Below are positions 1 to 64,000 of a stretch of DNA of 64,000 nt, in pieces. The translations under genes and the position numbers were made by a program. This DNA comes from Rhodopirellula halodulae (GTDB lineage Bacteria > Planctomycetota > Planctomycetia > Pirellulales > Pirellulaceae). The number at the start of each line of letters is the position of its first letter. Position 1 is the stretch's first letter. The notes under the pieces were generated by a model. That model saw only the letters and a program-made list of their open reading frames with translations. It searched no databases and was not told the origin of the DNA. Location of the stretch: contig NZ_JAJKFV010000029.1 in assembly GCF_020966775.1 (NCBI RefSeq), forward strand, positions 1,419,001-1,483,000, read 5' to 3'.

Positions 1-2
1 TT

Positions 3-935
3 CGGTGTTTTGACGAGCTTTGGGACGCTGCGCCTCGCATGAATTGCGATCGCGTCACGATCGGTGGGGCTCGCGTGTTGGATGCAGGGGTGAATTGCCT
101 GGGGTCGCTCGAAGCGGGAATTGGATTGGCTCGGCTTTGCATGGGCGACTTCGCCGACATTTCTTACTCAGCGAAAGATTCCAACGATGTGGTCGACCTG
201 AGCGTTTCTGTGCGGACTGACCATCCGGTGAAGGCTTGTTTGGCGGGGCAGTACGCCGGTTGGCCCGTGTCGGTGGATGACTTCTTTGCCATGGCCAGCG
301 GCCCCATGCGGATGTTGCGTGGGAAAGAAGCGATGCTGGAACACCTGGAGCTCGCACGCCCCGCGACGGAGGACGATTTCGCTGTGGGAGTTTTGGAGGC
401 TGATCGGTTGCCGACCGAGGACGTGATTCAAACGATTGCGAATGAATGCGGCGTCACGACCCATCGTTTGTGTTTGGCGATCGCACCCAGCACCAGTTTG
501 GCAGGCAGTGCTCAGGTGGTGGCTCGTAGCGTCGAAACTGCGCTTCATAAGCTGCATGCGTTGGATTTCGATGTGACCGCGGTGGTATCAGCACATGGCA
601 ATGCGCCGCTGCCTCCGCCCGCGAAAGATGGCGACACCATCCAAGGCATCGGTCGAACCAACGATGCGATGCTGTATGGCGCTCGCGTCACATTGTGGGT
701 CGATGCGGATGACGATGCGATTGCCGATGTGGCGGCAAAGGTGCCAAGCGAATCTTCTGATGATCACGGCAAACCCTTTGCTCAGATCTTCAAGCAATAC
801 GACTACGACTTCTACAAAGTCGACCCCATGCTGTTCAGCCCGGCTGTGGTGACGATGCATTCGCTCCGCAGTGGCAAATCATGGCGTCATGGTCGATTGA
901 TGCCTGATGTCTTGCGAGAATCCTTCTCGCTATGA
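3..935 (+). CDS. mch: Methenyltetrahydromethanopterin cyclohydrolase, 5'-partial
   Basis: Hydrolyses N5,N10-methenyl-H4MPT to formyl-H4MPT in the tetrahydromethanopterin formaldehyde-oxidation pathway; cytoplasmic. The family pattern is visible in the N-terminal part (ARVLDAGVNCLGSLEAG, then a Cys-Met pair), with a Gly-rich C-terminal region. The first ATG is at 39, but the frame is open to base 3 and the residues before that ATG (Phe-Asp-Glu-Leu-Trp) look like real Mch N-terminal helix, so the gene probably begins before the window. It ends in a 4-bp ATGA overlap with the RimK-like ligase, which implies translational coupling. Pairing mch with a RimK-type gene matches the mch-orf5 arrangement of methylotroph H4MPT clusters and the H4MPT genes known from planctomycetes. 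The family call is confident; the start is not visible. Confidence 0.88.
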   Translation, partial: RCFDELWDAAPRMNCDRVTIGGARVLDAGVNCLGSLEAGIGLARLCMGDFADISYSAKDSNDVVDLSVSVRTDHPVKACLAGQYAGWPVSVDDFFAMASGPMRMLRGKEAMLEHLELARPATEDDFAVGVLEADRLPTEDVIQTIANECGVTTHRLCLAIAPSTSLAGSAQVVARSVETALHKLHALDFDVTAVVSAHGNAPLPPPAKDGDTIQGIGRTNDAMLYGARVTLWVDADDDAIADVAAKVPSESSDDHGKPFAQIFKQYDYDFYKVDPMLFSPAVVTMHSLRSGKSWRHGRLMPDVLRESFSL

Positions 936-1933
936 GTCGACCGAGAATATTGGTTCTCGGAGGCAGAGACGCTGCTCGGCAACCGGCAATCAGCCGATCC
1001 AATGAAACGTCGTTCAAGCTGGGATGGCATTTGTCTCAGCTGAGCGAAGCCGCGACTCGGCATGACGCGGAAATTTTGTTTGCCGACTACGAGTCCTTGC
1101 GTGGTCACATCGCCGCCTCCAATGACCAGGCGAATCATCTGAGCACGGGCCAAGCTGGGCATGCGACGGCTTGGTGTTATCGCGGCGATGGAGAAACGGC
1201 AGGCGAAGTCTCCCTCTCGCAATTCGACGCTATCCTGACGCGAACGATGCCGGCTGGATCGTTGGAACAGGTGACGTTTCGATTGGCGGTGCTGCACGAT
1301 CTGGTGTCGGCGAAAACTGGGCCTCGTGTGATCAATTCTCCGCGAGGTTTGGAACTTGCCATCGACAAATTTGCCACGTTGACACTCGCTCGCCGATTGG
1401 AACTGCCGACGCCAAGGACCCAGGTGGTGCAGTCGCGAACGGCGGCGATGGAGGCGTTTGAACAACTAGGGGGCGACGTGGTCGTCAAACCGATCTTCGG
1501 TGGCGAAGGGCGGGGTGTGATGCGTCTGCGGGATACCGAGTTGGCTTGGACGGTGTTCTCGACGCTGACTCAGATGGATGCGGTTTGTTATCTGCAGGAG
1601 TTTGTTGGGCCCGGCGGAGTGGATCTGCGGGTATTGATCGTCGGTGATCATGCTCATGCCGTTCGTCGCACCAGCGAAAACGATTTCCGGACCAACGTTC
1701 GCGGTGGAGGCCAGAGTACAAGAGTGGAGTTGTTGCCGAAGTGGGAGTCCGCGTCGCGTTTGTTGTGTCGCGACATGGGACTGACGTTTGCAGCCGTCGA
1801 TTGGATCGAGTCGGCGACGGGCGAGTTGCAATTGATCGAAGTCAACGGTATCCCCGGTTGGAAAGGGGCTCAGAAGGTCGTCCCGGTTCGCATCGCGGAT
1901 CAAATCATTGAGGAATTGGTGAAGCAGTCATGA
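932..1933 (+). CDS. RimK-family ATP-grasp ligase of the H4MPT cluster (Orf5/MptN-like)
   Basis: A 333-residue ATP-grasp protein. The nucleotide-binding region carries a VVVKPIFGGEGRGVM stretch (about residues 184-198), and the metal-binding end has IEVNGIPGW near residue 310, as in RimK-type amino-acid ligases. In methylotrophs a RimK relative (orf5) sits beside mch, and in archaea the related MptN adds glutamate to tetrahydromethanopterin; glutamylation of the C1 carrier is therefore the likely role. It overlaps mch upstream and the AMP-forming synthetase downstream by ATGA at each end, so the three genes are almost certainly co-translated. Which amino acid it adds, and to what, is inferred from context. 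Confidence 0.75.
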   Translation: MSRPRILVLGGRDAARQPAISRSNETSFKLGWHLSQLSEAATRHDAEILFADYESLRGHIAASNDQANHLSTGQAGHATAWCYRGDGETAGEVSLSQFDAILTRTMPAGSLEQVTFRLAVLHDLVSAKTGPRVINSPRGLELAIDKFATLTLARRLELPTPRTQVVQSRTAAMEAFEQLGGDVVVKPIFGGEGRGVMRLRDTELAWTVFSTLTQMDAVCYLQEFVGPGGVDLRVLIVGDHAHAVRRTSENDFRTNVRGGGQSTRVELLPKWESASRLLCRDMGLTFAAVDWIESATGELQLIEVNGIPGWKGAQKVVPVRIADQIIEELVKQS

Positions 1934-3669
1934 GTGAAGGTCCCTGCAACCGAGAGTCCACGCGTCTGCGCGCGGAAACCGATCGGGCATCAGGCAATGT
2001 CGCTTCGCGGTTGACCGCGGTTGCGAAGATTTTGCCGGGAGCGATCGCCATCGCGGAACCGGCCGGACCGATCAAGCGAGACGGATCCGATCGCGATTAT
2101 CAACTGGTGACCTTCAAAACGCTCGACGAACGCAGCACTCAAATCGCTCGTGGTCTGCTGGCGAGCGGCATTCAGCCCGGAATGCGTTTGGTGAGCTTGG
2201 TCCCGTTTGGAGCTCAGTTCATCGAGTTGGTCTTTGCGATGATGAAAGCCGGCGTGGTCGTGGTGTTGATCGACCCAGGCATGGATCGCAAACACCTGAT
2301 CGGTTGCCTTCAAGAAGTGAACCCCGATGGTTTCATGGGCATCCCCAAGGCTCAAGCCATTCGGACGATCTTGCGTGGCAAATTTCCAAACGCCAAGCAC
2401 AACGTGACGGTCGGGCGTCGGTGGTTTTGGGGAGGCAAGACACTGCGGCAGATTCTGGAGCTGGGGGAACGTCACGGCGATCAGGTGCTGCCTGATGTGC
2501 AGACCGCTGATCCCGCGGCGGTCATCTTTACCACCGGTAGCACGGGGCCGCCCAAAGGAGTTGCCTACACGCATCAAACGTTCCACGCCCAAATTGACCG
2601 CATTCGCGATCGCTATGAAATCCGTCAAGGCTCTCGCGACTTGGCCTGTTTTCCATTGTTTGGATTGTTCGATGCTGTGATGGGAGTGACGACCATCATT
2701 CCCGACATGGATCCCACTCGACCCGCCGACGTGGATCCGCGAAAGTTGATTCAGGCTGCACGACAATGGGAGGTGGATCAGGCGTTTGGTTCACCGGCTC
2801 TTTGGAAAACCGTCACCCGCTGGTGTGAGGCCAATGCGGTGGGGAGACCGTTTCCAACCCTGCAACGGGTCTTGTCAGCGGGAGCCCCCGTGCCCGCGGC
2901 GACGCTGCAATCATTGCGTCAGTTCGTTCACGAAGACGCTCGTGTCGAAACACCTTACGGCGCAACCGAGGCTTTGCCGATTGCTTCGATCGAATCGCGA
3001 GTGGTGATCACAGAAACGGGACCGGCGGCTGCCAAAGGCAAAGGCGTCTGCGTGGGATCAAGGTTCGAAGGCGTGGACTGGAAGATCATCGCGATCGAAG
3101 ATGGCCCCATCGGCGACATGGAGCAAACGCAAGAATTGCCTCGCGGAAAGATTGGCGAGTTGATCGTTCGAGGACCGATGGTGACGCGACAATACGTGAC
3201 ACGAACGGATCAGAATGCGGCGCACAAGATTTTCGATTCAGCGAATGGAGTGGAAAGCTTTTGGCATCGCATGGGCGACGTTGGCTACCTCGATTCGCAA
3301 GATCGTTTTTGGTTCTGTGGACGGAAGGCTCACCGGGTGGTCACCTCTGACCGAACGTTTTTCACGATCCCTTGTGAGTCCGTGTTCAATGTTGATGATC
3401 AAGTCGAAAAGTGTGCGTTGGTCGGTGTCGGTCCCGCGGGAAATCAGCAGCCCGTCCTGGTCGTGCAGCCGGTGGATCTGACGGTGGCCGACGATGAACA
3501 ACGGTCGCAGATATTAGAACAGCGTTTACGTGATCGGGCGGCTCGCAATCCACTGACTCAGCGGCTAGACCGGTTTGTCATTCGAAATCGGCCTTTGCCA
3601 GTCGATATTCGTCATAACAGTAAGATCTTCCGCGAAAAACTGGCGGCGGAGCTCGAGGCGACCGGTTGA
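1930..3669 (+). CDS. AMP-forming acyl-adenylate synthetase, OleC-like (olefin beta-lactone synthetase type)
   Basis: A 579-residue ANL-superfamily enzyme. The P-loop TTGSTGPPKG is at about residues 201-210, the YGATEA motif near 342-347, and the ATPase/ribose-binding segment GDVGYLDSQDRFWFCGRK near 448-466. An IGIPKAQA-like segment (here MGIPKAQA) and the TPYGATEALPIA context resemble OleC, which converts beta-hydroxy acids to beta-lactones in long-chain olefin synthesis. No oleA, oleB or oleD is present here, so an acyl-CoA ligase role is also possible. The start codon overlaps the upstream ligase by ATGA, an odd operon partner for hydrocarbon synthesis. The superfamily is certain, OleC membership likely, the reaction inferred. 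Confidence 0.72.
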   Translation: MSEGPCNRESTRLRAETDRASGNVASRLTAVAKILPGAIAIAEPAGPIKRDGSDRDYQLVTFKTLDERSTQIARGLLASGIQPGMRLVSLVPFGAQFIELVFAMMKAGVVVVLIDPGMDRKHLIGCLQEVNPDGFMGIPKAQAIRTILRGKFPNAKHNVTVGRRWFWGGKTLRQILELGERHGDQVLPDVQTADPAAVIFTTGSTGPPKGVAYTHQTFHAQIDRIRDRYEIRQGSRDLACFPLFGLFDAVMGVTTIIPDMDPTRPADVDPRKLIQAARQWEVDQAFGSPALWKTVTRWCEANAVGRPFPTLQRVLSAGAPVPAATLQSLRQFVHEDARVETPYGATEALPIASIESRVVITETGPAAAKGKGVCVGSRFEGVDWKIIAIEDGPIGDMEQTQELPRGKIGELIVRGPMVTRQYVTRTDQNAAHKIFDSANGVESFWHRMGDVGYLDSQDRFWFCGRKAHRVVTSDRTFFTIPCESVFNVDDQVEKCALVGVGPAGNQQPVLVVQPVDLTVADDEQRSQILEQRLRDRAARNPLTQRLDRFVIRNRPLPVDIRHNSKIFREKLAAELEATG

Positions 3670-3748
3670 ATCGCCGGATTCGCGAAGTAGGCGGAAGTAA
3701 ACTGTCCAGCCAGTTCCCTCGTCCGTCCTGATCGATTGAGACCTTCAG

Positions 3749-4321
3749 ATGATTCGCAAATTTTTCTTCGCGACCGCTTTGCTCGCTTGTGGCGTCTACA
3801 GTGCCGGAACCACTGTTTCAGCCAATGACGAACCCGCAGGCAATGGCAAGTCGACCCCAGCAGAACTGCGTGCCCTGCGAGCCATGGTGGGGGAATGGGA
3901 CGTGTCGGTTGAAGTCTGGCCCAATGGAAAGGACAAACCGTCGATCCAATTTGCCGGCACCGAGACCAATCGGCCATTTGGCCAGCATTGGATCGCCTCC
4001 GATTTGGTCACCACGTATCAAGATCGAGAGGTGCGAGTGCACAGCATCATTGGTTACGACCTCGACCAGAAATCACTGGTGGGAACAATCGTCGACCACG
4101 GACCCTACGCTGCGACCATGAAGGGTGAGCTAGATGCCGACACCAAGACCATTCACTGGACGACTCATGCCAAAACGCCCGACGGAAAACCCATATTGCA
4201 GAAAACATCGGTGACTCAAATGACCGGGAAACAACGTGTGCTAACCATGATGGTTCCCGGCAAAACCGAAGGCGAAATGACCGAGGTGATGAAGATCGAA
4301 TACACCAAGAAAGCCGAATGA
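3749..4321 (+). CDS. Secreted DUF1579 family protein
   Basis: A 190-residue exported protein. A signal peptide covers about residues 1-25 (Arg-Lys, hydrophobic FFFATALLACGVYS core, VSA cleavage site). The mature part opens with LRAMVGEWDVSVEVWP, the start typical of DUF1579 beta-barrel proteins, followed by the EDREVRVHSIIGYD-like strand and a TMMVPGKTEGEM strand near the end. The family has no established biochemical role; similar small lipocalin-like barrels are common in planctomycete periplasms. It is a monocistronic plus-strand gene convergent with pabB. Family call good, function unknown. Confidence 0.7.
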   Translation: MIRKFFFATALLACGVYSAGTTVSANDEPAGNGKSTPAELRALRAMVGEWDVSVEVWPNGKDKPSIQFAGTETNRPFGQHWIASDLVTTYQDREVRVHSIIGYDLDQKSLVGTIVDHGPYAATMKGELDADTKTIHWTTHAKTPDGKPILQKTSVTQMTGKQRVLTMMVPGKTEGEMTEVMKIEYTKKAE

Positions 4322-4341
4322 GGTTCGTCCGTGCGAGCCTC
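4320..4341 (+). terminator. Possible hairpin terminator after the DUF1579 gene
   Basis: GAGGTTCG and CGAGCCTC form an 8-bp stem (one G-U pair) around a 6-nt loop, starting inside the stop codon of the upstream gene. There is no clear T-run after it, so the call is weak. Confidence 0.3.
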
Positions 4342-4447
4342 ACGTCATTGGTTTCGAATGAAAAGCGTTGCGATGACGAGGGTGAGGTGACCGATCCGCT
4401 GTTTACTCAGCCATTCATATCGGCCGCTTGATAAGGGAGTTGTTTCG

Positions 4448-5998
4448 TCAGTTGCGAGGTTCATCGGAAGTCGTCGCCTGAATTGCACGGAGCATGCCTT
4501 GTGCTTTTGTCCATGTTTCGTCCAGCTCATTCTGCGGGTCACTTCGTGAGGTGATTCCGCCACCCACGGGAAAGTGCCATTGGCCTTCTCGTTGAGTGAC
4601 CGTGCGGATGAGTATGTTGAAGTCTGCGTTGCCGGTCACGCTGATGTAGCCCATGCTGCCGCAGTAGGCTCCGCGGGGTTGTCCTTCCAAACGAGCGATC
4701 GTTTTCATCGCTTCGATTTTGGGTGCACCGGTGATGCTGCCGCCGGGGAAGCAGGCCGCCAGCAGTTCGCTGATGGCAACGCCGTTTCGCAGTTGTCCCT
4801 CGACGGTCGAGACCAAATGCTGAACACTTTGGTAGCGTTCGAGTTCGCAAAGACCGGTGACGCGAACGCTGGAATCTTCGCAAACAATCGAGAGATCGTT
4901 GCGCATCAAGTCAACGATCATGATGTTCTCTGCTCGGTCTTTCGCACTGCCTCCGAGAACCTGAGCCAAACGTTCGTCTTCGATGTCGTCGCCGGTTCGA
5001 GGCACGGTGCCTTTGATCGGCCGGGTCACCACTTTCCGGTCGCGAACCTGCAGGAAGCCTTCGGGAGAAGAACTGAGGATCTGCTCGCATCCCAGGTCCA
5101 AGAAGCATGCGTAAGGCGCGGGATTGGTCTGGCGTAGTCGCTGATAAAGTTCGGCTGCCGAGCAGGTCGCAGGATGTGTCAAAGCCTGAGACAGATTCAC
5201 TTGGAATGAGTCACCCGCACGAATTCGAGCGATGATCTCCGCCACGGCATTGCGGTAGCCTTCTTCGGTGAAATTGCTTTTCAGTGTTGGAGAGGGACAG
5301 GATTTGCTTGCTTCCTGCGATGGCATCAGCGAGCTTGCTGACGTTAACGATGCTCTTGATCGCGGTTCTTGGTCAGGTTTCTGCTCAAGCCATTGCCGAA
5401 TGGTATGAGCGCGTTGTTTTGCACGGCCAAGATTCGATTCCAATTTTGCGTTCAAACCGTTGCAGATGAGCAATGTCTGTCCGGTGACGTGATCGACAGC
5501 GATCGTCCAGTCGTAGATGCCAATCGCCATGCCGGTGGTGGGATGCTCGGCCGAAAAGTCGGCTGGCATGCGGACGCTCGGTTCCAGCCACCAAGCGGCT
5601 TCGTAGCCGATCAGGCCCGCCAGCCCGCCGCAAAACGGCGGGAGTTCGATGGACTGCGTCTGCGCTAATTCAGCATTCGCGACTATTCCGTGGCTGGGCA
5701 GACGCGAACACCACCGGTGCAGTTCTGGCCATGAATCGGTTTGGTCGATGGTCTTGTGAAGCCAGCCGACTGGATCCGCGGTGAAAAACGAATAGCGCCC
5801 ACGATTGTGTTGGCGGTCCGAAACCGAGTCAAACCAAAGTCGATGTTTCATGCCGGCAAGGCGATGAAAGCAATCTTCTAACTCAAGGGTCCGCCCGAGC
5901 GATTCAATCCACAAGTCGCACGATGCAGATGTCCGCGGCGCTGATCCGCGTTCGGCTGGTTCATGGGGCGAGGTGGCGGAAGTGTTCGAGTCGGTCAC
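4448..5998 (-). CDS. pabB: Aminodeoxychorismate synthase component I
   Basis: A 516-residue chorismate-binding enzyme. It adds ammonia (from a PabA-type glutaminase) to chorismate, making aminodeoxychorismate for folate. The C-terminal half carries the full family signature: VTRPIKGTVPR near residue 325, DLMRNDLSIV, a long FPGGSITGAPK segment and a C-terminal GGGITSRSDP. PIKGT, rather than the PIAGT of anthranilate synthase TrpE, favours PabB. The N-terminal domain has the usual GGLAGLIGYEAAWWLEP stretch. No pabA or pabC lies next to it. The first ATG is used; the Ser/Thr/Pro-rich first 25 residues may be dispensable. Confidence 0.85.
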   Translation of the reverse strand: MTDSNTSATSPHEPAERGSAPRTSASCDLWIESLGRTLELEDCFHRLAGMKHRLWFDSVSDRQHNRGRYSFFTADPVGWLHKTIDQTDSWPELHRWCSRLPSHGIVANAELAQTQSIELPPFCGGLAGLIGYEAAWWLEPSVRMPADFSAEHPTTGMAIGIYDWTIAVDHVTGQTLLICNGLNAKLESNLGRAKQRAHTIRQWLEQKPDQEPRSRASLTSASSLMPSQEASKSCPSPTLKSNFTEEGYRNAVAEIIARIRAGDSFQVNLSQALTHPATCSAAELYQRLRQTNPAPYACFLDLGCEQILSSSPEGFLQVRDRKVVTRPIKGTVPRTGDDIEDERLAQVLGGSAKDRAENIMIVDLMRNDLSIVCEDSSVRVTGLCELERYQSVQHLVSTVEGQLRNGVAISELLAACFPGGSITGAPKIEAMKTIARLEGQPRGAYCGSMGYISVTGNADFNILIRTVTQREGQWHFPVGGGITSRSDPQNELDETWTKAQGMLRAIQATTSDEPRN

Positions 5999-6118
5999 GA
6001 CGTGGTGCTGGTCTGGTCAGGAAATGGATGGAGTGGACGTGGTGCGCCGGCGGGCTGTTCCGTTGCGACTCCATCGTTTCTCGGTCGATGAAGGTCGCCA
6101 CAGTATACGCCCGGGCAC

Positions 6119-6152
6119 AAAAAAAGCCTCGGCGAGTGGGACTCGCCGAGGC
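6119..6152 (-). terminator. Intrinsic terminator of clpC
   Basis: A perfect 11-bp inverted repeat, GCCTCGGCGAG/CTCGCCGAGGC (6126-6136 and 6142-6152), encloses a 5-nt loop. On the minus strand it is followed by seven T (A-run at 6119-6125). It lies 24 bp past the clpC stop and is correctly oriented. Confidence 0.9.
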
Positions 6153-6175
6153 TCGTTGATTCAATTCTCGGTGGA

Positions 6176-8755
6176 CTAGGATTCGTCCGACTGAGACTTG
6201 TCGTCGCCACCGGATGCCGGAACCGTTTCCTCTTCGGACTTCGATTCCGCCCAACCGCGGCTTTCGCCTTCGAAGTTCAGACGTGTGATCTTGCCACTGT
6301 CGTCCTTGTGAACGTCGATGACGATGGTGTCTTTGCCCTCGAATGCACCACGCAGCAATTCCTCGCCGAGTGGATCTTCGATGCGTTGCTCGATGGCACG
6401 ACGCAACGGACGAGCACCGTAGTCCAGGTTGCTTCCCTTTTTGATCAGGAATTCCTTGGCTTCGTCGCTCAGGTCGATGGCCAAACCACGTTCCAACAAG
6501 CGTTCGCGAACTTTCGACAGTTCGAAGTCGATCACACCCTTCAAGTCCTTGGTCGTCAGGTGACGGAAGATGATTGTGTCATCCAAACGGTTCAGGAACT
6601 CAGGTCGGAAGACGCGTTCGATCTGATCCATCACACGAGACTTCATCGAGTCGTAACTCGCGTCGCCATCGGGTTTCTGGAAACCGAATGCCGATTCGTT
6701 CTTGATCGCTTCCGCACCAGCGTTGGTGGTCATGATCAAGATCGTGTTGCGGAAGTCCACGTTGCGACCGAACGAGTCCGTCAAACGTCCTTCTTCCATG
6801 ACTTGAAGCAGCATGTTGAAGACATCTGGGTGAGCCTTTTCGATTTCGTCGAACAGGACCACCGCGTAAGGACGACGGCGAATCTTTTCGGTCAGCTGAC
6901 CACCTTCTTCGTAACCCACAAATCCGGGAGGCGCACCGATCAGACGGCTGACGTTGTGCTTCTCCATGTACTCAGACATGTCGATGTGCACCAGTGCATC
7001 CGAATCGCCGAACATGTATTCCGCGAGCGCCTTGGCAAGCAACGTTTTACCGACACCAGTTGGGCCAGCGAAGATGAACGATCCGGTTGGACGTTTGGGA
7101 TCTTTCAGACCCGAACGACTACGACGGACTGCTTTCGCGACGGCCGTGACCGCTTGGTCTTGGCTGACAACGCGTTTGTGCAGTTCTTCTTCCATCTTCA
7201 ACAGGCGCAGCGAGTCTTCCGTCGACAATCGAGTCAATGGAATGCCGGTCATCTTGCTGACGACTTCCGCGATGATTTCTTCATCGACGACGCCATCGGT
7301 TTGCTGACTCTTTTCACGCCATTCTTGGGTGATCTGCTCTTTCTTCTTGCGAAGCTTTTCAGCTTGATCCCGCAGGTTGGCGGCCTTTTCGAAGTCTTGG
7401 TTGGCAACCGCGTCTTCTTTGTCCTTGTTCAGCGTTTCGACTTGCTCGTCGATTTCTTTCAAGTCTGGTGGACGAGTCATGGTGCGAAGACGGACACGAG
7501 CACCCGCTTCATCAATCACGTCGATCGCCTTGTCTGGCAAGCAACGTGCGGTGATGTAGCGTTCGCTCATCTCGACCGCGGCGACCACAGCATCGTCGGT
7601 GAACTGCACGCGGTGGTGTTCTTCGTAGCGTTCTCGCAAACCTTTGAGGATCTCGATCGTTTCTTCTTTGCCGGTCGGTTCGACCATGATCTCCTGGAAA
7701 CGACGAGCGAGAGCGTTGTCCTTCTCGATGTACTTGCGGTACTCGTCGAGCGTTGTCGCACCGATGCACTGGATCTCACCACGAGCCAAGGCTGGCTTGA
7801 GCACGTTGGCCGCGTCGATGGCGCCTTCTGCTCCACCGGCACCGACCAGGGTGTGAAGTTCGTCGATGAAGAGAATGGTGTTCTTCACGCGACGCACTTC
7901 CGTCATGACGGCTTTGATGCGTTCTTCGAACTGACCGCGATACTTGGTACCGGCGACCATCATCGCCAAGTCCAGCACGACGATGCGTTTCTCAGCCAGG
8001 ATCTCCGGCACTTCTCCGCCGATCACACGCTGTGCAAAGCCTTCGATGATGGCGGTTTTCCCGACACCGGCTTCGCCGAGCAATACAGGGTTGTTCTTGG
8101 TACGACGGCACAGAATTTGGATAGCACGTTCGATTTCTCGTTCGCGACCGATGACCGGGTCCAACTCGCCTTTCTTGGCCAGTTCTGTCAAATCGCGACC
8201 GAAGCTGTCCAAGGCGGGAGTCTTGCTCTTGCCGCTTTTGCTGCTGCCGCTTCCGCCACTGCTGCCTTCCCCGTCGCCGCCGCGTCCACCGCGTTCGCCG
8301 ACTTCGGCACCTTCCAATCCGTGGCCGAGCAAGTTCAGAACTTCCTCGCGAACGTCTTCCAGCTTCAATCCCAAGTTCATCAGGACCTGAGCCGCGACGC
8401 CTTCTTGTTCACGCAGCAATCCGAGCAGGATGTGCTCGGTGCCCACGTAACTGTGGTTCAGGTTGCGTGCTTCTTCCATCGAGTATTCGATGACTTTTTT
8501 CGCACGCGGGGTTTGGGGCAGTTTTCCCACGGTCACCATCTCAGGCCCGCTCTGCACCAACTTCTCCACTTCGAGGCGGATTTTTCGCAGATCCACCTCC
8601 AGGTTTTTCAACACGTTGGCAGCCACGCCGCTGCCCTCTTTCACCAAACCCAACAAAATGTGCTCGGTGCCGATGTATTCGTGATTGAATCGCTGAGCCT
8701 CTTGGTTAGCCAATTGCATGACTTTCCTGGCTCGGTCAGTAAACCGTTCGTACAT
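6176..8755 (-). CDS. clpC: ATP-dependent Clp protease ATP-binding subunit ClpC
   Basis: An 859-residue class I Hsp100 unfoldase that feeds proteins to ClpP. Order of parts: two N-terminal Clp_N repeats (1-145), each with a [11 protein letters not shown] or [11 protein letters not shown] core; a Gly/Ser linker (about 158-183); AAA-1 with Walker A GEAGVGKT near 222; a UVR-type coiled middle region (about 425-465), which marks ClpC rather than ClpA/ClpB; AAA-2 with Walker A GPTGVGKT near 563; and a C-terminal D2-small domain ending in an acidic tail. Length is normal for ClpC. No mcsA, mcsB or ctsR lies next to it, and I see no CIRCE element upstream. The gene has its own terminator at 6119-6152. 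Confidence 0.96.
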
Positions 8756-9281
8756 ATTCTCCGTCCCTTAAACCAGACCGACTGTCAAACTGGCGAATCT
8801 TTCGACCCGATGTTTCCTTACGCAAACCGTACGCCACAAGTCACCCACAAGACTGCGAAAGGTGACTCTCGCGGCCTCTAAAACCAATCAATTGCAGGGA
8901 AAATCGTTTTGCAAGCAAATCGCGAAAACGAGCTTCGACGCACAACCGGCCGGTTCCCCATACCGTGATTTCTTCATCCTACCGTTTTGTTGCATCAACG
9001 GGGATAGGACTTCAGTGGTCATCTTGTACGTTGTGACCGCTGCAATGGTTTCAAAACAACGCCTCGGGTGACAGTGCTCGATCTACGCTGTTGTCGTTGC
9101 CCGATACTCCCTGTCCGATTGTGTGAATTGAATGACCTATGCCGGACGGTGTATCCGGCGGTCAATCACACCGAGGCTCACTTTGGCACCCCGTGGCTCA
9201 CTTTGGTGAACGGTTCAGCGATGAGTCGAAGCGACCGGTTCTGCCCGAATCCACCCAGTCGAAAACGCGAAGGAATTCTGA
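8756..9281. other. Divergent intergenic region clpC / arsS
   Basis: 526 bp between two divergent genes. The short open frames in it (for example 9068-9310) have no protein-like composition. It must hold the clpC promoter (leftward) and the arsS promoter (rightward). The features I can point to are an inverted repeat GCCGGA/TCCGGC at 9141-9159 and the pair of direct repeats at 9175-9206. Confidence 0.6.
9175..9206 (+). promoter_or_regulatory. Paired 12-bp direct repeats upstream of arsS, candidate operator
   Basis: GGCTCACTTTGG occurs at 9175-9186 and again at 9195-9206, exactly 20 bp apart (two helical turns), about 75 bp before the arsS start. A regulator dimer bound to one DNA face could recognise such a pair. 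No regulator gene is adjacent, so this is only a candidate. Confidence 0.3.
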
Positions 9282-10280
9282 GTGACGAGTTTGCTGCCAA
9301 TTGTGAATGAAGGCCTACCCACCGGAGTGGTGCCCACGTTTGCTTCTCGAATCGACGGCGGCATGCTGCGACGCAATCGGTTGGATCAGTTGCAGATCAA
9401 TCTTGGCAAACTTTGCAATCAAACCTGCACGCACTGTCATGTCGACGCAGGCCCGACCAAGAAACGCGAGAACATGGATGCTCATACGGCGGATCGGTTG
9501 TTGGAGTTGGTCGAAGGTTGTTCGAACCTGACCACCGTTGATCTGACTGGCGGTGCACCGGAGATGAATCCCAATTTTCGACGCATGGCCAAGACATTTC
9601 GCGAATCGGGTTTGCGAGTGATCGATCGTTGCAACCTGACGATCCTGAGTCAGCCTGGATATGAATGGGTAGCTCCGTTCTTGGCGGAACACGAAATGGA
9701 TGTCGTGGCATCGTTGCCGTGTTACTTGGAAGACAATGTCGACGGGCAGCGAGGCGATGGGGTGTTCGGCCGAAGCATCGAAGGTTTGTTGCGACTGAAT
9801 CAGCTGGGTTACCGCCAAGGCAGTTCCACGCACCGCTTGGATCTTGTGTACAACCCCACCGGACCGTCTTTGCCACCGGATCAGATGAAACTGGAAGCCG
9901 ATTACCGACGTGAATTGGCGGCGCGGTATGGCATCGAGTTCGGCAATTTGCTGACGATCACCAACATTCCCATTCGCCGCTATGCTCAGTTCCTACAGAA
10001 ACGCGGCCTGCTGGACGACTACCTGAAACTTTTGTCTGAAAACTTCAATGCCCGAGCCGCCGCGCAAGTCATGTGTCGCTCGTTGGTGTCGATCAGCTGG
10101 GACGGTCAAATCTTTGATTGTGATTTCAATCAGATGATCGAGCTGTCCAATCAACCACGTTCGATCTGGTCGATTGATTCGTTGGACGAACTGCTGGACC
10201 AACGCATTGCTCTGGCGGATCATTGTTATGGCTGCACCGCCGGCAGCGGCAGTGGTTGTGGCGGTGCGTTGTTGGATTGA
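9282..10280 (+). CDS. arsS: Arsenosugar biosynthesis radical SAM protein ArsS-like
   Basis: A 332-residue radical SAM enzyme. The iron-sulfur motif is CNQTCTHC at Cys45, Cys49 and Cys52, in the CxxxCxxC form. A VDLTGGAPEMNP strand follows near residue 87, and the Cys-rich C-terminal part (CRSLVSISWDGQIFDCDFNQ, then CYGCTAGSGSGCGG) fits the auxiliary region of the ArsS family, which transfers a deoxyadenosyl group onto dimethylarsenic. The GTG start is preceded by AAGGAATTCTGA. arsM lies 104 bp downstream on the same strand; this arsM/arsS pairing is the hallmark of the arsenosugar pathway. The family is well supported; the product is inferred. Confidence 0.85.
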   Translation: MTSLLPIVNEGLPTGVVPTFASRIDGGMLRRNRLDQLQINLGKLCNQTCTHCHVDAGPTKKRENMDAHTADRLLELVEGCSNLTTVDLTGGAPEMNPNFRRMAKTFRESGLRVIDRCNLTILSQPGYEWVAPFLAEHEMDVVASLPCYLEDNVDGQRGDGVFGRSIEGLLRLNQLGYRQGSSTHRLDLVYNPTGPSLPPDQMKLEADYRRELAARYGIEFGNLLTITNIPIRRYAQFLQKRGLLDDYLKLLSENFNARAAAQVMCRSLVSISWDGQIFDCDFNQMIELSNQPRSIWSIDSLDELLDQRIALADHCYGCTAGSGSGCGGALLD

Positions 10281-10384
10281 TCGTCGAGCTGGCTTCGCGT
10301 TCGCTTTCCATCGATGGTCGACGCTGCCGGAACCTTGTTTTGAATCACTTCTCGTTCTTTCTTCACCTTTGATCATTTAGAAAC

Positions 10385-11494
10385 ATGTCCTCATTGAACG
10401 TCGAAGCCGCTGTCCGCGAGCGTTACGCGCAAGCCGCCCAAGAACGAGAAGCAGAACTGTGTTGCCCGGTCGATTACGACGCGAAATATTTGAAGGTGAT
10501 TCCTCAGGAAGTGATCGACCGCGACTACGGCTGTGGTGATCCGTCAAAACATGTTCGACCGGGCGAGACTGTGTTGGATTTGGGCAGCGGCGGTGGCAAA
10601 ATCTGTTTCATTGCATCGCAGGTGGTGGGAGCCGAAGGACGGGTCATCGGCGTCGACATGAACGACGACATGTTGCAATTGGCTCGTGCGTCGCAACCCA
10701 AAGTGGCTGAAGCAATCGGCTACGACAACGTTTCGTTCCGCAAAGGCAAAATCCAAGACCTCGCAATCGATCGCGATCAAGTTCAGCGTTACCTCGCCGA
10801 GCGTCCGGTCAGTGACGACGCCAGCTTGCGTGCGTTGGAGGCTTACCTTGCCGAGCAACGGCGCGAGTCGCCCATGATCGATGACGAGTCGATCGACGTG
10901 GTCGTGAGCAATTGCGTGCTGAACTTGGTCGACGCGGATGAAAAGGAACTGTTGTTCGATGAAATCTTTCGAGTCTTGCGGCCCGGCGGCCGCGCGGTCA
11001 TCAGCGATATCGTTTGTGACGAGGAAGTGCCGGAAGAAATGCAAGCGGATCCGGAACTCTGGAGCGGTTGTATCTCTGGTGCGTATCAGCAAGCCGCTTT
11101 CTTGCAGGCATTTGAATCCGCCGGATTTGAGGACATCCAAATCGCTGCGTTGCAGTTGGAGCCTTGGCGGGTCGTCGAAGGCATCGCGTTTCGTTCGATG
11201 ACCGTGATCGCAACTCGCCCCGAGGAGGAACTAGTGGAAGGTCAGGATTTGAATGGCGCAGGAACCATCGACGGTTGCCAACGGGTCTATCGTGGGCCGT
11301 TCAAATACGTCTGCGATGACGCGGGGCGGATGTACACGCGTGGCGAGGTTTGCACCGATGATTTGGCGGCAGCTGCCTCGCGAGAAACCATCGCCGATCA
11401 TTTCGCCGTTTACACCAGCGATGCAAACGCAAAGCCCAAAAACTTCGCCCTGCCAACGGCAAGCGACTGTTGCTCCGGCGACAGCTGTTGCTGA
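10385..11494 (+). CDS. arsM: Arsenite S-adenosylmethionine methyltransferase ArsM-like
   Basis: A 369-residue class I methyltransferase that would convert arsenite to methylated arsenicals. The SAM-binding motif I is VLDLGSGGGK near residue 63, and SGCISGAYQ near 228 matches the conserved Cys region of ArsM. Extra cysteines stand out: a CC pair at 26-27, Cys near 285 and 320, and a C-terminal DCCSGDSCC tail (361-369) that could bind As(III). An insertion of about 35 residues separates motif I and motif II. It follows arsS, so it would supply the dimethylated arsenic substrate. No arsR, arsB or arsC sits next to the pair, which argues for arsenolipid or arsenosugar synthesis rather than classical efflux. 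Confidence 0.83.
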   Translation: MSSLNVEAAVRERYAQAAQEREAELCCPVDYDAKYLKVIPQEVIDRDYGCGDPSKHVRPGETVLDLGSGGGKICFIASQVVGAEGRVIGVDMNDDMLQLARASQPKVAEAIGYDNVSFRKGKIQDLAIDRDQVQRYLAERPVSDDASLRALEAYLAEQRRESPMIDDESIDVVVSNCVLNLVDADEKELLFDEIFRVLRPGGRAVISDIVCDEEVPEEMQADPELWSGCISGAYQQAAFLQAFESAGFEDIQIAALQLEPWRVVEGIAFRSMTVIATRPEEELVEGQDLNGAGTIDGCQRVYRGPFKYVCDDAGRMYTRGEVCTDDLAAAASRETIADHFAVYTSDANAKPKNFALPTASDCCSGDSCC

Positions 11495-11695
11495 GCCATC
11501 ATTTGCCTAGCAGTATCTAAACTCCTTCCAATCTCAGTTTGGTGGGGGCCTCCTGCCACCCAAGTGCTCGCGTTGGGTTAGACTAGCCTTCGGTTCGCGG
11601 GGTGTTGAATGCCGACGTTGAAGACGAATCTTCGACGTCAGTGACAGAACAACACCGCCGCATGGGCACATCGAACGCAGGCGGGATTGTTTGGC

Positions 11696-14452
11696 ATGTC
11701 GGAAGTGGAGTTGGTAACAAGCAGCAAGACAAAGAGTCGACTTCTGTTGAAAATCTTGTTGGGCATCTTCTTGCTGTGTGCGGTCGTGGTCGCCGGCATC
11801 GGTCTGTTTCTCTATCAAGCGGAGCAGAGCCGACTGGCTGAATCAGCGGCATCGTCAGCCAACATGGTCGAGCGGATGAAACTGCAAGCCGAGCTGATGA
11901 AGTATCGGGACAGTACCAAGTTGACTCAGCGCGAGCTGGAGTCGGAAGAAATGGTGGCGTGCTTGGAGCGAGTGCCAATTGATCGAGCGACTCAAAAGAC
12001 GCGGCTCCGCGATGCGGTGAAGGCTCGTGCCAAAGTTGACCCGCACCTGAAGACGGCGTTGCTCGATGTATTCAACGCGCCGCTCGTTGGTGATCAACCG
12101 CCTGTCCAGTACTCGGACTTGGTCGATGAGTTCATGGCGGATGTCGACTTGATGTTGACGCGGTTTTCGAAACGCAACCAACGTCTTGAAGACGTATCGG
12201 GCATTCGAGCGGCACTTCGTCAGTGTTTGTCGGACGCGTATCGTTTTGACCCTCCTCCGGAGGATGATCTCGAGAGGGTGAAAGCGGCGGAAGCTGATGG
12301 GGATCCAATTGTCTTGTTCACGCTGTTCAAGGCAGATCCCAGCATATCCGAAGAGGATCAGTGGAAACGCGTGACAACCGCGTCGGATCGCATCGCCGAA
12401 TCGCCTGACTCGTTTGATCCAATCTTCGCCGCATTCGTCCACACCGATGCGTTGCGTTTCCACGCCAAGGACAAAAAATCGGATGGGTACGATGCGGCTG
12501 TTCGGCGGTTTCTTTCCTCATGGCCCGCGGCGTGGCAGGAAGCGTCCAAAAGAGAACCGAATACCGGACGTGATCACACCTGTCTGACGTTGTTGTCACT
12601 CTCGCTGGAACATTTGAATGCGGCGGCTCAAGTGGATTTGGTCAAGGGATTGGTCAATGCTGATGAGCCGAGCGTTCCCGCGTATGCGGTTCATCTGGTC
12701 GTTGGAGACCTGTTTCGTGAAGTCGCGTTTGATCATCGTGGCACGAAGTTCGTCTCAGAGACGGATGCTTCGGCGATGGAGTTGTTTGACAAATTTGCGA
12801 CCATCGCTTCGTCGCATTTCGTCGAGGCTTATTTGATGCGACCGGAGTTGGCGTTGTTGGCTCGTCGGCCTTTGAATATACAAATGGCGAATGGCAGCAC
12901 ACCGTTGTCGGTGCATCATTGGTTCAGGTTGTCACTGAGTGGGCACATTGATCATCAAAGCGTCTACGGCACTTACAGTTTGGCGCTGATGCCTCGTTGG
13001 GGCGGAAGCGAAGAACTGCAAAAACGTTTCGCAATGAAATGTCTGGAGACGAAGACCGAAGACGGGATCGTCGGCATGCAGTCCGGTCGTATCATGGAAG
13101 ATTATCTCACCAGGCACACAGCGGATGTCACGATGGTGGACGACCCGGCCAATGTGATGTGGGCAAAACGATCCATCGATGCTTGGAGGACACATCTTCA
13201 GTGCAACCGAAAGTTTCGATGCGGCATACTGAGTGCCGAGTTTGCCATGCGAATTCTGTGGGAAGCGGGCCAGTTCAAAGAGGTCGCTGAGTTCTTGGAG
13301 GTGCTGGGCGATCGCAGCCAAGACATCAATTGGGGAAAACTCAACATGGATGAGGCGGAGGTGCGTTTCATTTGCCAGATGGCCGATGGGCCGGCCTACC
13401 TGTTGTGGATGCCGATCCACCTGCAACTGGTCTTCAACAGTGAGCGATTGAATGACAGAAACACTTCGGCCTTGCATGCGAATTTGGATGAACTGCAGAC
13501 CGTTTGGCTCGACAACTCAGACTTCTTGGCATCGCGATTTCCTGGACTGTCAGACGAAGAACTTGCGTCAAAGCGGGCATACGCCAAACGTGTTTTGGAT
13601 CATCGACGGACGCAGCTGAATTTGTTGGAACGCTTTCATCGAGGCGAATTGATACATTTTACCACCGAAGAACTGGCCGCCAGCTTCACTCCAATCGGTA
13701 AGCCACAAAGCGTCGAACTACGATCCAGTGCGCAGTGCCAACGAGAAGCTGCTCAGCTCGCACTCGACATTGAAGGCGTAGTGCGGAATCAATCAGTCCA
13801 AGCCGACACGGTCGATACGCCGATCGATGAGCGAAACGAGTCGTTGGATGACATCGCTAATGTCCCCGGCGGATTTCGCGTGGCGACGGACTGGTTGGAT
13901 TACACATTTGTTCTTCGGAACCAAATTCGTTACCCATTGCCTGCGCGCTACGAGATCACAGCGACGTTCATTGAAGCACCCAATTCGCCGCATGGGGTCA
14001 GCTTGCTGTGTGGTCCGGATGGAAGGAGCGGGCTGTTCAATGAGCTTCGTGGCACGCAGATTCGTTTCTCACCAGGTGGCAAATTTCTGCTGACAGACGA
14101 GCTGCCTGAAAAGTGGGGGCAAACTCCTATCTTTCGTCAATGGATTTTGAAGGAGGCCAAGCAACGAACACGGCACCTGCGATTGGACATCGGTCGTCGC
14201 GGTTACCGAATTCTTGTTGATGGGGAGCAACTCCACGAGCGGGAAACGCCTCTTCGCACAGAAGGGCTGTTCCAGGTCGGGTGTGCTAGTTCACGCCGCT
14301 TTGACCAAACACCAGGCATCCCAATGGTGTTCAATGTCTACGACTTCCGAGTTCAAAGGTTGGAGGAAGCCCCGTTTGAAGAACCATCGTATGACGACTT
14401 GGATGGCTTGGATGGCTTGGATGGCGAAGCGGAAACGAACGGTTTCCTTTGA
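11696..14452 (+). CDS. Membrane-anchored protein of unknown function, 918 residues
   Basis: I recognise no family. One transmembrane helix near the N-terminus (LLLKILLGIFLLCAVVVAGIG, about residues 16-36) is followed by a long, mostly helical region rich in Glu, Arg and Leu. A more beta-rich C-terminal section (about 720-890, with GFRVATDWLDYTF and ISVDGEQLH-like strands) resembles a LamG/concanavalin-like or DUF1583-type jelly roll. The protein ends in an acidic LDGLDGLDGEAE tail. Topology is therefore an inner-membrane anchor with a large exported body. ATG 11696 is chosen; TTG 11687, three codons upstream, is possible. An SGNH-hydrolase gene follows about 330 bp downstream on the same strand. 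Confidence 0.6.
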   Translation: MSEVELVTSSKTKSRLLLKILLGIFLLCAVVVAGIGLFLYQAEQSRLAESAASSANMVERMKLQAELMKYRDSTKLTQRELESEEMVACLERVPIDRATQKTRLRDAVKARAKVDPHLKTALLDVFNAPLVGDQPPVQYSDLVDEFMADVDLMLTRFSKRNQRLEDVSGIRAALRQCLSDAYRFDPPPEDDLERVKAAEADGDPIVLFTLFKADPSISEEDQWKRVTTASDRIAESPDSFDPIFAAFVHTDALRFHAKDKKSDGYDAAVRRFLSSWPAAWQEASKREPNTGRDHTCLTLLSLSLEHLNAAAQVDLVKGLVNADEPSVPAYAVHLVVGDLFREVAFDHRGTKFVSETDASAMELFDKFATIASSHFVEAYLMRPELALLARRPLNIQMANGSTPLSVHHWFRLSLSGHIDHQSVYGTYSLALMPRWGGSEELQKRFAMKCLETKTEDGIVGMQSGRIMEDYLTRHTADVTMVDDPANVMWAKRSIDAWRTHLQCNRKFRCGILSAEFAMRILWEAGQFKEVAEFLEVLGDRSQDINWGKLNMDEAEVRFICQMADGPAYLLWMPIHLQLVFNSERLNDRNTSALHANLDELQTVWLDNSDFLASRFPGLSDEELASKRAYAKRVLDHRRTQLNLLERFHRGELIHFTTEELAASFTPIGKPQSVELRSSAQCQREAAQLALDIEGVVRNQSVQADTVDTPIDERNESLDDIANVPGGFRVATDWLDYTFVLRNQIRYPLPARYEITATFIEAPNSPHGVSLLCGPDGRSGLFNELRGTQIRFSPGGKFLLTDELPEKWGQTPIFRQWILKEAKQRTRHLRLDIGRRGYRILVDGEQLHERETPLRTEGLFQVGCASSRRFDQTPGIPMVFNVYDFRVQRLEEAPFEEPSYDDLDGLDGLDGEAETNGFL
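14399..14425 (+). repeat. 9-bp tandem repeat inside the C-terminus of the 918-residue protein
   Basis: Three copies of a 9-bp unit (TTGGATGGC, phase approximate) code for repeated Leu-Asp-Gly in the acidic tail. The number of copies could change by slippage without shifting the frame. Confidence 0.6.
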
Positions 14453-14786
14453 TCGATCACGATTCGGAGGATCGACATTTTCAAGCGTTCCGCCGTTTGC
14501 TTTGCAGTGTCGCTTCTTTCTCAGCCTGAGGTGCGGCAGGCACCCAACCATTGCTCCATCGAGATATGCTGGGGCGAGGTGTTGTTCGTATCGGGATTGG
14601 TGCCTCTGCCTCGATTTGTACGGGAGATTGTTTTGATGGACTGGCATCAATGGTGTACCGTGAAGTCTCGGTCTTTTCTTCACGCGAGCACCCTCTTCGA
14701 TTTGCTTGCGAGCCAACCCATCACCATTGCAGGATCTTTCGTTGACGGGCGAACTTTCGACTGACGGCGGCCTTGCAAAGGAGCAG
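14453..14786. other. Intergenic stretch before the SGNH-hydrolase gene
   Basis: 334 bp with no convincing gene or hairpin. The frame of the downstream gene extends back to an ATG at 14706, but its first 27 residues look non-coding. AAGGAG at 14778-14783 lies very close (3 nt) before ATG 14787. Confidence 0.4.
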
Positions 14787-16289
14787 ATGGGGGGGTCGAG
14801 AAACTCACGCCGCCGCTGGGGGATGCGGATCGCGGCGGTGTTTATAGCTTGCTTGCCGGTCTTGATGCTGGAGTTTGGCCTTCGCTTCTTCAGCGAAACG
14901 GGCTCTCGAGCCATCGACTACGATCCCTACGTCGGACTGCATCAGCTTCGGCCATTGTTTGTGCTAAACGAAGGTTCCAATCGATGGGAAATACCACCGG
15001 AGCGTTACAACTTCTTTCGGCCTGATTCTTTCCCAGCGACGAAAGCCTCCGGAACGCGGCGTGTTTTTGTTTTAGGTGGCTCGACCGTTCAAGGAAAACC
15101 TTTCGCGACGGAAACGGCCTTCTCGACTTGGTTGCGATTGAGGTTGCAATCCGCTGATCCGCAGTCGAACTACGAAGTCATCAATTGCGGTGGAACCTCC
15201 TACGCCAGTTACCGCGTGTCTAAGATCCTGGATGAAGTCTTGGAGTACGAACCCGATGCAGTTGTGCTGTACACCGGGCACAACGAATTCTTAGAGGACC
15301 GCACCTATGCGCACGTTCGCGACATGAACGCGGTCAGTCGCTGGGCGACAGGCATCGGCTCGAAACTGCATTCGGTTCGTTGGGTACAGTCGTTGTTTGA
15401 AGCGTCCTACGAACGGACGGAGTTGGCCGCGAGCGTGGAGACAATTTTGGACCAACCTGGTGGATTGAACAGCTATCAGCGTGACCCCCAATGGCAAAGC
15501 GGTGTCGAAAAACACTTTGCTAACACGCTGGAAAAGATCGCCGAACAAACGCGAAAGACTGATTTGCCTTTGATCATGTGCGTTCCCGCATCCGATTTGG
15601 TCAACACGCCACCCTTCAAGATACAAACGCGATCGGATTGGACCGAGGACGAAGAAAGTCGTTTTCGCACGGCATGGTCCATCGCCAGGGATTCGGATCA
15701 GAATCCACCTCGCCGCATCGATGCTCTTCGCGAATGTTTGTCAATGGATCCATTCCATGCGGGAGCGAACTATGCCTTGGGGCGGCTTCTTTATGATCGG
15801 GGCGACGTCGTGCAGGCACGGCAATATCTGACCGCAGCTCGTGACCACGATGTTTGCCCATTGCGAGCAACGAGTGCGATCGTTCAGGCGACCAAGGAGA
15901 TCGCCGCACGCTATCGGATTCCGCTCGTTGAGACGCCAACATTGCTGGACGAACGAGATTTTCGTGGCGTGTTGATTGCCGACCAAGTTCCCGACCCGAG
16001 TCGTTTTGTCGATCACGTGCATCCCAGTATTGCGGGACATCAAAAGATCGGTGCCGCGTTGACGCAGCAGTTTGAAAAGCTCGGTTGGGTGGAACTGACC
16101 GAGCAAAGCTCGGTGCGATACGAGAACGCCGTCAAAGAACATCTGAGCAAGCTCGACCAGGACTACTACGTTCGTGGCAAACAGCGTTTGGAAGGGTTAC
16201 GGTTGTGGACGATGGGACGGGCTGGGCAGCTCGCAACGGAGATGGCTGATGACCGATCCAGCCTGCGAGAAGAACTGCAACAACCCTGA
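14787..16289 (+). CDS. Membrane-anchored SGNH/GDSL-type hydrolase with TPR-like segment
   Basis: About 500 residues. After a basic N-terminus, a membrane helix (AAVFIACLPVLMLEFGLRFF) anchors it. The SGNH blocks are present: VFVLGGSTVQG with the nucleophilic Ser (about residue 99), a CGGTSYASYR block II, a YTGHNEFLEDR block III with Gly and Asn, and a DHVHPSIAGHQ block V with Asp and His. Between blocks III and V a segment of about 60 residues (DALRECLSMDPFHAGANYALG and so on) looks like one or two TPR repeats. Substrates are probably O-acyl groups on extracellular sugars or lipids, by analogy. The start could instead be 14706 or 14826. Confidence 0.72.
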   Translation: MGGSRNSRRRWGMRIAAVFIACLPVLMLEFGLRFFSETGSRAIDYDPYVGLHQLRPLFVLNEGSNRWEIPPERYNFFRPDSFPATKASGTRRVFVLGGSTVQGKPFATETAFSTWLRLRLQSADPQSNYEVINCGGTSYASYRVSKILDEVLEYEPDAVVLYTGHNEFLEDRTYAHVRDMNAVSRWATGIGSKLHSVRWVQSLFEASYERTELAASVETILDQPGGLNSYQRDPQWQSGVEKHFANTLEKIAEQTRKTDLPLIMCVPASDLVNTPPFKIQTRSDWTEDEESRFRTAWSIARDSDQNPPRRIDALRECLSMDPFHAGANYALGRLLYDRGDVVQARQYLTAARDHDVCPLRATSAIVQATKEIAARYRIPLVETPTLLDERDFRGVLIADQVPDPSRFVDHVHPSIAGHQKIGAALTQQFEKLGWVELTEQSSVRYENAVKEHLSKLDQDYYVRGKQRLEGLRLWTMGRAGQLATEMADDRSSLREELQQP

Positions 16290-16316
16290 TTCATCAATTG
16301 GCCTATGCAACCACGA

Positions 16317-17042
16317 TCAGTAGCCGGAGCTGCCGGTCGCGGTGATTTCAATCGCAGGCAAGCCAAGTTGCTCCCGTGCCTCGCCCAGCATCTCGGCCGT
16401 GCGACTGGCTCCGCAGCGACTCGCCCCGATGGCTCGCACTTCCAGCAAAGTCTTTAGATCGCGAACGCCGCCGGCCGCTTTGACTTGGACGTTTTCACCG
16501 GCGTGTTGACGCATCAATCGAAGGTCATCCATGGTGGCACCACCTGTGCCGTAGCCGGTGGAGGTTTTGACCCAGTCCACTTTGAGCTCAGTGCAGATCT
16601 CGCAGAGCTTGATTTTGTGTTCGTCTTGCAGGTAGCAGTTCTCAAAAATGACTTTGATCTTCTGGCCGGCCGCGTGAGTCAGTTCCGTTGCGGTGGCGAT
16701 TTCGTTTTGAACGTAATCCCAGTTGCCGCTGAGGACTTGTGAGATGTTGACCACGTAGTCGAGTTCTTCGCAGCCGTCTTCGATGGCCTTCTCTGCTTCG
16801 GCTTTTTTGATTGCGCTGGTATGGCCGCCATGTGGAAAGCCGATTGTGGTGGACGCTTTGACGCCGGTCCCCGCCAACTGTTCGGCACAGCGTTTGAGGT
16901 AGTACGGCAGAATGCAGACGCTGGCGACTTCATAGGCAATCGCCAAATCGATTCCGGTTTCCAAGTCTTTCTCGGTCAATGTCGGCGGCAGCAAAGAATG
17001 GTCCACCATTTTGGAAACGTCGTGGTATTCGAATTCGGCCAT
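16317..17042 (-). CDS. deoC: Deoxyribose-phosphate aldolase
   Basis: Cleaves 2-deoxyribose 5-phosphate to glyceraldehyde 3-phosphate and acetaldehyde. All three catalytic residues are visible: Asp95 in ELDYVVNI, the Schiff-base Lys159 in VKTSTGYG, and Lys188 in VKAAGG. At 241 residues it is close to the family norm. ATG 17042 is chosen; an in-frame TTG at 17093 would add 17 residues with no conserved content. Followed convergently by the SGNH gene; no other deo gene is adjacent. Confidence 0.93.
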   Translation of the reverse strand: MAEFEYHDVSKMVDHSLLPPTLTEKDLETGIDLAIAYEVASVCILPYYLKRCAEQLAGTGVKASTTIGFPHGGHTSAIKKAEAEKAIEDGCEELDYVVNISQVLSGNWDYVQNEIATATELTHAAGQKIKVIFENCYLQDEHKIKLCEICTELKVDWVKTSTGYGTGGATMDDLRLMRQHAGENVQVKAAGGVRDLKTLLEVRAIGASRCGASRTAEMLGEAREQLGLPAIEITATGSSGY

Positions 17043-17262
17043 GGTTGTGATTCCGGAGTAAAGTCTCGGTGAGGTGGTGTGCTGGGTGGACAAGCTTAGC
17101 GGGAGTCAAGGAAGGTCACAATTGATCCGGCGATGAGTGTCGAAACTGGGTGAACCGGGGGAATATCAAACGCAGCGGGGCTGCTACGATGCATCGTGCT
17201 CAGCAACCGGTCGTGAGGTTGTTCTTTGAGCGTCTTTCTACGGTCACTAGGTGAACTCATTC

Positions 17263-18225
17263 ATGCCACTTCATCCCCAAGCTCAGGCCCACGTCGAGAT
17301 GTTGCGTGAGTTGAACCCGCCTCGCTGGGAAGATTTGGGGGTGCAGAAGGCGCGACGTGGTTTCTCGGCTCTCAAGGAGAGTTTCGGTCCTGGACCAGAA
17401 ATGCATTCCGTCGAGGACAAACGATTGTGCGGCTTGGATCCTGATGGAGTCTCGTTGGAGGTGCCCGTTCGAATATATCGTCCCACCAACTCCGGTGCTC
17501 CACAGCCCGTTGCGATGTTTTTTCACGGTGGCGGATGGGTTCTGGGAGACATCGAGAGTCACGACACAACGTGCCGTCGATTGGCCGCGGCGTCGAATGC
17601 CGTGGTGGTGTCGGTGGACTACCGACGCTCGCCCGAAACTCCGTTTCCCGGGCCATTGCATGATTGTTATGTTGCGACGATGGCGGTCGCGAAAGCGGGG
17701 GCTGATTTGCGTGTGGATGCCGATCGGATGGTCGTTGTCGGTGACAGTGCGGGTGGCAACTTAGCCGCGTCGGTGGGACTGCTCGCTCAGCATGCTGCGA
17801 GCGTGAATTTGAAATACGCGATGTTGTTGTATCCCGTGGTCACGCCGCACTTCGATTCGGCTTCTTACGAAGCGTTTGAATCTGGTTTTGGGTTGACCAA
17901 ACGGACGATGAAGTGGTTTTGGTCGAATTATCTCGGGCGAGACGTGGAAGAGAAGTCTGAGCACGCGGAGCCGCTGGCGGATCTCTTGCGAGCCGACTTT
18001 TCCGGGTTTCCAGCGACGCATGTTTTGGTTGCCGGTTATGACGTCCTACGGGATGAGGGGCTGGCGTTGGCGGATCGAATGGAAGCCGCTGGTGTATCGG
18101 TGACTCGTGAAAATGCGGACGACATGTTGCACGGGTATCTGCATTTCGCGGGACAGTTCGAAACGGGGGTGTCCGGTATGCGTGCTTTGGGGCAGCGGAT
18201 GGCGGAAGCGTTGAGCAGCGTTTGA
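17263..18225 (+). CDS. Alpha/beta hydrolase of the HSL/GDXG esterase family
   Basis: About 320 residues. It has the HSL-family oxyanion motif HGGG in FFHGGGWVLGD, the nucleophile motif GDSAGGNLA, the acid Asp in VAGYDVLRDEG, and the catalytic His in HGYLHFAG. The N-terminal cap (PPRWEDLGVQKARRGF) is typical. A likely ester or lactone substrate cannot be named. ATG 17263 has AGGTGA 7 bp upstream; GTG 17251 is the other possible start. A permease gene follows 177 bp downstream. Confidence 0.85.
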   Translation: MPLHPQAQAHVEMLRELNPPRWEDLGVQKARRGFSALKESFGPGPEMHSVEDKRLCGLDPDGVSLEVPVRIYRPTNSGAPQPVAMFFHGGGWVLGDIESHDTTCRRLAAASNAVVVSVDYRRSPETPFPGPLHDCYVATMAVAKAGADLRVDADRMVVVGDSAGGNLAASVGLLAQHAASVNLKYAMLLYPVVTPHFDSASYEAFESGFGLTKRTMKWFWSNYLGRDVEEKSEHAEPLADLLRADFSGFPATHVLVAGYDVLRDEGLALADRMEAAGVSVTRENADDMLHGYLHFAGQFETGVSGMRALGQRMAEALSSV

Positions 18226-18402
18226 ATTGATACATCTCTTTTTGACGCATAGCGACCTTGCTGCCAGCCGATGACGGAATTTCAGTACGCAGGGCGTCCG
18301 GCAGTTGGTCGATCGGAACGTGCGCGGTAGGCTGCGCAGCGTTCGTTCCTAATGCCGCCGGTGACCGATTTGCCGATGGCGACTTTGCGTTTGGAGAATG
18401 CA

Positions 18403-19809
18403 ATGATGTTGGCCGCGTCGCTGACGGAGATGCCCACCGCGTCCGCACCCGCTTGGGTCATGATTTTGTTCGCCGCGGTGATGATGGCGACTTATGTGGG
18501 GGTTGCAATTGAGCGATTTCACAAAACCGTTGCCGCGTTGTGTGGTGCCGCGGTTCTGGTGATCCTCAGTGTTGCGCTGGGCTTGTTTGAGTACCCGCGA
18601 GTCTACAACTTCCTCAAAGAAGACCTGAACATCTTCGGCGTTATCATCGGGACGGGAATTCTGGTGGATGTTGTCGGAAAGAGCGGCCTGTTTCACTTCA
18701 TCAGCATGTGGATCGTTCGATTGACGGGAGGCCAGGCGACGCGGTTGTTCATGACGTTGTGCGTGGTGACGTTTTTGTTCGTCAGCGTCCTGACGATTGT
18801 TCCCGCGATGCTGATCTTGAGTTCCCTGGTGTTGGTGATTTGTCGATCGCTGGGGTACAAGCCGATGCCGTTGTTGCTTTCCGTGGCCATCTGTGCCAAC
18901 AGCGGTGCGATTGCGACGTTTGCCAGTGGGTTGCCCAACATCATGATCGGGACGGCTGCCGGTATTCCCTACGTCGACTTTTTGCGAGTCTCGTTGCCGT
19001 TCGCGGTTGTCAGTCTGCTGGTTGCAATCGCCGGGCTGCGGTGGTTCTTTCGAAATGATTTGCCGTGGAAACAATCTGAGGAAGACAAGGTCGCCTTGAA
19101 GCAACAAATCGAAGGCTTTGACCCTTGGGCGTTGGTCGAAGATCGCGGCGTGCTTCTGCGAAGCTCCATCATTCTGCTAAGCACCGTGGTCGGATTTGCC
19201 TTGGCTCAGCCGTTGGGCGTGGGCATGGACTTTGTTGCGATGGTTGGTGCGACCGCGGCGTTGCTGTTCTCAGGCAAAGGCGTCGAAGATGCGATCGGCA
19301 AGGTGAACTGGACGGTGATCCTGTTTTTCATGGGGCTGTTTGTCATCATCGGCTGCGTGAAGCACACCGGTGCACTGAAGTGGGTGGCACAGCAAGTCGT
19401 GGTGGTGTCCGACAATCGAATTGAATTGTTGGTCCCACTGATGGGCAGCTTTTCGGCGGTCGCCAGTTCCATCGTGGACAATATTCCGGTGGCGGCTACG
19501 TTGATTCCGATTGTTCAGGACGTCTCGGGTGGTGATACAGGCGTGCCCGCCGAGCCGCTTTGGTGGACGTTGGTGATCTGTTGCAATCTGGGTGGCAACG
19601 GCACACCGATCGGATCGATTTCTTGCGTGATCGCGATTTACGCCTTGAAGAAAGAAGCCGGCATTCACGTCGGTTGGGGCACGTTCCTGAAGCTTGGCGG
19701 TTCGATCATGTTGTTCCAGGTTGCGGGTGCGATTGCCTATATCATGTGGATGCACCACCAGGGTTTCATCCCGGACATCGCGGCGGTTCCCAGTCTGCCC
19801 ACGCATTGA
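18403..19809 (+). CDS. Ion-transporter-superfamily permease (SLC13/ArsB/NhaD-like)
   Basis: About 468 residues with roughly 11-12 hydrophobic helices and an inverted-repeat layout. Signature loops are NSGAIATFASGLPNIMIGTAAG in the first half (the Asn-containing hairpin of the IT superfamily) and SSIVDNIPVAATLIPI plus NLGGNGTPIGS in the second, which resemble Na+/H+ antiporters of the NhaD/ArsB group. The ion is unknown; sodium/proton exchange or oxyanion export are possible. GGAG at 18392 precedes ATG 18403; the frame is open to ATG 18352. It lies 43 bp before a USP-like gene, a pairing seen for ion transporters regulated by USP domains. Confidence 0.75.
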   Translation: MMLAASLTEMPTASAPAWVMILFAAVMMATYVGVAIERFHKTVAALCGAAVLVILSVALGLFEYPRVYNFLKEDLNIFGVIIGTGILVDVVGKSGLFHFISMWIVRLTGGQATRLFMTLCVVTFLFVSVLTIVPAMLILSSLVLVICRSLGYKPMPLLLSVAICANSGAIATFASGLPNIMIGTAAGIPYVDFLRVSLPFAVVSLLVAIAGLRWFFRNDLPWKQSEEDKVALKQQIEGFDPWALVEDRGVLLRSSIILLSTVVGFALAQPLGVGMDFVAMVGATAALLFSGKGVEDAIGKVNWTVILFFMGLFVIIGCVKHTGALKWVAQQVVVVSDNRIELLVPLMGSFSAVASSIVDNIPVAATLIPIVQDVSGGDTGVPAEPLWWTLVICCNLGGNGTPIGSISCVIAIYALKKEAGIHVGWGTFLKLGGSIMLFQVAGAIAYIMWMHHQGFIPDIAAVPSLPTH

Positions 19810-19852
19810 ATCTTCTCCGGCAAACACTCTTCTCTCGTAAGTGACGATAACC

Positions 19853-20800
19853 ATGGATCAATCACCCGATTTGGATCGTGATGTCGACGATTCGATGCGT
19901 ATGTTCGAGCGTGCCAAGGTCGGATCGGCAACGCCGCTGACGCCGATTCGCCCCGCTCGGTTGATGTTGGTGTTGGATGGGTCCCCGCAAGACGCCACGT
20001 CCATCGCAATGGCGGCATATTTTCGCGAAACCTACAACACCGAAACGTTTGTGCTCGACGCAAGAGATTCGGCTGAGCCCAAAGACACGGGGACCGAAGA
20101 CGCTATCCAAGCGGCACGTCAGATGAGCGGTGCCAGGGCGATTGCTCGAGGTGAGGGCGAGGCGTTCGAGGCGATCTTGAACGCGCTGAAGACGCATGAC
20201 GTCAACTTGTTGATTGTGCCCTGCCCTTTCGGTCGATCGTTCGAGCGTGTTGGCACCGACAGCGTCGGGACGGTGATGGACGTTTTACTCTCGCGTTGTC
20301 CCGTTCCCATTTTGGTGACTCGTCGAGAGGACCAAGAATTCAGGCAGTGCAGCCAACGTATTCTGTTGATGGCGGGCAGCGAGTGCGATGTCGAAAGTCG
20401 TGCCGCGGCGTGGGCATTCGGTTTGGCGGCTCCGGATGCCGTGATTTCGCTGAATTTGGTCGTCGAAAAAGAGCACTTTGAAAACGTGCGAAGCATCCTT
20501 GAGTCTTTAAGACCTGAGGAGTCGTTTGATGTTCAGAAGCTCAGCGATGCGTTGGCTCAATCGCACGCTCAGTTGCATTCGGCGATGAACGCCACGGCGC
20601 GGGAGATGAAGTTAAGCTATTCGTTGGTGCCGCAGGCGGGCGAGGTGGCGCCTCCCAATCCGTTGTCTGATTCCACCCAGCAATTGTTGGTGCTTCCGTT
20701 GGAGGTCGACGATCGGTTCATCCAAGGCTTCGTCCACGACCGCCTGCGCCGCAGTCCGCACCCGCTGCTGATCGTTCCCGGGCATGTTTTGCCGGAGTAG
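19853..20800 (+). CDS. Tandem universal-stress-protein-like protein
   Basis: About 315 residues. Two USP-like alpha/beta halves: the first starts RLMLVLDGSPQDATSIAMAA and ends in DVLLSRCPVPILVTRR; the second begins RILLMAGSECDVESRAAAWA and ends in SPHPLLIVPGH. The ATP-binding GxxGxG(9)S/T loop is only partly kept (VGTDSVGTVMD in the first half), so nucleotide binding is doubtful. It follows the permease with a 43-bp gap and probably modulates it. ATG 19853 is preferred over GTG 19841. Confidence 0.68.
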   Translation: MDQSPDLDRDVDDSMRMFERAKVGSATPLTPIRPARLMLVLDGSPQDATSIAMAAYFRETYNTETFVLDARDSAEPKDTGTEDAIQAARQMSGARAIARGEGEAFEAILNALKTHDVNLLIVPCPFGRSFERVGTDSVGTVMDVLLSRCPVPILVTRREDQEFRQCSQRILLMAGSECDVESRAAAWAFGLAAPDAVISLNLVVEKEHFENVRSILESLRPEESFDVQKLSDALAQSHAQLHSAMNATAREMKLSYSLVPQAGEVAPPNPLSDSTQQLLVLPLEVDDRFIQGFVHDRLRRSPHPLLIVPGHVLPE

Positions 20801-20928
20801 GTTGCGAGTTTGCGGTGTTGGTTGAGACTCTTAAACAAGCGGCTCCTCGCTCAACTATCGTAACTCCCCTCGCTCCGTTTCGGAGAGAGACGCCACTGAA
20901 AAAGACGCGAAGACCGAGCTGCTCGCCC

Positions 20929-20973
20929 CCTCACCCCCGACCCCTCTCCCCCACGAAGCGTTGGGGAGAGGGG
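20929..20973. repeat. REP-like intergenic palindrome
   Basis: A C-rich leader ending CCCCTCTCCCC (20941-20951) pairs perfectly over 11 bp with GGGGAGAGGGG (20963-20973) around an 11-nt loop. The pyrimidine/purine strand bias and intergenic position are typical of dispersed REP-like elements. Only one copy is in this window. Confidence 0.5.
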
Positions 20974-21035
20974 AGCCTAGATCTAGCGTTGCTATCGGAG
21001 AGAAACTCTCTCGCTAAATGGAAGCTCCATTCACC

Positions 21036-21398
21036 TCAATCCCCCTGGATCCAGGTACGAGCATCTTCGATGTCAGTGTGGTCGAAGTACTTGACCGTGG
21101 CTTTGGTGAAGGGTTTGCAGAACGTCGCCATGCCGGCTTCCCATTTGCTTTCACCGACCAGAGCCAGCTTTTCCAGGTCGTGAAAATGCTTGACGGCAAA
21201 TTTGGTGTCGGCCCAGAGGGCACCTGCGTCCCATCCGTGAAAGTCTTGCAGCACGACCATCATGCGGACTTTGCCCCAGCGTTCGATTTGCGCGTCAACC
21301 ACGGGAACAAAATGCTCGTAGGCTTCGGCGGTGAGCTTTCCCGAAAGAATCAGCTCAATGATTTTGCCGTCAGCGACTTCGGTGATTTCGTAGGACAC
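21036..21398 (-). CDS. SpoIIAA-like (STAS-related) protein
   Basis: A 120-residue single-domain protein. The SpoIIAA-like fold is suggested by the N-terminal strand EITEVADGKIIELILSGKL, the middle strand VRMMVVLQDFHGWD and the C-terminal WEAGMATFCKPF...YFDHTDIEDARTW. In this group the C-terminal Phe-Asp-His and Trp positions are conserved. Proteins like this are common and uncharacterised; a lipid-related role has been suggested for the fold. The start is GTG at 21396-21398 with GGAG upstream. Confidence 0.75.
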   Translation of the reverse strand: MSYEITEVADGKIIELILSGKLTAEAYEHFVPVVDAQIERWGKVRMMVVLQDFHGWDAGALWADTKFAVKHFHDLEKLALVGESKWEAGMATFCKPFTKATVKYFDHTDIEDARTWIQGD

Positions 21399-21797
21399 GA
21401 TGTTTCTCCGCTAGTGAATGGAATTCTGGCGTTCCACTTCATTCTAGCGAAGGCCAGAGATGCACCAGGACATCGCACGTATCTTTGGCAACAGAGTAGA
21501 ACAGTTTTCCTCAACTGTTTGCGTGCCAGCTTCAGAATCGTCGAGCAGCATGGTACGAACGTCGAGATCTGTGAACGCTTGGGGCTGCTCGGGAGGTTGA
21601 GTTGCAAGGCGGAACAATGGAGGACAATTGTTCTGCTCTGGCCAACCCGAAATTGCTCCGCTTCTGAGCGAGCTTGGTGAGTGGTGTCGCGGTCGACGCA
21701 GCCGCGCACGAAAAAAGCCTGGAGCGAATGGTTCCGTTCCAGGCTTTCGAATCGAGCGTCGTTCATTTGCGTTCAGATGAGCCAAACGCGAGTTGAA
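21399..21797. other. Intergenic region between the SpoIIAA-like gene and fba
   Basis: About 400 bp. Short frames here show no family. It holds the fba terminator at 21711-21747 and must contain the promoter of the leftward SpoIIAA-like gene. Nothing else stands out. Confidence 0.5.
21711..21747 (-). terminator. Intrinsic terminator of the class II aldolase gene
   Basis: AAAGCCTGGA (21714-21723) pairs with TCCAGGCTTT (21738-21747), and the stem extends inward with a G-U pair and two G-C pairs. An A-run at 21711-21716 gives U's on the minus-strand transcript. It is 51 bp past the fba stop. Confidence 0.82.
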
Positions 21798-22820
21798 TCA
21801 GACTGCGGCGCCGAGGGTGGCTCGCAGTTTGGCTCCGTTGCCGGCTTGGCCGAAGGCGGTCATGCGAGCGACGCAGACGTCCTTCATCGCGGCGCGGGCT
21901 GGTTTCAGGTAAGCACGTGGGTCGAAGGCGGCTTTGTCTTCGGTTAAGACTTTGCGGATCGCACCGGTGATCGCCATGCGGCAGTCGGTGTCGACGTTGA
22001 TCTTGCGGACACCGCTCTTGATACCTCGCTGAATCTCTTCCACGGGTACGCCGTAGGTTTGTTTCATCTCACCGCCGTACTGGTTGATGATGTCTTGCAA
22101 TTCTTGTGGCACGCTGCTGCTGCCGTGCATGACCAAGTGCGTGTTGGGGATCTTGGCGTGGATGGCTTCGATGCGATCCATGGCCAAGACTTCACCGGTT
22201 GGCTTGCTGGTGAACTTGTAAGCACCGTGGCTGGTTCCGATGGCAACGGCCAACGCGTCGACGCCGGTTTCTTCCACGAAGCGGAGGGCTTCATCGGGGT
22301 CGGTCAACAATTGATCGTGAGTCAGGGTTCCGACCGCGCCATGGCCGTCTTCTTGTTCGCCACCACCATCTTCGAGCGATCCCAAGCACCCCAGTTCGCC
22401 TTCCACGCTGACGCCGCGAGCGTGCGCCATTTTGACGACTTCGGCGGTGACCTTCACGTTGTAGTCGTAGTCTGCAGGGGTTTGGCCGTCGGCCTCCAGC
22501 GAGCCGTCCATCATGACGCTGGTGAAGCCGTTTTCGATCGCCGACAAGCAAGTGTCAGGGCTGTTGCCGTGATCCTGGTGCATCACGATCGGAATTTGTG
22601 GGTACAGTTCTGTTGCGGCGACCATCAGGTGACGCAGGTAAGCGTCTTGGGTGTAGGCACGAGCACCACGCGAAGCTTGGATGATTACCGGGGAATCCGT
22701 TTCCTCAGCGGCTTCCATGATCGCCTGGATTTGTTCCATGTTGTTGACGTTGAACGCCGCGACGCCGTAATCGTTTTCGGCGGCGTGATCCAGGACAACG
22801 CGAAGGGGGACGAGTGGCAT
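21798..22820 (-). CDS. fba: Fructose-bisphosphate aldolase, class II (Zn-dependent)
   Basis: A 340-residue class IIB aldolase for glycolysis and gluconeogenesis. The zinc-site motif MHQDHGN near residues 80-86 and the second motif [13 protein letters not shown] near 140 are clear. Catalytic Asp83-type and the phosphate-binding GTSHGAYK and KINVDTDCR segments are present. The sequence resembles the Calvin-cycle type (CbbA-like) more than E. coli FbaA. It lies downstream of sodA on the same strand, but the sodA terminator lies between, so it is probably transcribed alone. Confidence 0.94.
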
Positions 22821-22904
22821 GGCGTTCAGTTCCTAAGAAGGTCGTGTGTCTATGGTGGGAAAGAACGCAATTATCTCGGCGAATCCCCATTTCGCAAGGG
22901 CATG

Positions 22905-22939
22905 AAAAAACCGCTGGCTCGCATGCGAACCAACGGTTT
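22905..22939 (-). terminator. Intrinsic terminator of sodA
   Basis: A 15-bp stem, AAACCGCTGGCTCGC with GCGAACCAACGGTTT (22908-22922 and 22925-22939), contains two G-U type pairs and a tiny 2-nt loop. The A-run at 22905-22910 gives the U-tract on the minus strand. It lies 30 bp past the sodA stop. Confidence 0.85.
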
Positions 22940-22968
22940 CAAAGTCGATTGAGTTTGATCTGTTGCGG

Positions 22969-23592
22969 TTACTTGGCAGCCGCAAAACGCTCTGCAACGG
23001 CGTCCCAGTTCACAACGTTCCAGAACGCCGCGATGTAGTCAGGGCGACGGTTTTGGTAGTGCAGGTAGTAAGCGTGCTCCCACACGTCCAATCCGAGGAT
23101 CGGGGTGCCGCCGATTCCGGCAACCGCTTCGCCCATCAACGGGCTGTCTTGATTGGCGGTGCTGCCAACGTGCAGCTTGCCGTCGGCGACGTACAACCAA
23201 GCCCAACCGCTACCGAAGCGGGTGGCACCGGCTGCTGCGAATTGTTCTTTGAAAGCGTCGAACGATCCAAAGGCGGAGTCGATCGCCGCGGCCAATTCAC
23301 CGCTTGGTGCGCCGCCTTTTCCAGGACCCAAAACGGTCCAGAACAGCGAGTGGTTGGCGTGTCCGCCACCGTTGTTGCGGACCGCACCGCGTTTATCTTC
23401 GGGAACCGCCGAAAGGTCGGAGATGACCTCTTCGACCGACTTCGATGCCAAGTCCGTGCCAGCCAAAGCGTCGTTGGCTTTGGTCACGTAGGCGTTGTGG
23501 TGTTTTGAGTGGTGGATTTCCATCGTCCGCGCGTCGAAGTGCGGCTCGAGGGCGTCGTAAGCGTACGGCAAGTCGGGCAGTGTGAAAGCCAT
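22969..23592 (-). CDS. sodA: Superoxide dismutase, Mn type
   Basis: A 207-residue cytoplasmic enzyme that dismutates superoxide. Metal ligands: a His of the pair 27-28 in MEIHHSKHH, His81 in NHSLFW, Asp169 and His173 in DVWEHAYYL. Gly77-His78 next to the second ligand and Gln148 in NQDSP are the MnSOD pattern rather than FeSOD. ATG 23592 gives [15 protein letters not shown], the family start; the 69-residue upstream extension overlaps the regulator gene in another frame and is rejected. It is 82 bp downstream of an OmpR-type regulator on the same strand. Confidence 0.95.
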
Positions 23593-23674
23593 CGTGCTCG
23601 TGGGGGTTGGTGTTGCGGATGAAAGTTCGTCGTTGGCGATAGCGTAGCAAGCTGTCGAGGGACGGGCGAGCGGG

Positions 23675-24409
23675 TCAGCCGGTCGAGGTTTCGGGTTCCA
23701 GGACAAATCGATAGCCGGCGTCGCGAACGGTGAGCAAATGCACCGGTTCCGCCGGCGAAGGCTCGATCGCTTTGCGAAGTCGCGCGATGAATTGGTCAAC
23801 GGCGCGTGTTTGCAGATTGCCCGACATCTCCCACACTTGCGTTAGCAATTCCGAACGGTTGATCACGCGTTCGGGGTTCTCGACGAAGTACCGCAGCAAA
23901 CGCAATTCTTTGGGCGTCATCTTGATTGGCTCCCCGTCGACGCTGACTTGGTGCGTGCGGAAATCGGCTTCGACTCGGCCGAACGAGATCGCGTCAACTG
24001 ATTCGGGTTGCGGAGCTGGACGGGGACTGGAGGGACCAGGTGAAGATTGCAACAAGTTCTTTACGCGGCTGATCAGCTCTGACAAATCAAACGGTTTGCT
24101 CATGTACTGATTCGCACCAACGTCGAATCCGCGGGCGCGATCTTCGGACAGCGTGCGGGCGGAAAGCATCAGCACGGGAGTTGTCACGCCCGATTCACGC
24201 AGTTGCTCACAAACCGTGTAACCGCTCATCCCCGGCAGCATCAGATCCAAGATGATCAAATCGATGGTGCTGCCGGAATGCTCGATCAACTGAAGTGCGG
24301 ACGGACCATCCTCGACCAACGAGACTCGGTAACCTTCCGCCTCGAGGTTGTACTTGATCCCAACACCCAAGTGCCGTTCATCTTCAACAACTAAAATGTG
24401 GGCTCGCAT
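23675..24409 (-). CDS. OmpR/PhoB-family response regulator, orphan
   Basis: A 244-residue two-domain regulator. In the receiver (1-120) phospho-acceptor Asp55 lies in [10 protein letters not shown] and Lys105 in YMSKPF. The winged-helix effector domain (about 150-240) has [22 protein letters not shown] and [15 protein letters not shown], then a wing [10 protein letters not shown] Pro/Ser linker joins them. The start is ATG 24409 with GGAGG 6 bp upstream; the frame extends to 24469 but lacks support. No histidine kinase is adjacent. sodA follows 82 bp downstream on the same strand. Confidence 0.92.
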
Positions 24410-24860
24410 CGAATACCTCCGAAGCGGTGCGGGGATCGGATCCATTTCGACCGTGTCGATCGGGCGCAATCAAACGAACCGGGCCAAACGAACGGTGCCA
24501 ATCGACAGGGCAAAAAAACGAGCGGGTCAACTCAAACCGGGGCAACTCAAACACAGGGATGTAACAAACGGTCGCGCGGAAACGCGGAGTGTCGTGACGA
24601 CGAGTGACCGTGTGGACAAAAAGTGTTTGCCGATTGTCTTTCCGAGGCTGTCGTTGCGTGTTCCGCCGTTCTGTTGCAGCCCGGGGCACACAGAACGTCG
24701 ACTCAGGTCAGCTTCTATTTTTCCCAATCGGACAGGTCTTGGGAACCGGCGAAGCGAATGACGCCCCCGGCTGATTGTCGCTCGGATGACGCAGGGCTAC
24801 ACTACAACAGTCACCCCAAAGGCATCCCTCCCACTCGCATTTTGTATCGATAGATCGCCC
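24410..24860. other. Divergent intergenic region, regulator / gltA
   Basis: 451 bp between the leftward response-regulator gene and rightward gltA. The reading frames inside have no recognisable domain. Both promoters should lie here; I see no strong palindrome or riboswitch-like fold by eye. Confidence 0.5.
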
Positions 24861-26177
24861 ATGAGCTCCTCGTCCAGCCTGGAAATTCAACGAGCCGAAA
24901 CCGTCCGAATGCAAATCGGAGATCGAAATCTCGAACTGCCATTGGTGGAAGGAACCGAACAGGAACAAGCGATCGACATCAGTCGATTGCGTGCCGAGAC
25001 CGGCGTGATCACGCTCGACGAAGGCTTCGTCAACACCGGCAGCACTCGCAGTGCGATCACGTTCCTAGATGGTGAAAAGGGAATCCTTCGCTATCGCGGA
25101 TACCCGATCGAACAGCTAGCGAAGACATGTGACTTCGTCGAAGTTGCGTACTTGCTGATCTTTGGTGAATTGCCGACCGCGGACGAGATCAACACGTTCC
25201 GATCCGGCATTCGCGAACACACGATGATCCATGAGGACATGCGATCGTTCTACAACGGTTTTCCGCGTGACGCTCACCCAATGGCGATCCTCAGCAGCGT
25301 GGTTGGGGCGCTGTCCACGTTCTACCAAGACTCATTGGATCCCAACGATCCACGCCAAGTCGAGATCTCGCTTTATCGATTGATCGCAAAGCTGCCGACC
25401 ATTGCGGCGTACAGCTACAAAAAGTCGATGGGCCAACCGTTCATGTATCCCAAGAACGAGTTGGAATACTGCGAGAACTTCTTGTACATGATGTTTGCGA
25501 CGCCCGCGTCGGATTACTTGGTCGATCCCGACTTCGCGGAAGCATTGAATTTGTTGTTCATCGTGCATGCCGATCACGAGCAGAACTGCAGCACCTCCAC
25601 CGTTCGGATGGTCGGCAGCAGCAACGCGAACTTGTTCGCTTCGATCTCCGCCGGCATCGGAGCCCTTTGGGGGCCACTTCACGGTGGTGCCAACGAGGCT
25701 TGCGTGAACATGTTGGAACGCATCGCTGCCGATGGTGGTAACGTCCAGAAGTACGTCGATATGGCGAAGGATAAAACGAACGATTTCCGGATCATGGGCT
25801 TTGGACACCGCGTTTATAAAAACTCCGATCCGCGTGCCACGATCATCCGAGCCAGTTGCGACAAGTTGCTCGCCAAACTGAACCTGGACGATCCGTTGTT
25901 CGAGGTCGCTCAGAAGTTGGAAGAGGTCGCTCTGAAAGACGAGTACTTCATCGAACGCAAGTTGTATCCCAACGTCGATTTCTACTCGGGCGTGATTTAC
26001 CGAGCCCTTGGAATCCCCGTGCAGATGTTCACGGTGTTGTTCGCGATCGGGCGTTTGCCAGGCTGGATGGCTCACTGGCGTGAGATGCAATCCAACCCCG
26101 CATCGCGGATCAATCGTCCACGTCAGGTTTACACCGGAGCCACCGAACGCGACGTGGTGGCATTGGACCAACGTTGA
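24861..26177 (+). CDS. gltA: Citrate synthase
   Basis: A 438-residue type II citrate synthase. Catalytic residues His274 (WGPLHGGAN), His316 (GFGHRVYK) and Asp373 (NVDFYSG) are all present, with the substrate-binding Arg of SRINRPRQVYTG near the C-terminus. The N-terminal domain resembles hexameric, NADH-sensitive gram-negative enzymes. Start: ATG 24861 gives MSSSSSLEIQ; the frame runs back to 24786 but is not supported. A single gene with no other TCA gene in the window. Confidence 0.95.
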   Translation: MSSSSSLEIQRAETVRMQIGDRNLELPLVEGTEQEQAIDISRLRAETGVITLDEGFVNTGSTRSAITFLDGEKGILRYRGYPIEQLAKTCDFVEVAYLLIFGELPTADEINTFRSGIREHTMIHEDMRSFYNGFPRDAHPMAILSSVVGALSTFYQDSLDPNDPRQVEISLYRLIAKLPTIAAYSYKKSMGQPFMYPKNELEYCENFLYMMFATPASDYLVDPDFAEALNLLFIVHADHEQNCSTSTVRMVGSSNANLFASISAGIGALWGPLHGGANEACVNMLERIAADGGNVQKYVDMAKDKTNDFRIMGFGHRVYKNSDPRATIIRASCDKLLAKLNLDDPLFEVAQKLEEVALKDEYFIERKLYPNVDFYSGVIYRALGIPVQMFTVLFAIGRLPGWMAHWREMQSNPASRINRPRQVYTGATERDVVALDQR

Positions 26178-26317
26178 TTCACAGCGTCCGCTGAGCCAAC
26201 AACGTCGTGATCAGCAGCGACCGTCGGAGACGGTCCAGTGAGCCGCAAGCCATCGTCGCCATTCGCTTCACGACAGCCGCGTAAAATTGACATCCATCGC
26301 GGTGTGAAGATCGGTGG

Positions 26318-26650
26318 TCAGGCGAAGGCGATGTCGCGCGTGTAGAGATCCAGCATTTGCCCCTGCACTTTGACGGCACGAAGCAGCGTCCAGAGCTGGT
26401 CAGGTGTGAATTCCACCGGGCCATCGTTCAGCAGCGAATCCAGTTCGCGTGAGACTGCGGTGTGTTGATCCGTGGCTGCGTCAAATCGGAAACTGACGTT
26501 CTGCCAAACGGCGTGCAAAGCCTTGGGATCTTCCAACCGCGAAGGGTCTTCTTCTTGGTTGAGAATCATCAAACACAGGCGCGCGACGTCCGTGGGCGAC
26601 AGTTCAGGTCGCAGCTGGGAGATTTTCTCGGCGAGTTCGTGACACTTCAT
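26318..26650 (-). CDS. Conserved-looking small protein of unknown function
   Basis: 110 residues, mostly helical, acidic, with no signal peptide: MKCHELAEKISQ, then LSPTDVARLCLMILNQEEDP and DQLWTLLRAVKVQGQML. I recognise no family. Codon use is like its neighbours, so it is probably a real gene. It is followed on the opposite side by gltA (convergent). A 56-codon coiled-coil gene lies 123 bp upstream on the same strand. Confidence 0.55.
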   Translation of the reverse strand: MKCHELAEKISQLRPELSPTDVARLCLMILNQEEDPSRLEDPKALHAVWQNVSFRFDAATDQHTAVSRELDSLLNDGPVEFTPDQLWTLLRAVKVQGQMLDLYTRDIAFA

Positions 26651-26773
26651 AATGAAGCCTACGTCACCTGAACAAACGAACCGAAGTTTTTTTCCAGAAT
26701 TTGCGTGCGATCGAGCTCGTTATGGCCCCCACGCCGCAATCGGCCCGCAGTGGTCCGTTTGGAAACGAACGCT

Positions 26774-26944
26774 TCAGTCCAACGGTGTGGTATCGGGCTC
26801 GATCTTCAAACCTTCCAACACCTCGTTGAGTTTCGCTTCCAACTCGTCCAGTTGGGCGAGCACGTCGTCCTGGCGTCGTTCCAGTTCCTGCAGCAGATTG
26901 CCCGGGGCTTCTTCAGTCGATTCGGAGAGCGATACAGGCAACAT
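26774..26944 (-). CDS. 56-residue acidic coiled-coil protein
   Basis: A very short gene. Reading the minus strand from ATG 26944 to TGA at 26774-26776 gives 56 residues: MLPVSLSESTEEAPGNL, then LQELERRQDDVLAQLDEL, EAKLNEVLEGL and KIEPDTTPLD. The middle 30 residues follow a clean heptad pattern of Leu and Val, rich in Glu, Asp and Gln, as a short dimeric coiled coil would. No signal peptide or membrane helix. The start overlaps the stop of an open frame upstream (TGATG). It is below common size cut-offs and easily missed. Function unknown. Confidence 0.55.
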   Translation of the reverse strand: MLPVSLSESTEEAPGNLLQELERRQDDVLAQLDELEAKLNEVLEGLKIEPDTTPLD

Positions 26945-27350
26945 CAATCACGATCCATGTACGAACGAGCTTCTTGCGAACACTCGCGAGAATGGGGCAC
27001 GGCCTTCCGCGATCCTTCGCGTGCGTGCTGCTCCCGGCTGTTGGTGATCGATCGGCTGATGGTGGCCCGAATTTCTAGTGTCGCTCCGGTCGTGACGGTC
27101 GGTCCGGTGAAGCAAGCGGTGATGGTCCGACGAGGTGTTCCGGATTGGTAAACCTTGCCGCTTGCTGAGTTTTGTTTGAGTCGCTCGCCGCAATGTTGGA
27201 CGGGCGTGATCGGCGAATGTGTACGGGCGATTCGGAGACGACTTCGCCGCTTTTTTACGCTCTGGCGATGAATCGTTCGTTTTTGATATGCGTCAGAATG
27301 GCGCCGGCTTCGTTGGTTGGTGTGGCACAACGTTCTTTCGGATCAAACGC
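26945..27350. other. Stretch with no firm gene
   Basis: About 400 bp between the coiled-coil gene and the TPR lipoprotein. A minus-strand frame of 128 codons (27330-26944) ends in TGATG overlap with the coiled-coil gene but is Arg/Ser/Thr-rich with no protein-like pattern. The frame of the TPR gene also extends back to 27219. I assign neither. Confidence 0.35.
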
Positions 27351-28442
27351 GTGAAACCGCTTTGCTTTCTCCTTGCCGAGCATCGAACAAGATGCAGTCG
27401 AAGGAAGCGAGCTCGCGGTCCATCCATTTGGATCCCACTCAATCATTCAGTTCGCGATTGGCTTTCGCTCGGACTGTTGCTGCTGTGTTTCACGACCGTG
27501 GGTTCGTCGTTGGGATGTCGTGGCATCGGTCGTTTTGGCGAAAGTCGACAATCGATCGCGGCACGGCGACTGTCACGTCAGGGCGTGAAAGCGATGCGGC
27601 AGGGCGATTGGACCGTGGCGGAGACGCTATTCACCGAAGCCCTTGATGTTTCCAACAGCAACGATGCGGCTCATCGCGGCATGGCGGAATCGCTTTGGAA
27701 GAAAGGCCAACGCGACGAAGCGATCGAGCATCTCGAAAAGGCGGTTCAGCTATCGGCCGGAGACCCCAAGCACATGCAGCGGCTCGGTCGCATGTACTTG
27801 GAAGTTGGCCGAGTCGATGAGGCGTCACGCCAATGCCAGATCGCCTTGGATTCAGATCGTGATTGGGCCGCTCTGTGGGCGTTGTGGGGTGACTGCAAAG
27901 CGTCTCGCAATGAAATTGACGAGGCACTGGCGGCCTACCACCGAGCATTATCGTTGCAGCCGGATTACCCATATGTCCAAATGCGGACGGCGGAGATCTA
28001 TCACCAACAGCAACGATACGACCGTTTGCTCGCGACGCTGGATCGTCTGCGTGAAGACACGGATTTCGTCGGCGATGTGGAAGAGATGATCCGCCCCGGT
28101 GCGGCTGATCTGCTCCGTGGAATTGCCATGCGTGAATTGGGACGTACGGAGGAGTCCGTTCAGTTTTTCTTGGCGTCCACAAGAAAGAATCCAGTGGATG
28201 CGACCGCTCGATTGCAGTTGGCTTCCATCGCCATGGAAGCAGGACAGCCCGATGTCGCTCAAACTTGGCTCGCCCAGGCCATGCAGTTGGATCCTTCGGC
28301 CACTCGTGAAGCGGGATGGAACCTGGATCCAGCGGCGCAAGGCGTGATCGGTTCCGCGGTCCGGTCCGACGGTTTGTCGACGCCAATGATGCCGCCGCAA
28401 GTGGCAACGCAACCGCGTGCGTCCACGCCCTGGCGACAGTGA
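27351..28442 (+). CDS. TPR-repeat lipoprotein
   Basis: About 364 residues from GTG 27351. A hydrophobic stretch WLSLGLLLLCFTTVGSSLGC ends in a lipobox-like SLGC, so the Cys (about residue 56) is probably lipidated and the rest lies on the periplasmic side. Five or more TPR units follow (for example AVKAMRQGDWTVAETLFTEAL, HRGMAESLWKKGQRDEAIEHL, MQRLGRMYLEVGRVDEASR, WALWGDCKASRNEIDEALAAYHRAL). The C-terminus is Pro/Gln/Thr-rich and disordered. It likely scaffolds a complex. The start is unsure: the signal region is unusually far from every ATG, and ATG 27219 gives 407 residues. Confidence 0.65.
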   Translation: MKPLCFLLAEHRTRCSRRKRARGPSIWIPLNHSVRDWLSLGLLLLCFTTVGSSLGCRGIGRFGESRQSIAARRLSRQGVKAMRQGDWTVAETLFTEALDVSNSNDAAHRGMAESLWKKGQRDEAIEHLEKAVQLSAGDPKHMQRLGRMYLEVGRVDEASRQCQIALDSDRDWAALWALWGDCKASRNEIDEALAAYHRALSLQPDYPYVQMRTAEIYHQQQRYDRLLATLDRLREDTDFVGDVEEMIRPGAADLLRGIAMRELGRTEESVQFFLASTRKNPVDATARLQLASIAMEAGQPDVAQTWLAQAMQLDPSATREAGWNLDPAAQGVIGSAVRSDGLSTPMMPPQVATQPRASTPWRQ

Positions 28443-28464
28443 TGAATCAATCTTGAGCAGCGAA

Positions 28465-29538
28465 TCAGTCTTGCTGGGCCGCTCGCACCAAGCGATCTTG
28501 AATGGCGATCAGCAGGTTGCGGTTGGTGTCCTGCGGCCAACGATCGAGCATCAGCTCATCCACCTCGATCGCATCAAATCCCGCGGCGTCGGCTTCTCTT
28601 AAAACGCTGTACAACCTCGCTGCGATCGTGTGCGGGTCCCCTGTTTCGGACAGATCCCACACGGCGGCATAGCCTTCGACGTGATGGTGCAACGTTCGCA
28701 GCCGAAGACGCAACACCCGGCCATCGGTGGAAGACCGGTTCGCGGTTTCTTTCACCAATCGCAGTGGCGTCGTTGGTGAGTAGTGTTTGCGAAGCATTCC
28801 CGGCGAGGCGAGAGGAGCCGGTGTCGAGCGAGATTTGGCGAGCGTTGCATTAGATCGTGTGGCTACGTCTTTGCTCGATTGCACAGGCTCCTGCAGAGCA
28901 TCTTGCAAACGCTCGACGGACAGCATGCCCTCCCGAAGAATCCTCGGCGGTGAATGCGGATTCGCGATCGAGAGAACGGTGGATTCCAATCCGACTCGAC
29001 ATGGTCCGCCGTCCAGCACCATTTCGACAGCGGATTCTAAACCTTGGATCACATGTTCCGGACGAGTCGGGCTGATGTAGTTCGAAACATTGGCACTGGG
29101 CGCCGCGATGGGAAGCCCGACGGCTTTCAGCAATTCGAGAGCAACAGGATGCTCCGGAACACGAACCGCGACGGTGTCGCCACCGGCGGTGACTTCGTTG
29201 ATGACCCGCGGGGAACGTGGCAACACCAAGGTCAGCGGTCCCGGCCACAATTGGCTGGCTCGTTCAAGTCGTGTTTGGGTGATCGAATTGTCGAGCTGGA
29301 CCAGCGGCAAGACCGCGTCGAGTCCATCCACATGCAGGATCAGCGGATTATTCGCAGGCCGATTTTTCGCGGCGAAGATTTTGTTGACGCAAGCAGATTG
29401 ATCGCCACGAGCCGCCAGACCGTAGACCGTTTCCGTCGGCAGCCCGATCAGCTTGCCATCACGCAGGTGACGACTGGCGAGCTGGATCGCCTCGGGTGAG
29501 GCGGGGTGGATTTTCGGATGCGAGGAATTGGGACTCAT
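28465..29538 (-). CDS. sua5: Threonylcarbamoyl-AMP synthase, Sua5 type
   Basis: A 357-residue enzyme that makes threonylcarbamoyl-AMP from Thr, bicarbonate and ATP, for the t6A37 modification of tRNA. The YrdC domain has IGLPTETVYGLAA, KIFAAKNRPANNPL and PIAAPSANVSNYISPT. The extra C-terminal Sua5 domain (about 245-357, after an SPGMLRKHYSPTTPL linker) distinguishes it from short TsaC. ATG 29538 is used; the frame upstream (to 29586) looks non-coding. It is 66 bp downstream of the giant ATPase gene on the same strand. Confidence 0.9.
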   Translation of the reverse strand: MSPNSSHPKIHPASPEAIQLASRHLRDGKLIGLPTETVYGLAARGDQSACVNKIFAAKNRPANNPLILHVDGLDAVLPLVQLDNSITQTRLERASQLWPGPLTLVLPRSPRVINEVTAGGDTVAVRVPEHPVALELLKAVGLPIAAPSANVSNYISPTRPEHVIQGLESAVEMVLDGGPCRVGLESTVLSIANPHSPPRILREGMLSVERLQDALQEPVQSSKDVATRSNATLAKSRSTPAPLASPGMLRKHYSPTTPLRLVKETANRSSTDGRVLRLRLRTLHHHVEGYAAVWDLSETGDPHTIAARLYSVLREADAAGFDAIEVDELMLDRWPQDTNRNLLIAIQDRLVRAAQQD

Positions 29539-29604
29539 GGCCAATGAGTCTGATTCATCGCGATGGATTCGCAAGCACCCATGCAAAGGCTCTGCAAGCG
29601 ATGC

Positions 29605-32600
29605 CTAACCCTGCCCGGATTCAAACGAGTCCTCGACATCGCGGTAGGTCTTCATCATCTCATCGAGCTGAGTGTGCAAGCGGCTCAAATCACGACTGTT
29701 GCTGATCGATTCTTCCAGCAGCGGCCGCATCCATTCTTGCATCAGGTGGAATTGGCCTTTGACCAAATCCGCGAGGACGCGAGGCACCTTGTGCTGCACC
29801 AAGATCTTTTGATCCGGCGGCGATGCGGCCTGCTGACGCGAAATGGTTTCTAACTGAGTGGCGGTGGTCTCCAATCGATTCGACATCAACTCGCCCATCG
29901 CCAGCAGCGTTTGCCGCAGGTTGTCGACCCGAGAATCCATGCGTTCTTCGGCGGAGTGATCCTCCATGGCGATCGCTTTGGCAATCACTTGGCGAATGGA
30001 TTCCAGGCCGTCTCGCATGGATGCCAACTGACGCAGCACCTGAGTCGCTTGGTCCTCGCCGTCCATCCCGGCCATGCGGACGCTTTCCACGAACGCGTAC
30101 TTGATGGCGTCCCAACGTTGTTTTTCCTCCGGAGTCAGGATCCCCATCAGTTCCTTGAACTTCAGGACGTTGGATTCATTGTCGGTGGTCAGTGTTTGAG
30201 CGTCTTGCTCGTAGTTGCTGACGATCAATGATTGCAGTTCGGCATCGTTCATCACCGGTGCGACTCGCTCGGCGATGCGGTTCATGTTGCGGTAACTTCC
30301 TTGCAGCTTGAACGGAGGCTCTGTGCGATATTCATCCGCCTGAGCGGCAGAGCGAATGTAAGCCCGGTTCACCCGAAGCACGACATCACGAACGCGAAGG
30401 AGTTTGCGAGTGACCTCGAACATGTCACGGATCTGGTCCAGACTGAACGAGGCTTCCAGTTCGATGCCTTCGACAGAATCGCGGGTTGCTGCTGCGATGA
30501 TGGTCCGTGCATCGGCGGGCGAAGCGTTGGCGAGCGGTGCCAGCGTGACATTGCTGGTCAAGCAGTTTTCGAGGTAACTCATCTCGAACGCTTCGGCCGA
30601 TTCGCCGATGATCTCGCCCAAGTTGTATACGTCGGCCCGGTTGGACAGCATGTCGGGAATCTGGAACCGTTCACCGGATTCCGTGTAGGGGTTCCCCGCC
30701 ATCACCACGGCGACGCGACGACCGCGAAGATCGTAGGTGCGCGTTTTTCCGTTTCGAACGCCTTCAATTCGGCGGGTGGCATCGCACAAAGAGATGAACT
30801 TTTGGAGCAGCTCGGGATGGGTGTGCTGAATGTCATCCAAGTACAGCATGACGTTGTCACCCATTTCGAGTGCCAAATTCAGCCGCATGACTTCTTCGCG
30901 AGCGGCTGCGTTGGGCGCTTCCGCCGGATCCAACGATGTCACACCGTGCCCAATCGCCGGACCATTGATCTTCATGAAGACCAACCCAAGCCGGCTGGCG
31001 ATGTACTCCATCAAAGTGGTTTTGCCGTAACCGGGCGGCGAGATCAGCAACAGCAATCCCATGCGATCGGTTCGTTTGTCTTCGCCGACCGTCCCCATTT
31101 GTTTGGCAAGATTGTCACCAATCAGCGGCAAGTAGACTTGGTCGAGCAATTGGTTGCGGACGAAACTGCTCAGCACGCGAGGTTTGAACTCGTCCAAACG
31201 CATCGAGTCACGAGCTTCCTGCACGCATTCTGATTTGGCGACGTGCAACGAACGGAAACGAGGCACCACGTTTTCTCGGTAGTGACGCAGACGCGTCACA
31301 AAATCGTGATAGTGCAGCGTCATCGTTTCTCGTTCGATGCGCGGATGACTGCCGGCCAGTCCCGTCAGTTCCCGAGTCACTGACGCGGGAATGACTTGCT
31401 TTCCTGGCAATCGGTTGGTGCTGGTTTCTTTCGCTTCCAACACCGATTGATAGATCAACCAAGCCAATTCGTCTCGATACCATTTGGGTGAATCGCCCGC
31501 GTCCTTTTCCGATTGGTCCTTTCGTTTTTGTAAAAAAGCATCCGCCCAGTTGCGTGCCAGCACAAACGCGTGGGTCGGCGAGGATGTGGTCGGCTTGAGG
31601 CCGCCCAGGACCCATCGTTTCTGATCCGATTCGGGCAACGAATCAACAAAGTCTTTGCGCAGGGAATCGGCTTGTTCACTCACCGCGAATTTGGTGGGGG
31701 CCGTTACCAATTGTTGGAACAGATATCCCGCGATGCGTTCGGCGGTGATGTCGGTGGAAAATAGCGGCTGCCAATCATCTTGCTGCTGACGAGCCAATTC
31801 GGCGAGATGATTGCGGAATTCGATGGCAGGCTCCGCGTCCGGAAACGCAAACGCCAGTTTTGCGAATCCTGCAATCCATTGTTCCATCTGCTTGCGCTGT
31901 TTTGCGTCCAGGAAACATCGCCACCAAACTTGCGCGGCCGTTCGCAGTGACGGCGAATGGCGAAGCAGTCCAATGGATCGGTCAAGGTCGACCAGTCCGC
32001 GAAGAATGATGGCCGTGTCGTTGTCGTGAACACCTTTGGCGTAGCCCTCATCGAACCGACCCGCCATTTGCTCGGCAACCCAAGCGGGAGTGAGTTGATC
32101 CAGCTCTGCGATGGTGTCCATCTGACCGGATTCAAACAGGTCCATCGCCAAGTACTCAGCGCGGTAGACCACGTTGTTTTCGCTGACCAGCGATTGATTC
32201 CAAAGGTCTCGCGAAGATTCCAGGCGTTCGTCGCGAATGGGATCGAAATACTGGGTGCCGGTCAGGTGCAGACACAATTCTTCGCCGCGTAGCACCGTTG
32301 TCAGGTCCAACGGTTGCGTGTTCACCGCGAATTTGCGTTCGCCCAGCCGGATGACGTCGCCGCCGTCTTCATACAGATCTTGGCGATCTTTCAAACCACG
32401 AAGAGCGTCCTCGCGAAGGGTTTTGAGTCGACTTTGCAGATCGCCGACGCGAACGGCGTCACCCAGTTCATCCAGTTCGTCGATCAGGCTGCGGATTTTT
32501 CCGACCATCAAATCGCCCGCGAAGTAGGCGGCAATTTGATCGATCGATTCCATGTTCGAAACGCGGTGTTGGATGCCGCTTAAAATCCGGTCGGCGGCAG

Positions 32601-34974
32601 AACTCAACGCTTCGGCCCGTCGGTTCCGTTTCTCGACCAACGCCACTTTGCGAGATTCAAACGCGGCGTAAACCTCTTCGCGACGAGCCGCCAGTGTTTC
32701 GATGAATTCATCGAACTCGGCGAAGCGACCTTCCAGTTCCTCGAGCTGAACCATCACTTTGGTGAGGTACTCATCGCATCGATTTGGCGTGTCGCAGACG
32801 TCGAGGTAACCGGTGGTGGTTTGTTCCAATAGCTTCAACTGCGATGCAAATTCAGCTCGTCCTTCGACACCGATCAGCTCTTGTTTGCGGTTCTTTAGCG
32901 CACTGCGAACACGATTCACATTCGCGAATACGTCGCCGATCGAATCGATGATGGAGGTTCGTTTGGTCGCGTCGTCGATTTGCAGGTTGCTGACGGTTTC
33001 GGTCAGCAATTCCAAGTCCGCCGCGGCTTGGTCGATCTCTTCTTCGAGCTCTTTGGCCTGCGTGACACCCTTGATCTCCGGCACGCGTTGTTGCGTTTTC
33101 GCCACGCGGTCTCGGTACGGTTGCAGGGCGTCTTCGCCGAGCAAAAACTCCACGCAACGCCGGCTCAGGCGTTCGGATTGTTCCTCCGTGGTGGCTTCCA
33201 ACTCTTCAACGATGCTCAGGTCGACAAATCGAAGTTCACGCAGCGCGATCGCTCGGCCTCGCTGAACACGCAATTGAGCCAGTGAGCTGACGAACTGATC
33301 AATCGAAGCGAACCGTGAACGCTCGATCTCTTTGAGAACCTGTTGGGTCTCGGTTTGGACCTGGCGAGTTTGTTTGACGGTGGCTTGCCGAACACGAACG
33401 ACCTTTTCGTATTCCTCGATGGCCGCACCCGCCGCTTCGCGAATTTTGCGAAGGGGGTCGGCGAGGTGATGCGTTTCTTCGTTGTCGATCCAGAAGTAAC
33501 TGTCGAGAACATCACCAGCTTTCTTTGACAGGTCGACGTACAAGTCGTTGTAGCTGTCGTCCTTGTCGATCAGTTGCAAGATCTCGCTGCACTCGGCCAT
33601 CCCGCGAACGAGGTCTTTGTTCCCGATTTTGAACAGCAGCGAATCCGGTTGATTGTCCGGCAGGTAGTTTTCACTGGTGAACGGCGTTTGCCAAAGCTGG
33701 ATCGCATGATGCTTCTGCGGCGTGTCTTGGCCCTTGAAGCAAACCATCTCGCCGGCTTCGAAAAATGTTTGTCCGTGGCACACCAAAGGCGTGTCGACGG
33801 ATTGGCGAATTTGGTTGTAGCGAAGCTGGATGTACGTTCCGTCTTCCACGTTTGAAAACAGGTACAGGCTGTCTTCACCGTTGGGTGACACGATCGTTCG
33901 TTCGTAACGCATGTCGACCAAGCCATGGTCAAAGCGTTTGAACTCACCCGATTGCAGGTAGTACCCTCCGGGAAAGATCAGTCCTTGGTCACCCGGCAAC
34001 ATCACGCAGGCATGTTGAATCTCATCCAAGCGGAGTGCTTGGTTGATCTTGCCGTTGAAGATGATGTATCGGAACTGATTCTCTTGGTACGGTTTGATCT
34101 TCAGCAGCACCAAATGGCCGACGATCGCGTAGTGAATCTCGGCGTCGTCTAGTTTTTGGTCTGCGTTGTCGACCGGTTCGGCGTAGATGCCCTCCCCGCT
34201 GCTGGTGTTGTTTTCGACCTTGATGGTCAGGTCGCCACCGACCGTTTCGACAAAAACGCGATCATCGATCGAGATATGCGGGTGTTCGCCATAGTGGTGC
34301 ATGTCCCGCGTGGTGCGAACCCAGCGAAATTCGTGCTGGTCCGGCAACCGCACTTCATGATCGCTTCGGTTGTCGATGTATTGAAGCCCTTGTTCGCTGC
34401 GTCGCCATTTGAACGACTTGATGTCGCGAGCGGTTTTGCCGACGCGAAACACCATGTGCAGGATGGGACCACTGACGAAGAACCGCAGGAACGTCGTGTC
34501 TTTATAGAACCGATACAGCTCGTGGAAATCGTTCACGAAACGGTCATCTTGGATTCGTTCCAAGGATCGTTCGTGAAATTCTGTGTTTTTGAGTTGATAA
34601 ACCGAGAACACATCGGGCAATTCGATTTCCGTCTTCAGACCGAATTGGACGTTGTATCCAAAGAGAAATTCATCACCCATCGAGACGATGTCACGCGGCA
34701 CACAGTTGTGTTCCGTCGTGACACGCTGAGTCGCGATCAGGCGAGTTTCGATGTTCCCAAAGACTTCTCCGCGATCTTCATTCAGCCGCGACAGGCGATC
34801 TCGCAGATCGGTTGCCGCGGTTCGAAGACGATTGCGAAGCACCTCGTAGGTGCCGCCGGACAACTGCGCCGCTGCATCTTGCGAGGACTGTGCTTCGGCA
34901 CCGCGGTCGACGACCGATGGATCGGTCGCCGAATTCGAACGCGAAGCCGCTTCGGAGGAAGCGTCCGCAGCCAC
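29605..34974 (-). CDS. Giant AAA+ ATPase, DUF3686 'DNA repair ATPase' type
   Basis: 1789 residues. An N-terminal region of about 500 residues, largely beta-rich (RFFVSGPILHMVFRVG, FPGGYYLQSGEFKRFDHG), fits what I recall of DUF3686. A long coiled-coil/helical middle follows (about 520-1200). The AAA+ module has Walker A SPPGYGKTT with Lys1318, Walker B VMLYLDDIQ near 1385, sensor-1 VVMAGNPYTESGE and a DMLSNRADVYNLGEI segment like MoxR/midasin ATPases. The C-terminus is a second helical region ending DVEDSFESGQG. It starts with GTG 2 bp after the flotillin stop, so the two are translationally linked. The DNA-repair label is a family name only; its substrate is unknown. Confidence 0.75.
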   Translation of the reverse strand: MAADASSEAASRSNSATDPSVVDRGAEAQSSQDAAAQLSGGTYEVLRNRLRTAATDLRDRLSRLNEDRGEVFGNIETRLIATQRVTTEHNCVPRDIVSMGDEFLFGYNVQFGLKTEIELPDVFSVYQLKNTEFHERSLERIQDDRFVNDFHELYRFYKDTTFLRFFVSGPILHMVFRVGKTARDIKSFKWRRSEQGLQYIDNRSDHEVRLPDQHEFRWVRTTRDMHHYGEHPHISIDDRVFVETVGGDLTIKVENNTSSGEGIYAEPVDNADQKLDDAEIHYAIVGHLVLLKIKPYQENQFRYIIFNGKINQALRLDEIQHACVMLPGDQGLIFPGGYYLQSGEFKRFDHGLVDMRYERTIVSPNGEDSLYLFSNVEDGTYIQLRYNQIRQSVDTPLVCHGQTFFEAGEMVCFKGQDTPQKHHAIQLWQTPFTSENYLPDNQPDSLLFKIGNKDLVRGMAECSEILQLIDKDDSYNDLYVDLSKKAGDVLDSYFWIDNEETHHLADPLRKIREAAGAAIEEYEKVVRVRQATVKQTRQVQTETQQVLKEIERSRFASIDQFVSSLAQLRVQRGRAIALRELRFVDLSIVEELEATTEEQSERLSRRCVEFLLGEDALQPYRDRVAKTQQRVPEIKGVTQAKELEEEIDQAAADLELLTETVSNLQIDDATKRTSIIDSIGDVFANVNRVRSALKNRKQELIGVEGRAEFASQLKLLEQTTTGYLDVCDTPNRCDEYLTKVMVQLEELEGRFAEFDEFIETLAARREEVYAAFESRKVALVEKRNRRAEALSSAADRILSGIQHRVSNMESIDQIAAYFAGDLMVGKIRSLIDELDELGDAVRVGDLQSRLKTLREDALRGLKDRQDLYEDGGDVIRLGERKFAVNTQPLDLTTVLRGEELCLHLTGTQYFDPIRDERLESSRDLWNQSLVSENNVVYRAEYLAMDLFESGQMDTIAELDQLTPAWVAEQMAGRFDEGYAKGVHDNDTAIILRGLVDLDRSIGLLRHSPSLRTAAQVWWRCFLDAKQRKQMEQWIAGFAKLAFAFPDAEPAIEFRNHLAELARQQQDDWQPLFSTDITAERIAGYLFQQLVTAPTKFAVSEQADSLRKDFVDSLPESDQKRWVLGGLKPTTSSPTHAFVLARNWADAFLQKRKDQSEKDAGDSPKWYRDELAWLIYQSVLEAKETSTNRLPGKQVIPASVTRELTGLAGSHPRIERETMTLHYHDFVTRLRHYRENVVPRFRSLHVAKSECVQEARDSMRLDEFKPRVLSSFVRNQLLDQVYLPLIGDNLAKQMGTVGEDKRTDRMGLLLLISPPGYGKTTLMEYIASRLGLVFMKINGPAIGHGVTSLDPAEAPNAAAREEVMRLNLALEMGDNVMLYLDDIQHTHPELLQKFISLCDATRRIEGVRNGKTRTYDLRGRRVAVVMAGNPYTESGERFQIPDMLSNRADVYNLGEIIGESAEAFEMSYLENCLTSNVTLAPLANASPADARTIIAAATRDSVEGIELEASFSLDQIRDMFEVTRKLLRVRDVVLRVNRAYIRSAAQADEYRTEPPFKLQGSYRNMNRIAERVAPVMNDAELQSLIVSNYEQDAQTLTTDNESNVLKFKELMGILTPEEKQRWDAIKYAFVESVRMAGMDGEDQATQVLRQLASMRDGLESIRQVIAKAIAMEDHSAEERMDSRVDNLRQTLLAMGELMSNRLETTATQLETISRQQAASPPDQKILVQHKVPRVLADLVKGQFHLMQEWMRPLLEESISNSRDLSRLHTQLDEMMKTYRDVEDSFESGQG

Positions 34975-34976
34975 GA

Positions 34977-37040
34977 TCAGGCCTTCTTACCGTTGGAAGG
35001 AACTTTCTTTCCGGGAACCGTGTCCGGCGAACCGGCCAACAGACGACTGACTTTCTGATCCGCGACGTTTGCCGTGCCAGCCATGCTGAGCAGACTGGTC
35101 AGTTGAGTCCGGACATCATCGGTCGAGGTCATGCCCATCAATTTCGCAATCAAAGCGGCAATGGACAGGTCCTTCACCCCATCCGTGTCCAAACCGAACT
35201 GAGCGATCAGTTCCTTGATTTGGTCACGGAAGTATTCCGCGTTGCCATCGAAGAATGTGTTCTTGATGTCCGTTGCGACTTGGCTGTTGTAGACAAATCG
35301 ATCGATCGCTTTGCCGCCTTTGACCGCGGAAGTGATCTGGTCGAAGAATTCTCCATCGCCACCGACAATGTCGATGCGAGCCGCTTGCAAAGCTTCGCCG
35401 ATCACACCGGCTTGGCTTTCGGCGATGCCGCGTTGAGCATTGATCGCCGCGATTTCGACTTCCTTTTCCTTCTCCAGTTGGAGCTTGAATTCTTCGTGTT
35501 CTTTGCCAACACCATCCAGTTTCTTCATCGCTTCGGCCTTCTCGGTGATACCGGTTGCCTCGGCGGTGTATTTTTCGCGTGACACCTTGGCCTCGGCCAA
35601 GCCTTCCTTTTCGAGCGAGACCGCTTTGGCTTCCTGCACCTGAGCTTCGGCCAATCCAGCCGCAGCGGCTTGAGCGGCTTCGGCTTCCGCCAGCATCTTG
35701 GTCGCAGCGGTTTCTTTCTCGGCTGCGTCGCGTTTGGCTTCGGCTTCGATGCGGATCTTTTCGGCCAGCAATTCGCTGCTCTCTTTTTCCGTCTGAGCCA
35801 GCTTGGTTTGGCGAATCAGTTCTTCTTCGGCCTTCATCTGAGCGGCCGTGATTTGCACCGTTTTTTGACGTTCGGCTTTCGCATGTTCTTCGGTGTCTTT
35901 GATCCGTTCTTGTTCTTCGACCACCGCACGTTCGACCGCGACACGTTCGCGAATGACTTCTTGGATGTTGCGTTTTTCGACTTCGATTGCTTTCTCTTTT
36001 TCAACGTCGGCAACACCCACGACACGCATGCGTTCGGTGGCTTCCAAATCGCGATCTCGATTGACGCGTTCCAGTTCGACCGCATCCGTTTTCTCTTTGT
36101 TGCGCATCGCAACCAAGATCTGACGGGCTTTGTTTTCTTCGGCGATCCCGATCTCTTCTTCGGTTTGAATGCGGGCTCGTTCCGACTCCAAGCGTTGTTC
36201 TTCTTTGACCTTTGCCGCGGAAGCCTGTTCACGAGACGTGATCTCGGCGATTTCGCGTTGTTGTTTTTCAACGGCTTCGACGCGTTGACGCTCCAGTTCG
36301 AGGATCGTTTCCTCGGCCTCGACGTCTTGTTTCTTCAGCGTCTTTTCTTTGTCACGGGTGAACTGGTTTTCCTTGATCTTTTCGGTCGCGGTCAATTCGG
36401 TGATCTTCTTGATGCCTTCCGCGTCCAAAATGTTGGTCGGGCTGAGCATCTCGAGCGGTGTTTGTTCGAGGTAGTCGATTGCCGCGTCATCCAGACGGTA
36501 ACCGTTCAGATCGGTCCCGATGACTTTTAGAATTTCTTCTTTGAACTTGTCGCGTTGGTCATAGAGGTCGACAAAGTCGAACTGCTTCCCGACCGTCTTC
36601 AACGCTTCACTGAATTTCGCGTCGAACAATTCGCGAAGCGTTTCAAGTTCGCTACAGCGTTTGGCCCCGATGGATTGTGCGACCTCTTTCATCTCTTCGG
36701 GACTCTTATCGACCCGGACGAAGAACGCCACCTTGATGTCCGCTCGGATGTTGTCGCGGCAGATCAGGCCTTCGCTACCCTGTCTCTGGATCTCAAAGCT
36801 TTTCAGCGTGAGGTCCATGAACTCGTGTTGTTGGACGAGCGGGATGATCAGCATGCCTTCGCCGGTGACCGCGCGGACGCCGCCCGCACCCGATTTCACG
36901 ATGGCACGATCGGGGCCGACCTTGATGTAGTAACTCTTGAAGAGGATGGCGACCAACAATCCGACCAGGAACAGGCCTCCAACCAGGATGATCGCCGCAT
37001 CCTTGCCGACGGAGTCTGTGATAAGTGCAGCCAACATCAT
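34977..37040 (-). CDS. Flotillin family (YqiK-like) SPFH protein
   Basis: 687 residues. One N-terminal transmembrane helix (AAIILVGGLFLVGLLVAILF, residues 15-34), then the SPFH/Band 7 domain (about 35-220: YYIKVGPDRAIVKSG, GGVRAVTGEGMLIIPLVQ, DIKVAFFVRVD). A very long, charged coiled coil follows (about 220-560) with many Ala-Glu repeats such as TKMLAEAEAAQAAAAGLAEA. A globular C-terminal part (about 565-687) precedes a Lys-rich tail. Such proteins oligomerise into membrane microdomains. The YqiJ-like gene is upstream (174 bp) and the giant ATPase 2 bp downstream. Family certain, partner roles inferred. Confidence 0.88.
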   Translation of the reverse strand: MMLAALITDSVGKDAAIILVGGLFLVGLLVAILFKSYYIKVGPDRAIVKSGAGGVRAVTGEGMLIIPLVQQHEFMDLTLKSFEIQRQGSEGLICRDNIRADIKVAFFVRVDKSPEEMKEVAQSIGAKRCSELETLRELFDAKFSEALKTVGKQFDFVDLYDQRDKFKEEILKVIGTDLNGYRLDDAAIDYLEQTPLEMLSPTNILDAEGIKKITELTATEKIKENQFTRDKEKTLKKQDVEAEETILELERQRVEAVEKQQREIAEITSREQASAAKVKEEQRLESERARIQTEEEIGIAEENKARQILVAMRNKEKTDAVELERVNRDRDLEATERMRVVGVADVEKEKAIEVEKRNIQEVIRERVAVERAVVEEQERIKDTEEHAKAERQKTVQITAAQMKAEEELIRQTKLAQTEKESSELLAEKIRIEAEAKRDAAEKETAATKMLAEAEAAQAAAAGLAEAQVQEAKAVSLEKEGLAEAKVSREKYTAEATGITEKAEAMKKLDGVGKEHEEFKLQLEKEKEVEIAAINAQRGIAESQAGVIGEALQAARIDIVGGDGEFFDQITSAVKGGKAIDRFVYNSQVATDIKNTFFDGNAEYFRDQIKELIAQFGLDTDGVKDLSIAALIAKLMGMTSTDDVRTQLTSLLSMAGTANVADQKVSRLLAGSPDTVPGKKVPSNGKKA

Positions 37041-37214
37041 GAAGGTTCTTTCGTCTGAGTGACCTTGGGGAAGGATCGTGCGACGTTCCGCGAGCAGATC
37101 GTCGTCGTGTTTGCTGGGCCAGCGGGACTGTGAGAGTCTGCCGGTTTTGATTGGACAGGCGTGGTTTGCCGCCTCTTTCAGGGCATTGAATGCCGTCGGA
37201 GGGGGCGCGTGGAT

Positions 37215-37931
37215 CTAGATTTTCGGGGGATCATCCGCCCGAACGAGATAAGTCTTGTTGGCTCGATCATAATTCAAGACCACCACGCGTCCTCCTTTGG
37301 GGATGATTTCGCCCTCCGTTCGGACGGAAATCAGCAGGGGAGCAGCGTCTGTAGCGAATTTAGCGCGGCCAAAGTCCGAATCAGCTTGGCGGGTTTCGAT
37401 CACGGCGGTTCCGCCCACCAACGTCGACGCATGAAATTCGGTCGGCGGCACCAGCATCCGGTGCATCGGCCAGGTGAAAATCTTAGTCGCAATGACGCCC
37501 AGGACGCCGTTTCGAATTGTCAGCAACGCACTGGTCAGAATGGTGGGCTCATAGCGGCGGATGTCGAACTGAAACCACATCACGAAACTAATGACCCAGA
37601 ACAGCACGCTGAACACAGACAACCAAACCACCAAGGGAACTCGGTCCAAGTTCATGACCTTCAGCGTGGCCGCGCCGGTTCCACCCAGCCAGTCGCTGTG
37701 CATGGGCTCCCCGGTGACTTCGCCCGCCAGATCCGGCGAAAGGTCCGCACCCAAATCAGACGCATCAATCTCCGGCACATCCAAGTCGAGGTCGGCGTCC
37801 ATCCCAAGGTCCACGACGCCAAGCAAGGCGATGACCACGTAGAACAAAAACAACGCGGCCAGAACCGTTGCCGGCCACATCGGGCCGACAAGTATCGAGT
37901 CCAGTCGATCTGTCCAAATGGTCGCCAACAT
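37215..37931 (-). CDS. YqiJ-like OB-fold membrane protein
   Basis: 238 residues. Two or three transmembrane helices: WPATVLAALFLFYVVIALLGV near the N-terminus and LVVWLSVFSVLFWVISFVMWF at about 101-121, with a third amphipathic segment LLTIRNGVLGVIATKIF. Between helices 1 and 2 lies an acidic loop (LGMDADLDLDVPEIDASDL). The C-terminal 80 residues look like an NfeD-type OB fold (TLVGGTAVIETRQ, APLLISVRTE, PKGGRVVVLNYDRANKTYLV). This matches the E. coli YqiJ arrangement of an OB-fold membrane protein next to flotillin YqiK, and agrees with its neighbour here. Probably the first gene of the cluster. Confidence 0.72.
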   Translation of the reverse strand: MLATIWTDRLDSILVGPMWPATVLAALFLFYVVIALLGVVDLGMDADLDLDVPEIDASDLGADLSPDLAGEVTGEPMHSDWLGGTGAATLKVMNLDRVPLVVWLSVFSVLFWVISFVMWFQFDIRRYEPTILTSALLTIRNGVLGVIATKIFTWPMHRMLVPPTEFHASTLVGGTAVIETRQADSDFGRAKFATDAAPLLISVRTEGEIIPKGGRVVVLNYDRANKTYLVRADDPPKI

Positions 37932-38165
37932 GCATCTGTCTCCAGAAAAATCCTCTCGGGGGATCGCGGGATTCGATCATATCAGTTGGCACAAAGCGAA
38001 GTCGGATGGGGCGCATTTTGCCGGTCGGGATTTCTAACAATCGAGCATCTTGCCGGCGTGCAATCCGCCGAAAATCGATCTGTTTTGGTCGGGGTAAAAG
38101 CAGTAAAAGCTGACCTGCGGCTCCGTCTCCTATTTTGTCTGGTTGTTGATTTCGATCGCTGTTGA

Positions 38166-39572
38166 ATGAACGTTGTTGACCGTGAACTCGCTGCTGTTTC
38201 TCCCGAGAACGCGGGCAAAGCTGACGGACGAAATCTGGCTCGAAGCTTGGGTGATGCTGCTTGTTTTGGCGGAATGGTTGGTTGCGGCGAGACCTACTTT
38301 TCCGCGTTTGCTTTAGCCATCGGTTTGGGCGAGACGGCATCTGGGTTGGTGGCCAGTATTCCGTTGTTGGTTGGTGGCGTCATTCAGCTGATATCACCGA
38401 AGGCGATCGGTTGGATCGGCGGGTACCGCCGTTGGATTGTGCTGGGTGCGTCGCTGCAAGCGTGCGCGTTTTTGCCACTGGCCTATGCCGCGTGGACGGA
38501 ACGACTTTCGATCACCGCCTTTTTGTTGATCGCATCGGTTTATTGGACCGCTGGGCTATCGACCGGCCCAGCGTGGAACACTTGGATTGAAGACATCGTT
38601 CCCGCGGCGGGACGGGCCAAGTTTTTCTCCAAGCGTTCACGACTACAGCAGGTTTGCACCTTTGCCGCGTTGATGGTCGCGGGCATCGTGTTGCAGTGGA
38701 CCTCCAGTCAAAACGTTGCTCTGGTCGGTTTCGCGGCGTTGTTCTTCATGGCGGCGTTCTTTCGATTGTTGTCGGCGAACTTCTTGCATCGCACACGCCA
38801 GTCCAAGCCAGCCACGAATCATGAAGTGACTCGGTCCATTGAGAGGCCATCCCACACGATGGAACCAAATGATGAGGCGGCGAACACTCAGCCAACACTT
38901 TCAAACACCGAAGAGGTGAACTTCCGATCGGCCATCAGCTTGCTCTCGTACTTGGTGGTGATGCAGGTCTTCATCCAGCTCAGCGGTCCCTATTTCGTGC
39001 CGTACATGTTGGGGCAGTTGAACATGGGATATCTCACCTATGTCGGTTTGATTGCGTTGGCCTTTCTTAGCAAGGTGATTTCGTTTGCCTACTGGGGACG
39101 AGTGGCCGAAGAATCTGGTGCGTCCAAAGTTCTTTGGTTCGGCGGAATTGGTTTGATTCCGCTATCCGCTTTGTGGATCGTATCCACCAACCTGTTGTGG
39201 TTGGCCGTCATTCAGGTGCTGAGCGGGATCGCTTGGGCGGCTTACGAACTCGGGTTCTTTCTGATGTTTTTTGAAACGCTTCCCGCGAAACATCGAACCA
39301 AACTGCTGACCTACCATAACTTTGCGAACACTCTGGCGATCAGCATAGGAGCATTGGCGGGTGCCGCGGCGTTGGCACATTTCGGAACCGAGTCCACGAC
39401 CTACTACTATCTCTTTGGTATGTCTTCGATTGGACGCATGCTGTGTTTGGGATTGTTAGTCGGATTGGTGCTGCCCAAACATTCGCTCAAGACGATCGGG
39501 ATTCGTATCCTCGCCATTCGTCCGGGGGCGGGAAGCGTGACCGCACCGGTGATCGCTAGCGCGGAAGAGTGA
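38166..39572 (+). CDS. MFS transporter
   Basis: 468 residues with about 12 hydrophobic helices, in two halves joined by a hydrophilic loop (about residues 210-255, Asn/Thr/Glu-rich). It begins LARSLGDAACFGGMVGCGETYFSAFAL and has a TGPAWNTWIEDIVPAAGRAKFFSKRS loop, the MFS-like gate motif after helix 4. Substrate unknown. It is convergent with the ThuA-domain gene, and the hairpin at 39605-39628 separates them. Confidence 0.75.
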   Translation: MNVVDRELAAVSPENAGKADGRNLARSLGDAACFGGMVGCGETYFSAFALAIGLGETASGLVASIPLLVGGVIQLISPKAIGWIGGYRRWIVLGASLQACAFLPLAYAAWTERLSITAFLLIASVYWTAGLSTGPAWNTWIEDIVPAAGRAKFFSKRSRLQQVCTFAALMVAGIVLQWTSSQNVALVGFAALFFMAAFFRLLSANFLHRTRQSKPATNHEVTRSIERPSHTMEPNDEAANTQPTLSNTEEVNFRSAISLLSYLVVMQVFIQLSGPYFVPYMLGQLNMGYLTYVGLIALAFLSKVISFAYWGRVAEESGASKVLWFGGIGLIPLSALWIVSTNLLWLAVIQVLSGIAWAAYELGFFLMFFETLPAKHRTKLLTYHNFANTLAISIGALAGAAALAHFGTESTTYYYLFGMSSIGRMLCLGLLVGLVLPKHSLKTIGIRILAIRPGAGSVTAPVIASAEE

Positions 39573-39604
39573 TTTCTCGCGTCGCTGCGGATCTGAAACG
39601 AAAA

Positions 39605-39628
39605 CGGGAGAGCACAGTGGCTCTCCCG
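39605..39628. terminator. Bidirectional hairpin between the MFS and ThuA genes
   Basis: A perfect 9-bp stem, CGGGAGAGC with GCTCTCCCG, around a 6-nt loop. AAAA lies on its left and TTTT a few bases to its right, so it could stop transcription from both convergent genes. Confidence 0.75.
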
Positions 39629-39664
39629 CATGAGTTTTCGTTTGGATGGAAGCGTTGGGTATGG

Positions 39665-40711
39665 CTACTTGGTCGCTGCTTCAAAGGTTCCTTTGGGGGT
39701 GACCAAAGTCGCCGACGATCCAAGCTCAAATTCTTCCACTCGCAAGTCGCGATCGCGATAGGTTTTGGAATCGACGAAGCCATAGAACGATGGAACGTAC
39801 GGGTCGACGTATGAAACGTCCGCTGATTTTGGAACTTCCATGTCGCACAAAAAGTAGCACGCGTTCACGATCATGCGACGCAAGTCTTCGCTGCGGAAAT
39901 CGACCGCCGCGCCGGCGGTGGTTCCCAAACATTGGCCCTGCTTTCCGGAAGGAGCTTGGTAGGGTTTCAGCCAAGCCAACGGCATCATCGGAGCATTCTT
40001 GGCATCGACCGGTGGAGCGGCCGGATCCAAGTGCTGCAGAACCATTCCGCGTAGCAACACGGTGGCGGTGGATTCGTCCAAATTGACGACCCCGTAAATA
40101 TCCGACGGCGTGTAGATGTCCGCGACATCGTTCAACACAGGATGGTTGGCGTTGTCTTCCACGATCACACCGCGGCCGCCTTCGACCTTGTGTTTGCCGT
40201 GGTGCGAGTGCCAGTTTTCACCGACCACGTTGATGCCGAAGTTGGCCCAGTCGTATTCGCCATAGTTGCCGCTCTTGAATGCGTGCGTCGCGGTGCGGTA
40301 CGCGATGATGGGCTTGCCAGCTTGGATGTGTTTCAGAATCGGATCGAGTTGTTCATCGGGAAGCACGCGCCAGCGTGTTGCGATGACCATCAGGTCCGCA
40401 TCCAGCAATGCGTCCGTGCCCGGAATGTTGTCGATCTGGTAAGGGTTGATGCCACCGGTTTCGCGATCGATGGCAAACAGAACGGTGCATTTGAATCCAT
40501 GATGTTGGCTCAGGATTTTGCCGAGCATCGGGCACGATTCTTCCGTCCGATACTCCTCATCGCCAGAGATGAGGACGATGTGCTTGCCGTTGGCGGTTCC
40601 TTCTGCGGGCTCGAAGACCAAACGGTCTTTGGCATCGGCGAGGGAGGCGAAACTGAACACGAGACCGAGGGCGAACGCGGACACCGCGGTTCCAAAACAA
40701 CGTGGCTTCAT
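39665..40711 (-). CDS. Secreted ThuA-domain (trehalose-utilisation-like) protein
   Basis: 348 residues. A signal peptide covers residues 1-27 (MKPRC, then FALGLVFSFASLADA). The mature part has a GATase-like ThuA fold: HIVLISGDEEYRTEE, LLDADLMVIATRW, IQAGKPIIAYRTATHAF. The Cys or Asp nucleophile of glutaminases is not evident, so it is unlikely to be an amidotransferase. Planctomycetes encode many such secreted proteins, often linked to sugar-polymer metabolism. No sugar gene is immediately adjacent. Monocistronic on the minus strand. Confidence 0.75.
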   Translation of the reverse strand: MKPRCFGTAVSAFALGLVFSFASLADAKDRLVFEPAEGTANGKHIVLISGDEEYRTEESCPMLGKILSQHHGFKCTVLFAIDRETGGINPYQIDNIPGTDALLDADLMVIATRWRVLPDEQLDPILKHIQAGKPIIAYRTATHAFKSGNYGEYDWANFGINVVGENWHSHHGKHKVEGGRGVIVEDNANHPVLNDVADIYTPSDIYGVVNLDESTATVLLRGMVLQHLDPAAPPVDAKNAPMMPLAWLKPYQAPSGKQGQCLGTTAGAAVDFRSEDLRRMIVNACYFLCDMEVPKSADVSYVDPYVPSFYGFVDSKTYRDRDLRVEEFELGSSATLVTPKGTFEAATK

Positions 40712-40876
40712 AGCAGGCTAGACTCAGGGATGGGGCGAGATGGAAACAGGAGGAATCCACATCATATCCCAAGGTCATCTCACCTGGGCAGACAACCGTC
40801 ACGTCGGCATCACCAAAACCGCGAGAGGACTTTGTCTATAGAAAGCCCGCGTGATCTGACACCGCGGATGTCGGAA

Positions 40877-42313
40877 TCATCGCAGCGCGTGTCGCGGATC
40901 GCTGCGTCGCGCCTGTTTGCGATATTCTTCCGCGGCGGCCTCGGGGTAGACCGTGTTGATCATTCCGCCGGAGCTCAATTCGTAACCGGCCAAGCGACCG
41001 ATTCGGGGAGCCAATTCCAAGCTCCAGTGATGCACTTTGGAGGAACACCGATTCGATGGCGGTGCCGTGTGCAGCATCATGTTGTAGGCCACGCCGGGAA
41101 TGATGGCTTCGAGCCAACGTACACAACGCAGAACCAACCGAGCGACTTCTTCGTTCATTGCCCCGGACAAATCTTCGAAGCAACCAAGGTGTTGGCGCGA
41201 AGTGATGCGAACCAAGTAAGGGAACCGGCTGGCGTGCGGGCAATACGCCACCAACGAATCGGATTGGTGAATGACGCGTTCTTTGTGATCCAGTTCCGCC
41301 TGCAGAAGATCGCACTGCAAGCAACGACCAAAGCGATCGTGGTGACGAGCCATCCGGTCATGAATCTCACGAACGGATTGTGGCAGGTGGTTGGAGGCAA
41401 TCAGCTGGCTATGGCTGTGTTGCAACGAAGCACCAGCATCGCGTCCGACATTCTTGAACAAGCTGATGAACTGAATGCCAGGTTGTTGACGCCAATGACG
41501 CATGCGAGCCGCGTAAGCGGAGAAGGCCAATGCGATCTCGGCCAAATTCAGCTCGCTCAAAGAACGCGTGTGGCGAGCGGCTTCGATGATGACCTCGTGG
41601 CCACCGCAGGCGACTTCCTCGATGAACAGCGGATTCGCGGTGTTGCCAGCGGTTTGGTTGGAAACACGACAATCCGTGGTCGCCGGTGGCTCATCGTTTT
41701 GTCGGGACCGTGAGTTTGGTTTGATGGCTGGAAACAGATTAGGAACGACGCGAACGGTCCAATCGGCTTCCTGTGGAACGGCTTCTTCGTCGTCGGAAAG
41801 TTTGGCGGACCAAACGGACGCCGGTGTTTTATGCTCGTTGCCGTGACAGAAGGGGCAATCGAGGGATGAAATCGGAGACGACGATTGCGACTTGAATTGA
41901 TCCGGTCGGCGTGCTCGTCCGGGAGCAAAAATCGTCCAGTTTCCAGAGATCGGGTCCCGTCGCGATTGGCCCGTTTGGATGTGTGTTTCGTTGGGAAAGT
42001 CGACGTGGGCACTGTCGAAACGTGGCTGGTCGAGAATTTCGGCTTCGACCAAACGATCGACCGTTTCTCCGACTCGCTGCGAGGTCGCGTCGCGATTGCT
42101 CGATCGTTGAGCGGACTGCAAAGCCTCGTTGGTCGTTCGAAGATCCGACACGCTTTGCGTATCGAGGTGGCTTTGATCCTGAGCCCGCGGATTGACGCGG
42201 GTGCGAGAGGTTTCGTTCAAACGAGTGGATGAGCGGTCGACCGGGACTCCTGATGGTTGTGTCTTCATCGGATCGACTCTCGCACGCGGGACGGCAAAGC
42301 AGAGAGGGTTCAC
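40877..42313 (-). CDS. galT: Galactose-1-phosphate uridylyltransferase-like protein
   Basis: 478 residues. HIT-fold nucleotidylyltransferase with the active-site triad motif HSHSQ (ASLQHSHSQLIA), a CPFCHGNEHKTP zinc site, and RRDPISGNWTIFAPGRARRP near the start of the core. Classical GalT has HPH; here it is HSH, seen in the broader family that also uses ADP-sugars, so the exact sugar and nucleotide are open. The first 115 residues are disordered, Ser/Arg/Gln-rich and probably over-extended: GTG 42313 or ATG 42268 are the candidate starts. It follows glgA by 96 bp on the same strand. Confidence 0.78.
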   Translation of the reverse strand: MNPLCFAVPRARVDPMKTQPSGVPVDRSSTRLNETSRTRVNPRAQDQSHLDTQSVSDLRTTNEALQSAQRSSNRDATSQRVGETVDRLVEAEILDQPRFDSAHVDFPNETHIQTGQSRRDPISGNWTIFAPGRARRPDQFKSQSSSPISSLDCPFCHGNEHKTPASVWSAKLSDDEEAVPQEADWTVRVVPNLFPAIKPNSRSRQNDEPPATTDCRVSNQTAGNTANPLFIEEVACGGHEVIIEAARHTRSLSELNLAEIALAFSAYAARMRHWRQQPGIQFISLFKNVGRDAGASLQHSHSQLIASNHLPQSVREIHDRMARHHDRFGRCLQCDLLQAELDHKERVIHQSDSLVAYCPHASRFPYLVRITSRQHLGCFEDLSGAMNEEVARLVLRCVRWLEAIIPGVAYNMMLHTAPPSNRCSSKVHHWSLELAPRIGRLAGYELSSGGMINTVYPEAAAEEYRKQARRSDPRHALR

Positions 42314-42409
42314 GATCCCCGCTCTGGTTGCTCTTCCTGCAATGTAGCAGTCCCCACCGTAGATGCACCCCCATTCTGAACGTCGGCCGATGATTTCGAC
42401 GCGTTCAAA

Positions 42410-43933
42410 TCAGCGAGATGATCGTCTTCGTCGATTTAGGGAAACTGTGCGGGCGTAAAGTTCGATGTACTGGTCAGCACTCTTCCTCCAAGACCAGTCC
42501 TGCCGCATTCCGACCCCGACAAGATTTTTCCATTTTTCTGGCGAGTGATATCGCAACTGGAGGGCACGATTGATCGCGTGATCTAACGCACCGGGGCTGT
42601 TGTCGTTGAGATGAAAACCAGTCGCTGAACCGGATTCCAAATTTTCAGCCTTGGCGTCGACAATGGTGTCCGCCAGTCCACCGGTTTGCGTTACCACGCA
42701 AGGCGTCCCGTAACGCAAGCTGTATAGCTGATTGAGTCCGCAGGGTTCATAGTGACTGGGCATGATGAACATGTCACTGGACGCTTCGATGCGATGCGCC
42801 AGGGCGTCGCTGAATCCGATGTAGGCAGCAAGTTGCTCGGGATATTCTTCTGACAGCTCGCGGAGTTGAGCTTCGATTTTGGGATCGCCGCTCCCTAGAA
42901 CGACCCATTGGGTTGGACGGGACTCGGTCAAGTGCTCACGAAGAACCGGCAAGATCAGGTCCCAACCTTTTTGTTCTGCCAAGCGTCCGATCAGTCCAAG
43001 CAATGGAACCTCGGGATCTTGTGGCAATCCAACTTCGGCTTGCAACGCGAGCTTGTTGTCGATCTTGGCTTCGGCCCAGGTATTCGCGTTGTAATTCCGT
43101 TTGAGATGTGGATCGGTTTCGGGATTCCAGATGTTCGTATCAATGCCATTGATGATTCCCGCGACCGGTTGCTTGATGCCTTGCAAAATCGCATCCAAGC
43201 CGCATCCGTATTCCAGCGTTTGAATCTCCAGTGCATACGTCGGGCTGACGGTCGACACCACGTCCGACGTAATGACACCGGTCTTCAGAAAATTGAGTTG
43301 GTTGTAGTACTCAAACGAATCGGGACGGAAGTGGTCCCAGCTCAAACCAGTCCAAGGGAACGCATCGAAACCGAAGTTGCCTTGATACGCCATGTTGTGA
43401 ATGGAAAGCATGGTCGCCACGGTGGGCAGCTTGGACGAATCGTCTGAACGAGCTTTCAACAAAGCGGGAACTAACGCCGATTGCCAATCGTTGCAGTGAA
43501 CGAGATCAACGGGCCAACCAAGACGCGACATGGCGATGATGGCGGCGCGGCAATAGAAGATGAATCGTTCGGCGTTGTCGTGATAATCGCCATTGGCGTC
43601 ACCGTACAACGAAGGCCGGCGGAAGTACTGCGGTTGGTCGATGAAGTAGACCGGTACCTTGGCCGCGTCCTCCGGATCGTTGGGATCCGATGGAAGGTGA
43701 CTTCGTAGTAGTCGACAGCCGATCAGTTTTTGATCCGACATCGGGACAGCAAAGCTGATGTCGGTGGTCTCGATGGGTTGCGACGAGTGATCGATTGACG
43801 AAAAAGCGGGCATGATGACCGCGCACCGATGCCCCTGAGCTGCAACCACCTTGGGCAGTGTGCCGCAAACATCGGCGAGACCGCCTGTTTTGGCGAAGGG
43901 AACGGCTTCGGTCGTCAGGTAGACGATATTCAA
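42410..43933 (-). CDS. glgA: Glycogen synthase
   Basis: 507 residues, a GT-B enzyme that extends glycogen from ADP-glucose. The KTGGLADVCGTLP motif near residue 15 (ADP-glucose binding), HNMAYQG, and the C-terminal FIMPSHYEPCGLNQLYSLRYG with its catalytic Glu are all present. Length is normal. The start is TTG 43933: no ATG precedes the KTGGL motif at the right distance, and the resulting N-terminus NIVYLTTEAVPFAK is typical. Pairs with the galT-like gene downstream, so both likely serve carbohydrate storage. Confidence 0.92.
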   Translation of the reverse strand: MNIVYLTTEAVPFAKTGGLADVCGTLPKVVAAQGHRCAVIMPAFSSIDHSSQPIETTDISFAVPMSDQKLIGCRLLRSHLPSDPNDPEDAAKVPVYFIDQPQYFRRPSLYGDANGDYHDNAERFIFYCRAAIIAMSRLGWPVDLVHCNDWQSALVPALLKARSDDSSKLPTVATMLSIHNMAYQGNFGFDAFPWTGLSWDHFRPDSFEYYNQLNFLKTGVITSDVVSTVSPTYALEIQTLEYGCGLDAILQGIKQPVAGIINGIDTNIWNPETDPHLKRNYNANTWAEAKIDNKLALQAEVGLPQDPEVPLLGLIGRLAEQKGWDLILPVLREHLTESRPTQWVVLGSGDPKIEAQLRELSEEYPEQLAAYIGFSDALAHRIEASSDMFIMPSHYEPCGLNQLYSLRYGTPCVVTQTGGLADTIVDAKAENLESGSATGFHLNDNSPGALDHAINRALQLRYHSPEKWKNLVGVGMRQDWSWRKSADQYIELYARTVSLNRRRRSSR

Positions 43934-44094
43934 GGCAACGGTGGGGATCTACAAGGTTGCGGAGTCAGAAAACTGGGGCGAGCATCGAGTTTCGCGAAAA
44001 GGAATCCGGTGTCGACGTGCCTGACAGAATAAACTAGGTCAAACTTCCATGTGATGCCGGCAACGCCGGTCTGTGAATACTTCTTCTCGTCGTC

Positions 44095-47000
44095 ATGCCG
44101 CTGCAACTTGTTGATTTTTGGAAACGGATGGTCCAAAGCGGGCTGGCCGATACATCGAAACCGCCCGTGTGGGCGGCTGAATATGCGGACGACCATGCTG
44201 GAGAACCTCCCGCAGACGTCGGTGAATTGGCGAAATGGCTGGTCCAAACGGGACGAGGCCACAAATACCCCATCACGGAAATCCTGCAGCATTCGTCGTG
44301 GGAATCGGAATATCCCTCCACACCGATCCTCCGAATCGCCCCGCTGACGCTAATCGCAGACGATTTGACGTGCCCATTTCCATTTCGAGATTGGCAATCG
44401 GTGGAACGAGAGCCCCTTGGCGATCAGGAAGCACCGACCACCGGAGTCCTCCGACAATTGGACCCGTCGAAGCTGAGTGCGGACGCGGCGGCTCGTTTGC
44501 GTTCCCACGCAACGGTGTCGGACGAATCGTTGCAGTCACTGGAAATCCTGCCGCTACGAAACGGTCCGTTGGGACAACCCGTTGTCAGCCGCCGAGACTT
44601 CGCGGGTGTCTTGAGCGTGCTTCCGCCGGGCAAGGCTTTGTCCTTGAGGTCCAAGCCACGAACGGTCGCGCGAACCGTCGAAATTTTGCGTCCGCTCTGT
44701 CGAGCTTTGTCAGCGTTGCATGCGGCGGGTTTGGTTCACGGCGAACTTGGCTTTGACCGCATTTGGATGGATGCGTCCAAACGTTGGACCTTGTTGCGAA
44801 ACCCATTCGCTGGACTGCCAAGCTTCCTCAGCGAAACAGCAACGCTGAGTGGAACTCGCTGGTTGCAGCAGTCCGACGATGCGCAGCAGTTCTGGTCACC
44901 GGAACATCTTCGCGGACGGGAGAAGCATGTGGCCGCGGTCGCCGATGATATCTACGCGATGGGATGTCTTGGCTACGCTCTTCGCTATGGACGCCACGCA
45001 TTTGAAAGCACTTCGCGTGAACGACTGCCAAGCGAACTGACCGATGCGGTTTCGCAAGGAGCCAGCGGCGATCCGTTATGTCGGGTGTTGGCCGCGGCGT
45101 TGGCGAGTGACCCTTCCGCACGATTCGCAACCGTCGAGCAATTGATCAACGCATTGGAGGTTGCATCCAAAGCGACTCCCGTCCAGGCGACACCCGCGAT
45201 CAAGAGCGATCCTGTCGCGATGCAGAAGAAAGTCATCGCAGAAACGAAGTCAGTAGCCGCGAAGCAGTCCCCCGAATCGGCCGGTGAGAAGAAAACCACG
45301 CAACCGACGAAGCAAGCAAGTTCTACTACGCCAGCAACAACGCGTGAATCAGCCAAGCCAAACGCGACAGCGGCCTCCGCGTCGACGTCAGCAGGTTCAT
45401 CCGGTCCGACGAAGATTGCTGACAAGAAAATTGCTGACAAAAAGGTTGCCAACAAAGCAGCGCTGGCCGGTGAAACTAAGCCCAAATCGGAATCAAATAC
45501 CGAGCCGAAAGCGAAGCCAGATTCAAGCCGAGTCGAGCAACCCAAACCGGCAAGCCAACCTGTTGCGTTGAATGAAGAGACGACTTCGGACGACGCGAAA
45601 AAACTTGGCGGGACCAGCCCACCGACGCCGGAACCCGAACCCACGACGCTCCCATCACCGGTCGAGGACGCATCGGTTAAAGGTGCATCGGTCAAGGATG
45701 CTGCAGTCAAAGATGCATCGGTCGAGCCGAGCGCAGTGGAGCCGTCTCCGCAAACGGCCGAACCAGAAACGCCGGAATCCAATGACTCGCCTCGACAGGT
45801 TTCTCCGGCGGTTGTTCCCGCTCGTCGAAGACGCAAACGCAAGAATCAAAAAGCGTGGTACGCCATCTACGCGTTGTGTTTGCCCGTCCTGATGCTGGTG
45901 ATTGCTTTGGCGGTTCGGGACAAGAATCCACCGCCCGTGGCCAAACGCATTCGTCCGCCGGCACCGCAATTCATTCCTCGTGTTTCCAGCGACACCGACA
46001 AGCCGAAACCTGTTCAGCCGACGCCCCGGCCGTCTCGTCCTCAACCCACCGGGATCCAAGTGGTCGACAACGACCAAATGCTGTGGGCCCCTCCTGATTT
46101 GAGTGGCGGAGACGGGCAAGTCAATCGTGCCACCGCATTGTTGCCTCCTGGACCAGCCGCCGTGGTCACAATCGACTGGACGCAGTTGCAACGGTTGGGA
46201 TTGATGGAGTTGTTCGAGCCCGAGACCAAAGCATGGCTGGAAACTTTGAACCAATGGTCCGGAGTCGCTGAACAATCCATCTCGCATGTCGCGCTCGCTT
46301 GGTTCCCCGGGGCAGAGGGCGTGCCGGAGGTGGCCGCTGCGATCCGATTGAAAGACCCAAAGTCGCTCGAAGAGTTGTTGGAGACTTGGGAAGCGTCTGC
46401 TGCGAGAAGCAAAGAAGGGCACACGATCTACGCCGGTGACGATCTCGATGCGTTGGCCTACTTCGCGATGACTCAAGGCCGCGTCGCTACCGCCGCGGAT
46501 GATATGGTCGACGCGTTTGCGGTGGGTTCCATCGAACGCATCGGTGAAGTTGCGGAGCTGGAAGGGTCCCCGGTGGTGTTGCCGCGTTTGCTAGAAGAGC
46601 TTTGGCAATCGGCACGTCCCAACGATGCCATCGCATTCCTGACTCAACCCAATTTCCTGGTCAGCGACGCTCGCAAATGGATGGAAGCGACTTCGCCCAC
46701 GCTGATTCCTTGGATTCGCCAAAATTTGCTGGCCGACTGCGGCGGCGTTCTTGTCAGGCTGGCGTCCGCGGAACCAGATGCAAATTCGACCGAGACGCCC
46801 ACCGCCTCGTATGTGGAAGTTCGTTTGGCGGCTGCACCGGGCGTCGACCCGTCTGAGCTGGCGGATCCTTTGCGTGCTCAATTGTCGAATGCTCCACGAT
46901 GGGCGGAAGACTTCCTGGTCACACGCGACATCGATGCGTCATGGAGATTGCTGGCGGCCCGCTTGCCATCCATGTGGGCGTTCGCAGAGGAAAACGTGCG

Positions 47001-47550
47001 AACAGGTCGATCGGACCGAAAGATCATTTGGAATGCCTACTTGCCACCACGAGCCCTGCCACAATTGACCTTGGCGACGCTGCTAGCGAGCAACACGACG
47101 TCGGTTGAATCGACTGGGACGGCGATGGCGGGTGATCAAACCAAGTTGACGGTGGCTCAAATGTTGGACCGACGAATGTCGGTCAGCTTTGATCAGGAGT
47201 CGCTGCAATTTGCCGTCGACACGATCGTCGATGAGTTCAATGGCGATCTACCCGCTGGAAACCAGTTGCCACCGATCACCATCATCGGTGGTGATCTTCA
47301 GAAGATGGGCATCACTCAGAACCAGCAGATCCGAGATTTTTCCAAGAGCGATGTTCCTCTGCGTAGGGTGTTGACCGATCTGGTGCTGGGAGCCAACCCG
47401 GACCGCACGGCGACCGGTCCCGCGGACCTCAAGCAAGCCTTGGTGTGGGTGGTCCGATCCGATGAATCTGAGATTCTGATCACCACACGGGAAGCTTCCA
47501 AAGGCAACTATGAGTTGCCGGAAGAGTTTGTTCCGCAGTCCAGCCCGTGA
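44095..47550 (+). CDS. Membrane-anchored pseudokinase, 1151 residues
   Basis: Residues about 150-365 resemble the C-lobe and part of the N-lobe of a Ser/Thr kinase: LRPLCRALSALHAAGLVHGELGFDRIWMD, then FWSPEHLRGREKHVAAVADDIYAMGCLGYALRYGRHAF and a DPSARFATVEQLINAL end. The HRDxxxxN motif is HGELGFDR (215-222), so the catalytic Asp is missing, and no DFG is visible; it should be inactive. Residues 365-580 are low-complexity with repeated ADKK and ASVKD-type units. One membrane helix (YAIYALCLPVLMLVIALAV, about 588-606), then a 540-residue exported part. It probably senses or scaffolds across the membrane. Confidence 0.7.
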   Translation: MPLQLVDFWKRMVQSGLADTSKPPVWAAEYADDHAGEPPADVGELAKWLVQTGRGHKYPITEILQHSSWESEYPSTPILRIAPLTLIADDLTCPFPFRDWQSVEREPLGDQEAPTTGVLRQLDPSKLSADAAARLRSHATVSDESLQSLEILPLRNGPLGQPVVSRRDFAGVLSVLPPGKALSLRSKPRTVARTVEILRPLCRALSALHAAGLVHGELGFDRIWMDASKRWTLLRNPFAGLPSFLSETATLSGTRWLQQSDDAQQFWSPEHLRGREKHVAAVADDIYAMGCLGYALRYGRHAFESTSRERLPSELTDAVSQGASGDPLCRVLAAALASDPSARFATVEQLINALEVASKATPVQATPAIKSDPVAMQKKVIAETKSVAAKQSPESAGEKKTTQPTKQASSTTPATTRESAKPNATAASASTSAGSSGPTKIADKKIADKKVANKAALAGETKPKSESNTEPKAKPDSSRVEQPKPASQPVALNEETTSDDAKKLGGTSPPTPEPEPTTLPSPVEDASVKGASVKDAAVKDASVEPSAVEPSPQTAEPETPESNDSPRQVSPAVVPARRRRKRKNQKAWYAIYALCLPVLMLVIALAVRDKNPPPVAKRIRPPAPQFIPRVSSDTDKPKPVQPTPRPSRPQPTGIQVVDNDQMLWAPPDLSGGDGQVNRATALLPPGPAAVVTIDWTQLQRLGLMELFEPETKAWLETLNQWSGVAEQSISHVALAWFPGAEGVPEVAAAIRLKDPKSLEELLETWEASAARSKEGHTIYAGDDLDALAYFAMTQGRVATAADDMVDAFAVGSIERIGEVAELEGSPVVLPRLLEELWQSARPNDAIAFLTQPNFLVSDARKWMEATSPTLIPWIRQNLLADCGGVLVRLASAEPDANSTETPTASYVEVRLAAAPGVDPSELADPLRAQLSNAPRWAEDFLVTRDIDASWRLLAARLPSMWAFAEENVRTGRSDRKIIWNAYLPPRALPQLTLATLLASNTTSVESTGTAMAGDQTKLTVAQMLDRRMSVSFDQESLQFAVDTIVDEFNGDLPAGNQLPPITIIGGDLQKMGITQNQQIRDFSKSDVPLRRVLTDLVLGANPDRTATGPADLKQALVWVVRSDESEILITTREASKGNYELPEEFVPQSSP

Positions 47551-47675
47551 CCGCCGACACGCATCGACGGATGTGTGTTGCTGGAAAATTTTCTTTTTGC
47601 CGTAAGGATCTTCGCGTCTGCGTTACCAACAAGAATAGAGGTGTTTCAAAGGCAACCGCAGGCTGAGGGTCTTTC

Positions 47676-47873
47676 GTGCTGGAAGAGGACGCCAAATCGC
47701 TATTCGTTGATTGGTTGGAAAGGCACCAGGCTTCCATCGTGCAGGTCGCTCGCGCCTACACGCTCAGCAGCGATGAAAGCCAGGATCTGGCTCAAGAAAT
47801 CTTGCTTCAGGCATGGCGTTCCTTGTTGTTTTTTCGTTCGTTGCCCATGCCAATGCCGAAAAGGCTTCTGTGA
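47676..47873 (+). pseudogene. Truncated ECF sigma factor (region 2 stump)
   Basis: GTG 47676 starts a 65-residue frame. Its first 48 residues match ECF sigma region 2: FVDWLERHQASIVQVARAYT, then DESQDLAQEILLQAWRSL. After the AWRSL that should lead into sigma region 2.4 and 4, the frame runs into unrelated residues (LFFRSLPMPMPKRLL) and stops. Regions 3-4, needed for -35 recognition, are absent, so this is a gene stump. The break at about 47823 is where a second possible stump begins on the other strand. Confidence 0.72.
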
Positions 47874-47937
47874 AGCGAGCGATTGAAGCATCGAACTCAT
47901 CGAATGTTCCCAAATAGCAACTCACTCTGGCGTCGTT
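47851..47937 (-). pseudogene. Possible C-terminal fragment of a DUF2252-like protein
   Basis: Minus-strand residues NDARVSCYLGTFDEFDASIA...RFTEAFSAL resemble what I recall of the C-terminal YLGxxDxFDxAIAxFAxAYADQ stretch of DUF2252 proteins. The similarity stops near 47851, where it meets the sigma-factor stump. It is short and judged from memory, so it is a weak call. Confidence 0.25.
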
Positions 47938-47948
47938 GCTTCTGCAAT

Positions 47949-50066
47949 TCACTCGGGTTGCCATGACTCGTTGAAAAATCCGGCGGAGATCACTTTGCCC
48001 GAATCGCGAAAGTTCGCGCCCTCGCGAATGTCGATCAATGCCCAATCGGGCAATTTGGGTGTTTGGCGAGCGTTGTTCAAATAGTCATATTCGCGGAAGG
48101 TGAATCCGCTATTGATAACGATGTAGTGTTTGGGGGCTTCAGGATTCGGATAGATCATCGCTGGTACGTGACCGACGCTGCTGACTTCATGTTTGCCAAT
48201 GCGGATCGTGTCGTTGGTCCATTGCAGTGGCAGTTTGGGTAGCAATCTTGCGATCACCGCATTGCTGGTGGCGTCGCCAAACAAGATCAAGTTTTGGTTC
48301 GCCATGGTTTCCGCGTTGACTTCGGTGTCCATGATCGTTCGCACATCGCCTCGGAAGTGCAATCGCCAGTGCTCCATCGCGTGTTTTGATTCTGATTGAA
48401 TCCATTGCTCCACCGCCGGATCGCCGGAGGTTCCGGTGGGCAGCACGAAGACGAATCGGTCCATGAAGGCATCGTCAATTGGGCCCTGCGAATGTGGACG
48501 CTTGCGAAGCGTTTGAGAATCGTCTGAAGCAACTTTCCATGTTCCATCAAGTTGAAATTCGGCTTCCAAGGAGCGATCCGAACGCACCGTTGGACCAATG
48601 CGCGTGTTCACGACTGGTTGGCCGTTGATCGTCACCGCGATTTGACCAGACGGCTTGCCAGGCCATTGTCCGGAATCGAAGTGCACTCGAAGTCGAGAAA
48701 CATTCTCGCACTCAATTGTGATTTGATCGTCAGTCCCGTTCGAATCTGACAAGATGGATGCATTGACGATCGCTGGCGACCAATGTTCTTCCATTCCGGT
48801 GACTTCGATCCAGTGCATTCGCGAATAACGCAGCGTCAGTGTTGTCAGATGCACGTTTCTTGGGATGGAAGGCGAGACTTGGCGTTCGATCAGGTCCAGT
48901 CGTCGGGCGATCTCCTGCTGGGAATCGGGATGAATCTTGTGTGCAGTCTGGGGACCGATCAGATGCACCAATTCAATGCCTCTTTCGGCCAGAGCGGCTT
49001 CCATCACGTCGGCAGCTTGCTTCTGACGATCGATCTCACCGCTGTAGGCAATCGTCGGCAAGTTGCGAAGATTGCTCGCCCAGGGCGGACAGTCATAGAG
49101 CTGCCAAAGCGTTTTCTGATAATCAGGGGCGGTCCCAGCAGCGTCTTCGCCTTGAAAGACATCGAGAAACAGAGGTGTCTCTGAGAAGCCTGCACCTGGA
49201 GTGGCGGCGAAGAATCGATCGGCATAATGGGTTGCGATTTGCCAGCACCCAGCGCCTCCCATGGAAAAACCACGGATCGCGATGCGATGTTTGTCGATGG
49301 CGATCCTGCGTTGCAGGTAGTCGCTGAGTTCGAGAACGTCGACTTCGCCGGCAAACTTGAATGCGTTGCTGTAGCGACCATAGGGATGTGCCACGATGGC
49401 GGAGATCGGCGAAGGTTCGTTGCCGGTCCGATAGCGTTTGGGATCACCGCTGTGTTTGTTCAGGAACGCCAGTTCGGAAACCTTCTCGCCTCGGCCGTGC
49501 AGCCAAAGGTCCATGCGGATCGGCGACGCATCCATGGCGTTCACGTTGGGCGGAATCACAACCCCATACGGCTGAAACGAATCGTCGATCTTTGATCGGA
49601 AGCCACCGGCAATCAGTTGCCGTTCATCGCTTCTGCGAAGCCCCACCACTTCCGCCCATGAAGCACCGTCGGCAATTTTGTCGATGCGATCTTCGGCGAT
49701 TTGCAACAAACGTTTCGCGTCGGCGACCGCCTTGGGAGAGTAAAAAATGGATTGCTCGATCGTCATTTCCACCGCTCGTGGAAACACCAAGACTTCGGGT
49801 TCCAAGTCCTCTAGTCTGGCACTGACCGCGAAGTCCTGATGCTTGGACTTCGTCGTTTGCATCAATTGCTGCCATCGATCACGCACCGAGGCGATCGAGG
49901 ACCGAAGTGAATCCAACTCTGTTGCTTCGATGTCCACCCCTGGTGGTGGAATCGGACGCACGTTTTCCGCTTGGTTGTCGGCGGGGCCATCGGCTAGCAA
50001 AGAAGACACGGATGCGATCGCAATGCATCCGCCAATCGCGAAACCTCGTGTCAACGACAGAATCAT
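47949..50066 (-). CDS. Secreted prolyl-oligopeptidase/S9-like alpha/beta hydrolase
   Basis: 705 residues. Signal peptide about 1-25 (FAIGGCIAIASVSSLLADG). The hydrolase domain (about 190-400) has an oxyanion-like LWLHGRGE and the nucleophile motif IAIRGFSMGGAGCWQ, an acid Asp in AYSGEIDRQK and a His in IGPQTAHKIHPD. A beta-rich C-terminal part (about 420-705) contains a VFVLPTGTSGDPAVEQW segment and may bind carbohydrate. It belongs to the secreted esterase/peptidase families expanded in planctomycetes; substrate unknown. It lies 100 bp downstream of the NYN gene. Confidence 0.72.
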   Translation of the reverse strand: MILSLTRGFAIGGCIAIASVSSLLADGPADNQAENVRPIPPPGVDIEATELDSLRSSIASVRDRWQQLMQTTKSKHQDFAVSARLEDLEPEVLVFPRAVEMTIEQSIFYSPKAVADAKRLLQIAEDRIDKIADGASWAEVVGLRRSDERQLIAGGFRSKIDDSFQPYGVVIPPNVNAMDASPIRMDLWLHGRGEKVSELAFLNKHSGDPKRYRTGNEPSPISAIVAHPYGRYSNAFKFAGEVDVLELSDYLQRRIAIDKHRIAIRGFSMGGAGCWQIATHYADRFFAATPGAGFSETPLFLDVFQGEDAAGTAPDYQKTLWQLYDCPPWASNLRNLPTIAYSGEIDRQKQAADVMEAALAERGIELVHLIGPQTAHKIHPDSQQEIARRLDLIERQVSPSIPRNVHLTTLTLRYSRMHWIEVTGMEEHWSPAIVNASILSDSNGTDDQITIECENVSRLRVHFDSGQWPGKPSGQIAVTINGQPVVNTRIGPTVRSDRSLEAEFQLDGTWKVASDDSQTLRKRPHSQGPIDDAFMDRFVFVLPTGTSGDPAVEQWIQSESKHAMEHWRLHFRGDVRTIMDTEVNAETMANQNLILFGDATSNAVIARLLPKLPLQWTNDTIRIGKHEVSSVGHVPAMIYPNPEAPKHYIVINSGFTFREYDYLNNARQTPKLPDWALIDIREGANFRDSGKVISAGFFNESWQPE

Positions 50067-50166
50067 GTCAGCCCAGTCCGCCAGTGGTGCAAAATCAGAA
50101 GGTTTGTTAGGTCAATCGGCGTCCCAGCATACACGGCGGATCGTTGCAAGAAGGACTCGACGGCGT

Positions 50167-50742
50167 TCAATCCGATCCGTACTGGTCCATCCACTTTTGC
50201 AGTTCGTCCGCGTCGAGCATTGCGTCGAGAGTCGGATCGTTCGGTTGCGATGTGGAATCGACGTCGTCCGCGGCCGTGCTCCCGGGTTGGGAGCGTTTGC
50301 GTTTGGCCGTGGCTTTGGGAAGCTTGGCCATTTGAATGTGCCCGTCCAGCAACGCATCCAACCAAGCCTCCGAGTCGATTGGCAACGCCTTTTTGCGTTT
50401 CGCGGCAGCGTGCAGGCGATGATCCGAGGATACCACCGTCAACGACTTTGGATTGGGGTGCTGAAAGATCAGCTCTTCGATCAAATCGTCCGCTTCCGGG
50501 TACCCCACCGCGAATCGAACGTCCATGTCCGCGAAAAGCATTTGGTCGCGAACACCGTGCGGAGGATTGCGTGCATCAAAGACAACGCAGGTTCGCGAGC
50601 GAATGAGGTCCGTCAAATGTTCCGCCAGTCGATTCAGCAGCAACTGGCGTTCGTCATGCAGCCAATTCGTTGAACCACCACGCGAGGGTGGAGCAACCGG
50701 TCCAATGACGTTGTATCCATCGATGAGCAACAGTGGAAACAT
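50167..50742 (-). CDS. YacP-like NYN-domain RNase
   Basis: 191 residues. The NYN (PIN-like) domain has acidic metal-site motifs: LLIDGYNVIGP at the start, VVFDARNPP near 55, and YPEADDLIEELI plus LTVVSSDHRLHAAAKR. YacP/Rae1-type proteins are ribosome-associated endoribonucleases. The last 55 residues are charged and disordered (KRKRSQPGSTAADDVDSTSQ). It lies 24 bp downstream of the glycosylphosphotransferase gene, so is probably in its operon. Confidence 0.82.
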   Translation of the reverse strand: MFPLLLIDGYNVIGPVAPPSRGGSTNWLHDERQLLLNRLAEHLTDLIRSRTCVVFDARNPPHGVRDQMLFADMDVRFAVGYPEADDLIEELIFQHPNPKSLTVVSSDHRLHAAAKRKKALPIDSEAWLDALLDGHIQMAKLPKATAKRKRSQPGSTAADDVDSTSQPNDPTLDAMLDADELQKWMDQYGSD

Positions 50743-50766
50743 GTGACATCGATGCCTCAGTTCGGA

Positions 50767-52248
50767 TCAGTACGCTTCGGGTTGTTTCCAAACAACGAGC
50801 AAGGTTCGAAGCAGAATCTTCAGGTCCAACGCGAAAGACCAGGAACGAATGTATTGGTGGTCGAAATGGACGCGGCGTTCCATCTTGTCCACGGTTTCGG
50901 TTTCGCCGCGGCATCCGTTGACCTGGGCCAAACCCGTGATTCCCGGTTTGACTTTGTGCCGCATCATATAGCCACGAATCAATCCGCGGTATTGTTCGTT
51001 GTGGGCGGAAGCGTGTGGACGAGGACCGACCAGCGACATCGATCCTTCGATCACGTTGAATAACTGCGGCAACTCATCCAGGCTCGTTTTGCGAAGGATG
51101 GCCCCCAGAGGTGTGATGCGTGAATCGTTTTGGGTGGCTTGTTTGACCACCGCGCCGTCGTCGCAGGTTGTCATGGAACGAAATTTCCAAACGCGGATCT
51201 CCTGCCCGTCCAATCCGTACCGGCGTTGGCGGAAGAAAACGGGGCCGGGAGATGTGAGCTTCACAGCCGCAGCGATGAGCAACATCGGAATGGAAATCGT
51301 CAGAAGACCGGTTGTGGCGAGAACCAAGTCCGCCGCCCGTTTCGCGACACCATCGATCCCGAACATGGGTGTTTCACTGACGCTGACCGCTGGCAATCCG
51401 CCTACCTGAGTCCAACGTGCGTGCAGCAACTCGAACACGAAGAAGTCCGGAACGATGTAAACCGAAACGGTCGAGTCACTCAGTTCGTCCAAGATATATC
51501 GAATGCGTTTTTCGGCTCGCATGGGAAGGGTCACCAGAACGGTCTCCACTTCGCCATTTCGGGCGGCCTGGATCAAATCGGACAGATCGCCACACACTGG
51601 ATCGTCACTTTTCGATCCGTCCTCTTGTTGGCTTTCAAGATCCGCTGTGTCTCGGAGTTCCGACCGATCGTCATAAAAGCCAACGAAGTTCAATCCCAGC
51701 GACGAGTCGGTGGAGATGTTGTATTGCGTTTGTTGCCCCAGCGTGTTGTGGCCCGCGATCGCGACGCGTCGCACACCGACGCCACGTCGCAACAAGCCAA
51801 CTTGGACGATCCGCAAACACATTCGCGAAAGGCCGATCATGGCGGGGCTGAGAATGACCCATCCCAAAATCACGGAGCGAGCGAAGTATTGACCGTAACG
51901 CGTGGCAAATGCGAGCAAACCCAGGACCAAAATCGTCAGCACCCAAGTCGATAGGACGCGAACAATTTCGCTGTCGGTGCAGCTCCGCCGATCTCCGCGA
52001 TGCAGACCCGTCAATTGGCTGCTGAGAAAGAACACGATGACGGTGATCAAACCCATCGCGAACGATGCATCGTCCACATGGCCTCGAGCGGCGAATTTGA
52101 CGACAATCAGTGACGCCAGGATCGACGCCGCGTCCAAGCACGGTTGAACGAATTCATACCAGTGTCGGCTGCCCAAAATGGAAAACGATTGGGCGGAATT
52201 CGCAGGTGATGACGATGAGGACGGCATGTCGAGCAACGGTGACGGCAT
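50767..52248 (-). CDS. Undecaprenyl-phosphate sugar phosphotransferase (WcaJ-like)
   Basis: 493 residues. Several N-terminal membrane helices (ILASLIVVKFAA, MGLITVIVFFLSSQ, WVLTILVLGLLAFA), a Rossmann-like CoA-binding-type region with VRRVAIAGHNTLGQQ, and the C-terminal bacterial sugar transferase domain: LTSPGPVFFRQRRYGLDG, KTSLDELPQLFNVIEGSMSLVGPRPHA and KPGITGLAQVNG. It transfers a hexose-1-phosphate from UDP-sugar to undecaprenyl phosphate to start exopolysaccharide synthesis. No other polysaccharide genes are adjacent, which is unusual. It is 66 bp downstream of nadC. Confidence 0.88.
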   Translation of the reverse strand: MPSPLLDMPSSSSSPANSAQSFSILGSRHWYEFVQPCLDAASILASLIVVKFAARGHVDDASFAMGLITVIVFFLSSQLTGLHRGDRRSCTDSEIVRVLSTWVLTILVLGLLAFATRYGQYFARSVILGWVILSPAMIGLSRMCLRIVQVGLLRRGVGVRRVAIAGHNTLGQQTQYNISTDSSLGLNFVGFYDDRSELRDTADLESQQEDGSKSDDPVCGDLSDLIQAARNGEVETVLVTLPMRAEKRIRYILDELSDSTVSVYIVPDFFVFELLHARWTQVGGLPAVSVSETPMFGIDGVAKRAADLVLATTGLLTISIPMLLIAAAVKLTSPGPVFFRQRRYGLDGQEIRVWKFRSMTTCDDGAVVKQATQNDSRITPLGAILRKTSLDELPQLFNVIEGSMSLVGPRPHASAHNEQYRGLIRGYMMRHKVKPGITGLAQVNGCRGETETVDKMERRVHFDHQYIRSWSFALDLKILLRTLLVVWKQPEAY

Positions 52249-52314
52249 GGTTGGTGAACAAAGAGGAAGCGAATGACCGTTACCAACGGTCCGATGTCCC
52301 CAACACTAGCTCGC

Positions 52315-53238
52315 TCAACCGTCGAACCAATCCATCCCCAGGTCCAACCAAGTGGCTTGGTGAGTCAAAGCTCCACTGCTGATACGGTCCACACCGGTCG
52401 CAGCCACTTTGGCGATTGTGTCGATCGTGATGTTTCCCGACGCCTCCAATTCAACGTTCACGCCCAACTCATCACGCCGCGCCACGGCGCTGCGGAGGTC
52501 GTCCAACGAAAAGTTGTCCAGCAAGCAGATGTCGATTCCTGTCGTGACAACTTGTTCGAATTGCTGCAACGTGTCGACTTCAATCTCCACCATGCTCGGT
52601 GCGACCAACTGATCGACACTGGCGCCGCGCATCTCCACCGCGCGTTTCGCCGCCTCGCCCGCCGTCAACGGATCGCTGCCATTGCCGCCGCGACCCAGGG
52701 CCAAGTGGTTGTCCTTGATCAGAAAACCATCGAACAAACCCGTGCGATGGTTGTGACCTCCGCCGCAGCGGACCGCGTACTTTTCCAAACGCCGCCATCC
52801 AGGAGTGGTTTTCCGAGTGTCGTAAAGCCGCGCCGAGCCGCCCGCCATCGCGTTGACGTAGCGCTGGGTCAGCGAAGCCACCCCGCACATTCGCGAAAGG
52901 ATATTGAGCAAGACGCGTTCGCTGGTCAGCAAGTCTCGTGCGGAACCTGACAGTCGCACCACGGGTTTTCCGGGGACCAATGAGGCACCTTCTTCGATCA
53001 AGACTTCGACATCCAGATCTGCATCGAACTCATCGACGATCCAAGGTGCCAACGCGATGCCGGCCGCGACCCCATCAACACGCGGGACAATCTGGCATGC
53101 CCCACGGCGTTCAGGAGCGATCATGGTGACCGTCGTCCAGTCCACCGCCACGTCCAAGTCTTCTGCGATGGAAAGTCGGACCAATTGGCGAAGATCGTTC
53201 TCGAGCGCGTCGTCCAATTCGACGGGTTGGTAATCCAT
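52315..53238 (-). CDS. nadC: Nicotinate-nucleotide pyrophosphorylase (carboxylating)
   Basis: 307 residues. Converts quinolinate plus PRPP to nicotinate mononucleotide. The diagnostic segment RKTTPGWRRLEKYAVRCGGG, continuing NHRTGLFDGFLIKDNH, is complete, with GVASLTQRYV before it and VELEASGNITIDTI after it. ATG 53238 (MDYQPVELDD) is the family start; the longer open frame to 53847 lies under the parvulin gene and is rejected. It heads a minus-strand group with the phosphotransferase and the NYN gene. nadA and nadB are not in the window. Confidence 0.95.
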   Translation of the reverse strand: MDYQPVELDDALENDLRQLVRLSIAEDLDVAVDWTTVTMIAPERRGACQIVPRVDGVAAGIALAPWIVDEFDADLDVEVLIEEGASLVPGKPVVRLSGSARDLLTSERVLLNILSRMCGVASLTQRYVNAMAGGSARLYDTRKTTPGWRRLEKYAVRCGGGHNHRTGLFDGFLIKDNHLALGRGGNGSDPLTAGEAAKRAVEMRGASVDQLVAPSMVEIEVDTLQQFEQVVTTGIDICLLDNFSLDDLRSAVARRDELGVNVELEASGNITIDTIAKVAATGVDRISSGALTHQATWLDLGMDWFDG

Positions 53239-53481
53239 GAGCGATTCGCTTTGGTGTCGCAGGGAGGTTTCACAAATCAGTTTCACGGCATGGGCCGCGA
53301 AAGGGCATTGTTTCGGGATCGTCACCAAACAGCAATGCGGCACCCCACCCAGGCGTCGTCGACTGGACGAAGAAGACCGTAAATTCGCGGGTTTCGTTGA
53401 AATCGCCGTTGCTAGGTGGTCGAGGCTTTTCCTACAAGCCGAAGTTGTCCGTTTGTTTGCTCGTTGCGATTTGAGGTCACC

Positions 53482-54651
53482 ATGCCTTCGCTTTGCCGAT
53501 CTGTTCTGCCTTGTTTGCTTGCCATCGTTCTCTTGGCAGGTGGAATGGCGGTTGGCACGTCGAACGTGGCGCATGCGCAAGTCCCAACCCGGGCGGAAGT
53601 GGATGCGGCGCAAGCGACGCATCTGCCAACCGATCCTGCCACCGTTTTGGCCGTTGTGGGACGCAACCGAATTCTGCTGGGCGAATTGAGCCCACGTGTG
53701 GAGGCGAGCATTGCTCAGGTGCTGAAGAAAACCGAAGAGAAAGTCCCCGAAGATCAACTGCATTTCGTTCGACTTCGTATGACGCGCGGTTTGTTGGCTC
53801 AAACCATCCAAAACCGAATGCTGCGGGAAGCGTTCTTGCTGGATCAAGTCGGCACACAGGCTGCTGACAAACGCCGTGAGGCGGAAGCCACGATGAGCGC
53901 GAAAGCTCGTCAGATGTTTTACGAAACCGAGCTACCCGAGCTGAAAGAAAAAGCCGGCGTGGACACGGTTGCGGAGCTCGATGAAAAGCTTCGGGAAAAA
54001 GGCATGTCGCTGGCGGTTCGTCAACGCGAATTCATGGATCAGATGCTGGGCAGTTTGTACCTGCGAGGCAAAGTCAACAAAGACCCCTCGATTTCGTTGT
54101 CTGAAATTGTTCAGTACTACCAGGCTCATCGAACAGAGTACGAACATAAAGCCCGCGCCCGTTGGGAACAGTTGACGGTGATGTTTGACAAGTTCCCAAG
54201 TAAGGAGGCGGCACTTGCCGCTATCATGCAAATGGGGAACGAAGCTCTCTACGGGGGTAGTATGACGAGCGTCGCGAAAGCGAAGAGCCAGGAACCGTTT
54301 GCAAGTTCCGGTGGGGTGCATGATTGGACCAATCAAGGCGCTTTAGCTTCGACCGTTTTGGATCAACAGATCTTCAGTGTCCCGGTCGGCGAAATGACGG
54401 ATGTGATCGAAGACACCAACGCCTACCACATCATCCGTGTTTTGGAACGCGAGGATGAGGGCGTGTCGCCGATCAGCGATGTTCAGGACGATATTTCGGA
54501 CCTGCTGCGACAACAAAAAATTCAGGCCGCCCAAGCGGAAGTCATGGTGGAAGTCCGCCGACGGGTTCCCGTTTGGTCGCTGTACCCAGATGACTTCCCC
54601 GGTGCGAAGCCACTGACACAAGTTTCCGCTCGTCCCGCACTGCAAAGGTAG
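53482..54651 (+). CDS. Parvulin-type peptidyl-prolyl isomerase, SurA-like
   Basis: 389 residues. A signal peptide (about 1-33, LPCLLAIVLLAGGMAVG...AHA) sends it to the periplasm. A helical SurA-N-like chaperone part (about 50-215) is followed by a parvulin-like domain (about 225-335: ARARWEQLTVMF, GGVHDWTNQGALASTVLDQQIFSVPVGEMTD, YHIIRVLERE). Some active-site positions of parvulins seem altered, so isomerase activity is not assured. ATG 53482 has GAGGT 5 bp upstream; the frame back to 53416 is rejected. Four bases before the lipoprotein gene, so co-transcribed. Confidence 0.82.
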   Translation: MPSLCRSVLPCLLAIVLLAGGMAVGTSNVAHAQVPTRAEVDAAQATHLPTDPATVLAVVGRNRILLGELSPRVEASIAQVLKKTEEKVPEDQLHFVRLRMTRGLLAQTIQNRMLREAFLLDQVGTQAADKRREAEATMSAKARQMFYETELPELKEKAGVDTVAELDEKLREKGMSLAVRQREFMDQMLGSLYLRGKVNKDPSISLSEIVQYYQAHRTEYEHKARARWEQLTVMFDKFPSKEAALAAIMQMGNEALYGGSMTSVAKAKSQEPFASSGGVHDWTNQGALASTVLDQQIFSVPVGEMTDVIEDTNAYHIIRVLEREDEGVSPISDVQDDISDLLRQQKIQAAQAEVMVEVRRRVPVWSLYPDDFPGAKPLTQVSARPALQR

Positions 54652-54655
54652 GTGG

Positions 54656-55342
54656 ATGACGGATTCTGGGATCCGAACGCCCATTCGGCGGATCGATCGC
54701 TCTCGACAATCGACCATTGGCGGGCTGCACTTCGCCGTGTTGTTCTGTCTGTCGCTCATGAGCGTCGGATGCGGGCAATTGGCCTATCGGCTGGGGACAG
54801 ATTTTCCGCCTCAGTACGTCCCCAATCCATTGGACCTGCCTCCGGTCCCGGCGGACTTTTTGTGGTTGCAGGTGGTGGATGCAGTCGACGATGTGTTCCG
54901 GATCGCTCGGGAGCAACCTGTGGTCAATCAGCCGGGCGCTGTTCTCGAAGGGCGACTGGAAACCAGCTACAAGGTCGGCGGCAGTATTCTGGAACCCTGG
55001 CGGAAAGACAGCTCGCCAGGGTTTGAACGATTGCAAAGCACGCTTCAATCCATCCGTCGTCGAGCCATCGTGCACGTGCGTCCGCACGCCAACGGGTATG
55101 CGGTCGAAATCATCGTTCAGAAAGACTTGGAAGATACCGACCGGACTCAGTACGCGACGGAAACGACCGCCGGCCAACGTCACGATGGATCCCGGACCAG
55201 CCGCGTTGATGATTTCGATGACAACCCACAAACGCTGGGTTGGATCCCATTGGGACGCGACACAACGCTCGAGCAAATCCTGTTGCAGGACATTTTCCGT
55301 CGTGTGACCGAAAAGGATTCACCCCGCTTGTTACATCATTGA
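54656..55342 (+). CDS. Lipoprotein of unknown function
   Basis: 228 residues. After a basic 24-residue leader, FAVLFCLSLMSVGC is a lipoprotein signal with the lipidated Cys at about 39. The mature protein has an alpha/beta pattern (FLWLQVVDAVDDVFRIARE, IRRRAIVHVRPHANGYAVEIIVQ) and a disordered Thr/Asp-rich loop near 180. I recognise no family. It starts 4 bp after the parvulin-like gene, which suggests a joint role in envelope protein maturation. Confidence 0.65.
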   Translation: MTDSGIRTPIRRIDRSRQSTIGGLHFAVLFCLSLMSVGCGQLAYRLGTDFPPQYVPNPLDLPPVPADFLWLQVVDAVDDVFRIAREQPVVNQPGAVLEGRLETSYKVGGSILEPWRKDSSPGFERLQSTLQSIRRRAIVHVRPHANGYAVEIIVQKDLEDTDRTQYATETTAGQRHDGSRTSRVDDFDDNPQTLGWIPLGRDTTLEQILLQDIFRRVTEKDSPRLLHH

Positions 55343-55500
55343 TGTGACGGAGCGGCGTCATCCGCAAACGTAGGCCCGGTGCCAACGGGCGTTGCTATCC
55401 TCTGACAAAAGCAACGCAGCAGGATCGATGGATGCGTTTGAGCGAATCACCTGCATGTCGTCCGTTGGAAACAACCGACGCGCACGTGTGATTCTCGCAA

Positions 55501-56814
55501 TTACGCTTTATTGGCGGTGACGAGGGCTTTGTCACTGATGTCTTTGCGGCACCATGCACCTTGCCAACGAATTTCGCGGACGGCTTTGTACGCCTGTAAT
55601 TTCGCGGCGCTGATCGAATCGCCCATGGCGGTCACGCCCAAAACCCGTCCGCCCGTGTTGACGATTTGCCCGTCACGCTGCTGCGTTCCCGCGTGGAAGA
55701 CTTTCACGTCCGTCATTTGATCCGCGGCGTCGATGCCGGTGATCGGGTGACCCTTTTCGTAGTCGGCCGGGTAACCTTCACTGGCCATCACAACACAAAT
55801 CGCGGGACGGTCATCGAACTCAAGTGGTCCTGTTTCTTCCAGCTTGCCGTCCACCACAGCCTGCATGACTTCGACCAAGTCGGTCTTCAGACGCATCAAC
55901 AATGGTTGGCATTCCGGGTCACCAAAACGCACATTGAACTCGAGCACTTTCGGGCCGGCTGGAGTCAGCATCAACCCCGCGTACAGGATGCCTTTGAACG
56001 GTCGTCGTGAACGCTTCATCGCGTGCACGACGGGAACCAAAATGCTTGATTCGACCTTCGCCAACGTTTCCTCGTCCAAAACCGGTGCCGGGCAGTAGGC
56101 TCCCATGCCACCGGTGTTCGGGCCGGTGTCACCATCGTGGGCGGGCTTGTGGTCCTGTGCCGGCGGAAGCGTCACGATGGTTTCACCGTCGGTGATCGCG
56201 AGAACACTGATCTCGGGGCCCGTCAAACGCTCCTCAATGATCAGTTCTTTGCCTGCCGCGCCAAATTCCTTTCGAGCCGCGATGCGATCGATGGCTTCCA
56301 ACGCTTCGCTTCGCGTTTCGCAAACCACGACGCCTTTTCCGGCCGCCAAACCGTCGGCTTTGACAACCACGTTGACCGGGTCGGTCGGCTCGCTGAAACG
56401 ATCCTTGATGTAGCGTGAGGCATCGTCCGCACTGCGGAACGTGCGGTAGTCGGCGGTGGGGATATCCGCTGAACGAAGCAGGTTCTTGCAGAAGACTTTG
56501 CTGCCTTCCAATTCCGAGGCCGCTTTGCTCGGGCCAAACGCACGCAGTCCCGCGTCGGTCAGTGCATCGACCAATCCGGCGACCAAGGGAGCTTCCGGTC
56601 CAACCACGACCAAGCCCACTTTGTTTTGCTTGGCAAATTCGATGACCGCGTCGTGATCGGCGGGGTCGATGTCCACATTGGTTGCGTCCACACCGGTGCC
56701 CGCGTTTCCAGGTGCAACGAAAACCGTTTCCACATGCGGGCTTTGTTGGATCTTCCACGCCAGTGCGTGTTCGCGTCCGCCGGATCCAACAATCAGGACG
56801 TTGTATTTACTCAT
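55501..56814 (-). CDS. purD: Phosphoribosylamine-glycine ligase
   Basis: 437 residues, an ATP-grasp enzyme and the second step of purine synthesis. It opens MSKYNVLIVGSGGREHALAWK, has a GPEAPLVAGLVDAL segment and the purD signature LEFNVRFGDPECQ near 290. ATG 56814 is the start and overlaps the last 8 bases of the DUF1080 gene. The frame upstream to 56892 is part of that gene's shadow. Confidence 0.95.
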   Translation of the reverse strand: MSKYNVLIVGSGGREHALAWKIQQSPHVETVFVAPGNAGTGVDATNVDIDPADHDAVIEFAKQNKVGLVVVGPEAPLVAGLVDALTDAGLRAFGPSKAASELEGSKVFCKNLLRSADIPTADYRTFRSADDASRYIKDRFSEPTDPVNVVVKADGLAAGKGVVVCETRSEALEAIDRIAARKEFGAAGKELIIEERLTGPEISVLAITDGETIVTLPPAQDHKPAHDGDTGPNTGGMGAYCPAPVLDEETLAKVESSILVPVVHAMKRSRRPFKGILYAGLMLTPAGPKVLEFNVRFGDPECQPLLMRLKTDLVEVMQAVVDGKLEETGPLEFDDRPAICVVMASEGYPADYEKGHPITGIDAADQMTDVKVFHAGTQQRDGQIVNTGGRVLGVTAMGDSISAAKLQAYKAVREIRWQGAWCRKDISDKALVTANKA

Positions 56815-57475
56815 CGAGTGGTTTGACTCGCAGGTTCTTGAAGTAGGCTTTGCTATCAGGGTCGTGGGCTTGCAAGGCAAACGTGCCTTCACCCAACCGG
56901 CGTTCGAATCGTTCGGAGAAAGCTTCTTTGTCGCTCGGTTCGGTGTAGTCCACCATGGTTTTTCCGTTGACGATCAGTTGAATGTGATCGCCGCGGACAA
57001 TGATTTCTTGTGTGTACCATTCGTTGTCACGAATGTTGTTGGCCGCCAGCGTTTCCGCATCGACGTTTTCCACGCCGTACAGGGAACTGGTTTTCTTGGG
57101 GTCTTTGTGGCTGACGTTGACCTGGCATTCGTAGCCAAATTTTGGCCAATCGGATTCTTGATACTTCGTGTGGAAGTAAATCCCCGCGTTGCTGCCCGGT
57201 TCGACTTTCACGTCCGCCTTGAAATGAAAGCTTTTTAAAGGAGCCAAATCGCCGACGTAGAACAGGTGTGAGCGTGCTCCGTCGCACACCAGCATGCCGT
57301 CGACCACTTTCCAACTGTTTGGGTTTTCCGTCGCTTTCTTCCAGCCGTCAAAGGACTGGCCGTCGAAGATGGCGACGAAGCCGTCTTCGTCCGCCGCCGC
57401 TTGAGGCGAGGTCAGAAGCGAGTTGGAAACCAGCGAAAAACAGATGCTCAATAGCAGAAAGTGGGGACGATTCAT
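56807..57475 (-). CDS. Secreted DUF1080 (3-keto-disaccharide hydrolase-like) protein
   Basis: 222 residues with a signal peptide (about 1-28, LLLSICFSLVSNSLLTSPQAAA). It shows the concanavalin-like DUF1080 pattern: FVAIFDGQSFDGWKKATEN, WKVVDGMLVCDG, FHFKADVKVEPGSNAGIYFHT and ...WYTQEIIVRGDHIQLIVNGK. The family is greatly expanded in planctomycetes; some members act on 3-keto-glycosides. It overlaps purD by 8 bp and follows the large PEPCK-like gene by 35 bp, so a periplasmic sugar protein is oddly coupled to purine synthesis. Confidence 0.85.
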   Translation of the reverse strand: MNRPHFLLLSICFSLVSNSLLTSPQAAADEDGFVAIFDGQSFDGWKKATENPNSWKVVDGMLVCDGARSHLFYVGDLAPLKSFHFKADVKVEPGSNAGIYFHTKYQESDWPKFGYECQVNVSHKDPKKTSSLYGVENVDAETLAANNIRDNEWYTQEIIVRGDHIQLIVNGKTMVDYTEPSDKEAFSERFERRLGEGTFALQAHDPDSKAYFKNLRVKPLDE

Positions 57476-57510
57476 GCTGTGACTCGGAGTCGGTGGGGAT
57501 GGATGGCGGG

Positions 57511-60500
57511 TCAGACGCTCGCCAAACGGTCCAGCATCACCGGATCGTTGGGCGACGGCGACATTGGGTCGACGCCCAAGGTGCCTTGCAACGAATCAAT
57601 ATACTCCGGCGACTCCGCCAATTGGCGTTGCTGGTTCGCATATTCCACCTGATCCGACATGTTCAAGCGTTCTGCGGCGTCCGTGTTTCGCGGGTCGTCC
57701 AGGAAGGCCTGCAAACGTTCTTGCATCGATTTCCAGTGTTCAATGTCACGTTGTTGTTTGGCTTCGAGTCGTCGTCGATACCAATCACTGTTGACCAATG
57801 ATTCACGAGAGAACAATTCACGAACGGCCGGATCGTCGATCGTTTTTCCGTTGTGTTCGCCGTGAACCATGATGTCCAAAACGGCTCGCAACGGCGGACA
57901 AGCCAATTCGTAACCCGAGTCTTCGAAGTAGTTTTTCGCAACACGAGCTTGTGCTTCCGCAATTTGCAAGACTCCGTCGGCGAAGGAATCGAGGTCCTGA
58001 TGTTCAGGACGCAAAACAGGATCGGGGAAGACTTTGGCGGGGTTGTCGAACACGCGAGCCAAATACGTGCGGACGAATTTGTCGGTGATGCGGTAACCCA
58101 AACGGCTGGCGGGAATTTGCTGGCCGTTGTGTTCGAAGTCTTCGACTTTCTCCAACATGCCCGCCGCCAACATCTGACGCGGATCACGTTCCTCTGCCGT
58201 CATGCGGCACCAAACTTCGGGAATCAGCAACGAAATGTCGTGGCCGACTTCCAAATCAGGTCCGATGTGACCGGCGGGAGTGCTGAAGCCACCCAGGTCC
58301 GTGAGGATCATCGAGACGATGACCGCATTCAAATCAATTGCTGGGTGAAGCGCGTTGAATGGACCCTTGGTCAATGCACCTTCGCTGCCCGCACCCGTGG
58401 TGCTGGGGCTCTTGCCGGTCAGTGAACACACATAATCCATCACCAGTTCAGGAAGTTCCTGATAGTGCAGCGGCGAGTAAACGGCCAGCGAGCGAATGCC
58501 TGCTTCGGCTTCTGGTGGATTGTTGCGACGACCGGACAGCACCGCGCCGACGGGCGTCAACACCGCGTCGTTGGTGCCGAGTTTGCGATGCAATTGAATG
58601 CCACGCATTGCAACATAGGTTTCTCGCGGAGAAGCCATGTCTGGGCGATCTTGCAGGTAACGTGGATTCTTGGTGGGCTTGCCATCCACGATGCGTGGAT
58701 TGGCGGTGCTGACGACAAAGCCATCGTCGGACGCGGCCGATTTTTCCAGCAAGTCTTCCATTGGCCCGGTGAACTTATCGAACTCGATCGCGTCACGCAT
58801 GATGTCGCGAGCGTTTTCGCTGGTCAGCGGTTCGAAGTTGCTGATGAAGTTGCCTGGTGCGGCCAAGTCGGCTTCGGTTTGTTTGTCCAAACCGCGGTGG
58901 ATTGCGTCGTCAGGACGTTGGAACAAACGATATTCGCAGTTCTCGACAAACTTGTAGCTGGGGGCTTCCGCGACAGCCGATCCGACATCTCCGATGCTTC
59001 CCGCGGGCACGACGATGCTGGCGGAAATGTCGTCTTCCTTTTGGACTTTCGCCGATGCGATGAAGTCCTGACGCAATTTGAAGGTCCGCCACTGGGACTT
59101 TTCCAAACCGACGCGGAGGTAGGTACCCACCAACGGACGGCTGCCGATTTTCAGTTCGTGACCTGGTGATCCGTTGACGATGTCGACGCCGAAGGATTCA
59201 CGCCAATCCTGTTCCATGTCAGGAGCCGCGAAACGTTTGATGATCAATGCCAATGCATAAACGTGTTCCGGAATGCTCTTCAGCCAAGCGTTGTAATCGT
59301 CGTTGTAATCAGGGCTGGGGGTCAGCAGTTTGATGACGCTGCCCAGCGAACGACCGGGGTCCAAGACTTTACGGCTGGGGCGTTCGGTGTAATCGGTGCG
59401 GCCGGTGTAGGTTTCCGACCAACGTGTGCCGTAGTCCTTCGAGAAAATTTCGTCGACCAATTTGAAGTCGACGTCGTGGTCTTTGACGAAGATCGGTCCA
59501 TACAACATGTAGTCGCGAAGACTCTTGCTGATCTCGCTCTTGCCACCACCGCTGACCGTGCAAGGTTTGTGGCAGAACACACCTTCGCCCACCGTGCCGA
59601 TCAATCGCCAGCTCGGTGCCGACGGGTGCTTTTGAAGTTGAATCTTGTAGCCGCTCGGTGCGATGTAGATTTCTTCCGGCGAAAGCGGAATGGATTGTTC
59701 TTTCCCAGATGCGTCGGTCCAACGAATGCATCGTTCGCGAAGAGTGGCCAGAGCATTTTCAGGGATGTAGACGACGCTCGGGTGAACGCGATCGATCCCG
59801 TAGCCTTCGGGTTGGATATCGATGAAGTCCGAATACAGCTTGGCCACGTCGGCAAAGGTTTGGCCGTTGTAGAGGCGGCTGTTGACTTGGAACTCATCTC
59901 CCAAGGAATAGGACGCGAAGGCGATGGCACCGCCCGCGTGTTCCTCTTCCGCGTTGCCCATCAAGTTGGCGGCGTAGCTGAGCTGTGTCTTGACTTCTTT
60001 CTTGCAGTATCCGTAGTAGTTGTCGGCGATCAGGGTCACCACGACTCCGTCGCTGTTGCGGCAAGTCAGCTTGAACGCGCCGCCATCGTTGTACAGTTCG
60101 GATTCATCTTGCCAGCACATACGATCGCGACGCTGTCGCTCGGAGGCATCGTCGTAGTGCGGCAGACCCAATTCTTTCTTCGTGAACTTGGTCAAGTGAG
60201 TCGCCAGAATCACACAGCCCGTGTGACCGCTCCAGTGTTTGGCGTCCAACCCAGCATCGCCAGCAGCGATCAACGGGTCGCCCGCATTTCCAAAGATCGA
60301 TTCGACGAAGTCCAGATTGCTGACATAGTTGCCTGGAACGAAGAACCGCGTTTCCATGCTTTTATGTTCGCTGAAACCGGGGATTCCCGGAGCCACCAAC
60401 GGACGCAGCATCAGCGACACCCATGACTGCGCGGGATGCGGCGAGTTGTGGGTGTAAGGCAATTCCATGTCTTCCGCCGGTGGCTGCATCGCCGCACGGA

Positions 60501-61044
60501 AGAGATTTACAAAGACGTTCTTGGGAACGACTCGTTTGTCACCTGGGATGGGCAGTCCACCTTCGACCACGTGGAAGGTGCCCGCGGTCGTCCGACGGTC
60601 AGCACGCGGGTTGTTCAGCACGCCATTGAAACAGCGATACGATTTGACTTGGTTGTTTTCGAATTTGTTGCCACCCAAAGGCAGGCTCAATTCGCGAGCC
60701 ATTCCGTGACGATCGAGGTTCAGCGAACGACGCGGTAGCTTCAGTGGCTCATCGCCGGTTTCCTCGGCGAAGTACTTTGCCAAGTAAGCTTCGATGCGTT
60801 GATCGATTGCAGGTTGGTGTTGACGAAGAATCGCATTGCGCTCACGGAAGCTGTCAAGCATCTCGCGCGGGAACGCGGCGTCGGGACGTTCCTGGTCCTC
60901 TTCGCCGGGCGGCATCAAGCCAGCCAATGCCAATTGAAACGAGAGGTAGTTCTGCAGACGCTGACGTTGCTCGGGCGCGGCGGCGACCATTCGGTCCCAG
61001 CTCAAAGCACGTTGAAGTTCTGTGGGTTCGCGTAGCAGGGCCAT
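57511..61044 (-). CDS. Probable PPi-type phosphoenolpyruvate carboxykinase
   Basis: 1177 residues, no signal peptide or membrane helix. Segments such as DRRTTAGTFHVVEGGLPIPG, a KKEVKTQLSYAANLMG stretch and HKPCTVSGGGKSEISKS near 505-520 match what I remember of the PPi-dependent PEPCK of Propionibacterium and Entamoeba (about 1140-1170 residues), which is unrelated to ATP/GTP enzymes. It would interconvert PEP plus CO2 plus phosphate with oxaloacetate plus PPi. The SGGGKSE loop resembles a phosphate-binding loop. ATG 61044 is chosen because GGAG precedes it; GTG 61053 is also possible. The family name is from memory and unverified. The DUF1080 gene follows at 35 bp. Confidence 0.6.
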   Translation of the reverse strand: MALLREPTELQRALSWDRMVAAAPEQRQRLQNYLSFQLALAGLMPPGEEDQERPDAAFPREMLDSFRERNAILRQHQPAIDQRIEAYLAKYFAEETGDEPLKLPRRSLNLDRHGMARELSLPLGGNKFENNQVKSYRCFNGVLNNPRADRRTTAGTFHVVEGGLPIPGDKRVVPKNVFVNLFRAAMQPPAEDMELPYTHNSPHPAQSWVSLMLRPLVAPGIPGFSEHKSMETRFFVPGNYVSNLDFVESIFGNAGDPLIAAGDAGLDAKHWSGHTGCVILATHLTKFTKKELGLPHYDDASERQRRDRMCWQDESELYNDGGAFKLTCRNSDGVVVTLIADNYYGYCKKEVKTQLSYAANLMGNAEEEHAGGAIAFASYSLGDEFQVNSRLYNGQTFADVAKLYSDFIDIQPEGYGIDRVHPSVVYIPENALATLRERCIRWTDASGKEQSIPLSPEEIYIAPSGYKIQLQKHPSAPSWRLIGTVGEGVFCHKPCTVSGGGKSEISKSLRDYMLYGPIFVKDHDVDFKLVDEIFSKDYGTRWSETYTGRTDYTERPSRKVLDPGRSLGSVIKLLTPSPDYNDDYNAWLKSIPEHVYALALIIKRFAAPDMEQDWRESFGVDIVNGSPGHELKIGSRPLVGTYLRVGLEKSQWRTFKLRQDFIASAKVQKEDDISASIVVPAGSIGDVGSAVAEAPSYKFVENCEYRLFQRPDDAIHRGLDKQTEADLAAPGNFISNFEPLTSENARDIMRDAIEFDKFTGPMEDLLEKSAASDDGFVVSTANPRIVDGKPTKNPRYLQDRPDMASPRETYVAMRGIQLHRKLGTNDAVLTPVGAVLSGRRNNPPEAEAGIRSLAVYSPLHYQELPELVMDYVCSLTGKSPSTTGAGSEGALTKGPFNALHPAIDLNAVIVSMILTDLGGFSTPAGHIGPDLEVGHDISLLIPEVWCRMTAEERDPRQMLAAGMLEKVEDFEHNGQQIPASRLGYRITDKFVRTYLARVFDNPAKVFPDPVLRPEHQDLDSFADGVLQIAEAQARVAKNYFEDSGYELACPPLRAVLDIMVHGEHNGKTIDDPAVRELFSRESLVNSDWYRRRLEAKQQRDIEHWKSMQERLQAFLDDPRNTDAAERLNMSDQVEYANQQRQLAESPEYIDSLQGTLGVDPMSPSPNDPVMLDRLASV

Positions 61045-61486
61045 CAGGGTCACTCCGGTTCAAGCGGGGGTAGTTTAAGCACGTCCCAAGTCGATGGACT
61101 ATTTCGTTGCGATCATGATTCTGAAGTGCAAGTCGCACCTTCAGAATCGAGCGGCACGATGCGTGCGTTGATCGCGGAAGCCGGCCTCAAGCTTGGATGG
61201 CAGAAGCTTAGCAAAACGTCGTCAAATTTGAATCCGACGCGAAAATCGATCGGGGAGAGCGCGGCCGAGCGTGAATGACGAGGCGCCCAACCAATGAGCG
61301 GCTTAGGTGGGGACCGGCGTCGTTGTGTGAGGATGACGGTGCTCGTCGGCACGTAGCCCGTGGTTGGGATCCTCTGCCGTTGGGATTGACGGTCGCACCT
61401 GCTGAACGAGCTTTCACCAAGGAAGCGACCGTTGTGGTTGCCGGGATCGTTGAAAACTTGATGAAGCTTCGCGAATCGTTCGCGAT
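61045..61486. other. Intergenic region upstream of the PEPCK-like gene
   Basis: About 440 bp between coaE and the PEPCK-like gene, both leftward. Frames in it (for example 61113-61517 on the minus strand) overlap coaE and lack protein-like composition. It should hold the promoter of the PEPCK-like gene. Nothing else supported. Confidence 0.5.
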
Positions 61487-62122
61487 TCAATCGCGATTCA
61501 GCGTTTCGTGCAGGCACACGTCAACCGACGCTTTCAGATCAGCCAGCGTGCCTTCGTTGCGAAGCACTCGCGTGCTGGCTGCTGCTTTCTCTTTCCATGG
61601 CAATTGGCGAGCGGCACGGCGTTGCAGTTCAGAATCGTCCCAACCGCGTTCCGCCAGCAGTCTTTGATGGTGCTCGGCAGAGATCTCCATGCACCAAACT
61701 TCATCGCAAATGCTTTGGTAGCCACTCTCGATCAACAACGGAATGTCCAGGATCACGAACGGTCGTTCCTTCCTCGCTGCCTCGGCAATTCGGTCGTGGA
61801 TTGCCCTACGAGTTCGCGGGTGGACGACGCTTTCCAACACTCGCAATCGGGCGAACGAGTCCGCATCATCGCCGAAGACCAAATCCGCCAAATGCTTCTT
61901 CGAGATCGTCCCGTCATCTGTGACGATCGAAGATCCCAAACGTTCGGTCAGTTCTTGGATCACGTCGGGACGATCCAATTGTTGCTTTGCAATCAAGTCC
62001 GCATTGATCCACTCGCCACCACGAGATTGTAGGTGTTTCGCGACCGTTGATTTCCCACTGCACGGCGGACCGATGACACCGATGATTGGCGGGCGGGGTT
62101 CAGGCAATTCGCCGTCGGTCAT
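61487..62122 (-). CDS. coaE: Dephospho-CoA kinase
   Basis: 211 residues, last step of coenzyme A synthesis. P-loop GVIGPPCSGKSTVAKHL near residues 14-30, the INADLIAKQQLDRPDV substrate segment and RRAIHDRIAEAARKERPFVILDIPLLIESGY, all as in CoaE. It lies 9 bp downstream of the zinc-ribbon gene and belongs to the same operon. Length is normal. Confidence 0.93.
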   Translation of the reverse strand: MTDGELPEPRPPIIGVIGPPCSGKSTVAKHLQSRGGEWINADLIAKQQLDRPDVIQELTERLGSSIVTDDGTISKKHLADLVFGDDADSFARLRVLESVVHPRTRRAIHDRIAEAARKERPFVILDIPLLIESGYQSICDEVWCMEISAEHHQRLLAERGWDDSELQRRAARQLPWKEKAAASTRVLRNEGTLADLKASVDVCLHETLNRD

Positions 62123-62131
62123 GAATCAAGT

Positions 62132-62845
62132 TCAGGCTTGGTACAGGATCGCATTGCAGTTCGGGCAATGCGTTAATGTGGACAGCATCACCTGGCTCAT
62201 CACTTGGGTGGTCAGCGTTTGGTAACAACCACCACACGAATCCTGCTCGATCGGAGCCAAGGCTTCGTCACCGCGAGCGTCGACCAAACGGCGGTAATCG
62301 GCCCGTGCAGCCGCCGGGATATCGCCTTCCTGCTGTTTGAGTTGCTCGGTGATTCGATCGAGGTCCGCGCGAACCTGTTCCAGCCGAGATTCGATTTGTT
62401 CGACTCGTTTGGCTTGGTCTTGCTCCGCTTTGGTGAGCTGCTGTTTCGCGACGGTGACATCGATTTCGCACGAATCGATGCGTTCAAGGACTTCAAGAAT
62501 TTCGTCGCTTTGAACGCTGTTGGCTTGCTCGTCGGCAGCAATCTGATCCTTCAGCAAGGCGAATTCTTTGTTGGATGCGGCGGTGTTCAGTTTGCCTTGC
62601 AAGTTCTTGACATGGGCCTCGCGGGATTGCAGCTGAAGTTGTTTCTCATCCGCGGTCATTCGCGTTTTCTTCAGGGTTTCCTCAGCCGCCGCCACATTGG
62701 CCTGTGCCTCGTCCACGATCGCTTGGACCGCTTTGATTTGGATCGGGCCGCGACGAAGCTGTCCCTCCAAATCCGTGCGTTGCTGCAACAGGTTGTGCAG
62801 TGTCCGCAGCAAGGGGCCGTTGAATTTGATTGTGGAAGATGCCAT
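62132..62845 (-). CDS. Coiled-coil protein with C-terminal C4 zinc ribbon
   Basis: 237 residues. A long coiled coil (about 10-175) of Leu/Gln/Glu heptads is followed by a zinc ribbon, CGGCYQTL...HCPNC, with four Cys in two CxxC pairs. This matches the C4-type zinc-ribbon family (HP0958/CT398-like), thought to be a scaffold or RNA-binding helper. ATG 62845 (MASSTIKFNG) is preferred over the frame start at 62950, which overlaps moxR. It is 76 bp downstream of moxR and 9 bp upstream of coaE. Confidence 0.8.
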   Translation of the reverse strand: MASSTIKFNGPLLRTLHNLLQQRTDLEGQLRRGPIQIKAVQAIVDEAQANVAAAEETLKKTRMTADEKQLQLQSREAHVKNLQGKLNTAASNKEFALLKDQIAADEQANSVQSDEILEVLERIDSCEIDVTVAKQQLTKAEQDQAKRVEQIESRLEQVRADLDRITEQLKQQEGDIPAAARADYRRLVDARGDEALAPIEQDSCGGCYQTLTTQVMSQVMLSTLTHCPNCNAILYQA

Positions 62846-62921
62846 CAAGCAATGATCGTGTGCGTGAAATTCGGATGGATGGAAGGAAGGGGCAAAATTG
62901 TGAGTCCAAGACGTTTTGGGA

Positions 62922-63926
62922 TCAATCGCCCTTTTCCGGAACCTTCTCAAGAATCTCGAGCAAAACGCGGTCGGTGTCGATTCCCTCGGCCTGAGCTTCG
63001 AAGTTCAGCAGCACGCGGTGTCGCATGGCGGGCAAGAACATTCGGCGAATGTCCTCGAAGGAAACATTGAAGCGACCATCCAGCAAGGCTTGAACCTTGG
63101 AAGTCAACGCCAAGGTTTGGGCTCCCCGTGGACTGCTGCCCCAACGCACGTATTCATTGGTGATGGGAACGCTGTAGGGGCCATCGGGATGCGTCGCCAT
63201 TGTGAGTCGCACCAAGTAATCTTGAATGTGCGGAGCCAGAATGACTTCGCGAACCAGGCCTTGCCAACGCTGAATCTCTTCCCCGTCCATCACTTTTTCG
63301 ACCGTGGGGCGTTCACCCCGAGTCGTGCGGTCAACGATGGTGGCGAGTTCGTCGCGGTTGCTGTAACCGACCACCAACTTGAAAAGGAAACGGTCCATCT
63401 GAGCTTCCGGCAACGGGTACGTGCCTTCTTGCTCAATTGGGTTTTGCGTTGCCAACACGAAAAACGGTTTGTCTAACGTGTATCGATGCCCACCGGCGGT
63501 CACGGTGCCTTCTTGCATCGTTTCCAACATGGCCGATTGAGTTTTGGGAGTGGCCCGGTTGATCTCATCGGCCAACAGAATCTGGGTGAAGACCGGGCCT
63601 TGTTGGAATTCGAACTTGCGACGGCCCGACTCGTCCTCCACCACCATGTTGGTTCCCAAAATGTCGGCCGGCATCAAATCGGGAGTGAACTGGATTCGGT
63701 TGAAGTTCAGATCCAGCACTTCGGCCAGGGTGCGGACCAACATGGTCTTTCCCAGACCGGGAACACCTTCCAACAAGCAGTGCCCACCGCACAGCATCGA
63801 CGTCAGAACGCCGCCGACGATGTCATCGTGACCGACAATCACGCGACCGATCATTTCGCGAATGGCGACGTAACGTTGGCGAAATTTTTCCGCGTCGGCT
63901 CGCATCTCGTCGACGGTGGTGCTCAT
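62922..63926 (-). CDS. MoxR-family AAA+ ATPase
   Basis: 334 residues. Walker A EGVPGLGKTMLVR near residue 54, Walker B ILLADEINRATPKTQSA near 116, sensor-1 VLATQNPIEQEGTYPLPEAQMDRF. MoxR proteins act as chaperones for protein maturation, usually beside DUF58 and vWA genes. Here the genes that follow are the zinc-ribbon gene and coaE instead; any DUF58/vWA partner would have to lie beyond the window edge. The start codon forms an ATGA overlap with an open minus-strand frame running off the window end. Confidence 0.9.
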   Translation of the reverse strand: MSTTVDEMRADAEKFRQRYVAIREMIGRVIVGHDDIVGGVLTSMLCGGHCLLEGVPGLGKTMLVRTLAEVLDLNFNRIQFTPDLMPADILGTNMVVEDESGRRKFEFQQGPVFTQILLADEINRATPKTQSAMLETMQEGTVTAGGHRYTLDKPFFVLATQNPIEQEGTYPLPEAQMDRFLFKLVVGYSNRDELATIVDRTTRGERPTVEKVMDGEEIQRWQGLVREVILAPHIQDYLVRLTMATHPDGPYSVPITNEYVRWGSSPRGAQTLALTSKVQALLDGRFNVSFEDIRRMFLPAMRHRVLLNFEAQAEGIDTDRVLLEILEKVPEKGD

Positions 63927-64000
63927 AAAGTTCGATCAGTTGGAAGAAGAGGAACGGGGAGTTGGCATGGTGGCACCCATCCGGTGTTGCCACTGACGAA
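63927..64000. other. Window edge; possible end of an upstream minus-strand gene
   Basis: On the minus strand a frame is open from the window end and stops (TGA) on the moxR start codon (ATGA). That would suit a translationally coupled upstream gene, but with only about 25 codons visible it cannot be identified. Confidence 0.25.

What the first reader, a model, noticed from the sequence alone, without database searches (positions are those of the whole stretch)
29605..37931. Flotillin, YqiJ-like OB-fold protein and giant AAA+ ATPase in one cluster
A membrane OB-fold protein, a YqiK-type flotillin with a long coiled coil, and a 1789-residue AAA+ ATPase follow one another on one strand, and the ATPase starts 2 bp after the flotillin stop. 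The flotillin/OB-fold pair alone is known from E. coli yqiJ/yqiK. Adding a tightly coupled giant ATPase with a MoxR/midasin-like core suggests a membrane-microdomain-tethered remodelling machine. The 'DNA repair' label for this ATPase family is only a name; membrane stress response, envelope quality control or phage defence are all possible. This is the best candidate for an undescribed system in the window.
Basis: partly seen in the sequence, partly recalled or inferred. Interest (0 to 1): 0.8.

Follow-up and report, generated by a model that had tools for sequence, protein, structure and literature searches.

The report
Flotillin operon with giant remodelling ATPase
Three neighbouring bacterial genes make a membrane scaffold (flotillin plus its small membrane partner) and a giant ATP-driven motor that nearly always travels with it; the gene set was already described in 2024, but this genome seems to use it without the stress protein PspA thought to be its partner.

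Summary
In detail: on the minus strand, 37931-29605, lie a YqiJ/NfeD-type membrane protein (238 aa), a YqiK-type flotillin (687 aa) and a 1789-aa DUF3686 AAA+ ATPase 2 bp behind it. The link is not chance: in samples of three phyla (735 genomes) 62 genomes carry the ATPase, 61 also carry the matching flotillin, and 57 have it next door on the same strand. Models show a beta-propeller, a long helical part and an AAA+ core that one structural ranking places nearest MoxR-type ATPases. I found no support for DNA repair or phage defence. It is not undescribed: Ravi et al. 2024 (PMC11237479) report this gene set with a CesT/Tir-PspA pair, and shorter versions. Added here: how tight the coupling is, an extension seen in the ATPase-linked flotillins, and that this 99.97% complete genome (and one R. 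baltica assembly) shows no PspA, so PspA looks accessory and the three genes look like the core. Most likely function: ATP-driven remodelling of proteins held at flotillin sites of the inner membrane; complex and clients are inferred. Known kind; interest 0.4.

The parts
37215..37931 (-). YqiJ/NfeD-type membrane protein (238 aa): hydrophobic N-terminal segment, acidic stretch, hydrophobic region, C-terminal part like the OB-fold of NfeD (topology read by eye)
   Evidence: 81 of the 90 loci with a flotillin also have such a gene on the same strand
34977..37040 (-). YqiK-type flotillin (687 aa): hydrophobic N-terminus, SPFH/Band 7 domain, long coiled-coil-like part
35061..35243 (-). C-terminal extension of the flotillin (about residues 600-660), present in ATPase-linked flotillins and largely missing in the others compared; candidate docking segment (inference)
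   Evidence: gap fraction 0.01-0.02 in 86 ATPase-linked rows, 0.75-0.88 in 12 others; mostly missing in E. coli YqiK
29605..34974 (-). Giant AAA+ ATPase (1789 aa; DUF3686, DUF7902, AAA)
33685..34743 (-). Predicted beta-propeller of the ATPase (residues 78-430, within DUF3686)
   Evidence: AF2 model of residues 1-870, mean pLDDT 85.8; best solved matches are propellers, DCAF1 first, Z 10.0, rmsd 7.6, 224 aligned
32365..33639 (-). Long helical, coiled-coil-like part of the ATPase (residues 446-870)
30139..31206 (-). AAA+ core (residues about 1257-1612): Walker A 1313-1320, Walker B DD 1380-1381, sensor 1 N1428, arginine R1446, sensor-2-like R1562; hairpin before sensor 1
   Evidence: K1318, T1319, D1380, D1381, N1428, R1446 and R1562 invariant in the 52 rows of A6, window included; AF2 model; CbbQ Z 16.7, NorQ Z 15.9; motif names recalled
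37932..38165 (.). Intergenic stretch between the operon and the divergent MFS gene (38166-39572 +); presumed promoter region (inference; the scan found no consensus promoter here)

Best explanation
The three genes encode one inner-membrane machine. The flotillin and its YqiJ/NfeD partner form an oligomeric scaffold on the cytoplasmic side of the inner membrane. The giant ATPase is recruited to it (perhaps through coiled coils or the C-terminal extension of these flotillins), recognises client proteins with its N-terminal beta-propeller, and uses its AAA+ ring to pull on, remodel or dissociate them; no protease domain was recognised. PspA and a CesT/Tir chaperone are accessory partners or clients in Bacteroidota and a few other versions; in this planctomycete the core works without PspA. 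Shown: gene order and strand, cross-phylum co-occurrence, congruent trees, conserved ATPase residues, predicted domains, no PspA detected. Inferred: the complex, its membrane site, client threading, any role in stress.
For: Flotillin next to the ATPase on the same strand in 39 of 39 planctomycete genomes, 6 of 6 Bacteroidota (L054) and 12 of 17 genomes of the Verrucomicrobiota sample; matching flotillin present in 61 of these 62. Of 41 close flotillins in the planctomycete sample 39 have the ATPase next door, the other 2 end at contig ends; in the Verrucomicrobiota sample all 16 genomes with a high-scoring flotillin have the ATPase and the 4 with a low-scoring one do not. ATPase and flotillin tree distances correlate, r 0.82 against at most 0.18 in 500 shuffles (86 pairs). 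The pair survives small insertions between the genes and an inversion in L077. ATPase residues invariant. S. aureus FloA-NfeD stabilises unfolded proteins without ATP (PMC11222466, passages); an ATPase would supply an energy step.
Against: No interaction, localisation or client is shown. Congruent trees show joint inheritance, not an interface. Of 62 genomes five do not have the genes adjacent: one 3.7 kb apart, three on different contigs, one (G744) with no flotillin found at E <= 1e-40; L037 and L046 carry the two apart. E. coli has yqiJ-yqiK without this ATPase. The MoxR-like label is uncertain: Foldseek ranks MCM and RuvB first, sequence hits favour VCP-like ATPases, and the helix-2 insert was not seen.
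Confidence: 0.6

Rival explanations
1. ESCRT-like reading: the ATPase is a functional analogue of Vps4 that takes apart PspA (ESCRT-III-family) polymers at flotillin sites; short operons use a PspA encoded elsewhere (the suggestion in Ravi et al. 2024).
For: A PspA-like gene lies within 6.5 kb upstream or 1.5 kb downstream of the ATPase in 25 of 101 loci and CesT/Tir in 20; in the phylum sample PspA is over Pfam's cut-off in 27 of 39 ATPase genomes against 48 of 255 others (odds ratio 9.7, not corrected for relatedness). Best sequence hits of the AAA+ part to solved structures are weak ones to VCP-like ATPases.
Against: No PspA over cut-off in the window's own genome and none at E below 0.01 there, in G274, G052, G111, G040, G305 (R. 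baltica) or G308 with a profile that includes planctomycete PspA, while two genomes with no row in that profile (G303, G291) were found. CesT/Tir was found near the ATPase only in Bacteroidota.
Confidence: 0.2
2. MoxR-like maturation factor: the ATPase activates or loads a cofactor into one specific membrane enzyme, as NorQ does with NorD (recalled), and the flotillin only concentrates it.
For: CbbQ and NorQ are the best structural matches by Z.
Against: Only PspA and CesT/Tir recur at a fixed place beside the trio among the 45 largest neighbour clusters listed (the other clusters were not identified); the window's own flanks are not conserved.
Confidence: 0.1
3. Phage defence system.
For: Patchy distribution (39 of 294 genomes in the phylum sample). 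One of ten further window genes scanned, 44095-47550, 6 kb from the operon, matches kinase-type PADLOC models such as PD-T4-6 (E 2e-14), but on the other strand and not shown to be linked.
Against: For the three proteins PADLOC gives only E 0.004-0.01 P-loop fragments of the ATPase; no relative found in viral contigs by the pattern scan. Neighbours in other genomes were not scanned for defence genes.
Confidence: 0.04
4. DNA repair ATPase, as the Pfam family title says.
For: The title of PF12458 and weak RuvB hits.
Against: Fixed membrane-protein neighbours; the RuvB matches span about 45 residues round the P-loop and lie far below NCBI's cut-off (20.5 against 282 bits).
Confidence: 0.03
5. Chance adjacency.
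For: None found.
Against: 57 of 62 ATPase genomes in three phylum samples.
Confidence: 0.01

Closest known systems
[quoted passage not shown] and its abbreviated form (Ravi et al. 2024, mSystems, PMC11237479; passages seen)
   Same: Same three proteins and ATPase architecture; Bacteroidota loci here carry the five-gene version.
   Different: The window has the abbreviated form and its genome shows no PspA. The paper's held text does not use the word DUF3686 (in no paper held), so that its ATPase is this family is inferred from architecture and gene set.
E. coli yqiJ-yqiK
   Same: OB-fold membrane gene followed by flotillin; homologous proteins.
   Different: No ATPase follows in E. coli K-12; PF12458 rang in none of the 14 control genomes; YqiK mostly lacks the C-terminal extension.
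S. aureus FloA-NfeD (PMC11222466; passages)
   Same: Flotillin with an NfeD partner at membrane microdomains.
   Different: Described there as ATP-independent stabilisation of unfolded proteins; no ATPase gene partner in the passages seen.
MoxR AAA+ ATPases CbbQ and NorQ
   Same: Best structural matches of the AAA+ core by Z (16.7 and 15.9).
   Different: The matched chains are 235-267 residues; here a 1789-aa protein with propeller and helical part. Not first in Foldseek's order (ranks 6 and 7).
HflKC-FtsH
   Same: SPFH scaffold with an AAA+ motor (start of abstracts in the listing).
   Different: FtsH is a protease; no protease domain was found in this ATPase.

Membership tests
Abbreviated flotillin-YqiJ-AAA+ operon of Ravi et al. 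2024 | Neighbouring YqiJ/YuaF-type TM gene, band-7/flotillin gene and AAA+ ATPase gene | tested here: met
Abbreviated flotillin-YqiJ-AAA+ operon of Ravi et al. 2024 | ATPase with N-terminal beta-propeller and coiled coil | tested here: met
   predicted model and propeller matches, Z 8-10
Abbreviated flotillin-YqiJ-AAA+ operon of Ravi et al. [quoted passage not shown]
   own genome: best PF04012 match E 0.071, under cut-off; best match with the wider profile E 0.305. A strongly divergent PspA could be missed
YqiK-type flotillin | SPFH/Band 7 domain, long coiled-coil-like part, NfeD/YqiJ-type partner gene | tested here: met
MoxR-type AAA+ | Hairpin before sensor 1 (feature recalled) | tested here: met
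   strands 543-548 and 551-556 of the model precede the strand 562-568 that ends at sensor 1
MoxR-type AAA+ | Helix-2 insert (feature recalled) | tested here: inconclusive
   no strands between 483 and 512 of the model; only a loop is seen there
MoxR-type AAA+ | Closest relationship by sequence or structure | tested here: inconclusive
   first by Z, sixth and seventh in Foldseek, not first by sequence
Vps4/ESCRT | Acts on ESCRT-III/PspA polymers | not testable with these tools
   no PspA detected in the host
Anti-phage defence system | Match to a known or candidate defence protein | tested here: not met
   PADLOC: E 0.0042 and 0.0098 over about 30 residues of the ATPase, none for the other two
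Flotillin-ATPase complex | Physical interface | not testable with these tools
   only single chains can be folded here

The most novel reading that the evidence does not exclude
A PspA-independent, ATP-powered flotillin microdomain: the core unit is YqiJ + flotillin + a propeller-bearing remodelling ATPase, an ancient and widespread bacterial machine, to which PspA and CesT/Tir were added as accessory parts mainly in Bacteroidota; the ATPase turns the flotillin scaffold from a passive holder into an active remodeller of membrane-associated proteins.
Probability: 0.4. Interest if true: 0.65.

Novelty: new member of a known kind. Interest (0 to 1): 0.4.

Why it matters
What bacterial flotillins do is a long-standing open question. 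An ATPase that is hardly ever found without one class of flotillin gives that class an energy-using partner and a direct experiment. A genome that keeps the set with no detectable PspA lets flotillin function be studied apart from the phage-shock response.

Tried and rejected
Chance adjacency: rejected (and others). DNA repair: nothing beyond a family title and weak P-loop hits. Phage defence; neighbours in other genomes were not scanned. PspA as a general part of the operon: not borne out (25 of 101 loci). Conserved flanks: homologues (E <= 1e-10) of six of seven nearby window genes were found in none of the other loci held at that time; the seventh, 24786-26177, has opposite-strand relatives far from the ATPase in 4 loci. 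Consensus promoters and terminators: not above shuffles (3 against mean 3.4; 16 against mean 13.6). Greedy gene calling hid flotillins under antisense ORFs and was replaced by a search of all ORFs. Tree by phylum: 12 changes for 11 labels (least 10), but Planctomycetota alone need 6 changes once the phylum-sample rows are labelled, so transfer or old duplication is likely and the tree does not simply follow phyla. The A4 profile found no PspA in the own genome, but that run had no positive control. An apparently longer ATPase frame in L032 is a run of masked bases and was left alone. Literature: 'DUF3686' in no paper held; 'DNA repair ATPase' with 'flotillin' in none; the four terms AAA+ ATPase, beta-propeller, flotillin, bacteria together only in PMC11237479. 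Dropped before counts: 7 of 80 loci cut by contig ends; 15 of 101 loci without a complete pair for the trees; 2 of 14 second-class flotillins (broken or merged frames). Bacteroidota was not searched for flotillins without the ATPase. VIA-align lists leave open families that do not appear in them; no Vps4 row is among the 50 shown.

Full report
What is there. On the minus strand of 29605-37931 three genes follow each other: a 238-aa membrane protein of the YqiJ/NfeD kind, a 687-aa YqiK-type flotillin and a 1789-aa AAA+ ATPase whose GTG start lies 2 bp behind the flotillin stop. Upstream is a divergent MFS gene; downstream, 18 bp on if its TTG start is right, a Sua5-type gene. Homologues of these flanks were not found near the ATPase in the other loci, so the three genes are taken as the unit.

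Is the link real. In a sample of 294 genomes of the window's phylum, 39 have DUF3686, and all 39 have the flotillin on the same contig and strand, at most 2.2 kb between the matched pieces. Of 41 close flotillins in that sample, the two without the ATPase sit at contig ends. In 247 Bacteroidota genomes 6 have the ATPase, and all 6 loci have the flotillin next to it (L103-L107, L054). In 194 genomes of the Verrucomicrobiota sample 17 have it; 16 of 17 have the flotillin at E <= 1e-40, 12 within about 2 kb on the same strand, one 3.7 kb away, three on other contigs; one (G744) has none at that threshold and none near the ATPase. A separate scan of genome contigs kept the best 80 loci, which carry 11 phylum labels, several from titles of binned genomes; of 73 not cut by a contig end, 69 have the flotillin upstream on the same strand, and 60 of these 69 also a YqiJ-type gene. 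The four exceptions are L077, where flotillin and YqiJ-type gene lie inverted next door, and L037, L046 and L068, whose genomes carry the flotillin elsewhere. These 80 are the best matches to the window's family. ATPase and flotillin tree distances agree (r 0.82, shuffles at most 0.18).

Flotillins without the ATPase. The phylum sample also has a second class of YqiK-like flotillins, 28-32% identical to the window's. All 14 such loci that I fetched have a YqiJ-type gene and no ATPase; 5 have a PspA-like gene close by; several of these contigs are short. Comparing 86 ATPase-linked flotillins with 12 of these 14 shows a C-terminal extension around residues 600-660 that the latter mostly lack, as does E. 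coli YqiK. It may be a docking site, but the classes are also separate lineages, so this is only a lead.

What the ATPase is. Models of its two halves have mean pLDDT 85.8 and 84.2. Residues 78-430 form a beta-propeller (the listed matches are mostly WD40 and other propellers, best DCAF1, Z 10.0 with rmsd 7.6, a middling score), 446-870 long helices, and about 1257-1612 the AAA+ core. By Z its nearest solved structures are CbbQ (16.7, rmsd 3.8, 251 aligned) and NorQ (15.9), then dynein (14.8), midasin (13.8) and ClpA (13.7). Foldseek's order begins with MCM and RuvB, with CbbQ and NorQ at ranks 6 and 7, and the best sequence hits to solved structures are VCP-like ATPases at E 0.0005-0.001. A MoxR-like core is the better guess, not a settled membership. 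Key residues are invariant in 52 rows.

PspA. In 20 of 32 Bacteroidota loci CesT/Tir and PspA genes lie ahead of the trio; outside Bacteroidota a PspA-like gene was near in 5 loci (L004, L014, L033, L043, L074; in L033 and L074 behind the ATPase, in L004 some kilobases ahead) and CesT/Tir in none. PspA was confirmed by Pfam for L054, L014, L033 and L043 and CesT/Tir for L054. Two verrucomicrobial loci fetched later have two PspA-like genes each. In the phylum sample PspA goes with the ATPase (27 of 39 against 48 of 255), but 12 of 39 lack it at Pfam's cut-off. Six of the 12 were retested with a profile that includes planctomycete PspA: G056 then has one (E 4.4e-14); the window's genome (best E 0.305), G274, G052, G111 (0.036) and G040 (0.012) have none below E 0.01. 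Nor have G305 (an R. baltica assembly) and G308. Positive controls in that run: G303 and G291, not in the profile, and G304 and G009, which have rows in it. G274 had a partial match at E 1e-4, under the cut-off, not repeated. The other six of the 12 were not retested. The own genome is rated 99.97% complete and 4.16% contaminated. A strongly divergent PspA cannot be excluded.

Literature. Ravi et al. 2024 (PMC11237479; [quoted passage not shown] The finding is therefore a member of a described kind. PMC2636767 (passages) describes SPFH-NfeD operons; the word ATPase does not occur in its held text. PMC11222466 (passages) shows FloA-NfeD stabilising unfolded proteins without ATP. PMC13086221 and PMC11188069 (passages) gave no match to this set.

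Reading. The best account is a flotillin-scaffolded remodelling ATPase of the inner membrane, with PspA as an accessory in some lineages. The gene-level statements are shown; the complex, site and clients are inferred.

Noticed in passing
L108-L121 (own phylum): A second class of YqiK-like flotillins with a YqiJ-type gene but no ATPase; 5 of 14 loci have a PspA-like gene close by.
   Followed up: partly
L077:5935-14863: Flotillin and YqiJ-type gene inverted relative to the ATPase but still next to it.
   Followed up: no
L027:9920-15235: ATPase reading frame appears in three pieces (776, 57 and 887 aa), possibly a frameshift or assembly error.
   Followed up: no
L020, L045, L056 between flotillin and ATPase: Small genes that look like REP-type transposases (by eye, not searched) between the two genes; L050, L011, L094 and L080 have other small genes there.
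   Followed up: partly
L144 and L150 (Verrucomicrobiota sample): Two PspA-like genes in a row ahead of the YqiJ-type gene and flotillin.
   Followed up: no
L142 (G744): ATPase with no flotillin nearby and none found in the genome at E <= 1e-40; the one clear exception.
   Followed up: partly
window 44095-47550 (+): 1151-aa frame without a Pfam match at E <= 0.001 that matches kinase-type PADLOC models (PD-T4-6, E 2e-14, residues about 190-440); kinase nature of those models is recalled.
   Followed up: no
window 57511-61053 (-): 1180-aa open frame without a Pfam match at E <= 0.001.
   Followed up: no
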